From the NCBI RefSeq assembly GCF_020866845.1, contig NZ_CP086594.1:1364001-1428000 (forward strand): 64,000 bases of DNA, in the 5' to 3' direction. The stretch comes from Sphingomonas radiodurans (GTDB lineage Bacteria > Pseudomonadota > Alphaproteobacteria > Sphingomonadales > Sphingomonadaceae). The position numbers and the translations under genes were made by a program. The notes under the pieces were generated by a model. The model saw nothing but the letters and a program-made list of their open reading frames with translations, searched no databases and was not told where the DNA came from. Positions 1-64,000 of the stretch are shown one piece after another (the stretch's first letter is position 1; each line of letters begins with the position of its first letter).

Positions 1-1
1 T

Positions 2-433
2 GCGATCGACTATCGCGGCAAGGATCGCGCCGCGCTCGAAGCCGAAATCCACGCCGCGGCGCCGAACGGCGTCGATCTCGTGTTCGAGAATGTCGGCGGC
101 GACATCCTGGATGCCGCCCTCACCAACCTCGCCGACCACGCGACCGTGGCGCTGTGCGGGATGATCAGCGAGTATAACTCGCCCGAGAAGATCGGCGCGC
201 GCAACGTGTGGCAACTGATCGTCCACCGCGCGACGATCCGCGGCTTCCTCGTGTCGGACTATCTGCCGCGCTTCGAGGAAGGGATCGGCACGATGGCCGG
301 CTGGCTCGGCGAAGGCCGGCTGCGCGTCGACGAACATATCGACCGCGGCATCGAGAACGCCCTCCCCGCCTTCCTGCGGCTGTTCGAGGGAACGAACGAG
401 GGCAAGATGATCCTGCAGGTGGGCGAGGCGTAA
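2..433 (+). CDS. NADP-dependent MDR-family oxidoreductase, 3' part only
   Basis: The frame is open from the window edge to a TAA at 431-433, so the gene starts outside the window. The visible 143 residues are the C-terminal half of a medium-chain reductase of the prostaglandin-reductase/CurA type. The hallmark FENVGG is visible, followed by a strand carrying the CGMISEYN stretch, and the tail ends in an LFEGTNEGKMILQV block. Members of this family reduce 2-alkenals, enones or enoyl intermediates with NADPH and do not use zinc. Two complete relatives lie in the window at 23239-24243 and 32631-33644, with the same NVGG and CGGI blocks. The gene runs toward the minus-strand Rieske operon and is separated from it by a long palindrome. 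The family call is firm; the substrate is unknown. It implies the catabolic island continues to the left of the window. Confidence 0.85.
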   Translation, partial: AIDYRGKDRAALEAEIHAAAPNGVDLVFENVGGDILDAALTNLADHATVALCGMISEYNSPEKIGARNVWQLIVHRATIRGFLVSDYLPRFEEGIGTMAGWLGEGRLRVDEHIDRGIENALPAFLRLFEGTNEGKMILQVGEA

Positions 434-446
434 CCTCACCATCGCC

Positions 447-528
447 GTCACCCCGGGCTTGACCCGGGGTCCCGCTTCTTCTTTTTTGTCGCGCGGGCAG
501 CGGGACCCCGGATCAAGTCCGGGGTGAC
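447..528. repeat. Long intergenic palindrome between convergent genes
   Basis: Arms of 30 bases at 447-476 and 499-528 are complementary at 28 of 30 positions, and the two mismatches are G-T type. The loop is about 22 bases and contains a T-rich stretch. It lies between a plus-strand stop at 433 and a minus-strand stop at 594, so it could terminate transcription from both sides. The arm sequence resembles the dispersed GC-rich palindromes common between sphingomonad genes. The structure is seen directly; the terminator role is inferred. Confidence 0.8.
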
Positions 529-593
529 AACCAAAAAAGAGCAAAAAAATCGCCCGCCGCCCCGCATGCGGTGGCGGCGGGCAGGTGGAGAGC

Positions 594-1934
594 TCAGTCC
601 GCCATCCAGTGCTCGAGATTTTCGTGGAAATAGCGCACGCGGCGCTCCTGCCACGCGAGATAGTCGCGCTTGTAGCCGCGCGAATGCAGCCCACGCTGCT
701 GCACTTCCCACACGTCGACGTCCTGCGAGATGCCCGGCCCCATATCGACCTCGCCGGTCTTGCCCTGGATGTGCGGAGCGGGCACCGACACGTCGACCCA
801 TTCGGCCATGCTCGCCGAATAGTAACGCTCGGTCCCCTCGGGGAAGAGCGTCATGTACCACATGTCGAAATTGCATTTCTCGGGATCGGTTTCGTGCGGC
901 CGCCCGCGCAGCCAGATGTTGCCGTCGGGCTTCAGGCTGAACGACAGGTTCGGGAAGATCGTGAAATGCCAGTGATCGGTCAGCTGGTCGTCGTGATAGG
1001 TCGAAAAGTCGAAGCCCTTCTCGGCGCCCTTCTCGCGCTTCGCTTGCTGCAGCGCGGCGCGGATCTCGCCGGTCTTGCCGCCGCGGAAATTCTCGGGGTC
1101 GAGGCCCCAGAATTCCAGCTCGTTCTTCAGATACTCCAGCGTCTCGTTCTCGCCGCCGCGCAATTGCTTGGTCGGGCCGGCGCCGGGCATGAACATCCGC
1201 GCATGGCCCTCTTCATACAGGTCGAACTGGCAGTGGTGATGCGAATATTCCATCACGAACTTGGTCTGCGGATGGACGAAGGGGACGTGATAGCTTTCGT
1301 TGAAATTGTCCTGGATCAGCTTCCAGTTGAAATTGCCCTCGATCGTCATCCAGTGCGTGCGGACCATCTTGTCCATCGGATACGTGTCGATCTGCGCCGC
1401 GATCGGCCCGAGGAAGTCGCGCAACGGCTTGGCCTGGTCGTCCATGTTGATCCACACGAACCCCGCCCAGGTCTCGCATTTCACCTCGACCATGTTGAGC
1501 TTGCCGCACGGTGATCCCTGGATGAAATCCGCCTCGTCGGGCACTGTCTTCAGCTTGCCCGCGAGATCGTATGCCCAGCCGTGATACGGGCACACCAGCC
1601 GCTTGGCATTGCCCTGTGCCCCGACCACCACCGGCATCCCGCGATGCTGGCACACGTTGTAGAATGCGCGCGTCGTATCGTTCTCGCCGCGCACGCATAC
1701 GATCGTCTCGGGGCCGAAATCGGCGGTGAACCAGTCGCCCTGCTTCTTGAGCTGCGCGGTCAGCCCGGCGATCTGCCACGTCTTGGTCCAGATCTTGTCC
1801 CACTCGCGATCCGCCCATTCCTTCGAGAAATAGCGATCGGGCGTGATCGGCGTGTTGCGGAACTCGGGCTCGCGGAATTTCGACATGTCGGCGCGGGGCG
1901 GCGCCTCGTCGGGGCGATTGATGACGGTGGCCAT
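594..1934 (-). CDS. Rieske aromatic-ring-hydroxylating oxygenase, alpha subunit (Rieske 1)
   Basis: A 446-residue protein with the full Rieske oxygenase layout. The 2Fe-2S ligands are Cys95, His97, Cys115 and His118 (CQHRG and CPYHGW). The mononuclear iron site shows Glu213, His216 and His221 in an E-x2-H-x4-H pattern, and a late acidic block (SQDVDVWE) should supply the third ligand. A Glu stands where naphthalene dioxygenase has the bridging Asp205. It would add one or two oxygens to a substrate using electrons from a ferredoxin. AAGGAGAG lies 8 bases before the ATG. It is the last gene of the minus-strand run TonB receptor, Rieske 2, three SnoaL-like proteins, Rieske 1, with a 27-base gap to the SnoaL gene upstream. 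The family is certain; the substrate cannot be deduced. Confidence 0.93.
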   Translation of the reverse strand: MATVINRPDEAPPRADMSKFREPEFRNTPITPDRYFSKEWADREWDKIWTKTWQIAGLTAQLKKQGDWFTADFGPETIVCVRGENDTTRAFYNVCQHRGMPVVVGAQGNAKRLVCPYHGWAYDLAGKLKTVPDEADFIQGSPCGKLNMVEVKCETWAGFVWINMDDQAKPLRDFLGPIAAQIDTYPMDKMVRTHWMTIEGNFNWKLIQDNFNESYHVPFVHPQTKFVMEYSHHHCQFDLYEEGHARMFMPGAGPTKQLRGGENETLEYLKNELEFWGLDPENFRGGKTGEIRAALQQAKREKGAEKGFDFSTYHDDQLTDHWHFTIFPNLSFSLKPDGNIWLRGRPHETDPEKCNFDMWYMTLFPEGTERYYSASMAEWVDVSVPAPHIQGKTGEVDMGPGISQDVDVWEVQQRGLHSRGYKRDYLAWQERRVRYFHENLEHWMAD

Positions 1935-1961
1935 ATCTCTCTCTCCTTCTCTGGCGCCAAA

Positions 1962-2495
1962 TCAGACGGCGGCGTGGTTGCTGAAATGGGCGTACGAAAG
2001 ATCGGCCGCGCCGCGCTCGCCAAAGGCATAGTCCGGCAGCGACGCGCGATCCCAGATGTCGGACGCGCCGGCGACCGTGCTCCAGTCGTACACGGCGTGG
2101 CGATGTGCGATCCGCCACGCGCCGTCGCGCCGCTCGAACCGGTCGAGGTAGCGCCCCGCGGCAACCATGAAGCGCTCGCCCTCATCGCCCGGGAGCACAT
2201 GATGCGCGATGAAATAACTCTCACCCTGCGCCCGATCGCCGTCGGTCTCGATCAGCACATTGCCGATCATGTGCTGGGTCCGCCGCATGCCCTTCAGCAC
2301 TTCCATCACCCACGGCACGAAGTCGTTCGCGGTGCCCTTGAAGCTGCCATGGTCGTCGGTCGCGTCGGGGTGGAATACGCGCCCCACGAGGTCCGCGTCG
2401 CACCGATCGATCGCGCGCGCGAGCTTGTGGACCAGCTCTACGCAATCGTTCTTGTCGACAAGGCGTTGCAGGCGCGGATCGAGGGGGTCGCTCAT
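1962..2495 (-). CDS. SnoaL/NTF2-like protein (copy 1 of 3)
   Basis: A 177-residue protein of the SnoaL_4 type in the NTF2-like cone fold. The N-terminal helix carries LARAIDRCDADLVGRVFHPDAT, typical of this group, and the middle shows HMIGNVLIE followed by GRYLDRFERRDGAWRIAHR, the usual final strand pair. The fold serves dehydratases and isomerases and also the small beta subunits of Rieske dioxygenases, which have the same length. It is the third of three tandem relatives between two Rieske genes. It could be a beta subunit, a lyase or hydratase acting on the oxygenation product, or part of a mixed hetero-oligomer. The fold call is strong and the role is open. Confidence 0.85.
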   Translation of the reverse strand: MSDPLDPRLQRLVDKNDCVELVHKLARAIDRCDADLVGRVFHPDATDDHGSFKGTANDFVPWVMEVLKGMRRTQHMIGNVLIETDGDRAQGESYFIAHHVLPGDEGERFMVAAGRYLDRFERRDGAWRIAHRHAVYDWSTVAGASDIWDRASLPDYAFGERGAADLSYAHFSNHAAV

Positions 2496-2501
2496 TGTTG
2501 G

Positions 2502-3023
2502 TCAGGCTCCCGTATAGGATGGATCATCGGGCACCCGCGCGCCGCGCCGCTGGAGCCCGCCGTACAGCGAGCCCTCCCAGGCGGCGGTCGAGGGCGTGTT
2601 GCGGTTCCAGTCGAGCACGTAGCGGCGGTGCGCGATGCGCCACTCGCCACCGCGCTTTTCGAGCTGGTCGAGATAGCGGCCGCCGACCTCCATCTCCTCG
2701 GGTCCGGCGTCGCCGTCGATCTCGTGATAGGCGCGGCAATAGGTCTCGGCAGTGGCGCGGTCGCCGTCGATCTCGATCAGCATGTTGCCGAGAAAATGCT
2801 GCGTCCGCCGCATCGCAGCGAGCGCCACGACCACCGAACCCGACCAGTCGCCCGCGTCGCCGGCCCCGCTCCCGTAATCGGCAATCGCCCCCGGCCACCA
2901 CACCGCGCGCAGCACCGCCTCGTCACAGCGATCGATCCCGCGCGCGTAGCGGCATAGCACGTCCTGGATCGCCAGGCGGTCGGCAAGCGCGGCAAGGGCG
3001 GCAAGGGCGGCAAGATCGCTCAT
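2502..3023 (-). CDS. SnoaL/NTF2-like protein (copy 2 of 3)
   Basis: A 173-residue SnoaL_4-type protein related to both neighbours: CRYARGIDRCDEAVLRAVWW near the N-terminus, then HFLGNMLIEIDGDRA and GRYLDQLEKRGGEWRIAHRR. It differs from copy 1 in having WWPGA where copy 1 has FHPDA, so the acidic residue after the conserved proline is lost. The N-terminus contains three exact copies of a 9-base unit encoding Leu-Ala-Ala. Its ATG overlaps the stop of copy 3 by 4 bases, which suggests translational coupling, and 6 bases separate its stop from the ATG of copy 1. As with its neighbours, it could be a Rieske beta subunit or an NTF2-fold enzyme; the sequence does not decide. Confidence 0.85.
   Translation of the reverse strand: MSDLAALAALAALADRLAIQDVLCRYARGIDRCDEAVLRAVWWPGAIADYGSGAGDAGDWSGSVVVALAAMRRTQHFLGNMLIEIDGDRATAETYCRAYHEIDGDAGPEEMEVGGRYLDQLEKRGGEWRIAHRRYVLDWNRNTPSTAAWEGSLYGGLQRRGARVPDDPSYTGA
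2988..3014 (-). repeat. Three tandem copies of a 9-base unit inside a gene
   Basis: The coding strand reads CTTGCCGCC three times, with a near match in the last unit, directly after codon 3 of the second SnoaL-like gene. It keeps the frame and encodes a Leu-Ala-Ala repeat. Such a tract can change copy number by slippage without a frameshift. Confidence 0.7.
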
Positions 3024-3526
3024 CGCACCCGCATCTCGTCACGCCGGCAGCTGAGGTCGTGCGGCGCGCGCGCACCGAGCGGAAAGCCCGCCCCGTCGCT
3101 CGTCGCCGGCTCACGGCGCACCCAATCGACCAGCTCGCTGCGATGCGCGATCTTCCACGTCGCCCCGCGCCGCTCGTAGCGATCGACATAGCGCCCCGCC
3201 ACGAACAGGTCGGCGTCCGCGCCATCCTCCACCAGCCGATGATGCGCCTGGAAATAGACCTCGCCGAACGCCGTATCGGTGCCCTCGAAGTCGATCCGCA
3301 CTTGACCGATCATGTGGTGGTTCGCCGCATGCGGCGTCAGCACGCCTTGCGCGAAGGCGACGAAGCCGTCCGCATCGCCGCGATAGCCGTCGCCATAATC
3401 GGTCGTCGCATCGTCGTGAAACACCGACCGGTGCAGCGCCGCGTCGAGCCGATCCTGCCCGCGCATGTAGTCGCAGACGAGATCGTAGATCGCGTGCCAG
3501 CTTTCGAGGCGGTCGATCCGATCCAT
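3020..3526 (-). CDS. SnoaL/NTF2-like protein (copy 3 of 3)
   Basis: A 168-residue SnoaL_4-type protein and the first of the three to be transcribed. It shows CDYMRGQDRLDAALHRSVFH followed by DDATTDYGDG, then HMIGQVRIDFEG and GRYVDRYERRGATWKIAHR. The DDA...DYG acidic block is intact here, as in many members with catalytic activity, and is modified in copy 2. The gene starts 4 bases after the stop of Rieske 2 and its own stop overlaps the next start by 4 bases, so Rieske 2 and copies 3 and 2 are probably made together. A role as the small partner of Rieske 2 or as a dehydratase or isomerase acting next is inference from position. Confidence 0.85.
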   Translation of the reverse strand: MDRIDRLESWHAIYDLVCDYMRGQDRLDAALHRSVFHDDATTDYGDGYRGDADGFVAFAQGVLTPHAANHHMIGQVRIDFEGTDTAFGEVYFQAHHRLVEDGADADLFVAGRYVDRYERRGATWKIAHRSELVDWVRREPATSDGAGFPLGARAPHDLSCRRDEMRVR

Positions 3527-3530
3527 CGTC

Positions 3531-4889
3531 CTATGGCCGCCCCAGATAATCGTCGATCGTCTGGTGGAAGCGCCGGATCCGCGCCTCCTGATAATTGCCC
3601 AGCGTCTGCCCGCGCTTCGCCGATGCCTGGAAGCCGCGATATTGCATCGCGAGATTGTCGGTATCCTGGTCGTACACTGCGCCCAGCCCCGGGTTCATCC
3701 CCGGCGCATCGGCATAGGATTGTTCGGCCGCCACTGGGATCGGATCGGGCGGGTAATCCATCGGCGTGCCCTCGGGCACCAGCTTCAGGAACATGAGGTC
3801 GAACAGTGTCCGCCCCGGGTCCATCCCGATCGGACGGAAGCGATAGATCATCGGCAGCGACACGCCGGGGAACAGGCACATGTTCGGGAACAGGTGATAT
3901 TCGATCGAATCGAGCATCTCGCTGTCGGAATAATCTGCCAGATCGACCCCCGTCTCCGCGCCGATCTGCGCGCGCAGCTTCTCCGCCGCCACCGATCGCG
4001 CGGTGCGCCCCTCGGGCACCAGCACGCCATCGACACGCATCTTGTCGAGGATCTCCTGCTGCGTCTGCGCCTGCGTATAATGCGGGCTCGGCGTGCCGAT
4101 CGTATGGACGAAGCGCGTCACATGATCCGAAAAGATGTCGTAATTGGCATTGGCGTCGCCCGCCGTCGCCAGTCCCTGCGCGTGCGTTTCATAGACGTGA
4201 TACGCCTCGAGGAACGCCTCCTGCGCCGCCTTCCAGTTCGTCGGCAGCTCCTTCTGCAGGTGCAGCGAAACGCGGCGGTTCGCGAGATCCCAGCGCCCGC
4301 GAAAATGCTCCGCGAGCGGGCCAAGCTGGTCGGCGAGCGGCGCGGCCGCGGGATCCATGTTGACGAAGACGAACCCGCCCCACGTCTCCACCTTCACCCG
4401 CGGCAACGCATATGCTTCGTCGGTGACGTGCGGGAAATCCCAGCGGCACGGCACGTTCTTCAGCCCGCCCTCGAGCGTCCAGCTCCAGCCGTGGAACGGG
4501 CAGCGCAACTCGGTCGCCGCGCCGCTCTCGTTCGACCGCTTCAGCTGCGTGCCGCGATGCAGGCAGGCATTCGGAAAGGCGCGGATCGCCATATCGTCGC
4601 CGCGCACGATCAGCACCGAATGCCGCCCGACATCATATGTCAGCCAGTCGCCGGCCTCGAGCAGATTCTCCTCGCGGCACACCCATTGCCAAGTGCGCGG
4701 CCAAAGGTGAGTCATCTCGCGCTCGAAGAACGCCGGCGAGACATAGCGATCGTAGCCGATGTCCTCGTCACCGAGGAAAGCATAGCTCTCGGCGACCAGC
4801 GCGTCGGGCACGTGCCAGCCATCGGCTAGGATGATGTCGCGCGCCGCCGGGCCGGGGCAACGTGCATGTCCTGGATCGTCGAGCGCCAT
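3531..4889 (-). CDS. Rieske aromatic-ring-hydroxylating oxygenase, alpha subunit (Rieske 2)
   Basis: A 452-residue oxygenase alpha subunit. The Rieske ligands are in ACLHRGTQL and RCPFHGWSW, and the iron site is in EAFLEAYHVYETH (Glu, His, four residues, His). The late acidic block is VYDQDTDNL. In its central part (PSPHYTQAQ, YHLFPNMCLFPG) it resembles Rieske 3 at 30757-32187 more than the other copies, so the two probably share a subfamily. AAGGAG precedes the ATG. Between this start and the TonB receptor stop at 4924 sits an 18-base motif also found before Rieske 5, so this gene may have its own regulated promoter within the operon. It would need an electron donor; the Rieske ferredoxin at 38724 is a candidate. 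The substrate is unknown. Confidence 0.93.
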   Translation of the reverse strand: MALDDPGHARCPGPAARDIILADGWHVPDALVAESYAFLGDEDIGYDRYVSPAFFEREMTHLWPRTWQWVCREENLLEAGDWLTYDVGRHSVLIVRGDDMAIRAFPNACLHRGTQLKRSNESGAATELRCPFHGWSWTLEGGLKNVPCRWDFPHVTDEAYALPRVKVETWGGFVFVNMDPAAAPLADQLGPLAEHFRGRWDLANRRVSLHLQKELPTNWKAAQEAFLEAYHVYETHAQGLATAGDANANYDIFSDHVTRFVHTIGTPSPHYTQAQTQQEILDKMRVDGVLVPEGRTARSVAAEKLRAQIGAETGVDLADYSDSEMLDSIEYHLFPNMCLFPGVSLPMIYRFRPIGMDPGRTLFDLMFLKLVPEGTPMDYPPDPIPVAAEQSYADAPGMNPGLGAVYDQDTDNLAMQYRGFQASAKRGQTLGNYQEARIRRFHQTIDDYLGRP

Positions 4890-4900
4890 AACGACTCCTT

Positions 4901-4918
4901 TATAGCACGCGTTATACC
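4901..4918. promoter_or_regulatory. Shared 18-base operator-like motif before Rieske 2
   Basis: The minus strand reads GGTATAACGCGTGCTATA, ending 11 bases before the Rieske 2 start and just upstream of its ribosome binding site. It is an imperfect palindrome with TATA at both outer edges and a CG-rich centre. The same motif, with 16 of 18 matches, lies before Rieske 5 at 37924-37941. Similarity at two distant oxygenase starts suggests a regulator binding site. The regulator is not identified. Confidence 0.55.
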
Positions 4919-4923
4919 ATCTG

Positions 4924-7461
4924 TCAGTAACGCACAGTCAGCTGCAGCCGCACGGTGCGCGGAAACGATCCCAGCCCCGAGATGTCACCCGGCACGACAT
5001 TGTTCGTCCCCGTCCCGCTGCCGGTCAGCGGCGCGGTGCCGGCACCGATCAGATAATATTTGTTGGTCAGATTCTTGCCGATCAGCGCGGCTTCCCAGCG
5101 CTCGTCTTCCGATCCCACGCGGATCCCCGCATCCAGCACGGCATAGGCGGCCTGGCGCGTGCGCGGATCGCCGAAGCCAGATCCGATATACGAGCCACTG
5201 TAGCGCATGTCGGCGCTGCCACCGAGCTTCAGCCCCGATCCGGCGACCGTGTCATAGGCAACACCCGCCGTCGCGGTCCATTTCGGCGCGGTCGCGGTCG
5301 GCACGCCGCTCAAATCCTGGAAGTCCGCCGCAACGCCAGCGGGCGGCGCAACGCCTGCGCTCGTCAGCGAGCATCCCTGCGCGATGCTTTGCCCGGCATA
5401 GCAGGCTGTCAGGAAGTCCTCGTAGCGCGAATTGTTGTAGTTCAGCGTCCCCCGCAGCGTCAGCCCCGGCAGCCCGCGCGGCGCGAATTCCAGTTCGGTC
5501 TCGACCCCCTCGGATCGCGCCTTGCCGGCATTGTAGGTGATATAGGCGAAGATCTGCGAGTTGAAATAATCGATCTGCAGATTGGTATATTCGATCGAAT
5601 AGGCCGTGACGTTGAAGCGCAGCTGATTGTCCGCCAGCGTCGTCTTCACCCCCGCCTCGAAGCCACGCCCCTTTTCGGGATTGAACGTCAGGTCGCGCGC
5701 CGGATTGGTCGCCAGTGCCGAATTGATCGCACTGTTGGAAAAGCCCCCCGATTTGTACGCCACCTTGTACGCGCCATAGAGCAGGATATCGTCTGTCGGC
5801 TTCCAGCTCAGCGTGAAATCGGGCGACCAATCGTCGAACGTCTGGTCACCGAACAACGTCCCGTTCACTGCAGCGCTTTGCGGCCGGAAAAGCCCGGTCA
5901 GCGACGCGTTCACATAGGGCTGGGTGAAGTAGCTGTCCTTGGTCTCGTGGGTGTAGCGAACGCCCGCGGTCGCCTCCAGCGTCGGCGCGATCTTCCACAT
6001 CACCTGGCCATAGCCCGACAGCGTCTCGCCATCGGTCCGCGACAGTTTCGCATAGGAGATGAAGCGATTTGACGGCGCTACGCGGGTATCCTCCGACCCG
6101 GCGAACACCACCGCCTGATAGAAATCGCGCCGCGTCTTCTGGTACAGCGCACCGACCATCAAATTAACGGGCGCATCGAAATCGGTCTGCGCGCGCAATT
6201 CCTCGCTGAACGCATTGTAGCTCGCATCCTCGGTCGCCCACACGTCGCCACCGAGGAAGTCGCAGTCGCAGGTGAAGCGATTGTTGTTCCAGTTGTAATT
6301 GGTGATCGACGTCAGCGTGACATTGTCGAACCGGTAACTGGCCGTCCCCGTCACCTGCCACGAGCGGTATTTGTTGTAGAGCTGGCCATCGTCACGCGCG
6401 AACGGCAGCGTCTCCGCCAGCGCCTGCGGCAAATCGTTCTGATATTGGATGAAGTCGCGGCGGCACGCATAGGTCGGGTTCGCCGTCGTCACCCCATTGT
6501 TGCAATTGACCGGCGTGTAGTTCCAGCCGTTGCCGACCGTCTCGTTCAGCGATCCCGATGCCTTCACCGTCATCGTCAGGCGATCGTCTGGCTCGTACTT
6601 CAGCGTGATCCGCCCGATCAGCTCGCGCTCCTGCGGCTGCAGCCGCGCCGCCGCCGGCGCGGTCCGGAGGGTGCTTGCGCCATTGGCCGAATTGATCGTC
6701 GTATAGGGATCGGCAACCGCGAGATTCTCGTAATAGCCGCCCCACATCTTCGATGCGCGGATCGCGACACGAAGGCCTAGCGTGTCGGTGAGCGGCGTCG
6801 AGACGATCCCCTCGCCGTAGAGCTGGTCGGCCCTGAATTCGTATCCGACACGGCCGATATATTCGGCCCGGTCGCCGGGATCGGCGGTGGTCAGCGAGAT
6901 CACGCCCGCGGTTGCGTTCTTGCCGAAGAACAATGCCTGCGGCCCCTTCAGCACCTCGACTCGCGCGAGATCGAAGAAGCCTTCGTTGATGACGCGGCCT
7001 TGCCCGTAATAGACGCTGTCGACGACCACCGCGACCGATTGCTCGATGCCGATCGAGGTCGCGGAGGAGCCGATGCCGCGCATCGTCAGCTGCGCGCCGG
7101 CGCCGTTCGACGATCGCGAGACGGTGAATTGCGGGGTCGCCGCGGCGATCTTCTCCAGGCTCGTCAGGTCGCGCTGCTGGATCTCCTCTGCGCTGATCGC
7201 CTGCACCGAAACCGGAATGTCCTGCACGCTTTCCGCGCGCCGCCGTGCGGTAACGACGATATCCTCGAGCCCGCCCGAGGTGAGCGGCGCCTGCGCCTGC
7301 GCCTGCGGCTCGGCCGCCTGTGCGACACCCAGATCGCCCCCACCAGCCGAGGTGGCCGGGGATGTGCCGGGCTGTGCCTCCTGCGCCAGTGCCGGCGAAG
7401 CCACGGCCATCAGCACCGAGCTCGCAAGCAAGCGAGCACGCGACGAAGCGAACGTCGTCAT
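4924..7461 (-). CDS. TonB-dependent outer-membrane receptor (copy 1)
   Basis: An 845-residue outer-membrane transporter. I place the start at 7461 because GGAGGGG precedes that ATG and a possible earlier ATG at 7476 overlaps this ribosome binding site. The chosen N-terminus is a signal peptide ending near ALAQ. The plug domain follows, with DIVVTARRR, MRGIGSS and VEVLKGPQALFFGKN, then a long beta-barrel with features such as RYTHETKDS and GAYKVAYKSGGFSN, ending in an aromatic residue (VRY) as outer-membrane barrels do. The family imports large or scarce molecules using TonB energy, and in sphingomonads such receptors often sit beside catabolic genes. Here it heads a unit with two Rieske oxygenases and three SnoaL proteins and is divergent from a TetR regulator, so it probably imports the substrate of this pathway. 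Confidence 0.92.
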   Translation of the reverse strand: MTTFASSRARLLASSVLMAVASPALAQEAQPGTSPATSAGGGDLGVAQAAEPQAQAQAPLTSGGLEDIVVTARRRAESVQDIPVSVQAISAEEIQQRDLTSLEKIAAATPQFTVSRSSNGAGAQLTMRGIGSSATSIGIEQSVAVVVDSVYYGQGRVINEGFFDLARVEVLKGPQALFFGKNATAGVISLTTADPGDRAEYIGRVGYEFRADQLYGEGIVSTPLTDTLGLRVAIRASKMWGGYYENLAVADPYTTINSANGASTLRTAPAAARLQPQERELIGRITLKYEPDDRLTMTVKASGSLNETVGNGWNYTPVNCNNGVTTANPTYACRRDFIQYQNDLPQALAETLPFARDDGQLYNKYRSWQVTGTASYRFDNVTLTSITNYNWNNNRFTCDCDFLGGDVWATEDASYNAFSEELRAQTDFDAPVNLMVGALYQKTRRDFYQAVVFAGSEDTRVAPSNRFISYAKLSRTDGETLSGYGQVMWKIAPTLEATAGVRYTHETKDSYFTQPYVNASLTGLFRPQSAAVNGTLFGDQTFDDWSPDFTLSWKPTDDILLYGAYKVAYKSGGFSNSAINSALATNPARDLTFNPEKGRGFEAGVKTTLADNQLRFNVTAYSIEYTNLQIDYFNSQIFAYITYNAGKARSEGVETELEFAPRGLPGLTLRGTLNYNNSRYEDFLTACYAGQSIAQGCSLTSAGVAPPAGVAADFQDLSGVPTATAPKWTATAGVAYDTVAGSGLKLGGSADMRYSGSYIGSGFGDPRTRQAAYAVLDAGIRVGSEDERWEAALIGKNLTNKYYLIGAGTAPLTGSGTGTNNVVPGDISGLGSFPRTVRLQLTVRY

Positions 7462-7539
7462 CCTATCCCCTCCCAAGGCAGCAGGGCCATGTTGCGCCCT
7501 TAGATTGGGAGCACACGTATCACTTTTACTGGGGTGCGC

Positions 7540-7557
7540 AACACTTTCTGCAGTGCG
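7540..7557. promoter_or_regulatory. Candidate TetR operator between TonB receptor 1 and TetR 1
   Basis: The 162-base gap between divergent starts at 7461 and 7624 contains AACACTTTCTGCAGTGCG. It includes an inverted repeat CACT, six bases, AGTG. A related string with CACTTT, one base, TGCA lies before the P450 gene at 12193-12212. Placement between a TetR gene and its divergent target is typical of an operator. The claim rests on position and similarity only. Confidence 0.4.
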
Positions 7558-7623
7558 TACGACTATCTGCGAGAACGCGCATCGAGACTGGACTTTTCAC
7601 GCAATCCGCCCGACAGAACCCCC

Positions 7624-8367
7624 ATGTCGCCCGCCAAGCCAAGCGGTGCGTTGGAAGCGCATCCGGACAAGCCCTTACTTTACACCAGCCCGCTGATCAT
7701 CGAGCGGCGCCGGCGGCTCCTGCGCGAGGCTCGGCACATGATCGCCGATGGGGGGATCGAGAATTTCAGCGTGCGTCGGCTTTGTCAGCGCGCCGAAGTT
7801 GCACAGCGCACGCTCTACAACGCCTTCCACAACAAGGATCGCGTGATCGCGCTCGCCATCCGCGAGGCGTTCGACGAATTCAACCAACACGTCCGCTACC
7901 GCACCGACGTGAACACGCTGGCTGGCGTGCTCGATCGCACCATCGCGATCAACCGCCGCAATTTCCGCGTTCGCAATTATACGAAGGCGGTCGTCTCGAT
8001 CTATTTCGGCGCGAACACGCCCAAGGACGTGTGGGAAACGCTACGCGACATGTCGGTCAACGCCACGCATGCCTGGCTGCTGGCGATGGCGTCGCGGGGC
8101 GAGCTTCGCCCGTGGGTCGACGCGTATCATTTCTCCACCACCATGGCGAACGTGCAATATTCGGTGATCAACGATTGGTGCCTCGGGCGCCTCACCGACG
8201 AAGAATATCTGCCGCGGCTGGCGGAAAGCATGTTGCTGCTGCTCGTCGGCGCTGTGCAGGGGGAGGTGCGCGCCGAGGCCGAACGCTATCTGGTCGACAT
8301 GCGCAAGACCGGCGACGTCCCCAAATTCCCCAACCCGATCTGGTCCCCACCCCGCAACGACACGTGA
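7624..8367 (+). CDS. TetR-family transcriptional regulator (TetR 1)
   Basis: A 247-residue regulator. The N-terminal helix-turn-helix is visible as FSVRRLCQRAEVAQRTLYNAF followed by NKDRVIALAIREAF. The C-terminal ligand domain has a conserved NRRNFRVRNYTKAV and NDWCLGRLTDEEYLPRL. The same blocks occur in TetR 2 at 16203-16991, and by eye the two are very similar over their whole length, so they are recent paralogues. I choose ATG 7624 because homology to TetR 2 begins shortly after it; upstream ATG 7534 would add 30 unmatched residues. It is divergent from TonB receptor 1 and probably controls that operon and itself in response to a pathway compound. Confidence 0.88.
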   Translation: MSPAKPSGALEAHPDKPLLYTSPLIIERRRRLLREARHMIADGGIENFSVRRLCQRAEVAQRTLYNAFHNKDRVIALAIREAFDEFNQHVRYRTDVNTLAGVLDRTIAINRRNFRVRNYTKAVVSIYFGANTPKDVWETLRDMSVNATHAWLLAMASRGELRPWVDAYHFSTTMANVQYSVINDWCLGRLTDEEYLPRLAESMLLLLVGAVQGEVRAEAERYLVDMRKTGDVPKFPNPIWSPPRNDT

Positions 8368-8427
8368 TCGCGCGGAGTGACCGGCGGCGCATCGCCGCTG
8401 GCCCTCCGCTCAGCCGCGGCCCTCCGC

Positions 8428-10866
8428 TCAGAAGCGCACCGTCGCCTGCACGATGATCTCGCGCGTGCGCGCCGGCTGCTGGCTGATCTGGTTCAGCGTC
8501 GTCGGCGTCGCGAGCGGCTTGTCCGCCGACGAGATGCCGTAGCGCTGGTTGCCGAGGTTGCGGCCGATCACCGCCAGCTCCCACTTGTCGTCGATTTCGT
8601 GAAGCCGCGCGCTTGCGTTGAACAGCCAGAACGCGCGCTGCAAGGCCAGTGGGTTGAGGTTCTCCTGCGTATAATAATCGTCGGTGAACTTGGTGTCGCC
8701 CGTGATGCCGAAGGCGATATTGTTGCTCAGCGGCACGTCATAGGTGGCGCCAGCGTTGAGCGACCAGTCCGGTGCGCGCACCAACTGCCGATTGGTCAGA
8801 TCCTGCACCCCGCCGACGCAGCCCTGCGCCGCGGTCTGCAGGAAATAGCAGGACGAGGTCGGAAAGCTCAGATACCGCGCGGCATTGTAGCCGATCGCGC
8901 TGCGCACGCTGAATGCGTCGGTCACGCGCACGTTCGTCTCCACCTCGAAGCCGGTGGTCCGCGCCTGCGCGGCGTTGCGGATCGTGAAAGTGGTCGTGTC
9001 CGCGTTGAACGAGGAAAGCTGCAGCCCGTCGAAATCGTAGCGATAGACCGCCGCGTTGATCGAGATGCGCCCGTTCGCGAACGATCCCTTGAATCCGATC
9101 TCGCCGCCTTCCGCCGTTTCCGATCCGAACCGCGTCTGGTTGATGTCGGCATAGTTCGCCGACAGCGCCGACGGGTTGGAGAAGCCGCCCGATTTATACC
9201 CCGTCTTGTACGCGGCATAGAGCGTCGTCTGCGGCGTCGGGTGCCAGGTCAGCGTCGCCTCGGGGGACCAATTGGTGTCCTTGAACGTGCCCGCCACGAC
9301 GGTGCCTTCGGCCAGGAAGACACCCGGCGGGAAGCGCGAATGCAGGAAGGTGTGCCGCATGTCGATCGTCTTGCGCTCGTGCGTCCAGCGCACGCCGCCG
9401 GCGAGCTCGACCGCCTCACCGAACTTGTAGATCAACTGGCCAAAGCCCGAATACGTATCGCCCTTGTTGTTCGCCGGGCGGTTCCACGTTTCATACTTCC
9501 CGTTGCGCGGATCGGCGCCGAGCGGCGCGACGCGGCCGTTGGTCTCCTGATCGCGCCGCACATTCTCGTAGAACCCGCCGACCACGAAATTGAGCGGTGA
9601 ATCGAAATCCGAAATGACGCGGAATTCCTGGCTGATCGAACGATAGGCATCGTCATTGACGCTCTGTACGAGGCCGATCGAGGTATAATCGAAGTTGTCC
9701 CAAGTATTTACCTTGTAATCGTAAACCCCGCTGACCGACGTCAGCGTGATCGGCCCGGTGCGATAATTGGCCGTGATCGATCCATAGATGCCGCGGAATC
9801 GCGCATAATGCTTGCCATCGTCGGGCGCGCCCGGCCACGGATTCAGCAGCTCGGGATTGTTCGGCGCGTTGGTCGATGAACGCCGCCCGTCCAGCCGGCA
9901 GTCACCGAACGTATCGGGAATGCCCAGCGTCGTCGGCAGCGCATTCGGATTGCTGCACACCACTTCGGCGATGCTCTCGGCATTCTCCTTGGAGTAATTG
10001 CCGAACAGCTTGGCAGTCAGGTCGAACGCGTCGCTCGGCCGCCACACCATCGTCAGGCGGCCGGCATAGGCCTCGCCGCCCGGCTGGCGACGGTTCCCCG
10101 CGGGAAGCGGGAAGTTCGGCTCGAGCGGGTTGGCGCGCGCCGGCGCGGTGTTGACGACCCATCCCTCCATCGCACTCGCGCGCGCCGCCAATCGGAACCC
10201 CAGCGTATCGCTGATCGGCCCGCCGACGGCGCCCTCGATATAGCGCTCGTCGGCCTCGAATTCGTAGCCGCCGCGCGCATAGCCCTCGAACGTCGAGGTC
10301 GGCCCCGCCGTCCGCACCGAGATCACGCCGCCGGGGCTGTTCTTGCCGAAGAACAGCGCCTGCGGCCCCTTCAGCACTTCCACCTGCTCGACATCGAAGA
10401 AGGATTGCAGCACCGCGCGCCCGCGGCTGATCTGGATACCGTCGATGTTGACCGACACGGTCTGCTCGATGCCCGCATCGCCCGCCGACGATCCGATGCC
10501 GCGGATCGTGAAGCTGCCGCCGGTGCCCGCGCCCGATCGCACGATCTGCACTTGCGGGATCAGCTGCCCGATCTTGCTGAGGTCGTTGGCGGCATATCGC
10601 TGCAGATCCTCCGAGGCGAGCGCCGTTATCGCCACCGGCACGTTGAGCAATGTCTCGTTGCGGCGCCGCGCCGTGACGATGATCTCTTCGGCGGTGCCAC
10701 GCTGCAGATCGCCCGCCGCGATGCCCGCTTCCGTCGGCGATCCCTGCGGCTCGGTCGCCGTCTCGCCGGGTGCCACTTGCGCCAGCGCAGGCGCGGCACA
10801 CAGTGCCGCCGCCAGCATCAATCCGCTTGTCGACAGCCGCAGCGCCGACATCATGCCGTTCGTCAT
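8428..10866 (-). CDS. TonB-dependent outer-membrane receptor (copy 2)
   Basis: An 812-residue receptor. The start at 10866 is supported by GGGAGGA just upstream and a signal peptide ending near ALAQ; longer open frame upstream runs antiparallel-free but out of frame through the P450 gene and is not coding. The plug shows EIIVTARRR, IRGIGSS and VEVLKGPQALFFGKNSPGG, and the barrel ends in VRF. Motifs match those of receptor 1 closely, so both belong to one subfamily and may import related compounds. It lies 53 bases downstream of the P450 gene on the same strand and converges with TetR 1. The barrel holds several Cys pairs in extracellular-like segments (for example CYFLQTAAQGC). The substrate is unknown. 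Confidence 0.92.
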   Translation of the reverse strand: MTNGMMSALRLSTSGLMLAAALCAAPALAQVAPGETATEPQGSPTEAGIAAGDLQRGTAEEIIVTARRRNETLLNVPVAITALASEDLQRYAANDLSKIGQLIPQVQIVRSGAGTGGSFTIRGIGSSAGDAGIEQTVSVNIDGIQISRGRAVLQSFFDVEQVEVLKGPQALFFGKNSPGGVISVRTAGPTSTFEGYARGGYEFEADERYIEGAVGGPISDTLGFRLAARASAMEGWVVNTAPARANPLEPNFPLPAGNRRQPGGEAYAGRLTMVWRPSDAFDLTAKLFGNYSKENAESIAEVVCSNPNALPTTLGIPDTFGDCRLDGRRSSTNAPNNPELLNPWPGAPDDGKHYARFRGIYGSITANYRTGPITLTSVSGVYDYKVNTWDNFDYTSIGLVQSVNDDAYRSISQEFRVISDFDSPLNFVVGGFYENVRRDQETNGRVAPLGADPRNGKYETWNRPANNKGDTYSGFGQLIYKFGEAVELAGGVRWTHERKTIDMRHTFLHSRFPPGVFLAEGTVVAGTFKDTNWSPEATLTWHPTPQTTLYAAYKTGYKSGGFSNPSALSANYADINQTRFGSETAEGGEIGFKGSFANGRISINAAVYRYDFDGLQLSSFNADTTTFTIRNAAQARTTGFEVETNVRVTDAFSVRSAIGYNAARYLSFPTSSCYFLQTAAQGCVGGVQDLTNRQLVRAPDWSLNAGATYDVPLSNNIAFGITGDTKFTDDYYTQENLNPLALQRAFWLFNASARLHEIDDKWELAVIGRNLGNQRYGISSADKPLATPTTLNQISQQPARTREIIVQATVRF

Positions 10867-10919
10867 CGCATCCTCCCTTGGTCGCCCGTTCGGGCGTCTT
10901 GCTTCGGCCGCCCCGCTTC

Positions 10920-12167
10920 TCAGGCGGGTGTTCGGCCGTGCATCGTCACGTTGAGCTTGATCAGGCCGCGCAGCAGCCGGTTGGGCGCGTGGCGGAAATC
11001 GTTGAGTCCCTCGGGCAGTTCGAACCGGTCGTAGCGAGCGAGCAACCGCTCGAACGCCACCGCCAGCTCCTTTCGCGAGAGCATGTTGCCCACGCACATG
11101 TGGATGCCGCGACCGAACGCGAGATGGCTTCGCGCATTCTTGCGCTCGACATCGAACCGGTCGGGCTCGGGAAAATAGTCCGGATCGCGGTTCGCCGCGG
11201 CAAAGCGCAGCATCAACATCTGCCCCTTCGCGATCGGCGTGCCGCCAAGCTCGGTATCGTGCGCCGCGACCCGCCACAGCCCGGCGGTCGGAGACAGCAG
11301 CCGCAGCATCTCCTCGACCATATTGGGGATCAGCGCAGGGTTCGCCTGCACCTTCGCAAGTTGATCGGGATTTCGGATCAGCAGCAGCAGCCCGCCGGCA
11401 AGCGTCGAGGTGGTCGTTTCGTTGCCGGCAACCATCAATTGCTGTACCACCGACATGATCTCGGCGTCGTCGAGCGGCCGCTCGCCATCGATCCGCGCGT
11501 TGACGATCGCGCCGAGCAGATCATCCGGGCCCTGGCCGTCGCGCCGCATATCGATCCGGCGCTTCACCGCCTGCTGGAACTCGACGATTAGCCGCGCACA
11601 CTCGAGCTCGCGCGCGCGATCGGCCATCCCGCCGAGCCGGTCGGCAAAGCCGTCGGACCAGCGTTTCACATCATCGATGGCGTCGACCATGCCGATTTGC
11701 CGCGCGATCACGATCACGGGCAGCGGCACCGCAAACTCATGCACCAGCTCGATCACATCGCGCCCGTCGAGCCGATCGAGCAAGCCATCGACGATCTCGC
11801 GGATCTCCGCCTCCATCGCGTTCACGCGCGGCATCGAGAAGGCGAGATTGACGAGCTTGCGGAAGCGGGTGTGGACCGGCGGATCGGCGGTCAGCATGGT
11901 GTTGACGGCTGGCCAGCCCTCCGCCTCGATCGCGCTGATTTCGGCATCGCCACCCCGCGCGCCTTGCATCATCCCGCCGAAATCACTCGAGAAGTCTGCG
12001 TGCCGCCCGGCCGCGTCCGACACGAGTTTGTGCGAGAGCACGAGGTGGACGGTGCCACCGCCTGCCTTGGTGATCGGCCCGCGCGCCAGCGCCTGCTGAT
12101 ACCAGTCGAACGGCTCCTCGAGCACATGCGGCTCGAAGAAATCCGGAAGTGTTGCGGCTGTTGCCAT
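10920..12167 (-). CDS. Cytochrome P450
   Basis: A 415-residue soluble bacterial P450. The I-helix oxygen-activation motif is AGNETT at 247-252, the K-helix ExxR is Glu286 to Arg289, and the heme loop FGRGIHMCVG at 351-360 has Cys358 as the heme ligand. No membrane anchor is present, which fits a three-component system with a ferredoxin and a ferredoxin reductase. The adrenodoxin-type 2Fe-2S ferredoxin at 24248-24562 is the obvious partner in this window; no reductase gene is seen. AAGGAGAGGGG precedes the ATG. The acid-alcohol pair usual in the I-helix is Glu-Thr here. It probably hydroxylates the growth substrate or an intermediate. The family is certain; the substrate is not known. Confidence 0.95.
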   Translation of the reverse strand: MATAATLPDFFEPHVLEEPFDWYQQALARGPITKAGGGTVHLVLSHKLVSDAAGRHADFSSDFGGMMQGARGGDAEISAIEAEGWPAVNTMLTADPPVHTRFRKLVNLAFSMPRVNAMEAEIREIVDGLLDRLDGRDVIELVHEFAVPLPVIVIARQIGMVDAIDDVKRWSDGFADRLGGMADRARELECARLIVEFQQAVKRRIDMRRDGQGPDDLLGAIVNARIDGERPLDDAEIMSVVQQLMVAGNETTTSTLAGGLLLLIRNPDQLAKVQANPALIPNMVEEMLRLLSPTAGLWRVAAHDTELGGTPIAKGQMLMLRFAAANRDPDYFPEPDRFDVERKNARSHLAFGRGIHMCVGNMLSRKELAVAFERLLARYDRFELPEGLNDFRHAPNRLLRGLIKLNVTMHGRTPA

Positions 12168-12192
12168 TCCCCTCTCCTTGGTTGGGGAAGAA

Positions 12193-12212
12193 GCACTTTA
12201 TGCAACGTGTCG
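12193..12212. promoter_or_regulatory. Operator-like string before the P450 gene
   Basis: GCACTTTATGCAACGTGTCG lies 25 bases before the P450 start. It shares CACTTT, one base, TGCA and a following GTG with the string at 7540-7557 between TonB receptor 1 and TetR 1, which suggests a common regulator. Support is limited to similarity and position. Confidence 0.35.
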
Positions 12213-12253
12213 CAATATGTATCGACTGCGGTAATTTAAAATTCGCGCGCGTG

Positions 12254-12964
12254 TTACCGATTGGCCACGGGTGCCTTCATCGCTGCTCCCGCGATCACCA
12301 TCGCCTCGTCGGTCACCACGTCCTCGGGCGGACACGCCAGCCCCGCCGCCAGCCGCGCCCGCCGCTGGATCACCGCCTGCAGCGCGAGCCCCGCCACCAT
12401 CTGGATTCGCAGGTCGAAGATCGCGCGCGGCAGCCCGCAGGCGCGGAACAGCCGCTGGTGCGCCGCGATCAGCGACGGCAGCAGCGCCGGGGCATAGTCG
12501 AGCGGATGGCGCAGTCCGCTGTCGCGGTGCCGATTAAGATACGACGCGAGCAGCTTGACGTAATTGTACCGATCTTCGGGATCGGCGATCATCAGCGGCG
12601 GGCGAATGACGATCGCGAGCAGCGCGTCGATCGTCTCGGGTGGATCGGGCTCGGGCCCTTCCGGCGGCACGCGCGCGAGCATCGCGGCGCGCACCGGCTC
12701 CATCTCGCTTTGCCGGTGCTCGAAGATCGCCTCGATCAGCCGCTCCTTGTCACCGAAGTGATAGCGCACCGCATTGGTGTTGCGCTGCCCGGCGGCGGCG
12801 CAGATCTGGCGCAGCGACACCCCATCGATGTCGTGATGCGCGAACAACCGCTCCGCCGCCCGGATCAGCCGCAGCCGTGTCTGCGGTGACCGGCCCCGCA
12901 GCCGCGTCTGCTGCGACCAGCCGGTGCGCGCCTCCGCCGCCGCGCCCCGGCCGGTTGCGCTCAT
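12254..12964 (-). CDS. TetR-family transcriptional regulator (TetR 3)
   Basis: A 236-residue regulator of a different subfamily from TetR 1 and 2. The helix-turn-helix is VSLRQICAAAGQRNTNAVRYHF followed by GDKERLIEAIF. The C-terminal half contains PEDRYNYVKLLASYLNRH, often seen in AcrR-like members. I choose ATG 12964 because it overlaps the stop of the upstream GST gene by 4 bases (ATGA); the ATG at 13006 would lie inside that gene. It is therefore probably co-translated with the GST, an arrangement that suggests control of the detoxification genes or of the P450 just downstream. The ligand is unknown. Confidence 0.85.
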   Translation of the reverse strand: MSATGRGAAAEARTGWSQQTRLRGRSPQTRLRLIRAAERLFAHHDIDGVSLRQICAAAGQRNTNAVRYHFGDKERLIEAIFEHRQSEMEPVRAAMLARVPPEGPEPDPPETIDALLAIVIRPPLMIADPEDRYNYVKLLASYLNRHRDSGLRHPLDYAPALLPSLIAAHQRLFRACGLPRAIFDLRIQMVAGLALQAVIQRRARLAAGLACPPEDVVTDEAMVIAGAAMKAPVANR

Positions 12965-13575
12965 CCCGCGGTTGCGCTTGGCCGTGCCGCGACGCGCTCG
13001 CGCCATGCGGCCAGCTTTGGCAGGTCACCGGGCATTGGCTGCCCGACCATCGCGCCGAACTCGATGAACGCGAACAGCGCGATATCGGCCAGCGTGAAGC
13101 GGTCGCCGACGATCCACTGATCGCCCATTTCGGCCTCGATCGCCGTGAGCCCGTCCTTCGCGAGCGCCTTCAGGTCGTCCGCTGCGTCGGCGCGGATCAC
13201 GCGCATCCGCGGCTCGAACATCGGACGGCCCTCCGCGGCGCGAAAGCCCGTCGTCATCGGCTCGGTGACGGTCAGGTCGATCCGCCGCACCCACATGCGC
13301 GTTTCCGCGCGCTCCTTCGGCGTCGTGCCGATCAGCGCCGGCTCGGGGTGCACTTCGTCGAGATATTCGCAGATCGCAATCGTCTCGCACAGCGTGCTGC
13401 CGTCGTCGAGCACCAGCGCCGGCGTCGTGCCCGCGCGGCGCACGTCGAGATACGAGCCGCTGCGATTCTCGCCCTTCACGATGTCCAGCATCCGCTTCTC
13501 GATGGTCAGCCCCTTCTCGGCCACGAACATCGTCACCACGCGCGGATTCGGCCCGATCGAATCGTACAGGATCAT
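12961..13575 (-). CDS. Glutathione S-transferase family protein
   Basis: A 204-residue cytosolic GST. The N-terminal thioredoxin-like domain begins MILYDSIGPNPRVVTMF and has the cis-proline block TTPALVLDDG, then STLCETIAICEYL, where the Glu-Thr pair binds the gamma-glutamyl group of glutathione. The C-terminal helical domain includes VGDRFTLADIALF, the family's N-capping box. Ser6 is the likely catalytic residue by position, which is inference. GGGGAGAG precedes the start. It lies between a MAPEG-type membrane protein and TetR 3, so it may conjugate or isomerise an electrophilic intermediate made by the oxygenases. Confidence 0.9.
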   Translation of the reverse strand: MILYDSIGPNPRVVTMFVAEKGLTIEKRMLDIVKGENRSGSYLDVRRAGTTPALVLDDGSTLCETIAICEYLDEVHPEPALIGTTPKERAETRMWVRRIDLTVTEPMTTGFRAAEGRPMFEPRMRVIRADAADDLKALAKDGLTAIEAEMGDQWIVGDRFTLADIALFAFIEFGAMVGQPMPGDLPKLAAWRERVAARPSATAG

Positions 13576-13587
13576 GCAGTCTCTCCC

Positions 13588-13992
13588 CTAAAGTCGTATC
13601 AGATGGACGATCGATCCGATGATCGTCCCCAGCACGAAGATATAGATCGGCGGCATGCTGGCATAGATGCCGATCCGCCGCTTCTCCGCCGCGCGATGGT
13701 ATCCGATCGCATAAGCGAGCCGCGCCGGCGGCCAGATCGCCCCGATCGCCGCCGCCCATAATGGCGAGACGGTTAGCGCGAACAGCCACATGCCCGGCAG
13801 GAACAGCACCAGATGCTCCAGCGTGTTCTGGTGCGCGCGCACCCGGCGGATATAATCCTCCGGCCCATCGTGCGACGGCGCTGGCACCTTGAAGCGCACA
13901 CGCGCGATCCCGGCGACCAGCAGCGTGAAATAATAGGTGAGGAGCGCCAGCCCGCTGACCAGCGTCACCCACCAATAGTCCGGCGTCAGCAT
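13588..13992 (-). CDS. MAPEG-family integral membrane protein
   Basis: A 134-residue protein with about four transmembrane helices, of the family that includes microsomal glutathione transferases. Visible marks are the first helix WWVTLVSGLALLTYYFTLLV, a basic loop with RVRAHQNTLEHLVLFLP (family members share the R-x3-N-x2-E pattern) and a C-terminal helix pair. The family uses glutathione on lipophilic substrates or lipid peroxides at the membrane. It sits directly before a soluble GST on the same strand with only 12 bases between them, so a glutathione-based step is plausible. No clear ribosome binding site is seen, and translation may depend on the upstream NmrA-like gene. Confidence 0.85.
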   Translation of the reverse strand: MLTPDYWWVTLVSGLALLTYYFTLLVAGIARVRFKVPAPSHDGPEDYIRRVRAHQNTLEHLVLFLPGMWLFALTVSPLWAAAIGAIWPPARLAYAIGYHRAAEKRRIGIYASMPPIYIFVLGTIIGSIVHLIRL

Positions 13993-13998
13993 TGCGGC

Positions 13999-14934
13999 TC
14001 AGCCGGCGGGCGGGCGCGGCGCATTGCTGTTGCGCCAATCCTGCCGCTTCGCCCACTCGGCAAAGGTCTCCAGCTCGATCGGGATGCGCCGCGCCATTTC
14101 CGCCTCGTCCACCTCGAACGGCCGCGTCGGCGCGTTGACGTTATATTCGTAGAATTGACCGATCCCCTCGGCCATCGCGTCGCCCTCTTCCTTGTCCATC
14201 GCGTCGCCATAAGCGTTGACGAGGTGGCGGCCGAACTCCGCCGGGCTGCACCCGTCATAGACGATCTCCCGCCCGAGAACCTCGCTCAGCGCCGACGCAA
14301 GCTGCGCCGGCCGCAGCCGCTCAGGCCCGCCGATATTGATCCAGGCGCCTTCCATGTCGGGCCGGTCGAGCGAATGGATCATGATCCGCGCGACATCGTC
14401 CAGGCTGATCCAGTTCGCCTCGGTCGTCTCCTTGTGCGCGTAAACGAACCGCCCTTCGTTGACGATGAATGGCCGCGCCCAGTTGGTCAGCAGATTGTCC
14501 ATGAACAGCACCGAACCGAACACCGTCGCGCCCACACCGGTGCGGAACAGCGCATTCAGCCCCGCCGTATTGCCGGCATAAGTGAAGGCGTCGCCGGGCT
14601 GGTCGGGAATCCAGCTCGACGTATTCCACACCACCCGCGTGACACCCGCCTCCTTCGCCGCGGTGCCCACCGCATGCGCGAGCTGCGCACGATCGGAACG
14701 CGCGCGCAGCGGGTGGGTATGGAACACCGCTTCCGCACCCGAAAAGGCGCTGACGAGCGACTCGTGATCGTATAGGTCCGCCGGCACCACCTCGACATTG
14801 TCGGGCGTGCCCTCGCCATAGAAAGGGTCGGGGCTGCGCGACAGCGCCCGCACCGCGAACCCCGCCTTGACCAAGTGGCGCACCTGCGCGCCTCCCTGCC
14901 GGCCGCTCGCGCCGACCACTGCGACTGTCCGCAT
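13999..14934 (-). CDS. NmrA-like NAD(P)-binding protein (atypical SDR)
   Basis: A 311-residue Rossmann-fold protein. The N-terminal nucleotide loop is VVGASGRQGGAQVRHL, which matches the NmrA/HSCARG group (G-x2-G-x2-G). No classical Tyr-x3-Lys pair stands out, as is usual in that group. Members act as redox-sensing regulators or as reductases such as isoflavone reductases. I choose ATG 14934 because AGGGAGAGGG lies upstream and the Rossmann fold begins at once. It lies between an acyl-CoA dehydrogenase and the MAPEG-GST pair on the minus strand. Whether it is an enzyme or a regulator cannot be told from sequence. Confidence 0.82.
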   Translation of the reverse strand: MRTVAVVGASGRQGGAQVRHLVKAGFAVRALSRSPDPFYGEGTPDNVEVVPADLYDHESLVSAFSGAEAVFHTHPLRARSDRAQLAHAVGTAAKEAGVTRVVWNTSSWIPDQPGDAFTYAGNTAGLNALFRTGVGATVFGSVLFMDNLLTNWARPFIVNEGRFVYAHKETTEANWISLDDVARIMIHSLDRPDMEGAWINIGGPERLRPAQLASALSEVLGREIVYDGCSPAEFGRHLVNAYGDAMDKEEGDAMAEGIGQFYEYNVNAPTRPFEVDEAEMARRIPIELETFAEWAKRQDWRNSNAPRPPAG

Positions 14935-14963
14935 CGTCCCTCTCCCTATCGTGTTTCCTGTCG

Positions 14964-16055
14964 TCAAATTGCGTCAGCGTCACCCATGCGCTTGAGGTGA
15001 TAGGCCGCGGTGCCGAACTGGCTCTGCATCACGGTGGCGCGTTTGAAATAGTGCGACACCGCGATGTCGTCGGTCGTGCCGATGCCGCCGTGCAACTGGA
15101 TCGCCGCCTCGCCGACCGACTTCAGCGTATCCCCCACGAATGCCTTGGCGGCAGAGACCGCGCGGCGCCGCTCGCCCACCGGCAGGCCGAGCGACAGCGT
15201 CGCCATCACGCTCATCGATCGCGCGCGTTCGAGCAGCGTCGCCATGTCCGCCATGCGGTGCTGGAGCGCCTGGAAGCTCGCGATCGCGACGCCGAATTGC
15301 TCGCGCTGCTTGGTATAGTCGACCGTCCGCGCCAGCATCGCATCGATCACGCCGACCGCCTCGCTGCACAGCGCCGCAATCCCCTCGTCGATCCCGCGCT
15401 CGATCCGCGGCAGCGCCGTGCCGGGCTCGCCGATCCGCGTCGCGGGCGCGGCGGCGAACGTAACGTCGGACGCCGGCTTGCCGTCGATCAGGCTGAAGTC
15501 GCGCCGCGACACCCCCGCCGCCTTCGCATCGACCAGGAACAGCGACACGCCCGCCTCCTCGCGCGCCGATACCAGCAAGTGAGTCGCGATCGGCGCCGCC
15601 GCGACCACCGATTTCTCGCCGTCGAGCACAGGCCCGTCACCGCTCGCGCGCACAGTGACGACGCTAGGCTCGAACCGCCCGCCCGTCTCGTACAGCGCCG
15701 GCACCACGAGCGCCGTTCCCGCCACGATCCCCTCGCGCAGGTCAGCAGCGTCGGTGCCGCGCAGCAGCGCGTTCGCCACCACTACGCTTTCGAGATACGG
15801 CTCCATCACCAGTGCGCGGCCGAGCTCCTCCGCGATCAGCATCGTCTCGACCGCGCCGCCACCAAAGCCGCCCTCGGCTTCCGACAGTGCGGCGCCGAAC
15901 AGCCCTAAATCATCGGCGAACCCGGCCCAAATCTCCGGCCGCCATCCACCGTTCGCCGCGGCCGCACGCCGCGCATCGAAATCATACCGCTTCTGCAAAA
16001 ACCCGACGAGGGACTCACGCAGAAGCTTCTGCTCGTCCGTCAATTGAAAGTTCAA
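14964..16055 (-). CDS. Acyl-CoA dehydrogenase family protein (smaller-type subunit)
   Basis: About 363 residues if the TTG at 16055 is used; the protein then begins with NFQLTDEQKLLRESL, a typical acyl-CoA dehydrogenase start, with GGGGG upstream. No in-frame ATG fits as well. The C-terminal domain has YTKQREQFGVAIASFQALQHRMADM and IQLHGGIGTTDD, both family signatures, but it lacks the terminal RAxTIYGGxSEIQR block that the second dehydrogenase at 21184-22413 has. That split of features recalls the heteromeric alpha2beta2 dehydrogenases of steroid side-chain degradation, so the two may pair. It is divergent from TetR 2, which is likely to regulate it. It would introduce a double bond into a CoA thioester. 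Confidence 0.85.
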   Translation of the reverse strand: MNFQLTDEQKLLRESLVGFLQKRYDFDARRAAAANGGWRPEIWAGFADDLGLFGAALSEAEGGFGGGAVETMLIAEELGRALVMEPYLESVVVANALLRGTDAADLREGIVAGTALVVPALYETGGRFEPSVVTVRASGDGPVLDGEKSVVAAAPIATHLLVSAREEAGVSLFLVDAKAAGVSRRDFSLIDGKPASDVTFAAAPATRIGEPGTALPRIERGIDEGIAALCSEAVGVIDAMLARTVDYTKQREQFGVAIASFQALQHRMADMATLLERARSMSVMATLSLGLPVGERRRAVSAAKAFVGDTLKSVGEAAIQLHGGIGTTDDIAVSHYFKRATVMQSQFGTAAYHLKRMGDADAI

Positions 16056-16102
16056 GACTGCCCCCAAAAATGTCTCGCGCGCTACTTTTATGCGGGGCTC
16101 CT

Positions 16103-16124
16103 CTTTTTGCAAGTTTGTAATGTG
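16103..16124. promoter_or_regulatory. Candidate operator between an acyl-CoA dehydrogenase and TetR 2
   Basis: The 147-base divergent gap contains a string whose minus strand reads CACATTACAAACTTGCAAAA. Its core CAAACTTG plus an A-run recurs upstream of Rieske 3 at 32222-32243. The core is close to an inverted repeat (CAA, two bases, TTG). It is a plausible site for TetR 2. The evidence is similarity and position only. Confidence 0.4.
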
Positions 16125-16202
16125 CCCCGTTGCGCTCCGCAGTCACCTGCGCCACGCTATTTTCCTGATACCGCTCCCGCGGCTCGCATGGTTCGGACGT
16201 TT

Positions 16203-16991
16203 ATGGCTACATCCTTTGGCGCAGGAGAACTCTCGCCGCATCCCGATAAGCCGCTGCTCTATTTCAGCCCGATGATCCTCGCGCGGCGCCGGCGCCTGCT
16301 GAAGGAAGCGCGGCACATGATCGCGGAAGGCGGCCTCGACGGGTTCAGCATCCGCAAATTGTGCCAGCACGCAGGCGTGGCGCAGCGCACGCTCTACAAC
16401 GCCTTTCAGAACAAGGATCGCCTGATCGCGCTCGCCATCCGCGAGGCGTTCGACGAATTCCAGGCCTATGTCCTCACCGGCACCGATCGCGAATCGCTGC
16501 AGGGGTGGCTGTCGCGCACGATCGCGATCAACCGCCGCAACTTCCGCGTCCGCAACTATACCAAGGCGGTGTGCGCAATCTATTTCGCGCCCACCACGCC
16601 GCGCGACGTCTGGGGTACGCTGCAGGACATGTCGTTGCGCGGCAATGGCGAATGGTTCGCGAAACGCCGCGCCGATATCCACCCCTGGATCGATCTCGAT
16701 CACTTCGGTCACTCGATGGCGAACGTGCAATATGCCACGATCAACGATTGGTGCCTCGGCCGGCTGACCGACGAGGAATATCTCCCGCGGCTGGCCGAGA
16801 ACATGCTGCTTCTCCTGATCGGCGTGGTCCACGGCACGCTGGCCGAGGAAGCCGCGGAATATCTGACGGCGATCCGGAACACCGGCGACGTCACCGCGAT
16901 CGTCAGCCCGATCGCCGATCCACCCCAGCGCCCGCGCGAACCCGAAGTGGTGAAGGAAGCCCCGAAGAAACGGAAGAAGAAGGCGGAGTAG
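16203..16991 (+). CDS. TetR-family transcriptional regulator (TetR 2)
   Basis: A 262-residue paralogue of TetR 1. The helix-turn-helix reads FSIRKLCQHAGVAQRTLYNAF, followed by NKDRLIALAIREAF, and the ligand domain repeats NRRNFRVRNYTKAV and NDWCLGRLTDEEYLPRL. The C-terminus carries a lysine-rich tail (PKKRKKKAE) that TetR 1 lacks. ATG 16203 is chosen because similarity to TetR 1 starts soon after; the upstream frame to 16044 overlaps the divergent promoter region. It is divergent from the acyl-CoA dehydrogenase at 14964-16055. Two near-identical recognition helices in one island suggest the two regulators read overlapping sites, perhaps in response to different intermediates. Confidence 0.88.
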   Translation: MATSFGAGELSPHPDKPLLYFSPMILARRRRLLKEARHMIAEGGLDGFSIRKLCQHAGVAQRTLYNAFQNKDRLIALAIREAFDEFQAYVLTGTDRESLQGWLSRTIAINRRNFRVRNYTKAVCAIYFAPTTPRDVWGTLQDMSLRGNGEWFAKRRADIHPWIDLDHFGHSMANVQYATINDWCLGRLTDEEYLPRLAENMLLLLIGVVHGTLAEEAAEYLTAIRNTGDVTAIVSPIADPPQRPREPEVVKEAPKKRKKKAE

Positions 16992-17038
16992 GCGCTTCCC
17001 TTCGATCGCGAGACGGGCGGGCGGCTCGACCCACCTCC

Positions 17039-17138
17039 TCCGTCATGCCGGGCTCGTCCCGGCATCCACCCGTCCCAGAACCCCGCCGCCGCTGGAGGCG
17101 CGGCACGGTGGATGCCGGGACTAGCCCGGCATGACGGA
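17039..17138. repeat. Long intergenic palindrome between convergent genes
   Basis: Arms of 32 bases at 17039-17070 and 17107-17138 are complementary except for one position. The spacer is 36 bases. It lies between the end of TetR 2 (plus) and the end of the lipoyl-protein gene (minus) and could stop transcription in both directions. The rest of the 222-base gap shows nothing else recognisable. Confidence 0.8.
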
Positions 17139-17213
17139 TCGATGACCTGCCGTCCCAATCATTTCTCTCGCCTGGAGATAGCCCTCTGGCCCTCCTCACG
17201 CAGGAAGCGAACC

Positions 17214-17441
17214 CTACTCCACCCGCGCAATCAAATGCCCCACTTCATAAACCTCGCCCGGCTCGGCGATGATCGTCAGCGTGCCCGACACCGGCGATTG
17301 CACCTCCTGCACGCTCTTGTCGGTCTCGACCGCGTACAAATCCTGTCCCTCGGTCACTTGGCCGCCATCCTCGACGAGCCACTCCACCAGCGTCGCTTCG
17401 GTCATGCTCATGCCGAGCTTGGGTATCGAGATATCGGCCAT
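17214..17441 (-). CDS. Stand-alone lipoyl-domain protein (split E2)
   Basis: A 75-residue protein that is a single biotin/lipoyl attachment domain. It starts ADISIPKLGMSMTEATLVEW, and the lipoylation motif ETDKSVQEV puts the modified lysine at position 42. There is no peripheral-subunit-binding or catalytic domain. I choose ATG 17441 because domain homology begins at once; the frame extends into the E1 beta gene upstream. It lies directly after E1 alpha and E1 beta on the minus strand, and the E2 catalytic core is a separate gene at 22427-23185. The lipoyl arm of this 2-oxoacid dehydrogenase is therefore a mobile separate protein, like GcvH in the glycine cleavage system. E3 is presumably supplied from elsewhere in the genome. 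Confidence 0.9.
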   Translation of the reverse strand: MADISIPKLGMSMTEATLVEWLVEDGGQVTEGQDLYAVETDKSVQEVQSPVSGTLTIIAEPGEVYEVGHLIARVE

Positions 17442-17451
17442 TGTGCCCCTT

Positions 17452-18486
17452 TCAGCCGCGCGCGCGGCGATCGATCGTGCCGCGCACCGCCGCGGCAATC
17501 TGATCCTGGCTGTAGATCCACGCCTTCTCGAGCGGCGGCGAAAACGGCACCGGCGAATAGGTCGAACCCACCCGCGCGACCGGCGCCTTCAGCGTGTCCC
17601 ACAATTCCTCGGTGATCCGCGATGCGATCTCGGCGCCGGTGCCATAGGCCTTCACCGCCTCGTGGACGACCACCGCGCGCCTCGTCTTGCCGACCGAAGC
17701 GAACACCGTCGCCTCGTCGAACGGCGCGATCGTGCGCAGGTCGACCACTTCGGCCGACACGCCATCGCCCGCCAGCCGCTCCGCCACCGCCAGCGCATCG
17801 TTCACCGCCGGGCCATAGGCGATGATCGTCACGTCGGATCCCTCGCGCGCGATCGCCGCCTTGCCGAGCGGCACACGGTACCCCGGCTCGGGCGCAGCCC
17901 CCATCTGGCCATAGGCCTTGATGTTCTCGATCATGATGACGGGATCGTCATCCTCGATCGCCGACGCCAGCAGCCCCTTCGCGTCCGCCGGGTTCGACGC
18001 CATCACGATCTTCAGCCCCGGCACATGCGCGAACCATGCCTCGAGCATGTCCGAATGCTGCCCGCCAAAGCCGACGCCAGCGCCGGTCGTGGTGCGGATC
18101 ACCAGCGGCACATGCGTCTGCCCGCCGGACATGAAGCGCAACTTGGCGGCATGGTTGACGATCTGGTCCATCGCCACCGTCACGAAGTTCATCAGCATGA
18201 TCTCGGCCACTGGCCTGAGGCCGACGATTGCCGCGCCCACCGCCGCGCCGATGATCGCCTGTTCGGAAATCGGCGTCGATCGGATGCGGTTGGTGCCGTA
18301 TTTCTCAGTCAGCCCCTTGGTAACCTTGAAGATGCCGCCGCCCTGCGCGTCCCCGATGTCTTCGCCCAGCGCGATGACATTCTCGTCCGCCGCCATCGCC
18401 TCGTCGAGCGCTTGGTGCAGCCCCTGGATGAAGTTGATCTTGGCAACCTTCACCGGAGCTTCCGTCACTTCTGCTGGCGCGTTCAT
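17452..18486 (-). CDS. 2-oxoacid dehydrogenase E1 component, beta subunit
   Basis: A 344-residue TPP-dependent transketolase-like subunit. Visible marks are NVIALGEDIGDAQGG, RIRSTPISEQAIIGAAVGAAIVGLRPVAEI (the cofactor-contact block) and the C-terminal domain with VVDLRTIAPFDEATVFASVGKT. It pairs with E1 alpha to decarboxylate a 2-oxoacid and pass the acyl group to lipoyl-Lys. Its ATG overlaps the E1 alpha stop by 4 bases. An N-terminal stretch rich in Ala, Glu and Val (residues 1-13) precedes the domain. It most resembles the acetoin or branched-chain types in layout, with separate alpha and beta genes. The substrate is probably an oxoacid made within the island, but this is inference. Confidence 0.93.
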   Translation of the reverse strand: MNAPAEVTEAPVKVAKINFIQGLHQALDEAMAADENVIALGEDIGDAQGGGIFKVTKGLTEKYGTNRIRSTPISEQAIIGAAVGAAIVGLRPVAEIMLMNFVTVAMDQIVNHAAKLRFMSGGQTHVPLVIRTTTGAGVGFGGQHSDMLEAWFAHVPGLKIVMASNPADAKGLLASAIEDDDPVIMIENIKAYGQMGAAPEPGYRVPLGKAAIAREGSDVTIIAYGPAVNDALAVAERLAGDGVSAEVVDLRTIAPFDEATVFASVGKTRRAVVVHEAVKAYGTGAEIASRITEELWDTLKAPVARVGSTYSPVPFSPPLEKAWIYSQDQIAAAVRGTIDRRARG

Positions 18487-19469
18487 GCCGCGATCTCCTC
18501 CTTGACGACATCGATCCTGAGCTCGTCCACTTCAGGGAACGGGCTCTCCAGCGCGAAGGCGACCGCCTCGTCGATCTCCGCCTCGATCCCGGCGACAATC
18601 GCGTCGAGTTCGCTCTCGCTCACCTGGAGGTCGAGCAGATGCTGGCGGAAGCGCGGGATCGGATCCTCGCGCACGCCCTGCTCCGCCACTTCCTTGGGAA
18701 CGTAGCTGAAGTCCGCGCCGAACAGATGCCCGAGCATCCGGAACGTCATCGCCTCGATCAGCGTCGGCCCCTCGCCGGCGCGCGCGCGATCCACCGCTGC
18801 CTTGGCGGTATTGTACATGTCGACCGCGTCATTGCCGTCGCACTGCACGCCGCGCATGCCATAGCCGGCCGCACGGCTGACGATCGACTCGCTGTCGGTA
18901 TGCGCCGCAAACGCGGTATGCTCGCCGAACTTGTTGTTCGAACACAGGAAGATCACCGGCAGCTTGTAGAGCTGCGCCATGTTCATCGCTTCGTGGAACG
19001 CGCCGATGTTCGATGCGCCGTCACCAAAGCACACCACCGTCACCTTGCCGTCGCCGCGGTTCTGCGAGGCAATGCCGAGCCCGTTGGCGATCGGCAGCCC
19101 CGATCCGACCACGCCGGTCGTCACCATCACGCCCGTTTCGGGATGCGTGATGTGCATCGGGCCGCCCTTGCCCTTGCACGTCCCCGTCACGCGCCCGGTG
19201 AATTCGGCCCACAGCAGCTTCGATGGGATGCCCTTGGCGAGCTGGTCAGCGACGCCGCGATACGTGGTGACGAGATAATCGTCCTGGTTCAGCGCCGCCA
19301 TCATCGCCGCCGAGACGACTTCCTGCCCGCGCACCGGATAATAGACGATCGCGAGCTTGCCCTGTGTCAGCAGCGCGCGAAACCGCTCGTCGCTGCGATG
19401 GATCAGCATCGCGCGCCGATAGATATCGAGCAGGGTCTCGCGATCCGGCCCTGATTGCGTCTCAGCCAT
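18483..19469 (-). CDS. 2-oxoacid dehydrogenase E1 component, alpha subunit
   Basis: A 328-residue TPP-binding subunit. The TPP motif runs from CFGDGASNIGAFHEAMNMAQ to FLCSNN, and GGPMHITHPETGVMVTTGVVGSGLPIANG is the family's active-site region. Length and motifs fit the AcoA/PDH E1 alpha family. GGGAGGGG precedes the ATG at 19469. It is the first of three genes (alpha, beta, lipoyl) on the minus strand, separated from the thiolase-like gene upstream by a 129-base structured gap. That gap could carry a promoter or partial terminator, so the E1-lipoyl genes may be expressed separately from the E2 core. Confidence 0.93.
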   Translation of the reverse strand: MAETQSGPDRETLLDIYRRAMLIHRSDERFRALLTQGKLAIVYYPVRGQEVVSAAMMAALNQDDYLVTTYRGVADQLAKGIPSKLLWAEFTGRVTGTCKGKGGPMHITHPETGVMVTTGVVGSGLPIANGLGIASQNRGDGKVTVVCFGDGASNIGAFHEAMNMAQLYKLPVIFLCSNNKFGEHTAFAAHTDSESIVSRAAGYGMRGVQCDGNDAVDMYNTAKAAVDRARAGEGPTLIEAMTFRMLGHLFGADFSYVPKEVAEQGVREDPIPRFRQHLLDLQVSESELDAIVAGIEAEIDEAVAFALESPFPEVDELRIDVVKEEIAA

Positions 19470-19500
19470 ATTTCCCCTCCCAAGGGTAGTTTAGTTGATC

Positions 19501-19595
19501 GCCCTCACCCTTCCGCGCCTTCGGCGCTCCCTCCCTTTCCCGGCGGGAGAGGGAAGGGGCCCGCCCGGCGTCAGCCGGGTGGGAAGGGTGAGGGC
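19501..19595. repeat. Structured intergenic repeat with nested hairpins
   Basis: Outer arms of 14 bases at 19501-19514 and 19582-19595 are perfectly complementary. Inside are two smaller hairpins: GCGCC, TTC, GGCGC at 19515-19527 and CCCGGC, GTCA, GCCGGG at 19564-19579. It fills the gap between the thiolase-like gene and E1 alpha, both on the minus strand. It may weaken or process the transcript between them. Confidence 0.75.
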
Positions 19596-19598
19596 AGG

Positions 19599-20741
19599 TT
19601 ACCGCTCCAGCACCACGCACCCCGAAAGCCCCGGCGCACCATAAACCTGGCTATATCCGATCCGCGCACCCTCGACTTGCCGGCCATCCGCGCGGTCGCG
19701 CAGCTGCTGCGTATTCTCGTAGATCTGCCGCAGGCCCGATGCGCCGATCGGCTCGCCGCACGCGAGGCATCCGCCGTCGGTGTTCACCGGCAGCCGCCCG
19801 CCGATCCGCGTGTCGCCATTGGCGATCATCGCTTCCTGCTCGCCGTCCTTGCAGAAGCCGTTCTCGGCCATGTGCATGATCTCGGCGCCGCTCTCGGTAT
19901 CCTGCAGCTGCGCGACATCGACATCCTCCGGCCCAACGCCCGCCATCGCCCAGGCCGCCGCCGACGCCAGCTCGACCGCCGACTTGCCGCGCTCGATCTC
20001 GAGCGACGGCGCGAACACCTCGAAGCTGCCCAGCGGCCGCGTGCGGATCGCCGCGCCGCGCACCTTCGGGCCGCTGAGGCCCAGCTCGCGCGCCTTCTTT
20101 TCGGAGGCGAGGATCAGTGCGGTGCCGCCCTCCGCCGGCGAGCAGAACATGTATTTGGTCAGCGGGTCGGACACCATCTGCGCGTTCATGATCGTCTCGA
20201 GATCGACCGGCGAGCGGCGCCACGCGTGCGGCGTGCGCGTGCCGTTCTCGAACGCCTTTTCCGCGACCCGCCCGAGCGTTTCGGAGGTGATGCCGTGCAG
20301 CGCCATGTAGCGCGTGATCTTGTTGGCGAAGAATTGCGTCGTCAGCATCATCCCCGTCTCGCCATACCAGCGCGGCAGGCCCGACGCTTCGGGATCGGCG
20401 TTGAACGCGCCGCGCGGATGCTTGTCGAACCCGACCACGATGCCAAGCTCGAACTCGCCCGACTTGATCGCCGAATAGCCTGACAGCAGCGCCGATCCGC
20501 CCGTCGCGCAGCCATTGTTGACGTTGATGAACGGAATCCCCGTCAGCCCCAGCCGCGGCAGCACCGCATCCGCCGCGCCCGCTGCCGACGATCCGCCATA
20601 AGCGAATTCCATGTCTTCCCAGTCGAGCCCGGCGTCGGCCAGCGCCTCGCGGATCGCGAAGACTCCCTGATCCAGCCCGCTGCGCCCGTCGGTGCGCCCG
20701 AACGGGTGGATCCCCGCCCCGACGATCTGCACGTCCGTCAT
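19599..20741 (-). CDS. Thiolase-fold protein (SCP2-thiolase / Ltp2-like aldolase candidate)
   Basis: A 380-residue thiolase-superfamily protein. The nucleophile position is Cys78 in NNGCATGG. The motif that normally holds the catalytic histidine (GHPxGASG) reads CGEPIGASG here, with Glu330 in place of His, and the C-terminal block is YGAPGLSGCVVLE with Cys375. Loss of the histidine argues against ordinary thiolysis. Its start overlaps the stop of a DUF35 protein by 4 bases, the arrangement known from Ltp2-DUF35 retro-aldolases in steroid side-chain degradation. I infer a carbon-carbon lyase acting on a beta-hydroxyacyl-CoA, with a thiolase or acyl transferase as the alternative. AAGGAG precedes the ATG. 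Confidence 0.85.
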   Translation of the reverse strand: MTDVQIVGAGIHPFGRTDGRSGLDQGVFAIREALADAGLDWEDMEFAYGGSSAAGAADAVLPRLGLTGIPFINVNNGCATGGSALLSGYSAIKSGEFELGIVVGFDKHPRGAFNADPEASGLPRWYGETGMMLTTQFFANKITRYMALHGITSETLGRVAEKAFENGTRTPHAWRRSPVDLETIMNAQMVSDPLTKYMFCSPAEGGTALILASEKKARELGLSGPKVRGAAIRTRPLGSFEVFAPSLEIERGKSAVELASAAAWAMAGVGPEDVDVAQLQDTESGAEIMHMAENGFCKDGEQEAMIANGDTRIGGRLPVNTDGGCLACGEPIGASGLRQIYENTQQLRDRADGRQVEGARIGYSQVYGAPGLSGCVVLER

Positions 20742-21163
20742 GCCGTTGCTCCTTCGCGAATGGGGGTGAAAGCATAAGTGATCACGGGTTCGCCCGTATC
20801 GTCGGTGCGATAGGCCTCGGTGGTCAGCCGCATCGGCTCCCCGATCGTCAGCGAGGTGAGATCGTCCGCCACCAGCCGCGATTCGACGATCAGCTGCCCC
20901 GGCAGCTCGACATAGCCGACGCCATAGGGCTTGAAGTTGCGATCATCGCCATCGCCGTTGAACGGCGTCTTCGGGCGGAAACGCTGCACCGTGTACGACC
21001 ACAATTTGCCCTCGGTCGCCAGCTCGACCAGATCGTAATCCTCAGCATCGGCACCATGCGGATAAGGGAAGCGCAGCCGCCCGTCGGCGCGCTTGCGGCC
21101 GGCGAGAAGCCGCACCTCGTCGCCTTCCATCCGAAACAGATTGTCCGCCACCGGCCGTCCCAT
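20738..21163 (-). CDS. DUF35/OB-fold acyl-CoA-associated protein lacking the zinc ribbon
   Basis: A 141-residue protein. I take ATG 21163 with GGGAGA upstream; the longer frame overlaps the acyl-CoA dehydrogenase. The C-terminal half is an OB-fold of the DUF35 type (LWSYTVQRFRPKTPF, PYGVGYVELPGQLIVESRL). DUF35 proteins usually begin with a four-cysteine zinc ribbon, but this one has no cysteine at all; the ribbon region reads RFPYPHGADAEDYD. The family binds CoA esters and forms complexes with thiolase-like or hydratase partners. The 4-base overlap with the thiolase-fold gene downstream makes a complex between the two very likely. Confidence 0.85.
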   Translation of the reverse strand: MGRPVADNLFRMEGDEVRLLAGRKRADGRLRFPYPHGADAEDYDLVELATEGKLWSYTVQRFRPKTPFNGDGDDRNFKPYGVGYVELPGQLIVESRLVADDLTSLTIGEPMRLTTEAYRTDDTGEPVITYAFTPIREGATA

Positions 21164-21183
21164 CGTCGTCTCTCCCGCCGCGC

Positions 21184-22413
21184 TCAAAGCCCCAGGCCCT
21201 TGGCGATGATGTTGCGCTGCACTTCGCTCGATCCGCCGAAGATCGTCGCCGCGCGCGTGTTGAGGTAGCGCGCCGTCGCGGTCAGCCCGTAGTCGGGCCC
21301 GATCGTCGGCTCGTTCGCCGCGACGCCCAGCGCATGCCGCTGGTCCGCCGCCGCATAGGGCCCAAGCGCCTCGGAAGTGAGTTGCGCCAGCTTCTGCGTC
21401 GCCTCGCTGGCGGTCAGCTTCAGGATCGAGGCGAGCGTATTGTTGCCCACCTCGCCCGCGGCGCGCGTGGCAATCTGCCGCCGCTCGGTCCAGTCGATCG
21501 CCAGGATCTCCGTTTCGAGCCGCATGATCCGCTCGCGGAACCCGGCATCGTCCCAAAGCGTGCCGCCGCCATCCCCCGGCTGCGCGCGCGCGATCGTCTT
21601 CAGCTTGGCGAGCTGCGCATTCAGCCGCCCCGCCGCCGATCCGCCGCCACGCTCGAACGTCAGCAGGTATTTCGCGATCGTCCAGCCCTGGTTCTCCTCG
21701 CCCACGCGATGCGCCACCGGAACGCGGACATTGTCGAGGAACACCTGGTTCACTTCATGCTCGCCCGACATCGATCGGATCGGCGTCACGGTTAGCCCCG
21801 GCGCATCCATCGGGCACAGCAGGAAACTGATCCCCGCCTGCTTCGGCCCGTCCTTGGCGGTGCGCACCAGCAGGAACACCCAGTTCGCCTCGTGCGCGTG
21901 CGTCGTCCAGATCTTCGTGCCGTTGACGACATAATCGCCTGTCCCGGACCCAGATCCGGGATCGCCGTCGCGGATCGCGCGCGTCTTGAGCGAGGCGAGG
22001 TCCGAGCCCGAGCCCGGCTCCGAATAGCCCTGGCACCAATAATGCTCGCCCGAGAGCATCTTGGGCAGGAAGAACGCCTTCTGCTCGGGCGTCCCGAATT
22101 CCATGATCACCGGGCCGCACAGCGCCAGCCCCATGCCCGGGAGCGTCGGCGTGCCCGCCAGCCCGCATTCGCGCTCGAAGATATAGCGCTGCATCGCGGT
22201 CCAGCCGGTGCCGCCATATTCCTTCGGCCACGTCGGCGCGATCCAGCCCTTTTCATGCAGGATGCGATGCCACGTGCGCGCCACCGATCCTTCGGCGAAC
22301 ACGCCCGCCTGTTTCGCCGACGCTTCGCGCAGCGCAGGCGTGAACTTTTCCGCGAGGAAATCGCGTACCTCTTGTTCGAAAGCGCGATCCGCGTCGGTCG
22401 GGGTCATGTCCAT
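21184..22413 (-). CDS. Acyl-CoA dehydrogenase (larger-type subunit)
   Basis: A 409-residue acyl-CoA dehydrogenase. The N-terminal domain has GTGWTAMQRYIFEREC, the FAD-binding middle domain has CQGYSEPGSGSDLASLKTRA, and the C-terminus ends ARYLNTRAATIFGGSSEVQRNIIAKGLGL-like, the standard terminal FAD signature. ATG 22413 is preferred; an ATG at 22446 would overlap the E2 core. It is 20 bases before the DUF35 gene on the same strand, in a unit with the E2 core and the thiolase-fold protein. Together with the second dehydrogenase at 14964-16055 it may form a heterotetramer. It would catalyse alpha,beta-desaturation of the acyl-CoA that the aldolase pair later cleaves. Confidence 0.92.
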   Translation of the reverse strand: MDMTPTDADRAFEQEVRDFLAEKFTPALREASAKQAGVFAEGSVARTWHRILHEKGWIAPTWPKEYGGTGWTAMQRYIFERECGLAGTPTLPGMGLALCGPVIMEFGTPEQKAFFLPKMLSGEHYWCQGYSEPGSGSDLASLKTRAIRDGDPGSGSGTGDYVVNGTKIWTTHAHEANWVFLLVRTAKDGPKQAGISFLLCPMDAPGLTVTPIRSMSGEHEVNQVFLDNVRVPVAHRVGEENQGWTIAKYLLTFERGGGSAAGRLNAQLAKLKTIARAQPGDGGGTLWDDAGFRERIMRLETEILAIDWTERRQIATRAAGEVGNNTLASILKLTASEATQKLAQLTSEALGPYAAADQRHALGVAANEPTIGPDYGLTATARYLNTRAATIFGGSSEVQRNIIAKGLGL

Positions 22414-22426
22414 TATAGGCTGTCCA

Positions 22427-23185
22427 TCATGAAAGGCTGCTCGCATCGGCGACTGCGGCGGCGAGCGCCTGCAGCCAGCGTGCGCCGGTCGCGCCGTCGA
22501 TCACGCGATGGTCGCACGTCAGCGTCACCGTCATCATCTTGGCGACGCCCGGTGCACCGTCGATCGCGACGACGCGCTCCTCGACCGCCCCCACCGACAG
22601 GATCGCGCCATGCGGCGGATTGAGGATCGATCCGAAGCTCGACACGCCGAACATGCCAAGGTTCGAGACGCAGAAACTGCCGCCATTATATTCGTCGGGC
22701 TTCAGCCGCTTGCGCTTCGCCCGATCGGCCAGGTCACGCACCTCGATCGCGATCTGCCGCACGCTCTTCGTTTCGGCCTCGCGCACGATCGGCGTGATCA
22801 GCCCGCCGGGGATCGCCACCGCCACCGCGACATCGGCGTGATGATGCCGCACCAGCCCGTGCTCGGTGAAGCTCGCATTTACCTCGGGCACCGCGACCAG
22901 CGCGCGCGCCACCGCCGCGATCAGCAGGTCGTTGACCGAAACCTTGCCCGCCTCTTGCGGGTCATACGCCGCGCGCGCATCGAGCAACGGTTGCGCCGCC
23001 AGATGCACCACCAGCGGGAAATGCGGAATATCGCGCGCCGCCTCGGTCAGCCGCTTCGCCACTACCTTACGTACCCCGTCGAGCGGAACGAGATCATACC
23101 GGCCGCGGGCAATCCCCAGCAGCTCCAGCGCTTGCGCCGTCTCGTCCTTCACGGACGGAATCGCGATCGATGCTTGCGTCGCCAT
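22427..23185 (-). CDS. 2-oxoacid dehydrogenase E2 catalytic core without lipoyl domain
   Basis: A 252-residue acyltransferase core. The catalytic motif DHRVIDG gives His226 and Asp230, and VPLDGVRKVVAKRL opens the standard E2 core. The first 33 residues hold neither a lipoyl domain nor a clear peripheral-subunit-binding domain, whereas ordinary E2 proteins exceed 400 residues. The missing lipoyl domain is encoded separately at 17214-17441. It would transfer the acyl group from the free lipoyl protein to CoA. ATG 23185 is chosen because it lies close to the start of homology. No good ribosome binding site is seen and the upstream in-frame ATGs at 23221 and 23218 are possible. It is divergent from the MDR gene with 53 bases between starts. 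Confidence 0.9.
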   Translation of the reverse strand: MATQASIAIPSVKDETAQALELLGIARGRYDLVPLDGVRKVVAKRLTEAARDIPHFPLVVHLAAQPLLDARAAYDPQEAGKVSVNDLLIAAVARALVAVPEVNASFTEHGLVRHHHADVAVAVAIPGGLITPIVREAETKSVRQIAIEVRDLADRAKRKRLKPDEYNGGSFCVSNLGMFGVSSFGSILNPPHGAILSVGAVEERVVAIDGAPGVAKMMTVTLTCDHRVIDGATGARWLQALAAAVADASSLS

Positions 23186-23238
23186 GGGGCTTGGTACACA
23201 ACATTTTGCACAACGCATCAACTTTTTTCGGAGCCCCC
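23186..23238. promoter_or_regulatory. Short divergent promoter region between E2 core and MDR gene
   Basis: Only 53 bases separate the two starts, so both promoters must overlap here or within the genes. It contains ACACAACATTTTGCACAACG at 23196-23215 with repeated ACAAC units. The TTTTGCA part loosely resembles the strings at 7540 and 12193. A shared operator controlling both directions is plausible but unproven. Confidence 0.35.
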
Positions 23239-24243
23239 ATGCAGTGGAGAATTGCCGCCCGGCCGACCGGCCGTGAGCTGCGCGCCGACGATTATACGCG
23301 CGACGATCGACCGCTCGATGCGCCGCTCGCCGAAGGTGAATTGCGCGTGCGCGTGCTGATGCTGTCGTGCGATCCGGCGCAGAAGGGCTGGATGGAAAAC
23401 GCCGGCGGCTATGCCGCGCCGACCGAGATTGGCGACATCATGCCCGCCGGCGGAATCGGCCAGGTGATCGAAAGCGCCGCCCCCGGCTTTGCGCCCGGCG
23501 ATCTCATCCAGGGCTCGCTCGGCTGGGCGGAGGAGATGATCGTCTCCGCCACCGGCAAGCGCGTCGTCCCGCCCGAGCCCGATGCGCCGCGGCTCAACCT
23601 CGGGCTGCTCGGATCGAGCGGGCTCACCGCCTATTTCGGTCTCACGCGGATCGGCGAGCCGCGCGCCGGCGACACGCTCGTCGTCAACGGCGCGGCGGGC
23701 GCGGTCGGGTCGATCGTCGGCCAGCTCGGCAAGATCGCCGGCTGCCGCGTGATCGGCATCGCCGGCGGCGAGACGAAGTGCCGCTGGCTCACGCAAGAAC
23801 TCGGCTTCGACCACGCGATCGACTACAAGACCGAAAAGGTGAAGCCCCGCATCCGCGAGCTCGCCCCGCGCGGCATCGACGTCTTGTGGGACAATGTCGG
23901 CGGCGACATGCTCGACGATCTGATGGCCCGCATCGCGCACAAGGCACGCGTCGTGATCTGCGGCGGCATCGCGCGCTACCAGCAACAAGGCACGCCGCCC
24001 GGCCCGGGCAATTACTTCAACATCGTCTTCAAAAGCGCGCGGATGGAGGGCTTCCTCTTGTCCGATTTCACCAGCGACCACGATCTCGGCCGCGAACGTC
24101 TGCGCGCCTGGCTCGCCGAGGGGCGGATCAAGCAGCGCGACGAAGTGGTCGACGGGCTCGAGAACGCCCCCGAAACGCTCATGCGCTTGTTCCGCGGGGA
24201 TAATGTCGGCAAGTTGCTGATCAAGGTAGCGGAGCCGACCTAA
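23239..24243 (+). CDS. NADP-dependent MDR-family oxidoreductase
   Basis: A 334-residue zinc-free reductase of the prostaglandin-reductase/CurA type. The N-terminal half has MLSCDPAQKGWMENAGGYAAP, and the Rossmann domain has VVNGAAGAVGSIVGQLGKIAGC followed by the DNVGGD block. The start at 23239 follows CGGAG; the longer frame overlaps the divergent gene's promoter. It probably reduces an enone or 2-alkenal intermediate with NADPH. Four bases after its stop the ferredoxin gene begins. A paralogue lies at 32631-33644 and a partial one at the left edge, suggesting several enone-type intermediates. Confidence 0.9.
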   Translation: MQWRIAARPTGRELRADDYTRDDRPLDAPLAEGELRVRVLMLSCDPAQKGWMENAGGYAAPTEIGDIMPAGGIGQVIESAAPGFAPGDLIQGSLGWAEEMIVSATGKRVVPPEPDAPRLNLGLLGSSGLTAYFGLTRIGEPRAGDTLVVNGAAGAVGSIVGQLGKIAGCRVIGIAGGETKCRWLTQELGFDHAIDYKTEKVKPRIRELAPRGIDVLWDNVGGDMLDDLMARIAHKARVVICGGIARYQQQGTPPGPGNYFNIVFKSARMEGFLLSDFTSDHDLGRERLRAWLAEGRIKQRDEVVDGLENAPETLMRLFRGDNVGKLLIKVAEPT

Positions 24244-24247
24244 CTCC

Positions 24248-24562
24248 ATGATCGATATCGAGTTCGTCCAGCCGGACGGCACCCGCGAGCGCGTCTTCAG
24301 CCGCGAGGGCTATACGCTGATGGAAGCCGGGGTGCGCGCCGGCGTGCCCGGCATCCTCGCCGAATGCGGCGGCGCGTGCGCCTGCGCGACGTGTCACGTG
24401 ATCGTCGATCCCGCCTGGGTCGACCGCGTCGGCCCACCCAATTCGATGGAGGAGCAATTGCTCGACCTGGTCGACCTGCGCGACCCCGCCTCGCGGCTGG
24501 CGTGCCAGGTGAAGCTGAAGCAGGCGCTGGACGGACTGGTAGTCCACGTAGCGCCGCGCTGA
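24248..24562 (+). CDS. 2Fe-2S ferredoxin (adrenodoxin/putidaredoxin type)
   Basis: A 104-residue ferredoxin. The cluster ligands are in ECGGACACATCHV (Cys, six residues apart to Cys, then two to Cys) and in the late SRLACQ. An additional Cys lies within the loop (CGGAC). This vertebrate-type class normally delivers electrons to a P450, so the P450 at 10920-12167 is the likely partner; it could also serve a Rieske oxygenase. No ferredoxin reductase is visible in the window. It follows the MDR gene by 4 bases and ends before the large palindrome at 24585. Confidence 0.93.
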   Translation: MIDIEFVQPDGTRERVFSREGYTLMEAGVRAGVPGILAECGGACACATCHVIVDPAWVDRVGPPNSMEEQLLDLVDLRDPASRLACQVKLKQALDGLVVHVAPR

Positions 24563-24584
24563 CTTTTCTAAATCCTCCCCTTCT

Positions 24585-24737
24585 AAATCCTCCCTGAGCA
24601 AAGCTCGGGGAGGGGGACCGCTCGCCGCAGGCGAGCGGTGGAGGGGCTGGCTTGGCGCAACCGTCCTACCAAGCCAGCCCCTCCACCATCCGCTACGCGG
24701 ATGGTCCCCCTCCCCAAGCAAAGCTTGGGGAGGATTT
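24585..24737. repeat. Very long intergenic palindrome between convergent genes
   Basis: The arms at 24585-24655 and 24669-24737 are largely complementary, about 70 bases each, with one less matched internal section. Each arm has its own small hairpin (CCGCTCGCC / GGCGAGCGG in the left arm). It separates the ferredoxin stop (24562) from the minus-strand SDR stop (24754). It is a strong candidate for a two-way terminator and the largest of the palindromes in the window. Confidence 0.85.
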
Positions 24738-24753
24738 AGCGGGGAGGATCACC

Positions 24754-25509
24754 TCAGAACTGCACCCGCTTCGTATACCCCCCATCAATAATAACATTCG
24801 TCCCCGTCGTGTACGAAGACGCCGGGCTCGCCAGGAACACCACCGTCTTCGCCACTTCCTCCGCGGTGCCGAAGCGGCCCATCGCCATCTGCGCCTCGGT
24901 ACCCTTGTAGAAGTCGGGCATCCCCGCCTGAATCTTTGACCAATTGCCGCCCGGGAAAAAGATCGGCCCCGGCGAGACCATGTTCACGCGGATGCCCTTT
25001 GGCCCCCACGCCTGGCTCAGCTGCTTGCCGTACGTAACCAGCGCCGCCTTCAGCGCGTTGAACGCCGCCGGCTGGATAAACGTCTCGACCGCCGCGGTGC
25101 TCGACATCAGGATCACCGATCCTGCCTCCGACGCCTCGAGATACGGCTGTAGCGTCGCACAACCATCCACCGCGCCCTTGACGTCATATTGGAACGTCAT
25201 GTCCCAATCGCCCGTCCCGCCCGCGCCCGACGAGCTGACGTTATGGATGAAGATATCCACCCCGCCCAGTTCGTCCGCCGCCTTCTTCAACCAGTCGAGA
25301 TAGCCGCCGCCGGCCATGTCGAGGCTGTCGGCGATCACCTTGCCACCGCGCGTCTCCAGCGACGCCTTCGCCTCGGCCACCTGCCCCGCATCGCGCGAGA
25401 AGAACGCGACATCCGCGCCCTCGTCCGCAAAGATTTCCAGCGCCGCGCGCCCCAGCCCGCGGCTGCCGCCCGACAGGATCACCTTCTTGCCCTTGAGCCC
25501 CAGATCCAT
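24754..25509 (-). CDS. SDR-family protein with Phe at the catalytic Tyr position
   Basis: A 251-residue SDR. The cofactor loop is SGGSRGLG at 13-20 and the active-site serine is Ser137 in LMSSTAA. The expected Tyr-x3-Lys appears as Phe150-Asn-Ala-Leu-Lys154, so the catalytic tyrosine is replaced by phenylalanine; the codon reads TTC. The spacing of 13 residues from Ser137 is normal, which supports the alignment. Otherwise it looks intact, with a C-terminal TGTNVIIDGGYTKRV. It may be a poor dehydrogenase, bind cofactor structurally, or catalyse a reaction not needing the tyrosine. It is the last gene of the minus-strand unit starting at Rieske 3. GGAGAA precedes the ATG. Confidence 0.88.
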   Translation of the reverse strand: MDLGLKGKKVILSGGSRGLGRAALEIFADEGADVAFFSRDAGQVAEAKASLETRGGKVIADSLDMAGGGYLDWLKKAADELGGVDIFIHNVSSSGAGGTGDWDMTFQYDVKGAVDGCATLQPYLEASEAGSVILMSSTAAVETFIQPAAFNALKAALVTYGKQLSQAWGPKGIRVNMVSPGPIFFPGGNWSKIQAGMPDFYKGTEAQMAMGRFGTAEEVAKTVVFLASPASSYTTGTNVIIDGGYTKRVQF

Positions 25510-25511
25510 GC

Positions 25512-26306
25512 TTATTCTCCCTTCATTTTAGTGATGGCGGGGTACTTCGCCCAGGCGAGCCCACGGCGAAGCAGCTCGTAATAGACGTCGAGTTCCCACG
25601 AGCAGCGGTCGACCGTCGGCCAGAAATCCATCAGCGGCTGGATGTCGTAATGCCCGCGGCAATGCCCCAACGTGTTGTAGAGCACCGCGCCGTCACCCAG
25701 CGGGCGCAGATAGACGATCGGATACCGCGCCTTCTCCCAGTGCGCGTCGACGAAGCCCGGCGTCTCGCCGCCGAATTCGGTATCGAGCAGCACGTGCAGT
25801 TCGGCGCGCGGCCGGCTCAGATACAGCTCGTCGGTCGTCTCGAACGGCTCGATCCCCGCCGACAGCGGATGCGAGCCATCGGCCACCTCGACGCGGAATG
25901 GCTCGATCGGCGGGTGCGAGGAAAAGGCCGATCCCAGCGTCTCCATGAAATGCGGTGCCCAGTCGGGCGCATCGACCAGCCCATTTTCCAGAAAGCGCAG
26001 GATCGAATTAGTCCCGTGCAGCGCATAATAGCGCCCGCCGCCCGCCACCCACGCCCGGATCGCTTCCTGCGCCTTCAGGCTCGGCGTGACGTCGCAGGTA
26101 TAGCTCACGAGGAAGTCGCAACCGCGAATCGCGTCGACCTGCTCGAAATCCTCGAATACGCGCGTGCGGATGCGATCGTCCTCGGCGAGCAGCTTGAGCA
26201 GTTCGAGCCGCGCAAAATCGATATCGTGGAACCGCCCGCCCGCGATCAGCACGCAGTCGATGCGTTTCTGGTCTGCCGTTGGTCCGGCCGCCTTGGTGTC
26301 GCTCAT
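25512..26306 (-). CDS. ThuA-like domain protein
   Basis: A 264-residue protein of the ThuA-like (trehalose-utilisation) class, a glutamine-amidotransferase-like fold. Visible marks are CVLIAGGRFHDIDFARLELL, DFLVSYTCDVTPSLKAQEAIRAWV, GGGRYYALHGTN and PIVYLRPLGDGAVLYNTLGHCRGH, the last being the family's conserved His-containing end. The biochemical activity of this class is largely undefined; some are linked to sugar or hydroxylated-ring metabolism. ATG 26306 overlaps the VOC stop by 4 bases, so the two are translationally coupled. Two bases after its stop the SDR start region follows. I do not assign a reaction. Confidence 0.8.
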   Translation of the reverse strand: MSDTKAAGPTADQKRIDCVLIAGGRFHDIDFARLELLKLLAEDDRIRTRVFEDFEQVDAIRGCDFLVSYTCDVTPSLKAQEAIRAWVAGGGRYYALHGTNSILRFLENGLVDAPDWAPHFMETLGSAFSSHPPIEPFRVEVADGSHPLSAGIEPFETTDELYLSRPRAELHVLLDTEFGGETPGFVDAHWEKARYPIVYLRPLGDGAVLYNTLGHCRGHYDIQPLMDFWPTVDRCSWELDVYYELLRRGLAWAKYPAITKMKGE

Positions 26307-26851
26307 CCTCGCCCCCTGATCGGATCGCTGCCGTCCCAGTCGCGATGTGCCGCGCGCATCATCGCAAAGCCCTGATGTCCCGGCTCGCCGATCTGCAGAT
26401 ATTCCATGATCGTCCCCGGCCCGCCGCCGGTATCGACGTAGATCACCGCGCCCATCCCGCCCGGCAGGATGCCTTCCTGCACCACGATGCCGCCCTGCGC
26501 CGCCACGCGCCGCCGCGCCTCTTCGATATCGTCGACCAGCACGCACATATGCTGAACGCCCTCGCGCCCCTCGGCACGCCACTCGGTATACATCGAGGGC
26601 GCGTCATTGTGCTGGCGGATCAGCTCGATCTGGATGTCGCCGAGGTATCCGAGCGCCATCGAGAAATCGATCGCGCTCGGCTCCCCGCGAAACTTCACAT
26701 CCTCCAGCTGGACGTGATGGTTCTCGAAGAACGGCCCCGCGCCCACCGACAGCCAATAGGCCAGCGCCGCATCGTAATCGGCCGGGCAGAACGACAGCTG
26801 CATCACCGGCCCCAGGCCGGCGAGGCTGTCCGCGGGTGCGGGTGCGCTCAT
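26303..26851 (-). CDS. VOC/glyoxalase-superfamily protein
   Basis: A 182-residue protein with the paired beta-alpha-beta-beta-beta modules of the VOC fold. The first half has MQLSFCPADYDAALAYWLSVGAGPFF and the second has GVQHMCVLVDDIEEARRRV, then ending GPGTIMEYLQIG. His in QHMC and Glu in IMEYL sit where metal ligands are found in methylmalonyl-CoA epimerase-like members. It could be an epimerase, isomerase or lyase; I see nothing that marks it as an extradiol ring-cleavage enzyme. Both ends overlap neighbours by 4 bases (SDR upstream, ThuA-like downstream), so it is made in fixed proportion to them. Confidence 0.82.
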   Translation of the reverse strand: MSAPAPADSLAGLGPVMQLSFCPADYDAALAYWLSVGAGPFFENHHVQLEDVKFRGEPSAIDFSMALGYLGDIQIELIRQHNDAPSMYTEWRAEGREGVQHMCVLVDDIEEARRRVAAQGGIVVQEGILPGGMGAVIYVDTGGGPGTIMEYLQIGEPGHQGFAMMRAAHRDWDGSDPIRGRG

Positions 26852-27666
26852 TCCGCCGCCTGCGCCTGCATCGCCGTCATCACCGCGCTTTGGATCTCGT
26901 GCTTCCACGGGTTGCGCCGCAACGTCAGCCCGCCGTTCACTTGCAGGTTCTGCCCGGTCATGAAGCATTCGTCCGACGACAGCCACACCGCCGCTGCGGC
27001 GATATCGTCCGACGTGCCGACGCGCCCCAGCGGATAACTCGGCACGAACGCTTCCCACAGCCCCGGCGTCTTGCCGTTCGCCGCGGTCATCGGCGTCTCG
27101 GTCAGCCCCGGCGAAATCGAATTGGCACGGATGCCGCGCTCGCCGAACTCGTTGGCGATGCAGCGGATGACGTGATCGGTGCCCGCCTTGGTCCCCATGT
27201 AGGCCGCATGGTCGTTGAGCATGATCGTCGCGGTCGCCGACGAGATCTGGATCAGCGAGCCGCCCCCAGAACCGCTGGCGCTCATCGCTTCGATCATCGA
27301 CTGGAAGAACAGGAACGGCCCCTTGAACTGGAGATCGCTGATCTGTTGCAATTCCTCCTCGGTCGTCTCGAGGAACGGCTTCAGCAGCCCCCAGCCCGAT
27401 GCGTTGATGGCGATGTCCACCCCGCCCATCTGCTCGGTCGCCGACTTTGCGAGCGCATCATTGTCGGCTTCCTTGGTGATGTCGGCCAGCGCCATAAAGC
27501 CCTTGCCCGGATTGGCCGCGACGAACGCCTCGAGATGCTCCGGCTTGCGCCCCGCGACCAGCACGTGCGCGCCTTCCGCCACCAGCCGCCGGGCGATCAC
27601 TTGCCCCATATTGTCCTTGCCAGCCGCCCCCAGCACGACTGCGCGCTTTCCTTCCAGCTTGCCCAT
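26848..27666 (-). CDS. SDR-family oxidoreductase
   Basis: A 272-residue SDR. The cofactor loop is GAAGKDNMG near residue 14, similar to the enoyl-reductase-like spacing, and the active site is ISSATATIMLNDHAAYMGTK with Ser, Tyr and Lys all present. The C-terminus has the usual TGQNLQVNGGLTLR. It would oxidise an alcohol or reduce a ketone or enoyl group with NAD(P)(H). AAGGAGAGGG precedes the ATG. It follows the CoA-ligase gene by 20 bases and overlaps the VOC gene by 4. Among the four SDRs here it is one of two with a complete catalytic set. Confidence 0.9.
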   Translation of the reverse strand: MGKLEGKRAVVLGAAGKDNMGQVIARRLVAEGAHVLVAGRKPEHLEAFVAANPGKGFMALADITKEADNDALAKSATEQMGGVDIAINASGWGLLKPFLETTEEELQQISDLQFKGPFLFFQSMIEAMSASGSGGGSLIQISSATATIMLNDHAAYMGTKAGTDHVIRCIANEFGERGIRANSISPGLTETPMTAANGKTPGLWEAFVPSYPLGRVGTSDDIAAAAVWLSSDECFMTGQNLQVNGGLTLRRNPWKHEIQSAVMTAMQAQAAE

Positions 27667-27686
27667 ATCCCTCTCCTTTATGTTGC

Positions 27687-29231
27687 TTACCCGCCAATCG
27701 TTCGGTCGGACGGCCAGAACGGCTTGCGCAATTCGCGCTTGTTCACCTTGCCCATCGCATTGCGGCCGACCGTCTCGACCAGGTCGATGCTGCGCGGGCG
27801 CTTGTATCCGGCGAGCGTCGCGCGCGCGTAGGCGGCGAGGTCGGCGCTGGTGACGCTGGCGCCCGGCCGCGGCACGACGAGCGCCTTCACTTCCTCGCCC
27901 ATGTCCGCGCTAGGCACGCCGACGACGGCGACATCCTCCACGTCCGGATGCGCGATCAGTGCCTGCTCGATCTCGGCCGGATAGATGTTCACCCCACCCG
28001 ACACGATCATGTCGGACGATCGATCGGTGATGAAGACATAGCCTTCGTCATCGACATAACCGATCTCGCCCAGCGTGAAGACGCCCGGCTCGATATGCGC
28101 CGCCGCGGTCTTGGCGGGATCGTTGTGATAGACGATCCCGCGCCCGCTCGGGTCGCGGAAATACAGCTGGCCCACCTCGTTCGGCCCCAGCCGCGCGCCG
28201 TCCTCGCCCACCACCACCATCTCGAACGGCGGCATCGCCTTGCCCACCGATCCCGGCTTGCGCAGCCATTCCTCCGAGGTGATCATGTTGGTCGATCCCG
28301 CCTCGGTCGCGCCATAGGCTTCCAGCAGCACCGGGCCCCACCAGGCGATCATCGCATGCTTGGCATCGATCGGGCACGCCGCGCCGGTATGCGACACGAG
28401 CCGCAGGCTGCTGACGTCGTATCTGCGCCGCACCTCTTCGGGCAGCGCGAGCAGCCGCTGGAAATGCGTCGGCACCATCACCGATGTCGCGACACGGTGG
28501 CGGTCGATGTTGACCAGGATCTGCTCGGCATCGAACTTGGGCATCACGACGAGCGGCCGCCCGCCACCCAGCTGCCGCACCGAGCCGAGCGGCCCGGTAT
28601 GATAGTTCGGCCCGACCAGCAGGATCGGCCCCGGCGCCCCCGCGGCGACTTGCTCGCCCAGCGCGCGGAACAGCCCCGCCACGTCCGACTCGCGCGGAAA
28701 CATGTTGGGCGGCGTCTCGGTGCCCTTCGGCCGCCCGGTCGTCCCCGACGTATAATGCATGTACGGCAGCGGCCGCATGTCGGTCGGCGGCTCGTCCTCG
28801 CTCGCGCCGGCGAGCCAGTCGTCCCACGGCGTCACCCCATCGACATCCGCGCACCGCCACCCGACGACGCGCTCGATCCCCACCTGTCGCGCCGCGGCGA
28901 CACCCGTCACCGCCGTTTCCGGCCCGACGAACACCAGCCGCGCCCCGCTATCCCCCAGGATGTACGCCAGCTCGTCCGCGGTCAGGTGAAAGTTCGCCGG
29001 CACGCCCGATACGCCCGCGTGCAGCATCGCCAGATACGCCAGTGCGCTCTCGGTCGAGTTATGCGCGAACACCGCCGCCCGCGGCGGATCGCCCAGTGCC
29101 TCCGCCAGCAGCGCATTGGTCGCGCGGTTCACGATCGGGTCGAGCGCCGCCCAGCTCAGCGTCAGCGTGCCATCGGTGACGGCCATCGCTTCCGGCATCG
29201 TGCGGGCGCGGTCGGCGGCGGCAAGCGACAT
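27687..29231 (-). CDS. AMP-forming acyl-CoA synthetase / ligase
   Basis: A 514-residue adenylate-forming enzyme. The P-loop motif YTSGTTGRPKG is at 160-170, the A5 motif reads LLEAYGATEAG, the hinge region has RSSDMIVSGGVNIYPAEIE and the C-terminal GKVNKREL carries the thioester-step lysine (Lys495). It converts a carboxylic acid, ATP and CoA to an acyl-CoA, which is the entry step for beta-oxidation. Its position between an MFS transporter and an SDR fits activation of an imported acid. AGGAGA precedes the ATG. The acid is not identifiable; crotonobetaine, fatty acid and aromatic acid ligases share this layout. Confidence 0.93.
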   Translation of the reverse strand: MSLAAADRARTMPEAMAVTDGTLTLSWAALDPIVNRATNALLAEALGDPPRAAVFAHNSTESALAYLAMLHAGVSGVPANFHLTADELAYILGDSGARLVFVGPETAVTGVAAARQVGIERVVGWRCADVDGVTPWDDWLAGASEDEPPTDMRPLPYMHYTSGTTGRPKGTETPPNMFPRESDVAGLFRALGEQVAAGAPGPILLVGPNYHTGPLGSVRQLGGGRPLVVMPKFDAEQILVNIDRHRVATSVMVPTHFQRLLALPEEVRRRYDVSSLRLVSHTGAACPIDAKHAMIAWWGPVLLEAYGATEAGSTNMITSEEWLRKPGSVGKAMPPFEMVVVGEDGARLGPNEVGQLYFRDPSGRGIVYHNDPAKTAAAHIEPGVFTLGEIGYVDDEGYVFITDRSSDMIVSGGVNIYPAEIEQALIAHPDVEDVAVVGVPSADMGEEVKALVVPRPGASVTSADLAAYARATLAGYKRPRSIDLVETVGRNAMGKVNKRELRKPFWPSDRTIGG

Positions 29232-29244
29232 CGTCTCTCCTGTC

Positions 29245-30609
29245 CTAATCGGCCTGCCACGCTTCGGCGGCGGTCAGCGCGGTGCGGAAATGGGCAAGGC
29301 AGCGCCAGATGCAGAAGGCGGCGACCGGGTAATTCACCGCCGCCATCAGCGCGAGCGTGCTGCCCAGCGATTGCCCGCCGAACACCTGATCGCTGATCAG
29401 CCCACCCAGCAGCGGCCCCAGCGTGTAGCTGAGGAAATTCACGACGACGTAATACAGCGCCATCACTTGCCCGCGCAGCTCGTTGGGCACGATGAACTGC
29501 AGCGCCGCGGTGCCCAGCCCATTGGGCCAGCCCATGAAGAAGATCGCGACGCCGACGAGCGCCATCGCCAGCGCGTAACTCGGCACCAGGAACGCCGCGA
29601 CGCCGACCGGGATCAGCGCGATCGACGACGCCAGCACCAGCCGCAACGTCGCATCAGGCCGCCCGGCCTGCATCATCCGCGCCGAAAGCTGCCCCGCGAA
29701 CACCCCGCCCGCGGTACCGATCACCAGCGCGATCAGCCCGAAGGTGAAGCCTACCGTGGCCCGCTCGGCATCATGGTCGCGCAGGAAGAATTCGATCACC
29801 CAATAGAAGATCGCCCAGCCCTGCATCGCGAGCGCGGTGAAGCCGATGAAATGATACGTCAGGAACCGCCGCCGCCCCGCGAAGAACGTCGCCGCCTCGC
29901 GCAGCGTCATGCCCTTCGCGGCGGCCGCCTCCTGCGCCATCCGCCCGATCCGCTTCGGCTCGCGCACCGTCAGCGTCACGATCGCGAGCAGCACCCCCGG
30001 CGCGCCGACGATCACGAACATCGCCTGCCACGATCGCATCGTCCCGAACAGCGGCAGCACGATCTCCGGCATCGCCTCCAGTTTCGCGATCACCATCCCG
30101 CCCAGCAGATTGGCCAGCCCCACCCCAATGAACGGCGCCGCCCCGAAGATCGCGATCGCCAGCGGCAGGCGGTGGCGATCGAAATAGTCCGACAGCATCG
30201 ATATCGCCGCCGGCGCCAGCGCCGCCTCGCCGATCCCCACCGTCGCGCGCGCGATGAACAGATGCGAAAACCGCCCCGCCATCCCGCACGCCATCGTCGC
30301 CAGGCTCCAGAAGAAGATCCCCAGCCCGATGATCCGCCGCCGATTGGTGCGATCCGCCAGCCACGCCATCGGCAGCGTCAGCGCAGTGTAGAAGAGCGTG
30401 AAGGCAAGGCCGCCGAGCAGCCCCATCATCGTATCGCTCACCTGCAGATCGCGCTTCACCGGCCCGATCATCAGCGCCAGGATCTGGCGATCGATGATCG
30501 ACACCGTCGAGGCGAGCGTAAGGAACCCGACGACATACCAGCGATAGAAGCCGCCGGCAGGAACGCTCGCGGGGGCAGCGGTCGCGGGAGGTGCAGTGAC
30601 AGTGGCCAC
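29245..30609 (-). CDS. MFS transporter (spinster-like)
   Basis: A 454-residue membrane protein with about 12 helices. It has the motif after helix 1 IIDRQILALMIGPVKRDLQVSD and the inter-helix 2-3 signature WLADRTNRRRIIGLG. Helix-rich segments fill residues 20-210 and 255-440, with a basic central loop (REPKRIGRM). Spinster-like proteins of sphingomonads commonly accompany catabolic genes. The start codon is GTG at 30609 with no strong ribosome binding site, so it is uncertain. It follows Rieske 3 and precedes the CoA ligase by 13 bases. It probably moves the substrate acid or an intermediate across the inner membrane. Confidence 0.9.
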   Translation of the reverse strand: MATVTAPPATAAPASVPAGGFYRWYVVGFLTLASTVSIIDRQILALMIGPVKRDLQVSDTMMGLLGGLAFTLFYTALTLPMAWLADRTNRRRIIGLGIFFWSLATMACGMAGRFSHLFIARATVGIGEAALAPAAISMLSDYFDRHRLPLAIAIFGAAPFIGVGLANLLGGMVIAKLEAMPEIVLPLFGTMRSWQAMFVIVGAPGVLLAIVTLTVREPKRIGRMAQEAAAAKGMTLREAATFFAGRRRFLTYHFIGFTALAMQGWAIFYWVIEFFLRDHDAERATVGFTFGLIALVIGTAGGVFAGQLSARMMQAGRPDATLRLVLASSIALIPVGVAAFLVPSYALAMALVGVAIFFMGWPNGLGTAALQFIVPNELRGQVMALYYVVVNFLSYTLGPLLGGLISDQVFGGQSLGSTLALMAAVNYPVAAFCIWRCLAHFRTALTAAEAWQAD

Positions 30610-30708
30610 TCAGCGACCCGCAGTCGTGATGCGAGGCGATTGGCGCCACGGCCCCGCGCGCAAGGATAGCGTCGTCATACCACCCTCTCCCACGCGCACC
30701 TCTCCCAG

Positions 30709-30732
30709 CGGCGGCGCTCAGTGGCGCCGCCG
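30709..30732. repeat. GC-rich hairpin between Rieske 3 and the MFS gene
   Basis: A 9-base perfect stem (30709-30717 with 30724-30732) closes a 6-base loop. It lies after the Rieske 3 stop at 30757 and before the MFS start. There is no T-run, so it may stabilise the upstream message or attenuate rather than end transcription. The rest of the 147-base gap shows nothing else. Confidence 0.55.
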
Positions 30733-30756
30733 TCTCTCATCCAGTAATCGAAACGC

Positions 30757-32187
30757 TCAGCCCGCCTTGGCTGCGGCCTTTTCCATGCCCTCGGCGATGA
30801 TCTTGTCGAGCATGTGGTGCATCTTGCGGATGCGCATCTCGGCATAGCGGCCAAAGTGCAGCACGCCGATCTCGGATGCTTCCATGCCCGTCTGCACGTG
30901 CGGCAGGTTGCTCATGTCCTGTTCGAACACCGCCGCGAGCCCGGCCGACATGCCGCTCTTTGGTGCCAGTTCGACCATGCTTTCGTCGACGCCGATCTCG
31001 AACACCGGCGATGGCTTGGGCCGCGGCTTCCCCTTGGGCACGCGCTTCATCATGTAGATGTCCATGATCGATGTCGTGTGATCGTGCCCGTTAGGCCGCC
31101 AGCGATACGTCAGGTTAGGCATAAATCCGGCCCAGAAGCTCATGTGCGGGAAGACGTTGTAGAGCAGCGCGTCGACCATCTCGGCATCCGACGCCGCGGC
31201 ATAATCGTAGCCGTCTTCCGCCGACAGCGTCTTGCGCGTCACTTCGGCCATGAACGTCCGCGCGGTCTCGCCATCGGGCACGCGCATCTCGTCCGCCGAC
31301 GCGCCAGCGCCCGCCGCCGAGCGCGATCCGACGCCCAGCAGCGCCTGGACGATCTCGTCCTCGCTGTAATCGCGCTGGTTGTACGGGCTCGGCACCATCT
31401 GCGCCGAAAATTGCCGCGTCACATAATCCGACAGCACGTCATACTGGCTGTTCACGTCGGCGAGGTACGGCAGCAATTGCGGGTGCGTGGTGATCGCGTG
31501 GTGGCTTTCCATGAACGCCTCGGCCGCGGTCTTCCAGTTGCACGGCACCACCTTTTGCACGTGGAAATGGATGTACCGCTCCTCGTTGGCGTAGCGCGCG
31601 AAATGCTCCTTGATCGGGCCGAGCACTTCGTCGAGCGGCGCCGCATCGCGGTCCATGTTGATGAACACGAAGCCCGCCCAGGTGCCCACCTGCGCCTCGG
31701 GCAGCGACACGTCCTTCCCTTCCCACTGCGGGAAATCCCAGGCGATCGGATTGTCCTTGAAGCTGCCGTCGGTGTTCCACGCGATGCCGTGATAGGGGCA
31801 GCGGAACTCGTTCTTGCACCCGCCCAGCGTCGCCAGCTTGCGGCCACGATGCAGGCACGAATTGTGGAACGCGCGGATCGATCCGTCTTCCTGCCGAGTC
31901 ACCAGCAGCGAACGGCCGGCGATCTCGTACACCGTCGTATCGCCGGCGTTGGGGATCTCTTCCTCGCGGCACGCCATCTGCCAGATGCGTGGCCAGAGAT
32001 ACTTTTCCTCGAGCCGCGCAAAGGCGGGATCGATGTAACGATCCACCGCGATCGGGTCGGTCCCGATGTCGGGCACCGGGCCTTCGCGCAGATGCTCGGG
32101 GATCGGGCGCGTGTCACGCTCGAGGATCTCCTCATACGTTTCCGCAGGATGGCGATCGGATCGAAAAGTCTTGACCTGCACGTTCAT
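30757..32187 (-). CDS. Rieske aromatic-ring-hydroxylating oxygenase, alpha subunit (Rieske 3)
   Basis: A 476-residue oxygenase. Rieske ligands are in SCLHRGRKL and RCPYHGIAW, and the iron site is in EAFMESHHAITTH (Glu, His, four residues, His). The acidic third-ligand block is VFEQDMSNL. It is longer than the other copies, with an extra segment around GSRSAAGAGASADEMRV. ATG 32187 follows GGAGA; the longer frame to 32313 lacks support. It heads the unit Rieske, MFS, CoA ligase, SDR, VOC, ThuA-like, SDR. Its similarity to Rieske 2 suggests related substrates. It carries an operator-like string upstream at 32222-32243. Confidence 0.93.
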   Translation of the reverse strand: MNVQVKTFRSDRHPAETYEEILERDTRPIPEHLREGPVPDIGTDPIAVDRYIDPAFARLEEKYLWPRIWQMACREEEIPNAGDTTVYEIAGRSLLVTRQEDGSIRAFHNSCLHRGRKLATLGGCKNEFRCPYHGIAWNTDGSFKDNPIAWDFPQWEGKDVSLPEAQVGTWAGFVFINMDRDAAPLDEVLGPIKEHFARYANEERYIHFHVQKVVPCNWKTAAEAFMESHHAITTHPQLLPYLADVNSQYDVLSDYVTRQFSAQMVPSPYNQRDYSEDEIVQALLGVGSRSAAGAGASADEMRVPDGETARTFMAEVTRKTLSAEDGYDYAAASDAEMVDALLYNVFPHMSFWAGFMPNLTYRWRPNGHDHTTSIMDIYMMKRVPKGKPRPKPSPVFEIGVDESMVELAPKSGMSAGLAAVFEQDMSNLPHVQTGMEASEIGVLHFGRYAEMRIRKMHHMLDKIIAEGMEKAAAKAG

Positions 32188-32221
32188 GGCTATCTCCGGC
32201 CCCTCTCCATGAGAGAAACTA

Positions 32222-32243
32222 ACACAATCTGCAAACTTGAAAA
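32222..32243. promoter_or_regulatory. Operator-like string before Rieske 3
   Basis: The plus strand reads ACACAATCTGCAAACTTGAA and then AAGG, 34 bases before the Rieske 3 start. CAAACTTG followed by an A-run also occurs upstream of TetR 2 on the opposite strand at 16103-16124. The gap between 32188 and 32316 holds no gene. A TetR 2 site is the simplest reading; support is similarity only. Confidence 0.35.
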
Positions 32244-32316
32244 GGGCTAACAGTTCGTTTGGAAACGCGCTGCGCTTTTCCGGCACCGCACGCTCGCGTG
32301 CGTGTCCAGGCAAATT

Positions 32317-32634
32317 CTACCGCCCATCGGGCACCCACGCCGCGCGCATGCCGAGCACGACCGTCTCGCGCTCGATCGCATCGGCGAGCACCCGCGCCAT
32401 CGCTGGGAACCCGGCATGGCCGCGCAACGCCGCCAGCCCGCGCGCATAGGCGTCGAGATCGGGCAGTCGCCAGATGTCGATCGCAGTGTGCAGCCGCCCG
32501 GTGATCTGCTCGAACGCGGTGACGAGATGCCAGCCCTCGGCCTCCACCACCGCCACCAATTCCTTCATCGTCGCATGGAAGGCATCACGATCGCTCGCGC
32601 GCAGTTCCAGCGTCGATTGCATGTAGACCGTCAC
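32317..32634 (-). CDS. NIPSNAP-family small protein
   Basis: About 105 residues of the dimeric alpha/beta-barrel NIPSNAP family: MQSTLELRASDRDAFHATMKEL, then GWHLVTAFEQITGRLHTAIDIWRLPDLDAY and a helical C-terminus. The GTG at 32634 overlaps the stop of the MDR gene (GTGA), so coupling is likely; the ATG at 32622 is the alternative and would shorten the protein by 4 residues. Family members often sit in catabolic operons and their biochemical role is not settled. It is transcribed after the MDR reductase on the minus strand. The region up to 33348 on this strand in another frame is a shadow of the MDR gene. Confidence 0.75.
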   Translation of the reverse strand: MTVYMQSTLELRASDRDAFHATMKELVAVVEAEGWHLVTAFEQITGRLHTAIDIWRLPDLDAYARGLAALRGHAGFPAMARVLADAIERETVVLGMRAAWVPDGR

Positions 32635-33644
32635 GCGTCGCCGCCCAGCCGCAGCAATTGCTTGCCGACGTTCGCGCCCGAAAACAGCCGCATCAGCGTA
32701 CGCGGCGCATTTTCGAACCCCTGCTGCACGTCCTCGCGCGCCACGAGTCGCCCATCCGCCAGCCAGCGCGACAGCCGCGCGCGCGCGACCGGGAAATCGG
32801 CCTCGTAATCGTTCAGGATGAAGCCGCGCATCGTCGCGCGCTTGAACACCAGGTTGAAGTAATTCTCCGGCCCCACCGGCATCCCGCCCGTCTTCGATCG
32901 CGAAATGCCGCCGCAGATCGCGACGCGCGCGTTCAACGCCAGATGCGCCAGGATCGTGTTGAGGATCGTGCCGCCGACATTGTCCCACACCACGTCGATG
33001 CCGTCCGGCGCGAGCCGCTTCAGCTCCGCGCCAAGGTCGGCGCTGCGATAATCGATCGCGGCATCCGCCCCCAGTTCGTCGATCAGCAGCCGCGTCTTCT
33101 CCGCGCCGCCAGCGATCCCGATCACCCGGCAGCCCGCAATCTTCGCCAATTGCACCACCACCGCGCCGACGCCGCCCGCAGCGCCCGTCACGACCATCGT
33201 GTCGCCCGCAAACGGCTGCGCGACATGCTTCAAGCCACAATAGGCCGTCAGCCCCACGACGCCGAGCACACCGAGATGCGCCGACGGCGGGATATCGCCA
33301 TCCAGCGCCTGCACCGACTCGGCCGGCAGCGTCGCAAATTCCTGCCATCCGAACGGCCCGAGCACCTTCGTGCCCACCGGCAGCCGCGGCGCGGCGCTCT
33401 CGATCACCGTGCCGACCCCGCTGCCGCGCATCATGTCACCCAGCTCGGTGCGCGCGACATAGCCGCCGATATTCTCCATCCAGCCCTTCATCGCGGGCTC
33501 GAACGCGAGCAGATCGACCTGCACCAGCACTTCGCCCTCGCCCGGCGCGCGCGCCGCGCCTTGCTCTAGCCGGAAATCCGCTTCGGTCACGTCACGGCCC
33601 ACCGGCCGATCGGCGATCACCCAACGACGGTTGATTCGCTCCAT
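32631..33644 (-). CDS. NADP-dependent MDR-family oxidoreductase
   Basis: A 337-residue zinc-free reductase of the same type as that at 23239-24243. The N-terminal part has AFEPAMKGWMENIGGYVARTELG, and the Rossmann domain has VVTGAAGGVGAVVVQLAKIAGC and DNVGG. The residues around the nicotinamide (GLTAYCGLKHVAQP) follow the CurA pattern. It would reduce an enone or enoyl intermediate. It is first in a two-gene unit with the NIPSNAP protein and is divergent from a TIM-barrel protein with about 80 bases between starts. A GGAGAGGGC stretch lies before the ATG. Confidence 0.9.
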   Translation of the reverse strand: MERINRRWVIADRPVGRDVTEADFRLEQGAARAPGEGEVLVQVDLLAFEPAMKGWMENIGGYVARTELGDMMRGSGVGTVIESAAPRLPVGTKVLGPFGWQEFATLPAESVQALDGDIPPSAHLGVLGVVGLTAYCGLKHVAQPFAGDTMVVTGAAGGVGAVVVQLAKIAGCRVIGIAGGAEKTRLLIDELGADAAIDYRSADLGAELKRLAPDGIDVVWDNVGGTILNTILAHLALNARVAICGGISRSKTGGMPVGPENYFNLVFKRATMRGFILNDYEADFPVARARLSRWLADGRLVAREDVQQGFENAPRTLMRLFSGANVGKQLLRLGGDA

Positions 33645-33724
33645 CGATGCCCTCTCCTTGGCGCCCTAATGCCTGTGATCGCTTTCGAGGTCGACAACTT
33701 TATCACGCGCTGCATAATGGGCCG

Positions 33725-34507
33725 ATGCTTTCCCTCGCTGCCGGGGTGCTCCCCGATCATTCGCCGCAGGTCACTGCCCGCGCCGCCGCCACCGCCGGTT
33801 ACGACGCAACCGGCGTCTGGATCGATCGCGATACGTGGACCGATGCGGTCACGCGTGAAATGCAGGCGATCCTGTCAGGCGAAGGTCTGCCTGCGCTCGA
33901 TGTCGAAGTCGTCTGGCTGATGCCCGGCGCACCCGACGATCACCACCGCCGCGTCGTCGATATCGGCCGCACGCTCGGCGCTGCCAATGTCCTGGTGGTC
34001 AGCTCCGATCCCGACGATGCCGCCACGGCCGCCAAACTGCGGCTGCTATGCGAGCACGCGGCGGGAGACATCCGCATCGCGCTCGAATTCGCCTTGTTCA
34101 CCGAAGTGAAGACGATCGCGCAGGCCAGCGCGATCCTGCGCGCGGTCGATCACCCCGCCGCCGCGATCCTGATCGATCCGCTGCACCTCGCGCGCAGCGG
34201 CGGCACGCCCGCCGACGTCGCCGCGCTGCCCCGCGCTTGGCTCCCCTATGCGCAATTCTGCGACGCCGGGCTGCTGGCCTTCGACACCGAGGATCGCGCC
34301 GCAATCATCGAGGAAGCCGTCGATCACCGCCTGCACGTCGGCGAGGGCGTCCTCCCGCTGCGCGACCTGTACACCGCGCTGTCGCCGGGCCTTCCACTCA
34401 GCATCGAACTGCGATCGAAAGCATTACGCGATGGCCATCCCGATCCGGTAGACCGCGCCCGCGCCGTCCTCACCGCGACACGGCGCTTCCTCGACAGCAA
34501 CGGCTAA
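33725..34507 (+). CDS. Sugar-phosphate isomerase/epimerase-like TIM-barrel protein
   Basis: A 260-residue protein of the xylose-isomerase-like TIM-barrel (AP endonuclease 2) family. Visible strands include SLAAGVLPDHSP, GYDATGVWIDRD, ANVLVVSSDPDDA, IRIALEFALFTEV (with the Glu typical of strand 5), HPAAAILIDPLHLARSGG (Asp and His metal-type residues), AQFCDAG and LSIELRS. These fit a metal-dependent isomerase, epimerase or dehydratase acting on a polyol or cyclic hydroxyketone, but not a specific enzyme. I choose ATG 33725 over 33647. The next gene, an SDR, starts 9 bases after its stop. Such proteins occur beside catabolic genes for cyclic polyols; the role here is open. Confidence 0.78.
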   Translation: MLSLAAGVLPDHSPQVTARAAATAGYDATGVWIDRDTWTDAVTREMQAILSGEGLPALDVEVVWLMPGAPDDHHRRVVDIGRTLGAANVLVVSSDPDDAATAAKLRLLCEHAAGDIRIALEFALFTEVKTIAQASAILRAVDHPAAAILIDPLHLARSGGTPADVAALPRAWLPYAQFCDAGLLAFDTEDRAAIIEEAVDHRLHVGEGVLPLRDLYTALSPGLPLSIELRSKALRDGHPDPVDRARAVLTATRRFLDSNG

Positions 34508-34516
34508 GGGACGAAC

Positions 34517-35305
34517 ATGGACCTCGGACTATCCGGCAAGACCGCGCTGCTCGCCGGGGCGAGCGCCGGCATGGGCAAGGAAGCCGCCCGCGCCCTGGCC
34601 CGCGAAGGCGTCTCACTCGTGATCTCCGCGCGCGGCGCCGACCGGCTCCACGCAACCGCGCAGGAGATCGCAGGCGAAAGCGGTGTGTCGGTGGTGCCGG
34701 TCGTCGCCGATCACGGCACTGCGGAAGGCCGCGCCGCGCTCCTAGCCGCCTGCCCCGCGCCCGATATCCTGATCGTCACTTGCTCGCCGCCGCGCGCCAC
34801 TACTGGCTATCGCGATGTCGAGGCGGCGGAGTGGATGGAAACGCTCGAAGCGACGCTCGTCGGCCCGATCGAGCTCGCCCGGCTGGTGCTTGATGGCATG
34901 GCCGAGCGCAAGTTCGGGCGGATCGTCAACATCGGCACTGGCGCCGCGAAGAACCCGCACGAGATGCGCCTCCTCTCCGGCCCCGCCCGCGCCGCACTCG
35001 CCAATTGGCAAGTCGCCGTGTCGAAGCGGCTGATCCGCGACAATGTCACGATCAACAGCGTCCTGCCCGGCATGTTCGACACCCCCGGCTCACGCGACAT
35101 GCTGGAAGCACGCGCCGCCAAGCGCGGCACGAGCTTCGAGGAAGAGAAGCGCCACTTCATCGACACGATCGGGATTCCCGCCGGTCGGTTCGGCGATCCG
35201 GCCGACGTCGGCGCCTTCTGCGCGATGCTGTGCGGCCGCTATGCGAGCTTCGTGACAGGTCAGAGCATCATCATCGACGGCGGTTTGATCAACGCGGTGT
35301 TCTGA
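34517..35305 (+). CDS. SDR-family protein lacking the Tyr-x3-Lys pair
   Basis: A 262-residue SDR-fold protein. The cofactor loop AGASAGMG is at 13-20 and the C-terminus is TGQSIIIDGGLINAVF-like, so the fold is intact. At the catalytic positions Ser is Thr141 (NIGTG), Tyr is Ser154 and Lys is Arg158 (SGPAR), with the correct spacing of 13 residues. All three normal catalytic residues are therefore changed. It resembles the group of SDRs with a SGPxR motif annotated as ketoacyl-ACP-reductase-like but of unknown reaction. It is 9 bases after the TIM-barrel gene on the plus strand and converges with Rieske 4. Confidence 0.88.
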   Translation: MDLGLSGKTALLAGASAGMGKEAARALAREGVSLVISARGADRLHATAQEIAGESGVSVVPVVADHGTAEGRAALLAACPAPDILIVTCSPPRATTGYRDVEAAEWMETLEATLVGPIELARLVLDGMAERKFGRIVNIGTGAAKNPHEMRLLSGPARAALANWQVAVSKRLIRDNVTINSVLPGMFDTPGSRDMLEARAAKRGTSFEEEKRHFIDTIGIPAGRFGDPADVGAFCAMLCGRYASFVTGQSIIIDGGLINAVF

Positions 35306-35409
35306 CCGTACGAGATTCCCCGCCAGCGCCGGTTTTCGAGTGTCGCAACCGTTTCAACACCGTCTCGGTCGGATAGGGTTTGCCCCCAAAAACCCCTGCT
35401 AATCCCCCG

Positions 35410-36690
35410 CTATTCCGCCGCCTCCTGCAGCGCCATCTCACCCAGCCGCGGATCGTTCGGCGCGATCCATTCGTCGCCGATCACCGGCACCACCCGCAGC
35501 TCGGGCGGAATGTTCTCGGCGCCGATCAGCGCGTCGGCGGCTTGATGCCAATGGTAGATGCGCGCTTCCTGATAGCTCAGCGGCACACCCGTAAACCCAT
35601 AGCTTTCCTGGCTTTTCTGGATCCAGGTGCCGAACTCGGTATCCTCCTCCAGCACGCTGTTGAGGTAGGAAATGGTCGCATCCCAGAACGCCGGCCGCGG
35701 TCCCTCGCCCCAATCGGGCCCGAACCATCGCACTTCCAGCTTCGATTTCGTCGGTCCGTTCGGCCAGAAGTTGAGGATGAAATATCCGGTCGGCCCAAGC
35801 GGCGAAACCCAGTTGGGAAACAGGTTGTAGCTCTGCGTACAGGTCCGCCCGATCTCGCCTACCGTATTGATTTCAGGGCGTTCGAACTGCCCGACCTTGG
35901 CCGCGCGATAATTCTCGCCTTCCTTGTTTTCCCATCCCGGCGCGACCATCCGGCCGTGCCCATGCGGGTAAAGCGTGTTGACGTTGCGGCGATGATCCAG
36001 CCCCAATGCCACCGTCGTCGGATGGATGTTGGGCACATGGTACACCTCCATGTTCGCCTCCATCGCGATCTTCCAGTTGCAGTCGAGATCCCAGATGTAC
36101 TGGTCGACCAGCCGCGTGTTATCGAACTGGAATTCGGCCCATTCCTCGGCAAACGGCCCCAGCCAATCCGTAAGCGCCGGCGCCGCCGGATCGAAGGTCA
36201 CGAAGATCAGCTTGCCGAACCGCTCGCACCGCACCTGCCGCAGCGACCGGCACGAGAAGTCGAGCCCGTCGAAATCCTCGGCGTCGCGGATCGAGACGAG
36301 CTTGCCCTCGTCGTCATAAACCCAGCCGTGATACTTGCAGGTCATCCGCGCCCGCCGGCCACTTTCCTGCGTCACCACCGGCGCGCCACGGTGGCTGCAC
36401 GTATTGTAGAAGGCGTTGATTTCGCCCGATCTTGCGTGGACGATCACGACCGGCTGACCGGCAGTCTCCCATAATTTGAAGCAGCCGTGCTGCGGCACCT
36501 CGTCCATGTGCGCGGCCAGCAGCCAGCTCTTGCGCCAGACATGCTCGCGTTCCAGCGCATGGAAACGCGGGTCGGTGTAGCGGCCGCCGGGCACGTCGGG
36601 CAGCCGCGGAAAGTCACGCGGCGGCGCCGTGCGCGCCGCCTCGTATCCCATCAGCGCCCGCAGGTTCGCGACCGCGGCCGCGTCCATCAT
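35410..36690 (-). CDS. Rieske aromatic-ring-hydroxylating oxygenase, alpha subunit (Rieske 4)
   Basis: A 426-residue oxygenase. Rieske ligands are in TCSHRGAPV and TCKYHGWVYD, with Lys in place of the usual Pro after the second cysteine. The iron site is in EANMEVYHVPNIHP (Glu, His, four residues, His), and the acidic block is VLEEDTEFG. It ends with an extra 40 residues rich in Ala, Glu and Pro. Its ATG overlaps the stop of Rieske 5 by 4 bases, so the two alphas are translationally coupled, a rare arrangement for two full oxygenases. They may form a mixed oligomer or act in sequence. The 104-base gap to the convergent SDR shows no recognisable element. Confidence 0.93.
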   Translation of the reverse strand: MMDAAAVANLRALMGYEAARTAPPRDFPRLPDVPGGRYTDPRFHALEREHVWRKSWLLAAHMDEVPQHGCFKLWETAGQPVVIVHARSGEINAFYNTCSHRGAPVVTQESGRRARMTCKYHGWVYDDEGKLVSIRDAEDFDGLDFSCRSLRQVRCERFGKLIFVTFDPAAPALTDWLGPFAEEWAEFQFDNTRLVDQYIWDLDCNWKIAMEANMEVYHVPNIHPTTVALGLDHRRNVNTLYPHGHGRMVAPGWENKEGENYRAAKVGQFERPEINTVGEIGRTCTQSYNLFPNWVSPLGPTGYFILNFWPNGPTKSKLEVRWFGPDWGEGPRPAFWDATISYLNSVLEEDTEFGTWIQKSQESYGFTGVPLSYQEARIYHWHQAADALIGAENIPPELRVVPVIGDEWIAPNDPRLGEMALQEAAE

Positions 36691-37904
36691 TCCGCCGCCT
36701 GCGCTTGCGTCTGCGCGGGTGCGAACATCGCGACCAACTCGTCGTCATCCGCCGCGATGATCCGGTCGGTCCATGTGTGGAAAGCCTGCGCCCCGCCCTC
36801 GTTGCGGCCGAATAGCACATATTCCAGCGTGCCATGATCCAGCGCGCGCTGCTGGCGCAGGCCGGTGGCGTAATCCTCGTCCTCGACGACGACCTTCAGG
36901 AACGCGAACTGCCCGTGCGCGGCCTCGATCTGCTCCGCCGTCGGCTTCTTCTCCATTAAATACATCTGCCGCGTCCACGACTCACCAACCTTGTCGCCCG
37001 GCAGCAGCTGCGAGATCATCACCCCGCGTCCGCCGCCGTCGAAGCTCGCGATCGAGATGCACGGGAAGATCGTCCAGACGCCGTTAAGCACCAGATTATC
37101 TGGCCATTCGCCCTCGGGCATCGCGCTCAGCTCGCGCGCCGCACGGTCGGGCGCCACCATCCGCTGGTGCGGCCCCCACGCATGGTAATGCGCGCGATTG
37201 CCGAACGTGCCGTTCGCGTTGAGCGTGTTCTTATGCAGCACCGGCAGATGGTAGAAATCGAGGTAGCCGTCATAGGCGATCTTCCAGTTCGGCCCCCGCA
37301 GCATCCGGCTGTCGAAGAAATACCAGTCCTTGAAGTTGAACAGCTCGAGCAGCGAATCATAGCCGCACAGGAAATCGTCGATGTCGAGCTTCAGCTTGGG
37401 ATCGACGCTGCCGAAGATCAGCCCGGCCCGCTCCGCAACCGGCAACGGCGTCAGGTTGAGGCAGGATTTGTCGACTCGCCCGAAATCGGCGTTTGAGGCG
37501 ATCGCAAGCAGTTCGCCCTCCTGACCGAACGACCAGCCGTGATACGGACACACGAACTTCTTGGCATTGCCAGTTGGCTCGGTGGCGACGTTCGTGCCGC
37601 GGTGGGTACAGCTGTTGATGAACGAGCGCACCACCCCGTCCTGCCCGCGCGCCAGCAGGACGGGAATGCCGGCGACCTCCATCGTCTTGAAATCGCCCGG
37701 TTCGGGCAGCTCGCACGACGGCGCCAGCATCAGCGGCAGCCGACGGAAGATGCGATCGACTTCCAGTTTGAACCGTCCATCGTCGGTGTAATTTTTCGCC
37801 GGCACCTTCAGAACATCGTCGACCTGCTCGAACGTATTGTCCCGCGCGTGCTGCACGCTGTGACGCATGACTCGGGCGATATCGGCGTTGTGCATGGCGG
37901 TCAT
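36687..37904 (-). CDS. Rieske aromatic-ring-hydroxylating oxygenase, alpha subunit (Rieske 5)
   Basis: A 405-residue oxygenase. Rieske ligands are in SCTHRGTNV and VCPYHGWSF, and the iron site is DGYLDFYHLPVLHK with Asp, His and His in the standard spacing; Asp here matches the naphthalene dioxygenase bridging residue, unlike the Glu in the other four copies. The acidic block is VVEDEDYATG. AGGAGA lies before the ATG at 37904. The 18-base operator-like motif shared with Rieske 2 is at 37924-37941. It is followed by Rieske 4 with a 4-base overlap and preceded by an SDR and a Rieske ferredoxin on the same strand. The ferredoxin is the likely electron source. Confidence 0.93.
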   Translation of the reverse strand: MTAMHNADIARVMRHSVQHARDNTFEQVDDVLKVPAKNYTDDGRFKLEVDRIFRRLPLMLAPSCELPEPGDFKTMEVAGIPVLLARGQDGVVRSFINSCTHRGTNVATEPTGNAKKFVCPYHGWSFGQEGELLAIASNADFGRVDKSCLNLTPLPVAERAGLIFGSVDPKLKLDIDDFLCGYDSLLELFNFKDWYFFDSRMLRGPNWKIAYDGYLDFYHLPVLHKNTLNANGTFGNRAHYHAWGPHQRMVAPDRAARELSAMPEGEWPDNLVLNGVWTIFPCISIASFDGGGRGVMISQLLPGDKVGESWTRQMYLMEKKPTAEQIEAAHGQFAFLKVVVEDEDYATGLRQQRALDHGTLEYVLFGRNEGGAQAFHTWTDRIIAADDDELVAMFAPAQTQAQAAE

Positions 37905-37923
37905 GCCGGCTCTCCTACATAAA

Positions 37924-37941
37924 TATAGTTCGCGTTATACC
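37924..37941. promoter_or_regulatory. Shared 18-base operator-like motif before Rieske 5
   Basis: The minus strand reads GGTATAACGCGAACTATA, ending 19 bases before the Rieske 5 start. It matches the motif before Rieske 2 (4901-4918) at 16 of 18 positions. It lies in the 58-base gap between the upstream SDR and Rieske 5, so Rieske 5 and 4 may have their own promoter. Confidence 0.55.
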
Positions 37942-37962
37942 TTCTGACGAAGACGCTTGCAA

Positions 37963-38712
37963 TCAGATCGTAGCACCACCGTCGACGACCATCGCGGCGC
38001 CCGTAACGAACTTCGATCGATCGGACGCGAGATAGAACACCATCTCGGCAATATCGTCCGGCTCACCGATATGACCGATCGGATGGACCGCGACGAAGCC
38101 GGCCATCAACGCGTCGGGATCGGGCACCTGCGCCATCACTTTGTCGAGCATCGCGGTGCGGATCACGCCTGGGTGGATGGTGTTGACGCGGATGCCGGTG
38201 CGCGTGGTGGCACAATGCATCGCGATCGATTTACTCATCAGCGTCACGCCCGCCTTGGCGGCATTGTACGCCACAAGGTTCGCCGATGCCTGAAGCCCGG
38301 AAATCGAGGCGATGTTGATGATCGACCCACCCCCGCCGCGCTTCATCAGCGGTAGCGCTGCCTTGCACCCCAGGAACGTGCCGATCAGGTCGATGTCGAT
38401 CGTCCGGCGAAACCCTTCGAGGCTCATTTCCTCGATCGAGCCCATCAGCGTGATGCCAGCATTGTTCACGAGAATGTCGAGCCGCCCATGGCGCGCTTCG
38501 GTCTCTTCGATCGCACGCGCCCAAGCGGCTTCATCGGCCACGTCGTGCGGCACGAACAACCCATCCAGCGACTCGGCGACGGCCCGCCCAGTCGCTTCAT
38601 CGACGTCGGTGACGACAACCGCAGCACCCTCCGCCGCCAGCCGTCGCGCAGCCGCCGCGCCCAGCCCCGCCGCAGCGCCCGTCACTAGTGCGACCTTGCC
38701 TGCCAGTTCCAT
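37963..38712 (-). CDS. SDR-family oxidoreductase
   Basis: A 249-residue classical SDR with a full catalytic set. The cofactor loop is VTGAAAGLG, NNAG is present (VNNAGITL), and the active site is IASISGLQASANLVAYNAAK with Ser, Tyr and Lys at standard spacing. The Asp in VVVTDVDEA suggests NAD preference. It resembles beta-hydroxy-dehydrogenases such as those acting on cis-dihydrodiols or hydroxysteroids, and could oxidise the diol or alcohol made by Rieske 4 and 5 next to it. ATG 38712 follows GGGGAGAG; the frame beyond it overlaps the Rieske ferredoxin. Confidence 0.92.
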   Translation of the reverse strand: MELAGKVALVTGAAAGLGAAAARRLAAEGAAVVVTDVDEATGRAVAESLDGLFVPHDVADEAAWARAIEETEARHGRLDILVNNAGITLMGSIEEMSLEGFRRTIDIDLIGTFLGCKAALPLMKRGGGGSIINIASISGLQASANLVAYNAAKAGVTLMSKSIAMHCATTRTGIRVNTIHPGVIRTAMLDKVMAQVPDPDALMAGFVAVHPIGHIGEPDDIAEMVFYLASDRSKFVTGAAMVVDGGATI

Positions 38713-38723
38713 TGCACTCTCCC

Positions 38724-39074
38724 CTATCGTGTCACCGGCCGTTCGTCCGATCCAGGTGCCTCGTCCGGCACGTCGATCTCGATCCAGCCATCCACCTCGC
38801 GGCAGGCGAAGGTCCGCAGCGGCTTGTAGAGACCGCCAATGCACCGCCCGTCGCGTATATCGAAACGCGCGCCATGCGCCGGGCACATCAGCACGCTGCG
38901 CCGAATGCGTCCGCCCGGCAGAAACGCTGCGGCTGCGTGCGTGCAGCGGTTGATCGCCGCACGTGGGACGAAATCGACTCGCGCGACCACGATCGCCCAG
39001 CCGGCAATATCCACCGCCTCGACCGCACCCTCACGCAGCGCCGCCGCGTCCATGACTTGCCGAAAGATAGCCAC
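38724..39074 (-). CDS. Rieske-type 2Fe-2S ferredoxin
   Basis: A 116-residue soluble Rieske ferredoxin. The ligands are Cys44 and His46 (NRCTHAAAAF) and Cys64 and His67 (CPAHGARFD). The size and lack of an oxygenase domain fit the electron-transfer partner of ring-hydroxylating oxygenases such as NdoA/BphF. It is the first gene of the minus-strand unit with an SDR and Rieske 5 and 4. As the only Rieske ferredoxin in the window it may serve several of the five alphas. A ferredoxin reductase is not seen and must be elsewhere. It is divergent from the crotonase with 75 bases between starts. Confidence 0.93.
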   Translation of the reverse strand: MAIFRQVMDAAALREGAVEAVDIAGWAIVVARVDFVPRAAINRCTHAAAAFLPGGRIRRSVLMCPAHGARFDIRDGRCIGGLYKPLRTFACREVDGWIEIDVPDEAPGSDERPVTR

Positions 39075-39149
39075 TCCGTGAGTTGATCACGCGTGTCAGT
39101 ATTGACCGAACTTCGCACTCCTGCAAGCGTTGTGGAAAGGAGAGACAAG

Positions 39150-39977
39150 ATGGTGGATGAGGATTTGGTGCTGGTCGATCGGCCGGCCGAGGGCGTGCAG
39201 CGGCTGACGCTCAACCGCCCCGCGAAGCGCAACGCACTATCGAACGCGTTGCGCGCGCGGCTGTTCACGTTGCTCGAGGAAGCAGACCGTGATCGCGACC
39301 TGCGCGTCACGATCCTGCGCGGCGCCGGCACGTGCTTCTCAGCCGGTTACGATCTCGGCGGCGGCACGGGCGCGCCCTACCCCTATCACACCGCACCCGG
39401 CGCAGGGCATTGGCCCCGCCACGTGGTCGACGGCGCGTTCCGCATCTGGGATCTCGCCAAGCCGGTGATCGCACAGGTTCACGGCTGGTGCCTCGCCGGC
39501 GGATCGGAACTCGCGACGGCGTGCGACCTCGTCTACGTCGCAGAGGATGCCCAGATCGGCTACCCTCCGGTGCGCACGATGAGCCCGCCGGACAATCAGT
39601 TCCACCCGTGGCTGTGCGGGATGCGTGCGGCCATGGAGATGATGCTGACCGGCGACGCCATCGACGGGCTCGAAGCCGTTCGGCTCGGCTTCGCCAATCG
39701 CGCTTACCCGGCTGACGAACTCGACGCCGCGGTCGTGGCCATGGCGACGCGCGTGGCTCGCGTGCCGACCGACGTGCAGGCGATGAACAAACGTTCGGTC
39801 CACCGCGGCATGGAGATCATGGGGCTGCGCGCCGCGATTCGCGCCGGCACCGAGATCCAGGCGCTCGCGATGACGACTGAGACGAGCCGGGCGACCTTCG
39901 CCGAGGTGCGCGAAAGCGTCACCAAGGCGCTCGATTCGCGCGACAAGGGCTTTGGCGACTATCGCACCTCACGCTGA
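39150..39977 (+). CDS. Enoyl-CoA hydratase/isomerase family protein (crotonase)
   Basis: A 275-residue crotonase. The oxyanion-hole blocks are CFSAGYDLGGG and WCLAGGSELA, with Glu120 at the first catalytic position. The second catalytic glutamate of hydratases (rat Glu164) falls on Pro140 in QIGYPPVR, so ordinary hydration is doubtful and an isomerase, hydrolase or lyase role is possible. ATG 39150 follows AAAGGAGAG; the ATG at 39093 would add 19 residues without homology. It is divergent from the Rieske ferredoxin and stands alone on the plus strand, ending before the minus-strand histidine kinase. It should act on a CoA thioester of the island. Confidence 0.9.
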   Translation: MVDEDLVLVDRPAEGVQRLTLNRPAKRNALSNALRARLFTLLEEADRDRDLRVTILRGAGTCFSAGYDLGGGTGAPYPYHTAPGAGHWPRHVVDGAFRIWDLAKPVIAQVHGWCLAGGSELATACDLVYVAEDAQIGYPPVRTMSPPDNQFHPWLCGMRAAMEMMLTGDAIDGLEAVRLGFANRAYPADELDAAVVAMATRVARVPTDVQAMNKRSVHRGMEIMGLRAAIRAGTEIQALAMTTETSRATFAEVRESVTKALDSRDKGFGDYRTSR

Positions 39978-40024
39978 ACCTTTGTGGTAGGGCGTACGGA
40001 GCGATCGTAACGTCGCGGGGCGCG

Positions 40025-42079
40025 TCAGGCCGCCATCATCTCCGCGATCTTGGCAGACAGCGCTTCGATTGCGAACGGCTTGGTGATCATCCCCATGCGC
40101 GTCCCCAGGAAGTCCGCCCGGATCGCCGCATTCTCCGCATAGCCGGTGACGAACAGCACCGGCAGCTCGGGCCGATGCTCACGCGCAATCTCCGCAAGCT
40201 GGCGGCCGTTCATGCCCGGCAGTCCCACGTCGGACACCAGCAGGTCGATGCGCCGCCCCGAGCGGATGATCGGCAGCGCTGCGTCCGCGTCACCCGCCTC
40301 GAGCGTCTTGTACTGCAGTTCCTCCAGCACCTCACGCACCAGCAGACGAACCGAGGGATCGTCCTCCACCAGGAGCACCGTCTCGCCACCACCTTCATGC
40401 GTGATCGCCTCGGCGGCGGGATCAGCCACAGCCGCATCCCCGTTGGCGACCGGCAGGTAGATCTTCACTGAAGTACCGACACCGACGTCACTATGGATCC
40501 GCACGTGCCCACCTGACTGGCGCGCGAATCCATAGACCATCGACAGGCCAAGCCCGGTGCCCTGCCCGGTCGGCTTGGTGGAGAAGAATGGCTCGAAAAC
40601 CTTCTCGATCATCTCCGGCGGCATGCCGACCCCGGTGTCTGACACCGCGAGGATGACGTATCGCCCCGGCGCCACGTCTGACTGCACGGCCGAATAGTCC
40701 TCGCTCAGGTCGGCGACTCTGGTCTCGATCGTAAGCTGGCCGCCGTTCGGCATCGCATCGCGCGCGTTGATGACCAGGTTCAGCAGCGCATTCTCGAGCT
40801 GGTTCGTATCCGCGACGGCGAGCGGCAGCCCGTCGCTCGGCACAACCCGCAGCGCAATGTTTTCGCGCACCGATTGCTGCAGCAGATCCTCCAGCCCGAG
40901 CGCGAGCGCATTCACGTCGACCGGCTTCGCATCGAGCGACTGGCGCCGCGAGAAGGCGAGCAGCCGTCCGGTCAGCGCGGCGGCGCGCTGCGCCGAAACG
41001 GCGGCTGCATCCATGAAGCGTTCGAGATCGTCGGTCCGCCCACTCGCCAACCGCCGCTTCATGATGTCCATCGCGCCGATCACGCCGGTCAACATGTTGT
41101 TGAAGTCGTGCGCGATGCCGCCCGTCAACTGCCCGACGGCCTCCATCTTCTGGCTCTGGCGAAGCGCCGCTTCGGCGGACGAGCGGATCTCCATCTCGGC
41201 CTTAAGCTCCGCGGTCCGCTCGGCCACGCGCCGGGCAAGCTCCTCCTCGATCTTCTTGCGATCGGTGATGTCCATCGCGAACACATGAAAGCCATCGACC
41301 GTGCCGTCCGCTGCGCGACGCGGCAGATACCGAATCTCGGCATCCCGCCGGCGGCCGTCTCGGTGGGGCATGGCGCGTTCGATATGCACCGGCTCTCCCG
41401 CAAGCGCGCGCGTGATCTCGGCCTCTCGGACGGCAAAGGCATCTTCACCTAGCACGTCGCGCACATGCCGCCCTACAACTTGGCTGGGCGTAAGATAGAA
41501 CCAGTCCTCATAGGCACGGTTGGCAAAGCGATAGCGACCGTCGCGACCGACGAAGCCGATGATCATCGGCAAGGTATCCGCAACAACGCGCAGTTCCGCT
41601 TCGCTCGCGGCCAGCGCGGCGCGACTCCGCTCCAGCTCCACCATACGATCGCGCGTTTCGAACTGGCGCTGTCGTGCCCGCATCGCCGATGCGGTAGCGC
41701 TGATCAGTGATGCCAATCCGAGCGGCCGCTCGAGCACGATCGTGTTGCCGGTAAGATCGAGCAATTTTGCGCGCAACGCATCCGACGAGCTGCGCTCGCC
41801 ACGCTGGCGAGCGGCGAGCAGGATGAACGGCACGTCCGACCAACTCGGCTGCGCCGCCAGCCGAGCCCGCAGCGTATCGATCCCTGCGCCAAGCGCCTCT
41901 TCGGTCAGCATGACAACGCCGACCTCGTCGTCCAATGCCGCCGCAACTGCTTCCAGCCCCGCGCAATCGTGCGCATCATAATGCTGCTCGCGAAGCAGGC
42001 GTACGACCGACTCGGCGTCCCGGCCGTAGGGCGCGGCGACGAGCACCTTCCGGCCTTCGGCGGCGTCCTTATTCGGCAA
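40025..42079 (-). CDS. Hybrid sensor histidine kinase / response regulator with PAS domain
   Basis: A 684-residue cytoplasmic kinase without membrane segments. Order: a receiver-like N-terminal domain (about 10-130), a PAS domain with its C-terminal motif (about 155-285, including [13 protein letters not shown]), a coiled linker, a dimerisation domain with the phosphorylated His324 in GIAHDFNN, an ATPase domain with [20 protein letters not shown] and [12 protein letters not shown], and a C-terminal receiver with Asp617 in [12 protein letters not shown]. The HDFNN motif is typical of HWE-unlike, NtrB-like kinases. Its start overlaps the end of the KaiC-like gene by 11 bases, so the two are co-expressed. 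The input is cytoplasmic and may depend on the KaiC-like partner. No separate output regulator is seen beside it. Confidence 0.92.
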
Positions 42080-43568
42080 CGAACCGGTCTTCCATCAACG
42101 GCGCCCGATCGCCGGTATATTCAGGCGTACCGGTCAGGACGCCGCGGAAGGCCACCAGCGGCTCGCCGACGCGCAGGCCTTCTGCATCAATGCGGAATTC
42201 CCGAATCGCATCCTCATGCGGCCCAGCGCGGTTTTTCAGCACGGAGATCGCCTTGCGGATCCGGCCCTCCGCCTCGAAGAAGCGCAGCAGCAATACCGCA
42301 TCGGCGATGTAGGAGATGTTGAGATTGGTCGGCATCGTTCCCAACAGGCCCTGCTGCGGGTTGACGATGAAGGTCACGACTCCCTGCTGGTTAAGGTACG
42401 ACAAGAGCTCGTGGAGCTGCAGGATCAGTTGCTGCTCCTGCGGCATCGCGGCGAGATAGCCGTTGAGGCTGTCGATCACGATCATCCGCGCGCCGCGACT
42501 TTCCACCTGATCGCGCACTCGCTGCGTGAACTCTCCCGGCGACAGTTCAGCCGGATCGACCTGCTCGACGACGAGGCAGCCGGAGTCGATGTGCTTCTGG
42601 AGGTCGAGGTTGAAGGCAGCAGCCCTGGCCAGCAGCGTGCCGATCCGTTCGTCGAATTCATAGATGACGGATGGCTCGCCGCGCTCGCAGGCTGCGTGAA
42701 GATACTGCAATGTGATGGTGGTCTTGCCCGTTCCCGCAGGACCCGTGACCAACGTGCAAGTTCCGCGCAGCGGCCCACCACCGAGCAAACGGTCGATCTC
42801 GACCACACCACTCGCCACCGGATCTCCAATGAAGGGGGCGTGATGGTCGGACGCGACCAGGCGCGGATAAATGTCGAGACCGCCCTTGCGGATGTTGAAA
42901 TCGTGGAAGCCAGCAACGAAGTCGATGCCGCGCAGCTTCTGAACCTGCAGGCGCCGGCGCGCAGCGCCGAAGTCGAGCGTCAAGCGCTCCAGCGTGATGA
43001 CGCCGTGACACAGGCTGTGCAACTGCGTGTCCGAACCTTCCTTAGAGGCTGTAAGATCGTCCACCAGCAGCACAGTCGTTTTCCGCCCCGCGAAGAACTG
43101 CTTCATCGCCAGCACTTGCCGCCGGTAGCGCAACGAATCCTGCGCCAGCAGGCGTAATTCGGACAGGCTATCGAACACGACCCGGCGTGGCTGCACACGC
43201 TCAACTTCGGCTTCGATCAGTCGGATCGTCTCGCTGAGTTCCATCTCCCAGGGATACAGAATTGACTGCTGTCGGCCTTCGCTCAGCACTTCTTCGGCGG
43301 CGTTGAGCTCGAACACATCGAAGTCGTCGATGCTCCAGCCGTGCGAGGCCGCCACGACGGCCAGCTCTTCGCGCGTTTCCGATAACGTGATGTAGAGCGC
43401 TTTCTCGCCACGCCGGACGCTCTCGCGCAGGAACTGCAGCCCGAGCGTGGTCTTCCCCGATCCGGGCGCGCCTTCCAGAAGATATAGGCGATGTGCGGGC
43501 AGCCCGCCGTGCAATATACGATCGAGACCGTGATTGCCGAACGGCAGCTGAGCAGCTTCTTCCATCAA
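42069..43568 (-). CDS. Two-domain KaiC-like ATPase
   Basis: A 499-residue protein with two RecA-like KaiC domains. Walker A motifs are GAPGSGKT at 33-40 and GPAGTGKT at 276-283; Walker B strands are VVFDSLSEL and MIVIDSLNGYL. Glutamate clusters lie after the second strand of each domain (SETREE, YEFDER). Aligned by eye to cyanobacterial KaiC, the phosphorylation segment reads PTNLNISY: Thr426 and Ser431 positions are kept (Thr414, Ser419) and Thr432 is Tyr420. It has no KaiA or KaiB gene beside it. It overlaps the hybrid kinase gene by 11 bases, a pairing seen in other proteobacteria, where it probably acts as a sensory ATPase switch. The 150 bases upstream are promoter region. Confidence 0.92.
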   Translation of the reverse strand: MMEEAAQLPFGNHGLDRILHGGLPAHRLYLLEGAPGSGKTTLGLQFLRESVRRGEKALYITLSETREELAVVAASHGWSIDDFDVFELNAAEEVLSEGRQQSILYPWEMELSETIRLIEAEVERVQPRRVVFDSLSELRLLAQDSLRYRRQVLAMKQFFAGRKTTVLLVDDLTASKEGSDTQLHSLCHGVITLERLTLDFGAARRRLQVQKLRGIDFVAGFHDFNIRKGGLDIYPRLVASDHHAPFIGDPVASGVVEIDRLLGGGPLRGTCTLVTGPAGTGKTTITLQYLHAACERGEPSVIYEFDERIGTLLARAAAFNLDLQKHIDSGCLVVEQVDPAELSPGEFTQRVRDQVESRGARMIVIDSLNGYLAAMPQEQQLILQLHELLSYLNQQGVVTFIVNPQQGLLGTMPTNLNISYIADAVLLLRFFEAEGRIRKAISVLKNRAGPHEDAIREFRIDAEGLRVGEPLVAFRGVLTGTPEYTGDRAPLMEDRFVAE

Positions 43569-43693
43569 TTAGAATCCAGATGCCCTGTACCGTACTGGCG
43601 GGGTCGCTCCCCCTCCTAACGCCGACAACCATGCATTAACAACATGAAGCAGTTTTCGATCCGTCAGCGGGCAGCGCCGCGACCCTGTTCTCA

Positions 43694-43714
43694 CGCCCCT
43701 TGTGATCCGGGGCG
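43694..43714. terminator. Hairpin after the DUF1203 gene
   Basis: A 6-base GC stem (CGCCCC with GGGGCG) and a 9-base loop lie 7 bases after the minus-strand stop at 43721. There is no T-run, so termination would be partial or factor dependent. The remainder of the gap to 43569 is taken as the KaiC promoter region. Confidence 0.4.
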
Positions 43715-43720
43715 ATCAGT

Positions 43721-44185
43721 TCAAGCAATGCGGTCCACGCGCGCGGCGTAGCAGCCAAAGCGCGCATAATGCGCGTGGAGGTACGCCGCCCCCGGCAGAT
43801 TCAACAGCGCGTCGATGGTTGATGCTGCGTCAGCGCCTTCGACCACGCCGGCATCGAGAATGTTTCCTTTAGCGTCGAAGGCCCGCAGCGACAGGAGGCG
43901 CATGGCGAGCGCCGGTGGGATCTCTCCCGGTGCCGGTCGCGCCTCGATTGCCTGCTCCCGCACGAAGATCGCGTGGCTCGCCCGATAAGGCGTCGCTGCA
44001 GGTTGATGGACGTGGTTGATCAGCAGCAAGCGCTCACCCGGCTTCGCATCGATCAGGCTGACACGGCACGGCGCGCCCGGCTGGTCGATCATCAGCCGTG
44101 CGTGGCGGGCGGTGAGCGCTTCCTCGTCGAGCGCGAACAGACCGGCAAACGTCGCATAGGGCAGTCCGGAAATTTGAAACGGCAT
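43721..44185 (-). CDS. DUF1203-family protein
   Basis: A 154-residue protein of the DUF1203 family, recognised from the N-terminus (FQISGLPYATFAGLFALDEEAL), the central LIDAKPGERLLLINHVHQ, PYRASHAIFVRE and the C-terminal ARFGCYAARVDRI. The central stretch resembles a beta-rich fold with a His-x-His pair, but no activity is established for the family. AAAGGA precedes the ATG. It lies just after SURF1 on the same strand with 31 bases between, and may be carried along with the oxidase assembly genes. I do not assign a function. Confidence 0.8.
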   Translation of the reverse strand: MPFQISGLPYATFAGLFALDEEALTARHARLMIDQPGAPCRVSLIDAKPGERLLLINHVHQPAATPYRASHAIFVREQAIEARPAPGEIPPALAMRLLSLRAFDAKGNILDAGVVEGADAASTIDALLNLPGAAYLHAHYARFGCYAARVDRIA

Positions 44186-44216
44186 GGCGGCATCCTTTCG
44201 CCGACCCTAATGCGCA

Positions 44217-44846
44217 TTACCCGCGAGCGGCGCGCCCCGATCCTTGCGGCCGAACTCGGCGACGCAGCGCCAACATGTAGATTACCGCGGCAACGGCGGC
44301 GAAGAAGAACCATTGGCCAGCGTAGGCGAGGTGGTTGTTCGGCACGAGCCCGATGTCCGGTCGCCTGTTCGGCGCTAGCCCTTCTGGCGAGCGATCTGCA
44401 ACCAGCAGCATTTGCCGGGGTATGCGGGTGAAGAAACGCGCGCCGAGCGGCGTCGCGTCGGGCGCATGGCTGATCCAGCCGCTCACCAGCCCCCCGGTCC
44501 ATGCCGCCTGCTTTGCCGGGTCGGGCGTGGTGCCGAGCTGCACTTGCACTGGCGGCGCTCCGGCCGAGGTACGGCACACCGCGATTAGTCGGTATCCGGC
44601 ACCCCCCGCTCCAGCGCGCGTGATCGTCTCGACCTGCCGGCACTCTGCGAAGCTGCGGCGGAACAGCAGGCTGTCGTCGGGCGCGCGCGGAAAGGCAATC
44701 GGCGGCCGAGACGGGTTGGCAGCGAGCTGGGCGAGCTGCGCTTCCTTCTCCGGCAGCCGGATCAGCAGCTGCCAAAGGCCAAGCGCGATCATCGCCGCGA
44801 TCGCCAGGCCCGCCACGATCGTGGGTAGAATCGGGACCCGCCTCAC
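44217..44846 (-). CDS. SURF1-family cytochrome oxidase assembly protein
   Basis: A 209-residue protein with a transmembrane helix at each end (ILPTIVAGLAIAAMIALGLW and YAGQWFFFAAVAAVIYMLAL) and a periplasmic middle domain, the SURF1 layout. Family motifs are ALGLWQL near the start and GLVSGWISHAP with NNHLAYAGQWF at the end. It helps insert heme a into subunit I of aa3 oxidase. The GTG start at 44846 overlaps the DUF983 stop by 4 bases (GTGA). The longer frame upstream to 44972 is out of frame with DUF983 and is not needed. It ends the oxidase assembly run. Confidence 0.9.
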   Translation of the reverse strand: MRRVPILPTIVAGLAIAAMIALGLWQLLIRLPEKEAQLAQLAANPSRPPIAFPRAPDDSLLFRRSFAECRQVETITRAGAGGAGYRLIAVCRTSAGAPPVQVQLGTTPDPAKQAAWTGGLVSGWISHAPDATPLGARFFTRIPRQMLLVADRSPEGLAPNRRPDIGLVPNNHLAYAGQWFFFAAVAAVIYMLALRRRVRPQGSGRAARG

Positions 44847-45226
44847 TGGCGCGGACGCCCTTCTTCGGCTTGGTTGCGATACTCTAGCGCGAGCAGCCAG
44901 CCCTTCGCGATCCGAAGACTCGCCACGACGCCGACGAACGACACCGGCGTCCAGATCAGCATGTGCAGCCACAAGGGCGGCGACAGCGTAAGCTCCAGCG
45001 CGATGGCCCCGATCACGATGATCGTGCCCAGGATCAGCGTTAGGAACGCCGCCGGCCCGTCACCCACGTTGAACGAGGAGAAATCGAGGCCGCACGCGCT
45101 GCACCGCTCGGCGTAGCGAATCCAGCTCGCGAACAGCGTTGGTGCGCCGCAGCGCGGGCAGAGCCCCTTCAACCCGCAGGCGAGCGGGGGCGGCTCGCCT
45201 AAAGCCGCGCCCTGCTCGTCAGCCAC
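44843..45226 (-). CDS. DUF983-family membrane protein
   Basis: A 127-residue protein with two Cys pairs near the N-terminus (CPRCG and CSACG, zinc-ribbon-like) and two transmembrane helices (LTLILGTIIVIGAIALEL and LHMLIWTPVSFVGVVASL). This is the DUF983 pattern, and in many alphaproteobacteria the gene follows cytochrome oxidase subunit III, as here. A role in oxidase assembly is inferred from that context. It follows subunit III by 18 bases and overlaps SURF1 by 4. Confidence 0.9.
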   Translation of the reverse strand: MADEQGAALGEPPPLACGLKGLCPRCGAPTLFASWIRYAERCSACGLDFSSFNVGDGPAAFLTLILGTIIVIGAIALELTLSPPLWLHMLIWTPVSFVGVVASLRIAKGWLLALEYRNQAEEGRPRQ

Positions 45227-45244
45227 GGGTGTCAGTCACTCGGA

Positions 45245-46168
45245 TCAGCCCCCGTGGATCGGCGCGCCCCAGCCGCCCCAGACATAGACGGTGACGAACA
45301 GGAACAGCCACACCACGTCGACGAAGTGCCAATACCAGGCCGCCGCCTCGAAGCCGAAGTGCTGCTTGGGCGTAAAGTCGCCCTTGTAGGCGCGCACGAG
45401 GCAGACGATCAGGAAGATCGTGCCGACCAGCACGTGAAAGCCATGGAAGCCGGTCGCCATGAAGAACGACGCGCCATAGTTGTTGCCCTTGAACGGGAAC
45501 GGCGCGTGCGCATACTCATACGCTTGGATCGCCGTAAACACCGCGCCGAGCGCGACCGTCAGCCACAGCCCCTTGAGCACGCCGTCGCGGTCACCCACGC
45601 CGATCAAGCCCCATAGCCCGCGCTTTTCGCCGCCACGCTGATTGTGGATCAGCGAATGGTGCGCCCATGTCACCGTCGTCCCCGAGCACAGCAGGATCAG
45701 CGTGTTGAGCAGCGGCAGCTCGAAAGCATTGATCACCTCGAGGCCCTTGGGCGGCCATTGCGCCACCAGCGCCGCACCTTCGGTCGCCCGCTCAACCGCA
45801 CCATCGACGAAGCTGATCGCATCGGGGAACAGCGCGAAATCGAAAAACGCCCAGAACCAGCCGACGAAGAACATCACTTCGGACGCGATGAACAGGATCA
45901 TGCCGTAGCGGAAATGCAGCTGCACCACCGGCGTATGATCGCCGGCATGAGCTTCCTTGATCACGTTGCGCCACCAGCTGAACATGCACAGCAGCACCGC
46001 GGAAAGCCCGGCGAAGAACAGGATTCCGCCGCCGTTAGGCTTGCCGACATGCCCGCCGTGCATCCACATGATGCCGCCGGCGGCCATCGCCAGCGCCGAG
46101 AAGGAGCTGACCAGCGGCCAGATATCGGGCGGAAGGATATGATATTGGTGGTTCTTGGCGCCGGCCAT
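45245..46168 (-). CDS. ctaE: Cytochrome c oxidase subunit III
   Basis: A 307-residue protein with seven predicted helices. Typical blocks are HQYHILPPDIWPLVSSF, RYGMILFIASEVMFFVGWFWAFF with the conserved Glu, TWAHHSLIH and GFHGFHVLVGTIFLIVCLVR, and the end AAWYWHFVDVVWLFLFVTVYVWGG. It belongs to the aa3-type oxidase and stabilises proton uptake through subunit I. It follows ctaG by 35 bases and precedes DUF983. The subunit I and II genes are not in this cluster. Confidence 0.95.
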   Translation of the reverse strand: MAGAKNHQYHILPPDIWPLVSSFSALAMAAGGIMWMHGGHVGKPNGGGILFFAGLSAVLLCMFSWWRNVIKEAHAGDHTPVVQLHFRYGMILFIASEVMFFVGWFWAFFDFALFPDAISFVDGAVERATEGAALVAQWPPKGLEVINAFELPLLNTLILLCSGTTVTWAHHSLIHNQRGGEKRGLWGLIGVGDRDGVLKGLWLTVALGAVFTAIQAYEYAHAPFPFKGNNYGASFFMATGFHGFHVLVGTIFLIVCLVRAYKGDFTPKQHFGFEAAAWYWHFVDVVWLFLFVTVYVWGGWGAPIHGG

Positions 46169-46203
46169 CTGGCTATCCCTGTTGGTACGCGTTCGGGGAC
46201 CGC

Positions 46204-46752
46204 TTAGCTTGAGGCTTTGCCGGAATCCACCGGGTAAAACGTATAGCTGAGCGTGATCGTGTCGATGTCGCGTGCGTCAGGGTCGTCGAGGATCTTGGGA
46301 TCGACGAAATAAATCACCGGCATCCGCATCGTCTCGCCGGGCTTCAGCGTCTGCTGGGTGAAGCAGAAACACTCGATCTTGGTAAAATATTTCCCCGCCT
46401 GCGCCGGCGTCACGTTGAACGTCGCGGTGCCGGTGATCGGCTTGTCAGCGCTATTGGTCGCGGTGAAAAAAGCCACCGAGCGCGCGCCGATCGCGACCGT
46501 CTGGTTCGCCTGTTCGGGGGCGAAGCGCCACGGCAGCTTTGCGTTGGTATTGGCGTCGAAATCGACCTGCACTTGCCCGCCCGCGACCGCACCCGGCGCC
46601 GCTAGCCCGCGCTGCGTAGTACCGTTCAGCCCGGTGACCTGGCAGAACAGGCGATAGAGCGGCACGCTGGCGAACGCGAGGCCGGTCATGAAGCAGATCC
46701 CGAGCACGGCCAGCGTCGCCGTGCGCATCTTGCCCGAGAAGACGCGGATCAC
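46204..46752 (-). CDS. ctaG: Cytochrome c oxidase assembly protein CtaG/Cox11
   Basis: A 182-residue protein with one N-terminal transmembrane helix (TLAVLGICFMTGLAFASVPLYRLFC) and a periplasmic immunoglobulin-like domain. The copper-binding motif ECFCFTQQTLKPGE is present, as is the Cys in LFCQVTGLNGT. It delivers copper to the CuB site of subunit I. Its ATG overlaps the stop of the small upstream gene by 4 bases. Length and motifs match the family. Confidence 0.95.
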   Translation of the reverse strand: MIRVFSGKMRTATLAVLGICFMTGLAFASVPLYRLFCQVTGLNGTTQRGLAAPGAVAGGQVQVDFDANTNAKLPWRFAPEQANQTVAIGARSVAFFTATNSADKPITGTATFNVTPAQAGKYFTKIECFCFTQQTLKPGETMRMPVIYFVDPKILDDPDARDIDTITLSYTFYPVDSGKASS

Positions 46753-46889
46753 GTGTGCACAATGCCCAGCTGGATCTTCACGATCGAAATCGCGAACACC
46801 AGGATCACGAAGGCGCCCAGCAGCGCCGCCATCACGAGCGCACGGCTTTTTTGACGCTGCCGGATCAAGTCTTGGTCGTTGTTCATCAT
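46749..46889 (-). CDS. Small CoxF-like membrane protein
   Basis: A 46-residue protein starting [17 protein letters not shown] and containing one transmembrane helix ([20 protein letters not shown]). Both ends overlap neighbours by 4 bases (ctaB stop, ctaG start), strong evidence that it is translated. In alphaproteobacteria a short single-helix gene of this kind sits between ctaB and ctaG and is called CoxF-like. It may help oxidase assembly; no activity is known from the sequence. It is too short for many gene finders. The longer open frame upstream to 47381 is a shadow of ctaB. Confidence 0.8.
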
Positions 46890-47785
46890 GCTACCCATCG
46901 ATCGACGACCAGCGCGCCGAACACCACGAACAGATATAGGATCGAATATTTGAATAGCGCCTTTTCCGGCAGCATTTTGTCGCCATCGGTGGTCGTGCGC
47001 ACCGCGACGCGTAGCGCCAGCAGCGCGAACCAGCCCGTCGTAAGGATCGACACCGCGCCGTAGACTGGCCCAGCCAGCCCGAGCGGCCAAGGCGCAATCG
47101 CAACGAATGCCATCGGGATCGTGTAGAGCCCGATCTGTTGCCGCGTCACCTTCTCGCCGGCGACTACCGGCAGCATCGGCACGCCGGCATTGGCGTAATC
47201 GATCTTCACGAACAGCGCGAGCGCCCAGAAGTGCGGCGGCGTCCACAAGAAGACGAGCAGGAACAGCAGCACCGGCAATAGCGCCAATTGGCCCGTCGCC
47301 GCGGCCCAGCCGATCAACGGCGGAAACGCACCCGCCGCGCCACCGATCACGATGTTCTGCGGCGTGCGGCGCTTCAGCCACACGGTATAGATCAGCACGT
47401 AGAACAGGATCGAAATCGCGAGGATCGCCGCCGCCGCGATGTTCAGCGCCAGCCCCATGAGGATGACCGAAAACACCCCGAGCCCAACGCCGAAGTGCAG
47501 CGCCGCCTGCCGATCCATCCGCCCTGCTGGCAGTGGACGCTGCGCGGTGCGCTTCATCACCGCATCGATGTCCGACTCATACCATTGGTTCAGCGCACCC
47601 GCCGCGCCGGCCGCAACCGCGATACACAGGATTGCGGTAAATCCGAGCACGGGATGGAGCGACACTGGCGCCACAAGCATGCCACACAGCGCGGTGTACA
47701 CGACGAGTGTCATCACCCGCGGCTTGGTGAGCGCGAGAAAATCCCGCCAGTCGGCGGGCGGCAATAAGGGAGCTGCAGGGGTCAT
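46886..47785 (-). CDS. ctaB: Protoheme IX farnesyltransferase (heme O synthase)
   Basis: A 299-residue membrane prenyltransferase with about nine helices. The two Asp-rich motifs are [21 protein letters not shown] (N-x3-D-x2-D) and the region [15 protein letters not shown]. It attaches a farnesyl group to heme b for aa3-type oxidases. ATG 47785 is used, but an in-frame ATG at 47809 would add 8 residues, and neither has a convincing ribosome binding site. It opens the run ctaB, CoxF-like, ctaG, subunit III, DUF983, SURF1. In relatives subunits II and I usually precede ctaB; here a nitroreductase does. Confidence 0.93.
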
Positions 47786-47826
47786 TTGAGGCCCGCGCCA
47801 TACGCGCATGTGGGGCTGGGGGGAAG

Positions 47827-47842
47827 GGTTGGAGGACCAACC
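47827..47842. terminator. Hairpin between the nitroreductase and ctaB
   Basis: GGTTGG, AGGA, CCAACC forms a 6-base perfect stem, and the right arm can also pair with GGTTGG at 47845-47850. It lies 40 bases after the minus-strand nitroreductase stop at 47882 and could separate that gene from ctaB. No T-run follows. Confidence 0.4.
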
Positions 47843-47881
47843 TTGGTTGGGCGCCCAGCCTCCCCTCCCGGTCGTGTCGAA

Positions 47882-48580
47882 TTAGTCGTGCAGCACATGA
47901 TCCCGATCGCGCACTGTCCGCGCCGCGTTCGCCGGGTGCGCCGCGTCCTCATAGCCAAAGGCGATGCCGAACAGCAGCTTCTGATCGTCCCCCACCCCCA
48001 GCTCGCGATGCACGATCTCGGCATGATGGCTCAGCGCGCCTTGCGCACACGAGGCGAGACCATTGGCGGTCAGCGCCAGCATGAACGACTGCGCATACAT
48101 CCCGCAATCCGCCGCCTCGCGCATCCCCGCCCACGCCGGGATGAAGAGGAACATCGCGTGCGGCGCATCGAAGAAGAGGAAGTTGCGCAGGAACGACTCG
48201 GTCCGCGCCGCCACATCCTCGCGCGCCACGTTCGTCGCCGCGAACAGCGATTTCGCGGCGTCGATCTGCCGCCCGCGATAATGGCCCGGGTATGCGCCGG
48301 TCAGAGGAAAGTCCGGCGTCATCTTGGTGCCGCTCTTCGCAGCATCGTGCAGCACGGTCCGCATCCGCTCGGCCGCACCGCCCGAAACCACGTGCGCCGT
48401 CCACGGCTGGACGTTGCAGTTCGACGGCGCAAGCTGCGCCATGTCGAGCACGCGCTCAAGCAGTGCCGCGGGCACCGGATCGGGCTTGAACCCGCGCACC
48501 GAACGCCGCTCGCGCAGCAGGTCGTAAAGTACGTCGCTGTCGTCGCGGCTCACCTGATCGATCGCTGCCGTCGCCTGCAT
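47882..48580 (-). CDS. Nitroreductase-family FMN oxidoreductase
   Basis: A 232-residue flavoprotein of the nitroreductase family. The FMN phosphate contact RERRSVRGFKPDPVP opens the domain, followed by MAQLAPSNCNVQPWTAHVV; the C-terminal half has MYAQSFMLALTANGLASCAQGAL and LFGIAFGYEDA. It reduces nitro groups, quinones or enones, or removes a group by flavin chemistry. GAGAGGA precedes ATG 48580; the ATG at 48652 would add 24 residues overlapping the promoter. It is divergent from the first amidohydrolase with 116 bases between starts, so it may belong with that unit. Confidence 0.9.
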   Translation of the reverse strand: MQATAAIDQVSRDDSDVLYDLLRERRSVRGFKPDPVPAALLERVLDMAQLAPSNCNVQPWTAHVVSGGAAERMRTVLHDAAKSGTKMTPDFPLTGAYPGHYRGRQIDAAKSLFAATNVAREDVAARTESFLRNFLFFDAPHAMFLFIPAWAGMREAADCGMYAQSFMLALTANGLASCAQGALSHHAEIVHRELGVGDDQKLLFGIAFGYEDAAHPANAARTVRDRDHVLHD

Positions 48581-48696
48581 ATCTATTCCTCTCTCGTATT
48601 CTGTATGGAGAATGTTGTTCTTCCACGCGAATAAACCTTGCCTCACCCGCACGTCGAAGTCACCGTCGCCCCAAATAAATCATGGGAGAGGGCGTC

Positions 48697-50442
48697 ATGC
48701 ACGACCTGATCATTCGTAACGGTACGATCGTCGACGGCTCGGGCGCCGCGCCCTATCGCGGCGATGTCGCGATCGACGGGGACCGGATCGTCGCGCTCGG
48801 CGCTGTCGAAGGCTCCGCCCGGCGCGAGATCGACGCCACCGGCAAACTCGTCACCCCCGGCTGGGTCGACATCCATACGCATTACGACGGCCAGATCACG
48901 TGGGCCTCGCGAATGGATCCGTCCTCGACGCTCGGCGCGACGACCGTCGTCGTCGGCAATTGCGGGGTCGGCTTCGCCCCCGTCCGCCCGCAGGATCACG
49001 ACACGCTGATCCGCCTGATGGAAGGCGTCGAGGACATCCCCGGCGCCGCGCTGCACGAAGGGCTGTCGTGGGAGTGGGAGAGCTTCGGCGAGTACATGGA
49101 CGCCATCGACCAGCTGCCGCACGACATCGACGTCGCTGTCCAGGTGCCGCACGGCGCGCTACGCGTCTATGTGATGGGCCAGCGCGGCGCCGACCGCGAT
49201 CCTGCCACGCCGGAAGAAAACGAAGAAATGCGCCGGCTGACCGCCGAAGCGATCCGCGACGGCGCACTCGGCTTCTCCACCACGCGCACGATGGTCCACC
49301 GCACAGCTGACGGCGATCTTACCCCTACCGTCCGCGCCGCGCGTGCGGAAATGGAGGCGATCGCCCGCGGCATTGCCGACGCCGGATCGGGCGTGATTCA
49401 GTGGGTCTCCGATTTTCAGGACATGGACGAGGAATTCAGCCTCGTGCGCGACCTGACGAAGATTGCCGGCCAGCCGCTCAGTTTCTCGATGGTCCAGGCA
49501 GACGTCGTCCCCAACCAGTGGCGCCAGCTGACCGAGCGACTCGATGCCTCGGTCGCCGAGGGCTATCCGCTCAAGGCGCAGATCGCCGGCCGTCCGGTCG
49601 GGCTGATGCTCGGGCTGCAGGGTTCTGTCCATCCCTTCATCAGCCGGCCGAGCTATCGCGAGATCGCCGATCTACCGCTCGCCGAGAAGGTCGCCCGGAT
49701 GCGTGACCCAGACTATCGCGCGCGGCTGATCGCCGAGATGCCGATGAAGGATCACCCCTTCGTCAACTCGGTCGCCGGCGCGCAGCACAAGATGTTCCGC
49801 ATCACCGACCGCGTCGATTACGAGCCCGATCCTTCGACCAGCCTCGCCGCCGAGGGCGAGCGGCTCGGCCTCCACCCCGACGAGCTCGTCTATGATGCGC
49901 TGCTGGAGGACGAAGGCCGCGCCTTCCTGTTCTTCCCGATGCACAATTACGTCGAAGGCAATCTCGACAACGTCCACGCGATGATCACCAATCCCAATAC
50001 GCTATCCGGCCTGTCGGACGGCGGCGCGCACGTCGGCGCGATCTGCGACGTCAGCCTGCCCACCTTCATGCTCACACACTGGTGCCGCGATCGCACACGC
50101 GGCCCGCTGCTCGACCTTGCGGACACCGTGAAGCAACAGACCCGCGACACCGCGCTCGCCGTCGGCCTCGAGGATCGCGGGTTGATCGCGCCCGGCTATC
50201 TCGCCGACGTCAACGTGATCGATTTCGACGCGCTCGAACTCGGCAAGCCGTACATGGTCTATGATCTGCCGACCGGCGCGCGCCGCCTGATGCAGAAGGC
50301 CAAGGGCTATGTCGCGACGATCAAGTCCGGCCAGGTGATCTACGCCAACGACGAGGCGACAGACTTGCTGCCCGGCAAACTGATCCGCGGGCGGCAACCG
50401 GCCCCCGTCGCTCGCCCCATCCGCGAGGCGGTAGCGGCCTAA
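48697..50442 (+). CDS. Amidohydrolase, N-acyl-D-amino-acid deacylase-like (copy 1)
   Basis: A 581-residue amidohydrolase. The metal motif HTHYD is at 60-64, the D-aminoacylase-type Cys is Cys89 in GNCGVGFAP and the late Asp is Asp441 in [10 protein letters not shown]. In classical D-aminoacylases two more histidines bind metal (His220 and His250 regions); here these positions read QWVSDF near 235-240 and SMVQAD near 264-269, so both histidines are missing. Activity is likely, but metal use must differ. GGGAGAG precedes ATG 48697. A second copy with the same changes is at 52211-53956, so this is a subfamily trait. The substrate could be an N-acyl amino acid or a cyclic amide. Confidence 0.88.
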   Translation: MHDLIIRNGTIVDGSGAAPYRGDVAIDGDRIVALGAVEGSARREIDATGKLVTPGWVDIHTHYDGQITWASRMDPSSTLGATTVVVGNCGVGFAPVRPQDHDTLIRLMEGVEDIPGAALHEGLSWEWESFGEYMDAIDQLPHDIDVAVQVPHGALRVYVMGQRGADRDPATPEENEEMRRLTAEAIRDGALGFSTTRTMVHRTADGDLTPTVRAARAEMEAIARGIADAGSGVIQWVSDFQDMDEEFSLVRDLTKIAGQPLSFSMVQADVVPNQWRQLTERLDASVAEGYPLKAQIAGRPVGLMLGLQGSVHPFISRPSYREIADLPLAEKVARMRDPDYRARLIAEMPMKDHPFVNSVAGAQHKMFRITDRVDYEPDPSTSLAAEGERLGLHPDELVYDALLEDEGRAFLFFPMHNYVEGNLDNVHAMITNPNTLSGLSDGGAHVGAICDVSLPTFMLTHWCRDRTRGPLLDLADTVKQQTRDTALAVGLEDRGLIAPGYLADVNVIDFDALELGKPYMVYDLPTGARRLMQKAKGYVATIKSGQVIYANDEATDLLPGKLIRGRQPAPVARPIREAVAA

Positions 50443-50447
50443 CCAGC

Positions 50448-51332
50448 GTGGAACCCCTGATTATCGAAGCCGCACTCAACGGCGCGACGCCCAAGGCGCG
50501 GAATCCCAACGTGCCGGTCTCGCCGGAGGAGATCACCGCCGGAGCCCTTGCCGCAATGGAGGCGGGTGCGGCGATCGTCCACACGCACATCGAGCGGATG
50601 GACATGACCGGCGGCGCGGCGGTGGTGCGCTACATGGAAGGCTATGCGCCCGTGCTCGCCGCGCGGCCCGACGCGATCTTGTGGGGTACGGTGGCGACCG
50701 GGCCGGATGTTGAGGCCCGCTTCGGCCACTATCGCGGGCTCGCAGTGGCAGGCGTGCGGATGGGCGCGTTCGATCCGGGCTCGGTCAACCTCGGCACGCA
50801 TGGCGCGAACGGCCTGCCGGGTGCCTCGATCGTCTACGCCACGTCATACCGCGACATCGCCTGGCTCGCCGACCTGCACCACGAGGAAAAGCTCGGCCCA
50901 GCGATCGCGATCTACGAGCCCGGCTGGCTGCGCACCACGCTCGCCTATGAGAAGGCGGGGAAGCTGCCTGCCGGCGCTTTCGTGAAGCTCTATTTCGGCG
51001 GGCGATACAATTTCCTCGATGGCAAGCGCAGCGACGTAACCTTCGGCTTGCCACCGACCGAAAAGGCGCTCGATGCCTATCTTGAGCTGCTCGAAGGATC
51101 GTCGTTGCCTTGGGCGGTCGCGGCGATTGGCGATTGCGTGATCGAGACCGGCCTGGCGAGCCTCGCGATCGCGCGCGGCGGTCACGTCCGCGTCGGGCTG
51201 GAAGACTTCGGTGGCCAGCGCAAGCCGGGCAACCTCGAGTTGATTGCCGAAGTGGTGGCGTTGGCGGCAGACGCCGGGCGGCCGCTGGCTAGCCCGACCG
51301 ATGCGGCGCGCATTCTTGGTTTGCCACGATGA
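50448..51332 (+). CDS. BKACE-family enzyme (beta-keto acid cleavage, DUF849)
   Basis: A 294-residue TIM-barrel protein of the 3-keto-5-aminohexanoate cleavage enzyme family. Zinc-site residues are His45 and His47 in VHTHIE and Glu252 in VRVGLEDF, with EAALNGATPKA at the N-terminus. BKACE enzymes take a beta-keto acid and acetyl-CoA and give acetoacetate and a new CoA thioester. Which beta-keto acid is used cannot be read here; family activities are diverse. It starts with GTG at 50448, 5 bases after the previous stop, in a unit between two amidohydrolases and an IclR regulator. Confidence 0.9.
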   Translation: MEPLIIEAALNGATPKARNPNVPVSPEEITAGALAAMEAGAAIVHTHIERMDMTGGAAVVRYMEGYAPVLAARPDAILWGTVATGPDVEARFGHYRGLAVAGVRMGAFDPGSVNLGTHGANGLPGASIVYATSYRDIAWLADLHHEEKLGPAIAIYEPGWLRTTLAYEKAGKLPAGAFVKLYFGGRYNFLDGKRSDVTFGLPPTEKALDAYLELLEGSSLPWAVAAIGDCVIETGLASLAIARGGHVRVGLEDFGGQRKPGNLELIAEVVALAADAGRPLASPTDAARILGLPR

Positions 51333-51368
51333 ATCAACCTCTCCCCGCCCCACGCACTTTCCCCCTTC

Positions 51369-51390
51369 GTGTCGAGCGCAGTCGAGGCAC
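51369..51390. repeat. Degenerate palindrome inside the gap before IclR
   Basis: GTGTCGAGCGCAGTCGAGGC followed by AC reads as an imperfect inverted repeat (GTG, TCGA on the left; TCGA, CAC on the right). Similar strings are common between sphingomonad genes. It lies in the stretch that would be translated only if the early IclR start were used. Confidence 0.5.
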
Positions 51391-51409
51391 CAACCCCAGC
51401 GGGCATACC

Positions 51410-52177
51410 ATGTCCCTAGACTTTGCCCGGGACGAACGCGCGGACCTGGTCAAGCCAGTCGGCGCCGTGATCACCGCGCTCGCGATCCTGCGCTGCATCG
51501 GCCGCCACCGCGAGGCGCTGCGCCTGTCCGACATCGTCCGCGAGGAATCGATCAACGCCTCCACCGCGCACGCCATCCTGCGCACGCTCGAACACGAAGG
51601 ACTCGTTGCCTTCGACCGCCGAACCAAACGCTACACGCTCGCCAGCGGCCTCACCGATCTCGCCGCGCCGCTCACTGAGCGCGACGATCCCGCGATGCGC
51701 GCCGCCAACGCGATGGCCGCCGCCGCGCAGGAACTGCACGCCACGATCGGCTTATGGCGCCGCGTCGGCGACGAGGTCGAGTTGCTTCACGTCGCCGACA
51801 GCTCGGCGACGATGCGCGTCGCCTTCACCATCGGTCGCCGCCTGCCGATGCTGCTCGGCGCAATGGGGCGCCTGGTCGCGGCCCGCGGCGATTTCGACGA
51901 AGCGACGCTGGAGCGCGGCTTCGAAGCAGTGCCCTGGGCGATCGTCCCCGATTACACGACGTGGCGCGCGGAAGTCGCGACTGCCCAGCGCGACGCGATC
52001 GGGCTCGATCACGGCCACGTCAACGCCGGCATCCTCGGGGTCGCCGTCCCGGTCGAGCATGACGGCCCGCTCCGCCACGTCGTCGCCGCCGCGATGTTCG
52101 ACGCCGGCCCGCATCCGGACACCACCGTCATCGTCGATCGCTTGCGCGCCGTCGCAGCGGTCGCCGGCGACCAATAA
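51410..52177 (+). CDS. IclR-family transcriptional regulator
   Basis: A 255-residue regulator from ATG 51410. The N-terminal winged helix has LRLSDIVREESINASTAHAILRTLEHEGLVAF, and the C-terminal ligand domain has GVAVPVEHDGPLRHVVAAAMF, typical of IclR. An ATG at 51329 overlaps the previous stop by 4 bases and would give 282 residues, but the extra 27 residues translate a palindromic repeat, so I prefer 51410. It lies between BKACE and the second amidohydrolase and probably controls the unit 48697-53956 in response to its substrate. Confidence 0.85.
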   Translation: MSLDFARDERADLVKPVGAVITALAILRCIGRHREALRLSDIVREESINASTAHAILRTLEHEGLVAFDRRTKRYTLASGLTDLAAPLTERDDPAMRAANAMAAAAQELHATIGLWRRVGDEVELLHVADSSATMRVAFTIGRRLPMLLGAMGRLVAARGDFDEATLERGFEAVPWAIVPDYTTWRAEVATAQRDAIGLDHGHVNAGILGVAVPVEHDGPLRHVVAAAMFDAGPHPDTTVIVDRLRAVAAVAGDQ

Positions 52178-52210
52178 ACACATTCAAAACATAAGCTTAG
52201 GAGAGCCACC

Positions 52211-53956
52211 ATGTACGACCTGCTCGTCAAGAACGGCACCATCGTCGACGGCACCGGCGCCCCCAGCTTCCGCGGTGACCTGGCTGTGCGCGACGGCAAG
52301 ATCGTCGCGGTCGGAGACGCCTCCGGCCCCGCCCGCGAGACGATCGACGCCGAAGGTTGCATCGTCACACCAGGCTTCGTCGACATCCATACGCACTACG
52401 ATGGTCAAGTTTCGTGGGATCAAGTCCTCGCCCCCTCCTCGATCAACGGCGTCACTTCGGCCGCAATGGGCAATTGCGGCGTGGGGTTCGCGCCCGCGCG
52501 CGCTGACAAGCACGATTGGCTGATCCAGTTGCTCGAAGGCGTCGAAGACATCCCCGGCACTGCGCTTGCCGAAGGGCTGACATGGGATTGGGAGAGCTTC
52601 CCCGACTATCTCGACGCGCTCAGCCAGCGCGAATATGCAATCGATCTCGGCGCCCACCTCCCCCACGCCGCGCTCCGCGCCTATGTTATGGGTGACCGCG
52701 GCGGCGATCACCTTGAACGTCCCTCGACGGGCGAGATCGAGCGGATGGCGCGGCTGACCGCTGAAGCGATGGAGGCCGGCGCGCTCGGCTTCACCACATC
52801 GCGCACGCACGCCCACCGTAGCCGTGACGGCCTCAATATCGGTACGCTGACCGCGGAAGATCCCGAACTGCTGGGGATCGTCGGTGCGCTGCGGCAGACC
52901 GGCAAGGGTGTGATCCAGCTGATCTCGGACGCGTATCTTACGGCGGACGACGCGTTCGCCACCGCTGAACTCCAGCTGATCCGCCGCCTCGCCGAGACGA
53001 GCGGCCGCCGCCTGTCGTTCACCGTGCAGCAGACCGACGACTCGCCCGATCGGTGGAAGAGCATCTATCGAGAGATCGATCAGATGGTCGCCGATGGTCT
53101 GCCCGTCAGTGCGCAAGTCGCACCGCGCCCGATTGGAGCGATCCTCTCGTTCGCCTCCACCACCAATCCATTCATCGTCGCACGCACCTATCGCCGGATC
53201 GCCGCCGAGAGCGCCAGCATCGACGCACGGTTGCAGGCGCTCGCTGACCCGGCGGTGCGTGCCGCGATATTGGAAGAACATGCCGCCTTCCACGCAAGCG
53301 AGGGCTTCATCGCCATCATCACGCGCGGCTTCACCCGCATGTTCCGGATGACCGACCCGGTCGATTATGAACCGCACGAAAGCCAGTCGCTTGGCGCGGA
53401 GGCAGGACGCGCCGGGGTCGATCCCGCAGCGTTCGTCTACGACACGCTGATGGAAGAAGGCGGCCGTCGGCTCCTATACATGCCGTTGATCAACTATGCA
53501 CACGGCAACCTCGACGACGTGCATGGCATGTTGACGGGCAACCATGTGCTTTACGGTCTCTCAGATGGCGGCGCGCATTGCGGGACGATCTGCGACGGCA
53601 GCTTCCCGACCACCACGGTCGCCTTATGGTCGCGCGGCAACAAGGCCGGGCTGTCGACCCCGCTCGAACGTCTCGTCCACGGCTATTCGCAAAAGAACGC
53701 GGCGCATGTCGGCTGGTACGATCGCGGCGTGCTCGCGCCAGGCTACCTCGCCGACATAAATGTAATCTCGCTTGACGAACTCGCGCTTGCGCCGCCGGAA
53801 ATCGTTCAGGATCTGCCGGCAGGCGGCACACGCCTGCTCCAGCAACCCCGCGGGTATCGTGCTACGGTTAAGTCGGGGGTGCCGACGTTCTCACGCGGTG
53901 CCTGGACTGGGCGGACGCCGGGGCGGTTATTGCGGGGGGCGCAGGCGTTTGGCTGA
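52211..53956 (+). CDS. Amidohydrolase, N-acyl-D-amino-acid deacylase-like (copy 2)
   Basis: A 581-residue paralogue of the gene at 48697-50442. It has [21 protein letters not shown] and [10 protein letters not shown], and again lacks the two classical histidines (QLISDAY and FTVQQTDD at those positions). A Cys follows the Asp motif ([10 protein letters not shown]), where copy 1 has Val. Overall the two copies align along their full length with few gaps. AGGAGAG precedes the ATG. It ends the plus-strand unit of amidohydrolase, BKACE, IclR, amidohydrolase. Two copies suggest two stereoisomers or two related substrates. Confidence 0.88.
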
Positions 53957-54013
53957 AGGCACGGGACGCCATGTTAGCCTTGTCCTAACGAGACCCGCGC
54001 TAGAGGCGGCGCG

Positions 54014-55156
54014 ATGCAGTGTCTCGCCTGGACTCTTCTCCTGCTGCCGGTAGCTATCTTCGCTGGCTATCCGGCGCTGATGCTCGCTGCGGCGGCGACG
54101 CGGCCGCGGCGTTTTACACCACAAGTCAGCGCCTTACCGTCCATTACGATCCTCATCGGGGCGCACAACGAAGCCGCAAATATCGGCGATAAGCTCGCGT
54201 CTGTTGGTGCGGCGCTTGCCGAATGGCGCGGTGAGGCGGAAGTGATCGTGGCCGACGATGGATCGACCGATGACACCGCCGCGATCGCCGAGGCGCAGGG
54301 CGCGCGCGTGCTGCGGTGCCCGCGCGGCGGCAAGGCGGCTGCGCTTAACATAGCTATTTCAAAGGCTTGTGGCGACATCATTGTGATGACGGATGCCGAT
54401 CCACTGTTCGATGCGGCGACGATCCCCGCCATTCTCGCGCCGTTCGCCGATCCGGAGGTCGGCGCGGTCGCCGGACGGGTCGAGACGATCATTCCCCGCG
54501 ATCGGGGCAAAGGCGGGCGATTTTCGGGGGCTGACCGGTGGTTTCGACTCTATGAATCCGCCTTGCGCGGGGCGGAAGACCGACTTTTCGGCTGCATCTC
54601 TGCCGACGGGGGTCTGTATGCCATCCGCCGCTCGCTGGTCCCGATCGTACCGGCCGATGTGACCGACGATTTCCACATCAGCACGGCGGCGGTCGCGGCC
54701 GGCTATCGCATCGCCTTTGCCGATGACGCGCGGGTCTGGGAGCATAGCATCGGCGGCGGGCGGCAGCAGTTTCGCCGCCGCGTGCGGATCACCGTGCGCG
54801 GGCTCACCGCGCTGTGGCGCCGACGCGCGCTGATGAACCCCTTCGTGACCGGCTGGTATGCGCCGGCGCTGGTGCTGCACAAGGTAGGCCGACGGCTCGC
54901 GCCCTTGTGCCTGCTGCCACTGTGGCTGGTCAGTGGGTGGCTCGGCGTGCAGGGGTCGGCGTGGTGGGCGCTCATCGCCTTGGGGTTGACCGGTGCGGCA
55001 CTGGTCGCGCTCGCGGGAGCGGCGGGGGTGCGGCTGCGCGGACCGCTCAAGCTGGTGCATGGCGCGATGCTGCATCTCGCGGGGCTCGCCACCGGCACGA
55101 TCCTGTTCGCGATCGGGCGGCGCTACGCACAATGGACGCCGCAGAAGCAGGCATGA
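54014..55156 (+). CDS. Family 2 glycosyltransferase (membrane)
   Basis: A 380-residue glycosyltransferase. An N-terminal helix (TLLLLPVAIFAGYPALMLAAA) precedes the GT-A domain, which has ITILIGAHNEAANI, the nucleotide-sugar Asp in VIVADDGSTDD, the metal motif MTDADP, TDDFH and QQFRRR (the Q-x2-R-x-W-like end motif). Two or three further helices end the protein. The layout is that of processive or polymerising GT2 enzymes for exopolysaccharide or hyaluronan-like synthesis. Its stop overlaps the next start by 4 bases. It opens the polysaccharide cluster. Confidence 0.92.
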   Translation: MQCLAWTLLLLPVAIFAGYPALMLAAAATRPRRFTPQVSALPSITILIGAHNEAANIGDKLASVGAALAEWRGEAEVIVADDGSTDDTAAIAEAQGARVLRCPRGGKAAALNIAISKACGDIIVMTDADPLFDAATIPAILAPFADPEVGAVAGRVETIIPRDRGKGGRFSGADRWFRLYESALRGAEDRLFGCISADGGLYAIRRSLVPIVPADVTDDFHISTAAVAAGYRIAFADDARVWEHSIGGGRQQFRRRVRITVRGLTALWRRRALMNPFVTGWYAPALVLHKVGRRLAPLCLLPLWLVSGWLGVQGSAWWALIALGLTGAALVALAGAAGVRLRGPLKLVHGAMLHLAGLATGTILFAIGRRYAQWTPQKQA

Positions 55157-55845
55157 TGCGAGTCCTGCTGTCTCTCCTGGCGCTTGCCGCCGGCCCCTCG
55201 AGCGGCGGCTTCGTCGAGGATTTCGAGCATGACATGCGGATCGGCCAAGGGGGCCGCTGGGCGCTCGCGCAACAGATCAACGGGCGCGTCCGGTTGGTGC
55301 CCGCGCCGGCGCGTTCGGGCCGCGCATTGCTCGCCACGGCGGGGCCGAAGCGGGGGGAAACAGTGGCCAAGGCCGATCTCGTCGCACGGGTGGCGACGAT
55401 GCCGGCCGGCACGCAGCTGTCGATCGCGTTCGATCTTCGCATCCCGGCCGCCAGCCCGCGCGATTCGCTGCAGCTGGTCGACGTCGAGTGCGCGATCTGC
55501 GGCGAAAGCGGCAATCCGGGCATTCGGCTATACCTGCGACGCGGTCGCCTGCGCATCGATCGCGCCAAGATCGGCATCCGCCACGCCTGGACGCGTGACG
55601 ATGCGCCCGTACTCGCGCCCGACCGCTGGCATCGCATCACCTGGCAGCTTCGACTCGATCCCGGCGAAGCCGGTGCGGCGCGCGTCCTACTCGACGGGCG
55701 CGAAGTGCTCGCCGCGCGCGGCGCAACGCTGGCGGACACGCCACGCATCGGCGCCGATCGCGTTCAGATCGGCATTACGGCAAACTCGAATGCCGTGCCG
55801 GCGATGGCTTGGTTCGACAATATCGCAGTGACGGTCCGCCGCTGA
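55153..55845 (+). CDS. Secreted concanavalin-like protein (polysaccharide lyase-like)
   Basis: A 230-residue protein beginning with a short hydrophobic signal-like segment (MMRVLLSLLALAAG), then a jelly-roll domain: GFVEDFEHDMRIGQGGRWALA, LSIAFDLRIP, GNPGIRLYLRRGRLRI, DRWHRITWQLRL and a final WFDNIAVTV. Such folds occur in heparin lyase-type enzymes and lectin-like carbohydrate binders. A pair of Cys (CAIC) sits in the middle. It is coupled to the GT2 gene by a 4-base overlap, so it probably binds or trims the polymer made by that enzyme. Catalytic residues cannot be assigned with confidence. Confidence 0.7.
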   Translation: MMRVLLSLLALAAGPSSGGFVEDFEHDMRIGQGGRWALAQQINGRVRLVPAPARSGRALLATAGPKRGETVAKADLVARVATMPAGTQLSIAFDLRIPAASPRDSLQLVDVECAICGESGNPGIRLYLRRGRLRIDRAKIGIRHAWTRDDAPVLAPDRWHRITWQLRLDPGEAGAARVLLDGREVLAARGATLADTPRIGADRVQIGITANSNAVPAMAWFDNIAVTVRR

Positions 55846-55848
55846 TCC

Positions 55849-56574
55849 TCAGCAGGCGCCATCACCCTTCTTCACCGCGTTGATGGTGCGGACGATCAAG
55901 TGCAGATCCTGCTTTGCGGAAAGCGACCTGATGTAGCGCATGTCGAGCTCCGCGCGCTCGTCAAAATCGATGTTCGCCCGGCCCGAGACTTGCCACAGCC
56001 CGGTCAAGCCCGGCTTCGCCGCAAGCCGCGGCAAGTGCGGCATACGATAGGTGCTGGCATCGAACGACGTCGGTCGCGGGCCGACCAGTGCCATGTCGCC
56101 GCGCACGACGTTCCACAGGTTCGGCAGCTCGTCGATGCTGGTCTTGCGCAGAATGCGCCCGACGCGCGTGACACGCGGATCATTGGCAAGCTTGAAATCG
56201 GGCGAATCCGGCGCGTGGATGTTGTGCGCGCGCAGCTTCGCCTTCAGCGCCTCGGCGTCCACCACCATGGTGCGAAACTTGAACAGGCGAAAGCGGTGGC
56301 CGAGATATCCGGTGCGACGTTGAATGAAAAACACGGGGCCACGATCGTCGAGCTTGATCGCGATCGCGACGATCACGAGCAGCGGTGACAGCACGATCAG
56401 CGCTGCCAACGCGACCACCGCGTCGAACACAGGCTTCAGCCGCCGTGCATAGCTGCCACGCCGAACCTCGAGATGCAGCGGAACACCGCGCATGTCGCTT
56501 TCGAATCGCACCCGCCGCGCCATATCCTGGCGCCGCTCGGTCGGAAAAGCTTCGGTAGGTGCGTGATCGGTCAT
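55849..56574 (-). CDS. Undecaprenyl-phosphate sugar-1-phosphate transferase (initiating)
   Basis: A 241-residue priming transferase. One transmembrane re-entrant helix (FDAVVALAALIVLSPLLVIVAIAI) precedes the catalytic domain with FIQRRTGYLGHRFRLFKFRTMVVDAEA, KTSIDELPNLWNVVRGDMALVGPRP and KPGLTGLWQVSGR. It lacks the long N-terminal membrane domain of WbaP, so it is the short PglC/ExoY-like form. It loads the first sugar phosphate on the lipid carrier and starts repeat-unit synthesis. It is the third gene of a minus-strand unit with the deacetylase and a GNAT protein and converges with the jelly-roll gene with 3 bases between stops. Confidence 0.93.
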   Translation of the reverse strand: MTDHAPTEAFPTERRQDMARRVRFESDMRGVPLHLEVRRGSYARRLKPVFDAVVALAALIVLSPLLVIVAIAIKLDDRGPVFFIQRRTGYLGHRFRLFKFRTMVVDAEALKAKLRAHNIHAPDSPDFKLANDPRVTRVGRILRKTSIDELPNLWNVVRGDMALVGPRPTSFDASTYRMPHLPRLAAKPGLTGLWQVSGRANIDFDERAELDMRYIRSLSAKQDLHLIVRTINAVKKGDGAC

Positions 56575-56665
56575 CTAGAATCGCGTTTGAGGGCTGCCGC
56601 GGCATACCGCCAATGACAATTCTTTCGGTTTTTTGCGTGGCAAAAGAGAGTTAACGGCAGAAATA

Positions 56666-57862
56666 CTAACAAAAATCATCGCCGAGGCGCGAACGCAGCG
56701 CGATCATAAAGCGTCTGAACGCCTGCATCGGCGCGAGGAGCAGATACCAATAATGGTTGCCCTGCATCAGCCGTACCGACGCACGCAGGTACAGCGCTTC
56801 GGCAGGCAACCAGCGAAAGCCTAAAGCGCGATCATCGATGTGGAGGCGCGAGAGCACCTCCGCTGGTTCCTCGGCCGTATTGCGCCTCTTGCCACCGGTA
56901 GAAGCCACATAGCCGAGCCGCCGGGCGATCTCCCGACCCTCGTTGCCGACCTTGTTCTCGGGCCAGCAGAATATGCGCGGTGGGCTGCCCAATCGTTGGC
57001 TGAAAGTCGTCCGACAGGCGACGAGGTCGCGCTCGATCCGTCCGACGAACGCGGTCGTATCCTCGCGCGCGCTGCCGATCCAGGCGCGTTCGGCGAGCGC
57101 CAAGCCGGATGCCGGGATCGGGCTGCCGAGCGGCACCGCGGCGGGCGCCGCCATGCGAAACCAGTCGTGCTTGGGCCCCGGCGTCGCCGCCCATTGCATC
57201 CAGGCATGCTGGCGCCAGTTCGCGGCATCGAGCCTGCCAACGATCTTGTCCGACGTCGGCACGCGCGCATGGTCCACGCCGTGCGGCTCGACCTCGAAGC
57301 CGAACGCACGCAAATCAATGAGTTCGGCCCAGCGCATATAGCCTTCGCCGCTGCCATCGTGGCGCGGCCGATCGTCGGGCTCGATAAAGTCAAGTGACGG
57401 AAAAAAGGTCGCCGGCATGGCATGGCGCTGCAGCAGCGGCATCGCATACTGGTGATTGTCGAGATAGCCGTCGTCGAAATGCAGCACGACCGAACGATCG
57501 GGCACCGGCTCACCAGCTCGCCGTCGCTCGACGAATTCGCGTGTCGCGATCACCTTGGCGCCGATCCGATCGAGGGTCGCGAGGTGGCGCGCGAAGGTAT
57601 CGGGATGAACGGCGATATCACGCGACCACGGCAGCCAACCGGGTTGCGGACTAATCGAGTGATACGTCAGAATGGCGACGCCTGGCGGGGCAATCATCAC
57701 GCGATGACCCGCCACCAGCGCAAGCAGCACGGCCAATGCCGCGGCAATTAGCCCGAGCGCTCCCGGGATCAGCAGCACGATCGCCGCCGCCGAAACGATG
57801 CCGGCGCCCAGCATTGCGCTCCAGCGTAACACGCGGCGGCGCCGTTCCTCCTTGCGCGTCAT
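56666..57862 (-). CDS. Polysaccharide deacetylase family protein (membrane anchored)
   Basis: A 398-residue protein. Two hydrophobic helices (residues about 20-60) precede a NodB-like domain with GVAILTYHSIS, VVLHFDDGYLDN (metal Asp pair) and PATFFPSL. The later segment has FEVEPHGVDHARVP, where the His-x-His-like metal ligands are less canonical. It would remove acetyl groups from a polymer on the periplasmic side. ATG 57862 overlaps the GNAT stop by 4 bases. A 91-base gap follows before the sugar transferase, and it shows no recognised element. Confidence 0.88.
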   Translation of the reverse strand: MTRKEERRRRVLRWSAMLGAGIVSAAAIVLLIPGALGLIAAALAVLLALVAGHRVMIAPPGVAILTYHSISPQPGWLPWSRDIAVHPDTFARHLATLDRIGAKVIATREFVERRRAGEPVPDRSVVLHFDDGYLDNHQYAMPLLQRHAMPATFFPSLDFIEPDDRPRHDGSGEGYMRWAELIDLRAFGFEVEPHGVDHARVPTSDKIVGRLDAANWRQHAWMQWAATPGPKHDWFRMAAPAAVPLGSPIPASGLALAERAWIGSAREDTTAFVGRIERDLVACRTTFSQRLGSPPRIFCWPENKVGNEGREIARRLGYVASTGGKRRNTAEEPAEVLSRLHIDDRALGFRWLPAEALYLRASVRLMQGNHYWYLLLAPMQAFRRFMIALRSRLGDDFC

Positions 57863-58857
57863 GCCCTGTCCCTCCGCGCATCGCGCCACGCCTTCGCCCG
57901 CGCGCGAAGGCCATCGTGCGCGTAAGCCAACCTGCCCCGAACGCCCGGCGCATAGACCGTCACGCGATACAAAGGATCGCTGTGATCGGCGAAGCGCAAT
58001 TTATACTCTGCTGGGCTCATGCCGTTGCCCATCTTGTCGTACCAATCGACCCCGGGATGGCCGACGCAATGGCGGATGTGTTCCGCCGCTAGCACATAGC
58101 CGACAGAGATTTCCGCATACGCCTCGTCATAACCCACTTTCAGCAGAAACACGCGCCGCCCGCCGCGGATGCCGAACTCGAACGCCGCGAGCCGCTCACC
58201 ATGCCATAACAAGGCGATGTGCAGTGCGCCCGCCGCCGCGGCTTCCCGCACGAGCGCGGTGTAGAAGCGGCACTCGGCAGGATTGTCGCTGATTGCTGTG
58301 CCTTCACGCCCCTTCCACCCCGATCGCTCGACCGCCAGGATTTGGTCGAACAGATCGCTTGTCGTCGGGTCGTCGGTGCGGAACTCGGTCGTCATCCCGA
58401 GCGTGCCGAATACCTCCTTGCCGTCGCGGCGCAGGCGTTGCCGGATGCGCTTGCTGCGCGCAACGAGCCAGCGATCGTAGCCGTTGCGACAATCGACCAC
58501 CGGTGCGAGTGCATGTGGCGCGATCCGCACGCGATACCGCGTCGACCAGCCGCGGGCCGCCGCAAGCAACGCGGCATCTTCGGCAATATACTCGAACCGC
58601 AGCAGGGCCGCGCCATGATCGCTCATCAGGCGCATCGGCAGATCGGCAGGCACCGGCGTGCCAGGAGCAACATCGTAATGCACGCTATGCGGATTGGTCG
58701 CGCTCCGCAGGCTCCGCACGCTGATCGGGCCCAATCGCTCGTGACCTGCAACGAGCGTCAGGCCGTTCTGGCGGATCACGGGGCCAAAGGCGGCAGACCA
58801 GCAGGCAAACCAGGCATCACCGAGATGAAAGGCGTCGCCCGATCTCGCCGCCAGCAC
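57859..58857 (-). CDS. GNAT/BioF2-like acyltransferase (copy A)
   Basis: A 332-residue protein with a C-terminal acetyltransferase-like domain: RQRLRRDGKEVFGT, FDQILAVERSGWKGREGTAISDNPAECRFYTALVREAAAAGALHIALLWHGERLAAFEFGIR-type segment, and VGYVLAAEHIRHCVGHPGVDWYDKMGNG. This pattern fits the CelD/BioF2 family linked to polysaccharide acylation. It may add acyl groups that the neighbouring deacetylase removes, or act in cell-wall peptide modification. It opens the minus-strand unit and is divergent from the next GNAT-like gene with 59 bases between starts. Confidence 0.8.
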   Translation of the reverse strand: MLAARSGDAFHLGDAWFACWSAAFGPVIRQNGLTLVAGHERLGPISVRSLRSATNPHSVHYDVAPGTPVPADLPMRLMSDHGAALLRFEYIAEDAALLAAARGWSTRYRVRIAPHALAPVVDCRNGYDRWLVARSKRIRQRLRRDGKEVFGTLGMTTEFRTDDPTTSDLFDQILAVERSGWKGREGTAISDNPAECRFYTALVREAAAAGALHIALLWHGERLAAFEFGIRGGRRVFLLKVGYDEAYAEISVGYVLAAEHIRHCVGHPGVDWYDKMGNGMSPAEYKLRFADHSDPLYRVTVYAPGVRGRLAYAHDGLRARAKAWRDARRDRA

Positions 58858-58916
58858 TTAACCTCTCCGCAATCAGCCCCTGTTAACGCGGCGATTACCG
58901 CAACGCTTGCGAAGAA

Positions 58917-60017
58917 ATGGTGAATGTCGCCGCTGAAGATCTCTCTACCGCGATGACGATTCATTCGCAGCTCGTGCCGTTGCTCGATGGCGAGGAGGCG
59001 ACGCGTTTCGACGCGTTCCTGCAGGGCAGCCCGTTCGCGGCGTACCAGCAATCGCGCGCCTGGCCGCGCGCCGCGCCGCAGCACGCGCGCCGCGACTGGC
59101 GCTTCTTCGCGGCGTTCGACGATGCGGAAATGATTGGCGCGTGCGTGATCCGCAGCACCCGGCTCGCGATGGGCGCGTGGCTGGCGACGGTGCAGCGTGG
59201 GCCGATCGTGCATGATGCAGCGCGGCTTGGCGTGGTGCTTGGTGAGCTGCGCCGCGTGCTGCGGCAAGCGGGGTGCTGCTCGGTACAGATCGGGCCCCGG
59301 GTGCGTGGTCGCACGCTGCCGATCATGGCCGAAGCGATGCGTGACGCCGGCTTTGCGCCGATGCCGCCCGACGAACAGGCGCTGCATCATGCGACCGGCA
59401 TCATCTGGCTCGACAAGCCCGAGGCGGAGGTGCTCGCCGGATTAAAGCAACGCGCGCGTCGGGCGCTGAAGGCGGCGGACAAAGGCAGGATCGTCGTTCG
59501 CGCGGTCGAACACTCCGACGATCTTGCGACCTATCAGCGCCTGCTCGATGCCTTCGCCGCTAGCCGGCCGGATTACGATCGCTCGGGCCAGCCCAACGCC
59601 CGCGCGCAGGCCGACCTGATCGCAGCGCTGGGTGGCGCGATGCTGCTGGCGGAGCGCGAAGGATCACCGATCGGCGCGCATGCCTTCGTGCGGCAGGCGG
59701 ACGAGGCAATCTGGCTGTCGCTCGCGACGGTCGATCGCGACGGCGCCTCGCCCGGCTATCCGCTGTTGTGGGAAGGGATGCGGCGCGCGCGCGCGATGGG
59801 CTGCGTCGGCTTCGACCTGGCCGGCCTGCCCGAGGCGGAACCGACCGACCCGGGCGAAGCGGGCCGCGCGCAGTTCAAGAACGCTTTTGCGCCGCACCGC
59901 CGGCTGATGCCGCCGATGCAATTCGCCGCGCTCGATCCGGTGCGGCATACCGTGCTGCTCGGCGCGCGACGCATCTATCGCACCCTGAAGCGCCGGTCGG
60001 GTGCCGGCGGTGGCTGA
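58917..60017 (+). CDS. FemAB/GNAT-like peptidoglycan-type acyltransferase (copy B)
   Basis: A 366-residue protein with the two GNAT-like domains of the Fem family. Marks are SPFAAYQQSRAWP near the N-terminus (substrate-site start), GIIWLDKPEAEVLAGLKQRARRALKAADK, YQRLLDAFAASRPDYDRSG and a final PLLWEGMRRARAMGCVGFDLAGLP. Fem proteins transfer amino acids from tRNA to peptidoglycan, but many in exopolysaccharide clusters are acyl transferases. The start is uncertain; 58953 is possible. It begins the plus-strand unit ending at the GT4 gene and overlaps the next gene. Confidence 0.82.
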   Translation: MVNVAAEDLSTAMTIHSQLVPLLDGEEATRFDAFLQGSPFAAYQQSRAWPRAAPQHARRDWRFFAAFDDAEMIGACVIRSTRLAMGAWLATVQRGPIVHDAARLGVVLGELRRVLRQAGCCSVQIGPRVRGRTLPIMAEAMRDAGFAPMPPDEQALHHATGIIWLDKPEAEVLAGLKQRARRALKAADKGRIVVRAVEHSDDLATYQRLLDAFAASRPDYDRSGQPNARAQADLIAALGGAMLLAEREGSPIGAHAFVRQADEAIWLSLATVDRDGASPGYPLLWEGMRRARAMGCVGFDLAGLPEAEPTDPGEAGRAQFKNAFAPHRRLMPPMQFAALDPVRHTVLLGARRIYRTLKRRSGAGGG

Positions 60018-60681
60018 AGGAAAGTGGCGGGCGTTGCGCCAACGGATTGCACGCGACGGTCTGCCCGCGACGCTCCGCAAGGCGATCGGCGACCATGTGT
60101 TCCGGCACAGCGCGAGCGTGGTGATGGAATTGCGCCGCGAGGATGCGCGGCTCGGGCCAGTGCGGGCGGACGGGAGCATCCGCTTCGTCATTCTGCGCGA
60201 TGACGACGAGGTGCCGCCGCTCTGCCCGTTTCTGGCGCACCGGCGGCGCGATTTCATTGACAGCTTGGCGATCGGCAAGCTCGGCTTCTTCGTGTTGCGG
60301 CATGAGATCGCGGTCGGCTGCGCCTGGGTGGCGCTGTCGGACCATCACGATTCCCGGATGCGCGAGCGCTATCGCGTCGCCCCTGGCGAGGCGTATCTCT
60401 ATAGCTGGCTGCTCGACCCGGTCGAACGGCCGCGCGGCACGGCGCTGATGTTCGCGCGCTGGGTGATGCAGGTGCTGCTGGGGATGGCCGTGGAGCGCAT
60501 GTTCTGCGTGATCGATCGCGATAACCGCGCTTCGTATCGTATCCATCAGCATTTCCGGTATCGCGAGAGCGGGCTACTGGTGCGTCACTTCCACCTGCTG
60601 CACCTCCGCTGGACTTTGATGTCGCGATACAAGGGCACTTTAGGGCTGCGCGATCCTGCGCGGGGCCGGCGCGCCGCATGA
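60001..60681 (+). CDS. GNAT-family acyltransferase (copy C)
   Basis: A 226-residue protein with a GNAT-like domain: FFVLRHEIAVGCAWVALSD, YLYSWLLDPVERPRGTALMFARWVMQVL (acetyl-CoA contact type) and MFCVIDRDNRASYRIHQHFRYRE, the last resembling the NxASxxxxxxxGF end motif. The GTG start at 60001 overlaps the upstream stop by 17 bases; GTG 60010 is an alternative. It probably acylates a sugar or lipid intermediate of the exopolysaccharide. Its stop overlaps the flippase start by 4 bases. Confidence 0.75.
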   Translation: MPAVAEGKWRALRQRIARDGLPATLRKAIGDHVFRHSASVVMELRREDARLGPVRADGSIRFVILRDDDEVPPLCPFLAHRRRDFIDSLAIGKLGFFVLRHEIAVGCAWVALSDHHDSRMRERYRVAPGEAYLYSWLLDPVERPRGTALMFARWVMQVLLGMAVERMFCVIDRDNRASYRIHQHFRYRESGLLVRHFHLLHLRWTLMSRYKGTLGLRDPARGRRAA

Positions 60682-62288
60682 ACCGGGAAGTAGCTGCAGC
60701 GAGGCGCCCGCGCTTCAGCAGCGGGCGAATGCTGGTGCGTTCGGCTTTGGTGGTGACGGTGATCCGTGCGCTGGATTTCGGGCTGTCGTTCCTCGTTTCG
60801 GTGTTGCTCGCCAATCGCTTCGGCGCCTCGGGGCTGCTCGATGCGTTTTTCCTCGCGCGGCGGACGACGGTCGGGTTCGCGGATACGATCCGCAAGCTGG
60901 TCGGGCAGATCGTACTGCCGCCGGTGCTGGCGGCGGTCGATCGTGGCGAGGTGCCCTCGGTGCGGCATCTGCCGCGGCGGATGGGGTGGTTCCTCGCGTG
61001 CTTCGCGTTGATCATGGTTGCCGGCATGCTGGTGCCATCGGCGTGGGCGCGGCTGTTCGCGCCGGGCTTCCGTGGCGAGCAACAGACGCTGACAGCGGAC
61101 ATGATGCGGATCATGCTGCCGCTGCTGCCGATCGCGGTGGTAGCCTCGCTGCTCGCCGCAGTCCTGCAGGCGCGGCGGCGTTACCTGCTGAGCGAGGGCA
61201 CCAACCTCGTGCAGCGCGCGATCCTCGTGCTCGTGCTGGCGCTGTTCGTGCCGCCGCTCGGGATCGTTGCGGGTGCGTGGACGATGCTGGTGGCTGGCGT
61301 GATCGGCTTCCTGATCCTGCTTGCGGGTGCGTGGTCGATCGTTCGGCCCCGGCAGCGGGATGCCGCTGCCGAGACGAAACCCGCCGCGCCGGAGATCGCC
61401 GGTGGCGGGCTGGCCGCGGCGATCGTGATCAACGTCTATTTCCAGGCGACGGCGCTGCTCGATTTCGGGTTTGCGACCACCACTGGCGATGGTGCGGTCG
61501 CCTCGCTTGAATATGGATCGCGGCTGGTGTCGCTTGTGCCCGGGCTGGTTATGTCGAGCCTTGCGACGGTGCTGACGCCAGAGCTGATCCGCGCAGTGCA
61601 GCAATCCGATCGCGCGGCTGCCGCAGCCGGCATCCAGCGTTTCCAGCGGATCGGCATGTTCGCGCAGGCGCCGGTGTCGATGGGCATGATGCTCGGCGCG
61701 ACGCTGATGGTGAGCGCGCTGTTCGGCCATGGTGCGTTCGGCCCGGAGGCGATCGCGTCCGCCGCAGCCTGCACTGCCGGCTATGCCGCCGCGGCGGTCT
61801 TCCTGGCGCCGATGAGCGCGATCACCACCTCGATCTACGCCGATCCGCACGCCCCGGCGCTGCGTGATCTGACGCTGATAGCGGTGATCGGCACGGCCAT
61901 TCGGGTAGCCACATTGGCGATCGTTGCGCCGATCTGGGGTGCCCCGGGCATCGCCTATGGCGCGGCGGTGGCGACCGCGCTTACCTTTGGCGTCGCGCAG
62001 ATCGTGGCCGCGCGGCGCTTCCACCATTTCCAGATGCGCGCGCAGCTTGCCGACCTGGTGCAGACCGCGGCGTGCGCGGGAATCGCGGCGGCGGCGGGGT
62101 GGCTTTTGCTGTGGCTGATCCCCGATCCGCACAAGCTGTATAGCGAACTGGCGCTGCTGGCGGCGCTCGGCGTGGTGATCGTGCTCGTCTACTTTGCCGC
62201 CGCGGTCGCACTGCGCGTGCCCGAGATGGCGGCGCTGCGCGACGTCGCCGCGCAGATCGTCGCGCGCCGCCGGGCGAAGCGCGGATGA
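60678..62288 (+). CDS. MurJ/Wzx-like lipid-linked oligosaccharide flippase
   Basis: A 536-residue membrane protein with about 14 helices. The N-terminal block RALDFGLSFLVSVLLANRFGASGLLDAFFLARR is the MurJ/MVF family start, where MurJ shows Gly-Thr-Ser-Asp-Ala-Phe-like sequence. The middle has QATALLDFGFATTTGDGAVASLEYGSRLVSLVPGLVMSSLATVLTPEL-type signature. It lacks a known Wzx pattern, so it flips a lipid-linked saccharide in this cluster, while a role in peptidoglycan precursor export cannot be excluded. It overlaps the GNAT stop and the GT4 start by 4 bases each. Confidence 0.85.
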   Translation: MNREVAAARRPRFSSGRMLVRSALVVTVIRALDFGLSFLVSVLLANRFGASGLLDAFFLARRTTVGFADTIRKLVGQIVLPPVLAAVDRGEVPSVRHLPRRMGWFLACFALIMVAGMLVPSAWARLFAPGFRGEQQTLTADMMRIMLPLLPIAVVASLLAAVLQARRRYLLSEGTNLVQRAILVLVLALFVPPLGIVAGAWTMLVAGVIGFLILLAGAWSIVRPRQRDAAAETKPAAPEIAGGGLAAAIVINVYFQATALLDFGFATTTGDGAVASLEYGSRLVSLVPGLVMSSLATVLTPELIRAVQQSDRAAAAAGIQRFQRIGMFAQAPVSMGMMLGATLMVSALFGHGAFGPEAIASAAACTAGYAAAAVFLAPMSAITTSIYADPHAPALRDLTLIAVIGTAIRVATLAIVAPIWGAPGIAYGAAVATALTFGVAQIVAARRFHHFQMRAQLADLVQTAACAGIAAAAGWLLLWLIPDPHKLYSELALLAALGVVIVLVYFAAAVALRVPEMAALRDVAAQIVARRRAKRG

Positions 62289-63346
62289 GCGCGCAACGTG
62301 TCGGTTTCCTGCTGCCGCATTTCCGCACCGGCGGCGCCGAGCGGGTAGTGCTGCACTGGATCGAGGCGCTCGACCGGTGCCGCTGGCAGCCAGTGCTTCT
62401 GCTCGGGCGGGTCGAGGGCGATTTGCTGGCGCACCTCCCGCGCGACGTGGCGGTGATCGCGATCGGCGGCGGGCGGGCGCTGTTGCGGCCGTTACGGATC
62501 GCGCGTGCGCTGGCAGCACAGCGGATCGATGTCGCTTATTCGGCGACCTCGGCGATGAACCTCGCGCTGCTCGCTGCGCCGACGAAAGTGCCCCGAATCG
62601 TCTCAGAACATACGCAACCAGATGCGTTCCGGCGCGAGGCGAAATGGCCGCTGCTGCGCCAGGCGGGAACGCGGCTGCTGACGCGACGTGCAGCAGCAGT
62701 GGCAGTGCCGACCGCGGCGATCGGAGAGGCTGTGCGCGGCGCGCCGGTCGTCGTCGTCCGCAATCCCGTGCTGCGCGAGGCGCCGCCGCCGCTTGGTGAC
62801 AAGCCGCGTCACGGTTCGCGCGTGGTGGCCGCGGGACGCCTGGTGCCGGCGAAGGGCTTCGACACGATGCTTGAAGCCGCCGCGCTGCTGAAGGCGCGTG
62901 GCGTGACGTACACGCTCACCATCTACGGCGAAGGCCCTTTGCGCGATGCGCTGGTCGCGCAGGTGGCGCGGCTCGGGCTTGGCGACCACGTCACGCTGCC
63001 CGGAACCACCGACTCGCTGTCGGCCGAACTGGCCGCCGCGGGCCTCGTCGTCTCGTCATCACGTCGCGAGGGGTTCGGCAACGTGTTGATCGAGGCGATG
63101 GCGGTCGGCACGCCGGTGTTGGCGACGCGTGCGGGCGGACCGGAGACGTTCATCGATCATGCGCGCAACGGTTTCCTTGTCGCGGCGGACGATCCGGCGG
63201 CGCTCGCCGACGCCATCGGGGGGCTTCTTGCCGACGCTGACCAACGGCTAGCGGTGCGCGAGCCTGCAAGAGAGACGGCGGCGCATTATACTGTCACCGC
63301 ATCGGTCGCGGAGTTCGAGGCGCTGCTGCTAACGCGGGTGACGTAG
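62285..63346 (+). CDS. Family 4 glycosyltransferase
   Basis: A 353-residue GT-B enzyme. The N-terminal domain has LLPHFRTGGAERVVLHWIEAL, and the C-terminal nucleotide-sugar domain has VVAAGRLVPAKGFDTMLEAAALL, LTIYGEGPLRDAL, LPGTTDSLSAELAAAGLVVSSSRREGFGNVLIEAMAVGTPVLATRAGGPETFI, the EGFG-x7-E motif of the GT4 family. It adds a sugar to the lipid-linked repeat unit. Its start overlaps the flippase stop by 4 bases. A strong hairpin lies 26 bases after its stop. Confidence 0.92.
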   Translation: MSAQRVGFLLPHFRTGGAERVVLHWIEALDRCRWQPVLLLGRVEGDLLAHLPRDVAVIAIGGGRALLRPLRIARALAAQRIDVAYSATSAMNLALLAAPTKVPRIVSEHTQPDAFRREAKWPLLRQAGTRLLTRRAAAVAVPTAAIGEAVRGAPVVVVRNPVLREAPPPLGDKPRHGSRVVAAGRLVPAKGFDTMLEAAALLKARGVTYTLTIYGEGPLRDALVAQVARLGLGDHVTLPGTTDSLSAELAAAGLVVSSSRREGFGNVLIEAMAVGTPVLATRAGGPETFIDHARNGFLVAADDPAALADAIGGLLADADQRLAVREPARETAAHYTVTASVAEFEALLLTRVT

Positions 63347-63371
63347 CGCGATTTAACACGCCCTCCCCCGA

Positions 63372-63393
63372 CCCCTCCCGCAAGCGGGAGGGG
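63372..63393. terminator. Strong GC hairpin after the GT4 gene
   Basis: CCCCTCCCGC and GCGGGAGGGG form a 10-base perfect stem with a 2-base spacer, 25 bases after the stop at 63346. No T-run follows, so it is either a rho-assisted terminator or a dispersed palindrome. The rest of the gap to 63505 is the likely promoter of the export gene. Confidence 0.6.
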
Positions 63394-63505
63394 AGAAGAT
63401 GGCGCCGCTCCTGCCTGCCCATGAAACTGCCAAACACCGGTTTAACGGTAAAGTTACGGCACTCGCGCCATAGCATCGCGGTCGGTAGCGCTAGTTGAGA
63501 GTTCA

Positions 63506-64000
63506 ATGCGTCATTTCCTGAATGCTTGTGTCCTCGTGCTCGCCACCGCCGGCTGCGCCGGTCCGGTGCGCTATGCGCCCGCGCCCGAAGTGGAGCTGAC
63601 CACCGGCTCGCTCGATCTCGCGCGCGAGGCGGGGCGGATGGTCGAGGATCGGCTGAACCAGGATGGCGACTTCCACCCGGGCGATCTCGTGCGGCTTTCC
63701 TTCCCGTTCACGCCGCAGCTCAACACCGACCAGCGCGTGCAATTGTCGGGCGCGATCAGCCCGCCGCTGCTGCCGCCGCTGTCGATCCGCGGCATGAGCA
63801 CGGCGCAGCTTCAGGCCGAGCTCGAGGCACGCTATCGCCCGAAGCTCGCCCGCCCGACGGTGTCGGTCGCGCTCCTGGAATATAACCGCCCGCCCCCGCC
63901 GCCGGAGATCTTCGTGCTCGGCGAGGTCGTGAAGCCGGGCAATTTCCCCTATCGGGACGGCACGACGCCGTTCGAGGGCATCGCGCGCGCCGGCGGTGGC
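63506..64000 (+). CDS. Wza/GumB-type polysaccharide export lipoprotein, 5' part only
   Basis: The frame from ATG 63506 stays open to the window edge, giving 165 residues of a longer protein. The N-terminus is a lipoprotein signal with the cysteine at residue 17 (LATAGC). The poly-export domain follows: GDFHPGDLVRLSFPFTPQLNTDQRVQLSGAISPPLLPP, then LSIRGMSTAQLQAELEARYRPKLARPTVSVALLEYN and EIFVLGEVVKPGNFPYRDGTTPFEGIARAGGG, the start of an SLBB-type domain. It forms the outer-membrane channel for exopolysaccharide. It fits the cluster to its left. The gene continues beyond the window. Confidence 0.9.
   Translation, partial: MRHFLNACVLVLATAGCAGPVRYAPAPEVELTTGSLDLAREAGRMVEDRLNQDGDFHPGDLVRLSFPFTPQLNTDQRVQLSGAISPPLLPPLSIRGMSTAQLQAELEARYRPKLARPTVSVALLEYNRPPPPPEIFVLGEVVKPGNFPYRDGTTPFEGIARAGGG

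Follow-up and report, generated by a model that had tools for sequence, protein, structure and literature searches.

The three SnoaL_4 proteins that are encoded in tandem between two Rieske oxygenase genes in the window (i.e. the whole stretch of 64,000 nucleotides analysed here) are probably LinA/BaiE-type NTF2-fold lyases or dehydratases, which would act on the products of the oxygenases in a catabolic operon. Among the roles that a preliminary description of this DNA had offered, that of dedicated dehydratases agrees best with the predicted fold, with an invariant Asp-His pair and with the family-profile matches to LinA and BaiE. The cassette itself is real and conserved, and it consists of members of known protein families. 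In the listed titles and abstract openings of open-licence literature on SnoaL/NTF2 proteins with Rieske genes no description of such a cassette was found.

The five genes are read from the minus strand in the order R2, copy 3, copy 2, copy 1, R1, with spacings of 4, -4, 6 and 27 bases (Table 1). Re-examination of the reading frames left the coordinates and lengths of the copies as the preliminary description had given them, and its account of the packing is equally correct: copy 3 starts just past the stop of R2, two of the three copies overlap (copies 3 and 2, in the bases ATGA) and R1 follows copy 1. All three copies pass the curated cut-off of SnoaL_4 (PF13577), which is 24 bits, and copy 1 shares 42% identity with copy 2 as well as with copy 3. 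The genome (3.68 Mb) has six SnoaL_4 matches at E 0.001, three of which are the copies, and six Ring_hydroxyl_A (PF00848) matches, five of them inside the window. A fourth SnoaL_4 gene is located about 2.4 kb to the left of the window.

Table 1. Positions in the window of the five-gene block, the adjoining receptor gene and the ferredoxin-like gene.
Feature	Position	Strand	Profile match or basis
TonB-dependent receptor, upstream of the five-gene block	4924..7476	-	PF00593 + PF07715
Rieske 2 (R2), Rieske oxygenase alpha, 452 aa	3531..4889	-	PF00355 + PF00848
Copy 3, SnoaL_4 protein, 168 aa	3020..3526	-	PF13577, 82.7 bits
Copy 2, SnoaL_4 protein, 173 aa	2502..3023	-	PF13577, 100.5 bits
Copy 1, SnoaL_4 protein, 177 aa	1962..2495	-	PF13577, 102.4 bits
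Rieske 1 (R1), Rieske oxygenase alpha, 446 aa	594..1934	-	PF00355 + PF00848
[2Fe-2S] ferredoxin-like protein	24248..24562	+	recognised by eye

The conservation of the block was followed in 77 loci (L016-L092) kept by a scan with the copies of one genome per species, and in further loci taken from 199 genomes of the family. According to the group profiles, the arrangement R2-copy 3-copy 2-copy 1-R1 occurs on one strand in 17 loci including the window, and in three further loci the block is present with R1 turned round. Between the window and the 16 other complete loci, the identity of each copy to its counterpart is 63-87%, and 14 of the 16 also hold a match to the TonB-dependent receptor (synteny at a minimum of 35% identity). 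Sphingomonads carry the cassette, among them the cultured Novosphingobium olei TW-4 (L031) and N. sediminis NBRC 106119 (L029), and Caulobacteraceae contigs contain part of it. A tree of 181 sequences places 40 copy 1, 28 copy 2 and 34 copy 3 sequences and 30 Rieske beta subunits in one clade each, with supports of 0.71, 0.985, 0.987 and 0.951, respectively; the labels of the copies in this tree require at least 56% identity, and rows between 46% and 56% were left out. As had been suspected, the copies are related but appear not to be redundant: all are SnoaL_4 proteins, and each has a clade of its own. Because each copy represents a separate group that is kept in other genera, the trio is not a product of chance, and we read it as old and maintained.

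A row of three SnoaL_4 genes is not in itself peculiar to Rieske operons, as two genomes indicate. In G014 three such genes follow each other (L155, 7339-9649) and the sole PF00848 match is more than 500 kb away; in G008 there are three closely spaced SnoaL_4 profile matches, whose genes the gene caller did not resolve (L154), and PF00848 has no match in the genome at E 1e-5. By eye, the proteins of the G014 trio have signal-peptide-like starts, and a gene for a PQQ-type dehydrogenase adjoins them.

The linkage between the genes was counted over the window, over L016-L092 and over 15 regions picked by hand, with 74 loci above the score thresholds of the group profiles; the counts are anchored on the SnoaL copies, and one species may count twice. 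R1 is present in 41 of the 45 loci with copy 1, and in one of the four others (L047) a piece of R1 is cut by the contig end. Copy 3 accompanies copy 2 in 38 of 39 loci. At 24 of the 28 same-strand junctions with copy 3 ahead of copy 2, the copy 3 gene ends in ATGA, which provides a possible start for copy 2, and seven more pairs adjoin on opposite strands; in three pairs copy 2 is the first gene. The two units also occur separately: R2-copy 3-copy 2 is found without copy 1 in Caulobacteraceae contigs (e.g. L058, L061 and L063), some other loci have copy 1 and R1 alone, and 13 loci have a copy 3-type gene alone, the other four genes being below threshold. In G140 the order is R2-copy 1-R1 at one place (L159), and copies 3 and 2 lie apart (L160), next to a ferredoxin gene that is the best match of the one in the window and to E1 and thiolase genes; no alpha gene was found within this 14-kb stretch. 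In five further loci (L048, L049, L050, L164 and L165) copy 1 and R1 are separated by an SDR gene.

With R1 as the anchor, R1 at 55% identity or more is present in nine of the 199 family genomes, and all nine have a copy 1-like gene within about 4 kb of it (a weak match in G127), which is on the opposite strand in four (G030, G113, G094 and G127). A plasmid of Novosphingobium resinovorum HR1a carries a similar gene set around relatives of R1 (56% identity) and copy 1 (49%), the latter about 1.6 kb from R1 and on the opposite strand.

The relationship to characterised enzymes was approached with profiles and with a structure model. A family profile built from all three groups matched a putative scytalone dehydratase (2e-10) and LinA (1.6e-9) in the PDB, while BaiE (7.2e-7) was about level with the beta subunit 3eby (9.1e-7); the alignment with BaiE extends over positions 4-134 and that with 3eby only over 69-139. 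The top match, 3b8l, is an uncharacterised protein whose entry bears the title 'putative aromatic ring hydroxylase'. A profile of copies 3 and 2 matched LinA at 1.9e-10, BaiE at 6.3e-8 and 3eby at 1.1e-5. Fold comparison concerns copy 1, whose AlphaFold model has a mean pLDDT of 95.8. LinA, the hexachlorocyclohexane dehydrochlorinase, is its best VIA-align match (Z 18.3-18.6, rmsd 2.6 A, 147 residues aligned, 17-22% identity), BaiE, the bile acid 7-alpha dehydratase, has Z 16.0-16.7 over 156 residues at 14-19% identity, and the putative scytalone dehydratase and scytalone dehydratase have Z 16.4 and about 14. The label 'dehydratase' is a prediction across 14-25% identity to characterised enzymes, and we note that LinA for its part strips HCl from a chlorinated substrate.

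Precedents for NTF2-type enzymes in catabolism exist in sphingomonads. Hsh2 of Sphingobium sp. Chol11 is an NTF2-like dehydratase like BaiE (a passage of PMC12175502) and takes the 7-hydroxyl off an intermediate of bile salt breakdown (passages of PMC8540908 and PMC12175502). The lignin-dimer lyases LdpA and PcfL are likewise NTF2-family catabolic enzymes of sphingomonads and form stilbenes (passages of PMC12997858).

The distribution of conserved residues, given here in copy 1 numbering, was investigated in a copy-type set of 143 sequences, each at 44% identity or more to one of the copies and with the three of the window among them (lower rows were dropped). The comparison set consists of 30 Ring_hydroxyl_B proteins of this bacterial family; an alpha gene is present in the 1.5-kb flanks of 28. 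D30, H75, R115, D118, W127, R132 and D137 are present in all 143 copy-type sequences, H99 in 142 and Y94 in 139. In the family-profile PDB alignments D30 and H75 fall on the Asp and His of LinA. Passages of PMC3507683 name H73 and D25 as the catalytic dyad of LinA and give Leu for LinA type 2 at R129, which aligns with the invariant R132 of the copies. The groups differ at position 25, where Tyr is found in 58 of 58 copy 3-type and 36 of 37 copy 2-type sequences and in none of the 48 of copy 1 type (Leu in the window). The aligned BaiE chain likewise has a Tyr five residues before the Asp, so that copies 2 and 3 have in common with BaiE a Tyr-Asp-His arrangement, which in BaiE we take to be Tyr30, Asp35 and His83. 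D30, H75, R132 and Y25 are found together in 58/58 copy 3-type sequences.

Copy 2 had been described as having lost an acidic residue. PGA does replace the PDA of copy 1, but the site is not part of the Asp-His pair (D30 and H75), which is retained in copy 2 and throughout the 37 sequences of its type. Copy 3 has DDA at this place, and the acid is present in 12 of the 37 copy 2 relatives. We reject the idea that the change makes copy 2 a dead protein, since D30, H75, R132, Y94 and H99 are all retained.

As had been pointed out earlier, Rieske beta subunits have the same fold class and size as the copies, and these likenesses, together with the position of copy 3 directly after the alpha gene R2, are what speaks for the copies being alternative or mixed-ring beta subunits of R1 and R2 in alpha3beta3 enzymes, an interpretation that we regard as quite unlikely. 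Part of the search results also leans towards it. With copy 1 alone the PDB search places 3eby (3e-5) and TPADO beta (0.002) above LinA (0.0074), with Rv3472 above all three; beta-subunit models are among the NCBIfam matches of the copies, and are the best ones of copy 1, though far below their cut-offs; and copy 1 scores 26.8 bits against PF00866 (Ring_hydroxyl_B), 0.2 bits under the cut-off of 27, or 27.1 counting its frame neighbours. Copy 2 has 21.7 bits, copy 3 has no match at E 0.01, and the genome contains no PF00866 match besides those of copies 1 and 2, which are about at and below the cut-off. A beta profile gives its own training betas 138-227 bits and copies 1-3 only 6-34 bits. A motif of the second half, common to copy 1 and the betas, accounts for the matches of copy 1 to them. 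In the Foldseek search with the copy 1 model the first beta-named chain, 3eby, comes 31st and TPADO beta 37th, and the best 50 VIA-align matches include no beta subunit, which by itself excludes nothing. Among the residues, D30 (29/30) and often H75 (20/30) are common to the betas, so the Asp-His pair alone is weak evidence, but the rest of the pattern separates the two sets: H99 is present in 1/30 betas, and E25 (29/30), W37 (30/30) and R55 (30/30), which were chosen as beta markers in this analysis and have no published definition, are found in 0, 0 and 1 of the 143 copy-type sequences. The oxygenases point in the same direction. In a tree of 129 alphas the 28 beta-partnered alphas (28/28), which come from this bacterial family, fall into a single clade with support 1.0, and the groups of R1 (41 sequences) and R2 (30 sequences) lie outside it, in a sample of Rieske alphas that is uneven because most of the others come from loci fetched for the copies; the partner alphas of the betas are in other words of another lineage. 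The best structural group of the R1 model (pLDDT 83.4) is CntA, the carnitine monooxygenase, at Z 31.8-33.6 and 24-25% identity, which to our knowledge has no beta subunit, although TPADO alpha, the second group (Z 30.5), has one. C95, H97, C115, H118, H216, H221 and D405 of R1 are invariant in 31 aligned sequences; by motif we take them to be the Rieske Cys/His ligands and a putative 2-His-1-Asp iron site. R1 and R2 probably work without a beta subunit. Neither the alternative beta subunits nor the heteromeric beta ring of the preliminary description is supported, given that the near-invariant residues of the betas are absent, both alphas are outside the beta-partnered clade and the copies are sometimes apart from the oxygenases, as in G140 and in the five loci with an SDR gene between copy 1 and R1.

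Two further interpretations keep the copies as enzymes. LinA-type folds also perform isomerisation, deformylation and cyclisation, and we see a small but real chance that the copies are NTF2-fold enzymes of another kind, such that isomerases, deformylases, cyclases or epoxide hydrolases would convert the oxidised product. Ketosteroid isomerase, LdpA and MonBI-MonBII are further matches of the copy 1 model (Z about 14; LdpA 14.6 at 18% identity, its chains being longer, 232-244 residues), and NTF2 deformylases have been described in sphingomonads (a passage of PMC12997858); by both profile and structure, on the other hand, the characterised enzymes that match best are LinA and BaiE, which catalyse eliminations. 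That the copies are plain specificity duplicates, carrying out one step on variants of one substrate, is very improbable. The genes are in tandem and have identical invariant residues, but at 42% identity to copy 1 each is kept separately in many genera, and copy 1 travels with R1 and copy 2 with copy 3, which suggests distinct steps.

If the copies are lyases or dehydratases, the route would begin with one of the Rieske oxygenases (R2 then R1, or the reverse), which would hydroxylate an unactivated carbon of a substrate of the alicyclic CoA-pathway type. In the pocket of the partner SnoaL protein the Asp-His pair may take a proton as a general acid-base, and a neighbouring group, i.e. water or another leaving group, would be lost, which would leave a C=C bond or aromatise the ring. 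That product would then pass to the next oxygenase and SnoaL protein, and the copies may have separate substrates. Judged by linkage, copy 1 would serve the R1 step, and copies 3 and 2 the R2 step, maybe as a mixed oligomer.

A mixed oligomer of the copies is possible, and the evidence for it, which is indirect, comes from relatives in which two SnoaL domains lie in one stop-free frame. This is the case in four genomes (L156, L157, L158 and L170; L105 holds the L158 gene), where the Asp and His are kept in both domains, and the second domains begin near an internal ATG, which makes a second start possible. A Rieske alpha is also present in three of these loci (L157, L158 and L170). We give a low chance to the more specific proposal of an obligate mixed oligomer of copies 2 and 3, and maybe of copy 1 as well, that has differing active sites and operates directly with beta-less Rieske hydroxylases as a hydroxylate-then-dehydrate relay of two rounds. 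If true, the relay would in effect be an oxygen-driven desaturase built of separate enzymes, and the fusions would be a frozen form of the pairing.

The neighbouring genes encode two TonB receptors, a P450, the ferredoxin-like protein, SDRs, a ThuA-domain protein and a CoA ligase. Two acyl-CoA dehydrogenases have Pim subunits as their best NCBIfam models, and for one of them IpdE2 is listed as well. Others are a lipid-transfer-type thiolase, accompanied by an OB-fold gene, and the E1 alpha, E1 beta and E2 components of a 2-oxoacid dehydrogenase; a TetR gene is also adjacent. The ferredoxin-like protein, which has no NCBIfam match at 1e-15, may supply electrons to the oxygenases or to the P450. 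Taken together, the neighbours point to a pathway that depends on CoA and handles an alicyclic or terpenoid/steroid-like acid, and the pathway would be the breakdown of an alicyclic acid; since none of the listed NCBIfam models of the neighbours reached its cut-off, we claim no substrate.

For strain SYK-6, a passage of PMC12997858 counts 62 homologues in the NTF2 superfamily and calls the specificity of these enzymes for their substrates unknown, so that gene linkage is one way to assign them. In the present cassette, linkage suggests a probable partner step for every SnoaL copy. The cassette also exposes a trap in naming, as SnoaL-like genes beside Rieske alpha genes need not be beta subunits.

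Outside the three tandem copies, a fourth SnoaL_4 gene lies to the left of the window. It is a more distant relative, and its neighbours are ABM monooxygenase and SDR genes; an NTF2-family and quinol-monooxygenase pair is also found on the HR1a plasmid of Novosphingobium resinovorum. A further SnoaL_4 trio is found in G014, the genome of another bacterium, where the sole PF00848 (Rieske alpha domain) match is more than 500 kb away from the trio. The starts of these three proteins resemble signal peptides, as judged by eye. In four other loci two SnoaL domains share one frame, and the Asp-His pair (D30/H75 in copy 1) is present in each domain of all four double-domain frames.

A profile search of the whole Sphingomonas radiodurans genome places five of its six PF00848 matches inside the window. 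The three additional Rieske alpha genes of the window are without a beta gene.

Features located in the window (plain positions) and in fetched loci (L-numbers)
Feature	Position	Remark
SnoaL_4 gene no. 4	L015 15190-15603	G000:C1 ~1361190-1361603; 2.4 kb left of window
Three tandem SnoaL_4 genes	L155 7339-9649	genome G014
Paired SnoaL domains, single stop-free frame	L156 5589-7163	minus
Same	L157 5336-6481	
Same	L158 1494-2987	
Same	L170 8321-9469	
Three additional Rieske alpha genes	30757-32313, 35410-36690, 36687-37904	
E1 beta, E1 alpha, SCP2-type thiolase, OB-fold protein, acyl-CoA dehydrogenase, E2 acyltransferase domain	17452-23221	Pfam
PAS hybrid histidine kinase, KaiC-type ATPase	40025-43568	
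Two amidohydrolase-3 genes, BKACE gene, IclR regulator	48682-53956	
Exopolysaccharide-type cluster	54014-63346	

The E1, thiolase, OB-fold, acyl-CoA dehydrogenase and E2 genes are tightly clustered, and no E3 was seen in the Pfam results covering this block. The KaiC-type ATPase, which was matched in two stretches, immediately adjoins the PAS hybrid histidine kinase. Further along, the amidohydrolase-3 pair encloses the BKACE gene and the IclR regulator, and the exopolysaccharide-type cluster comprises a MurJ-like flippase, a polysaccharide deacetylase, glycosyltransferases and a sugar transferase.
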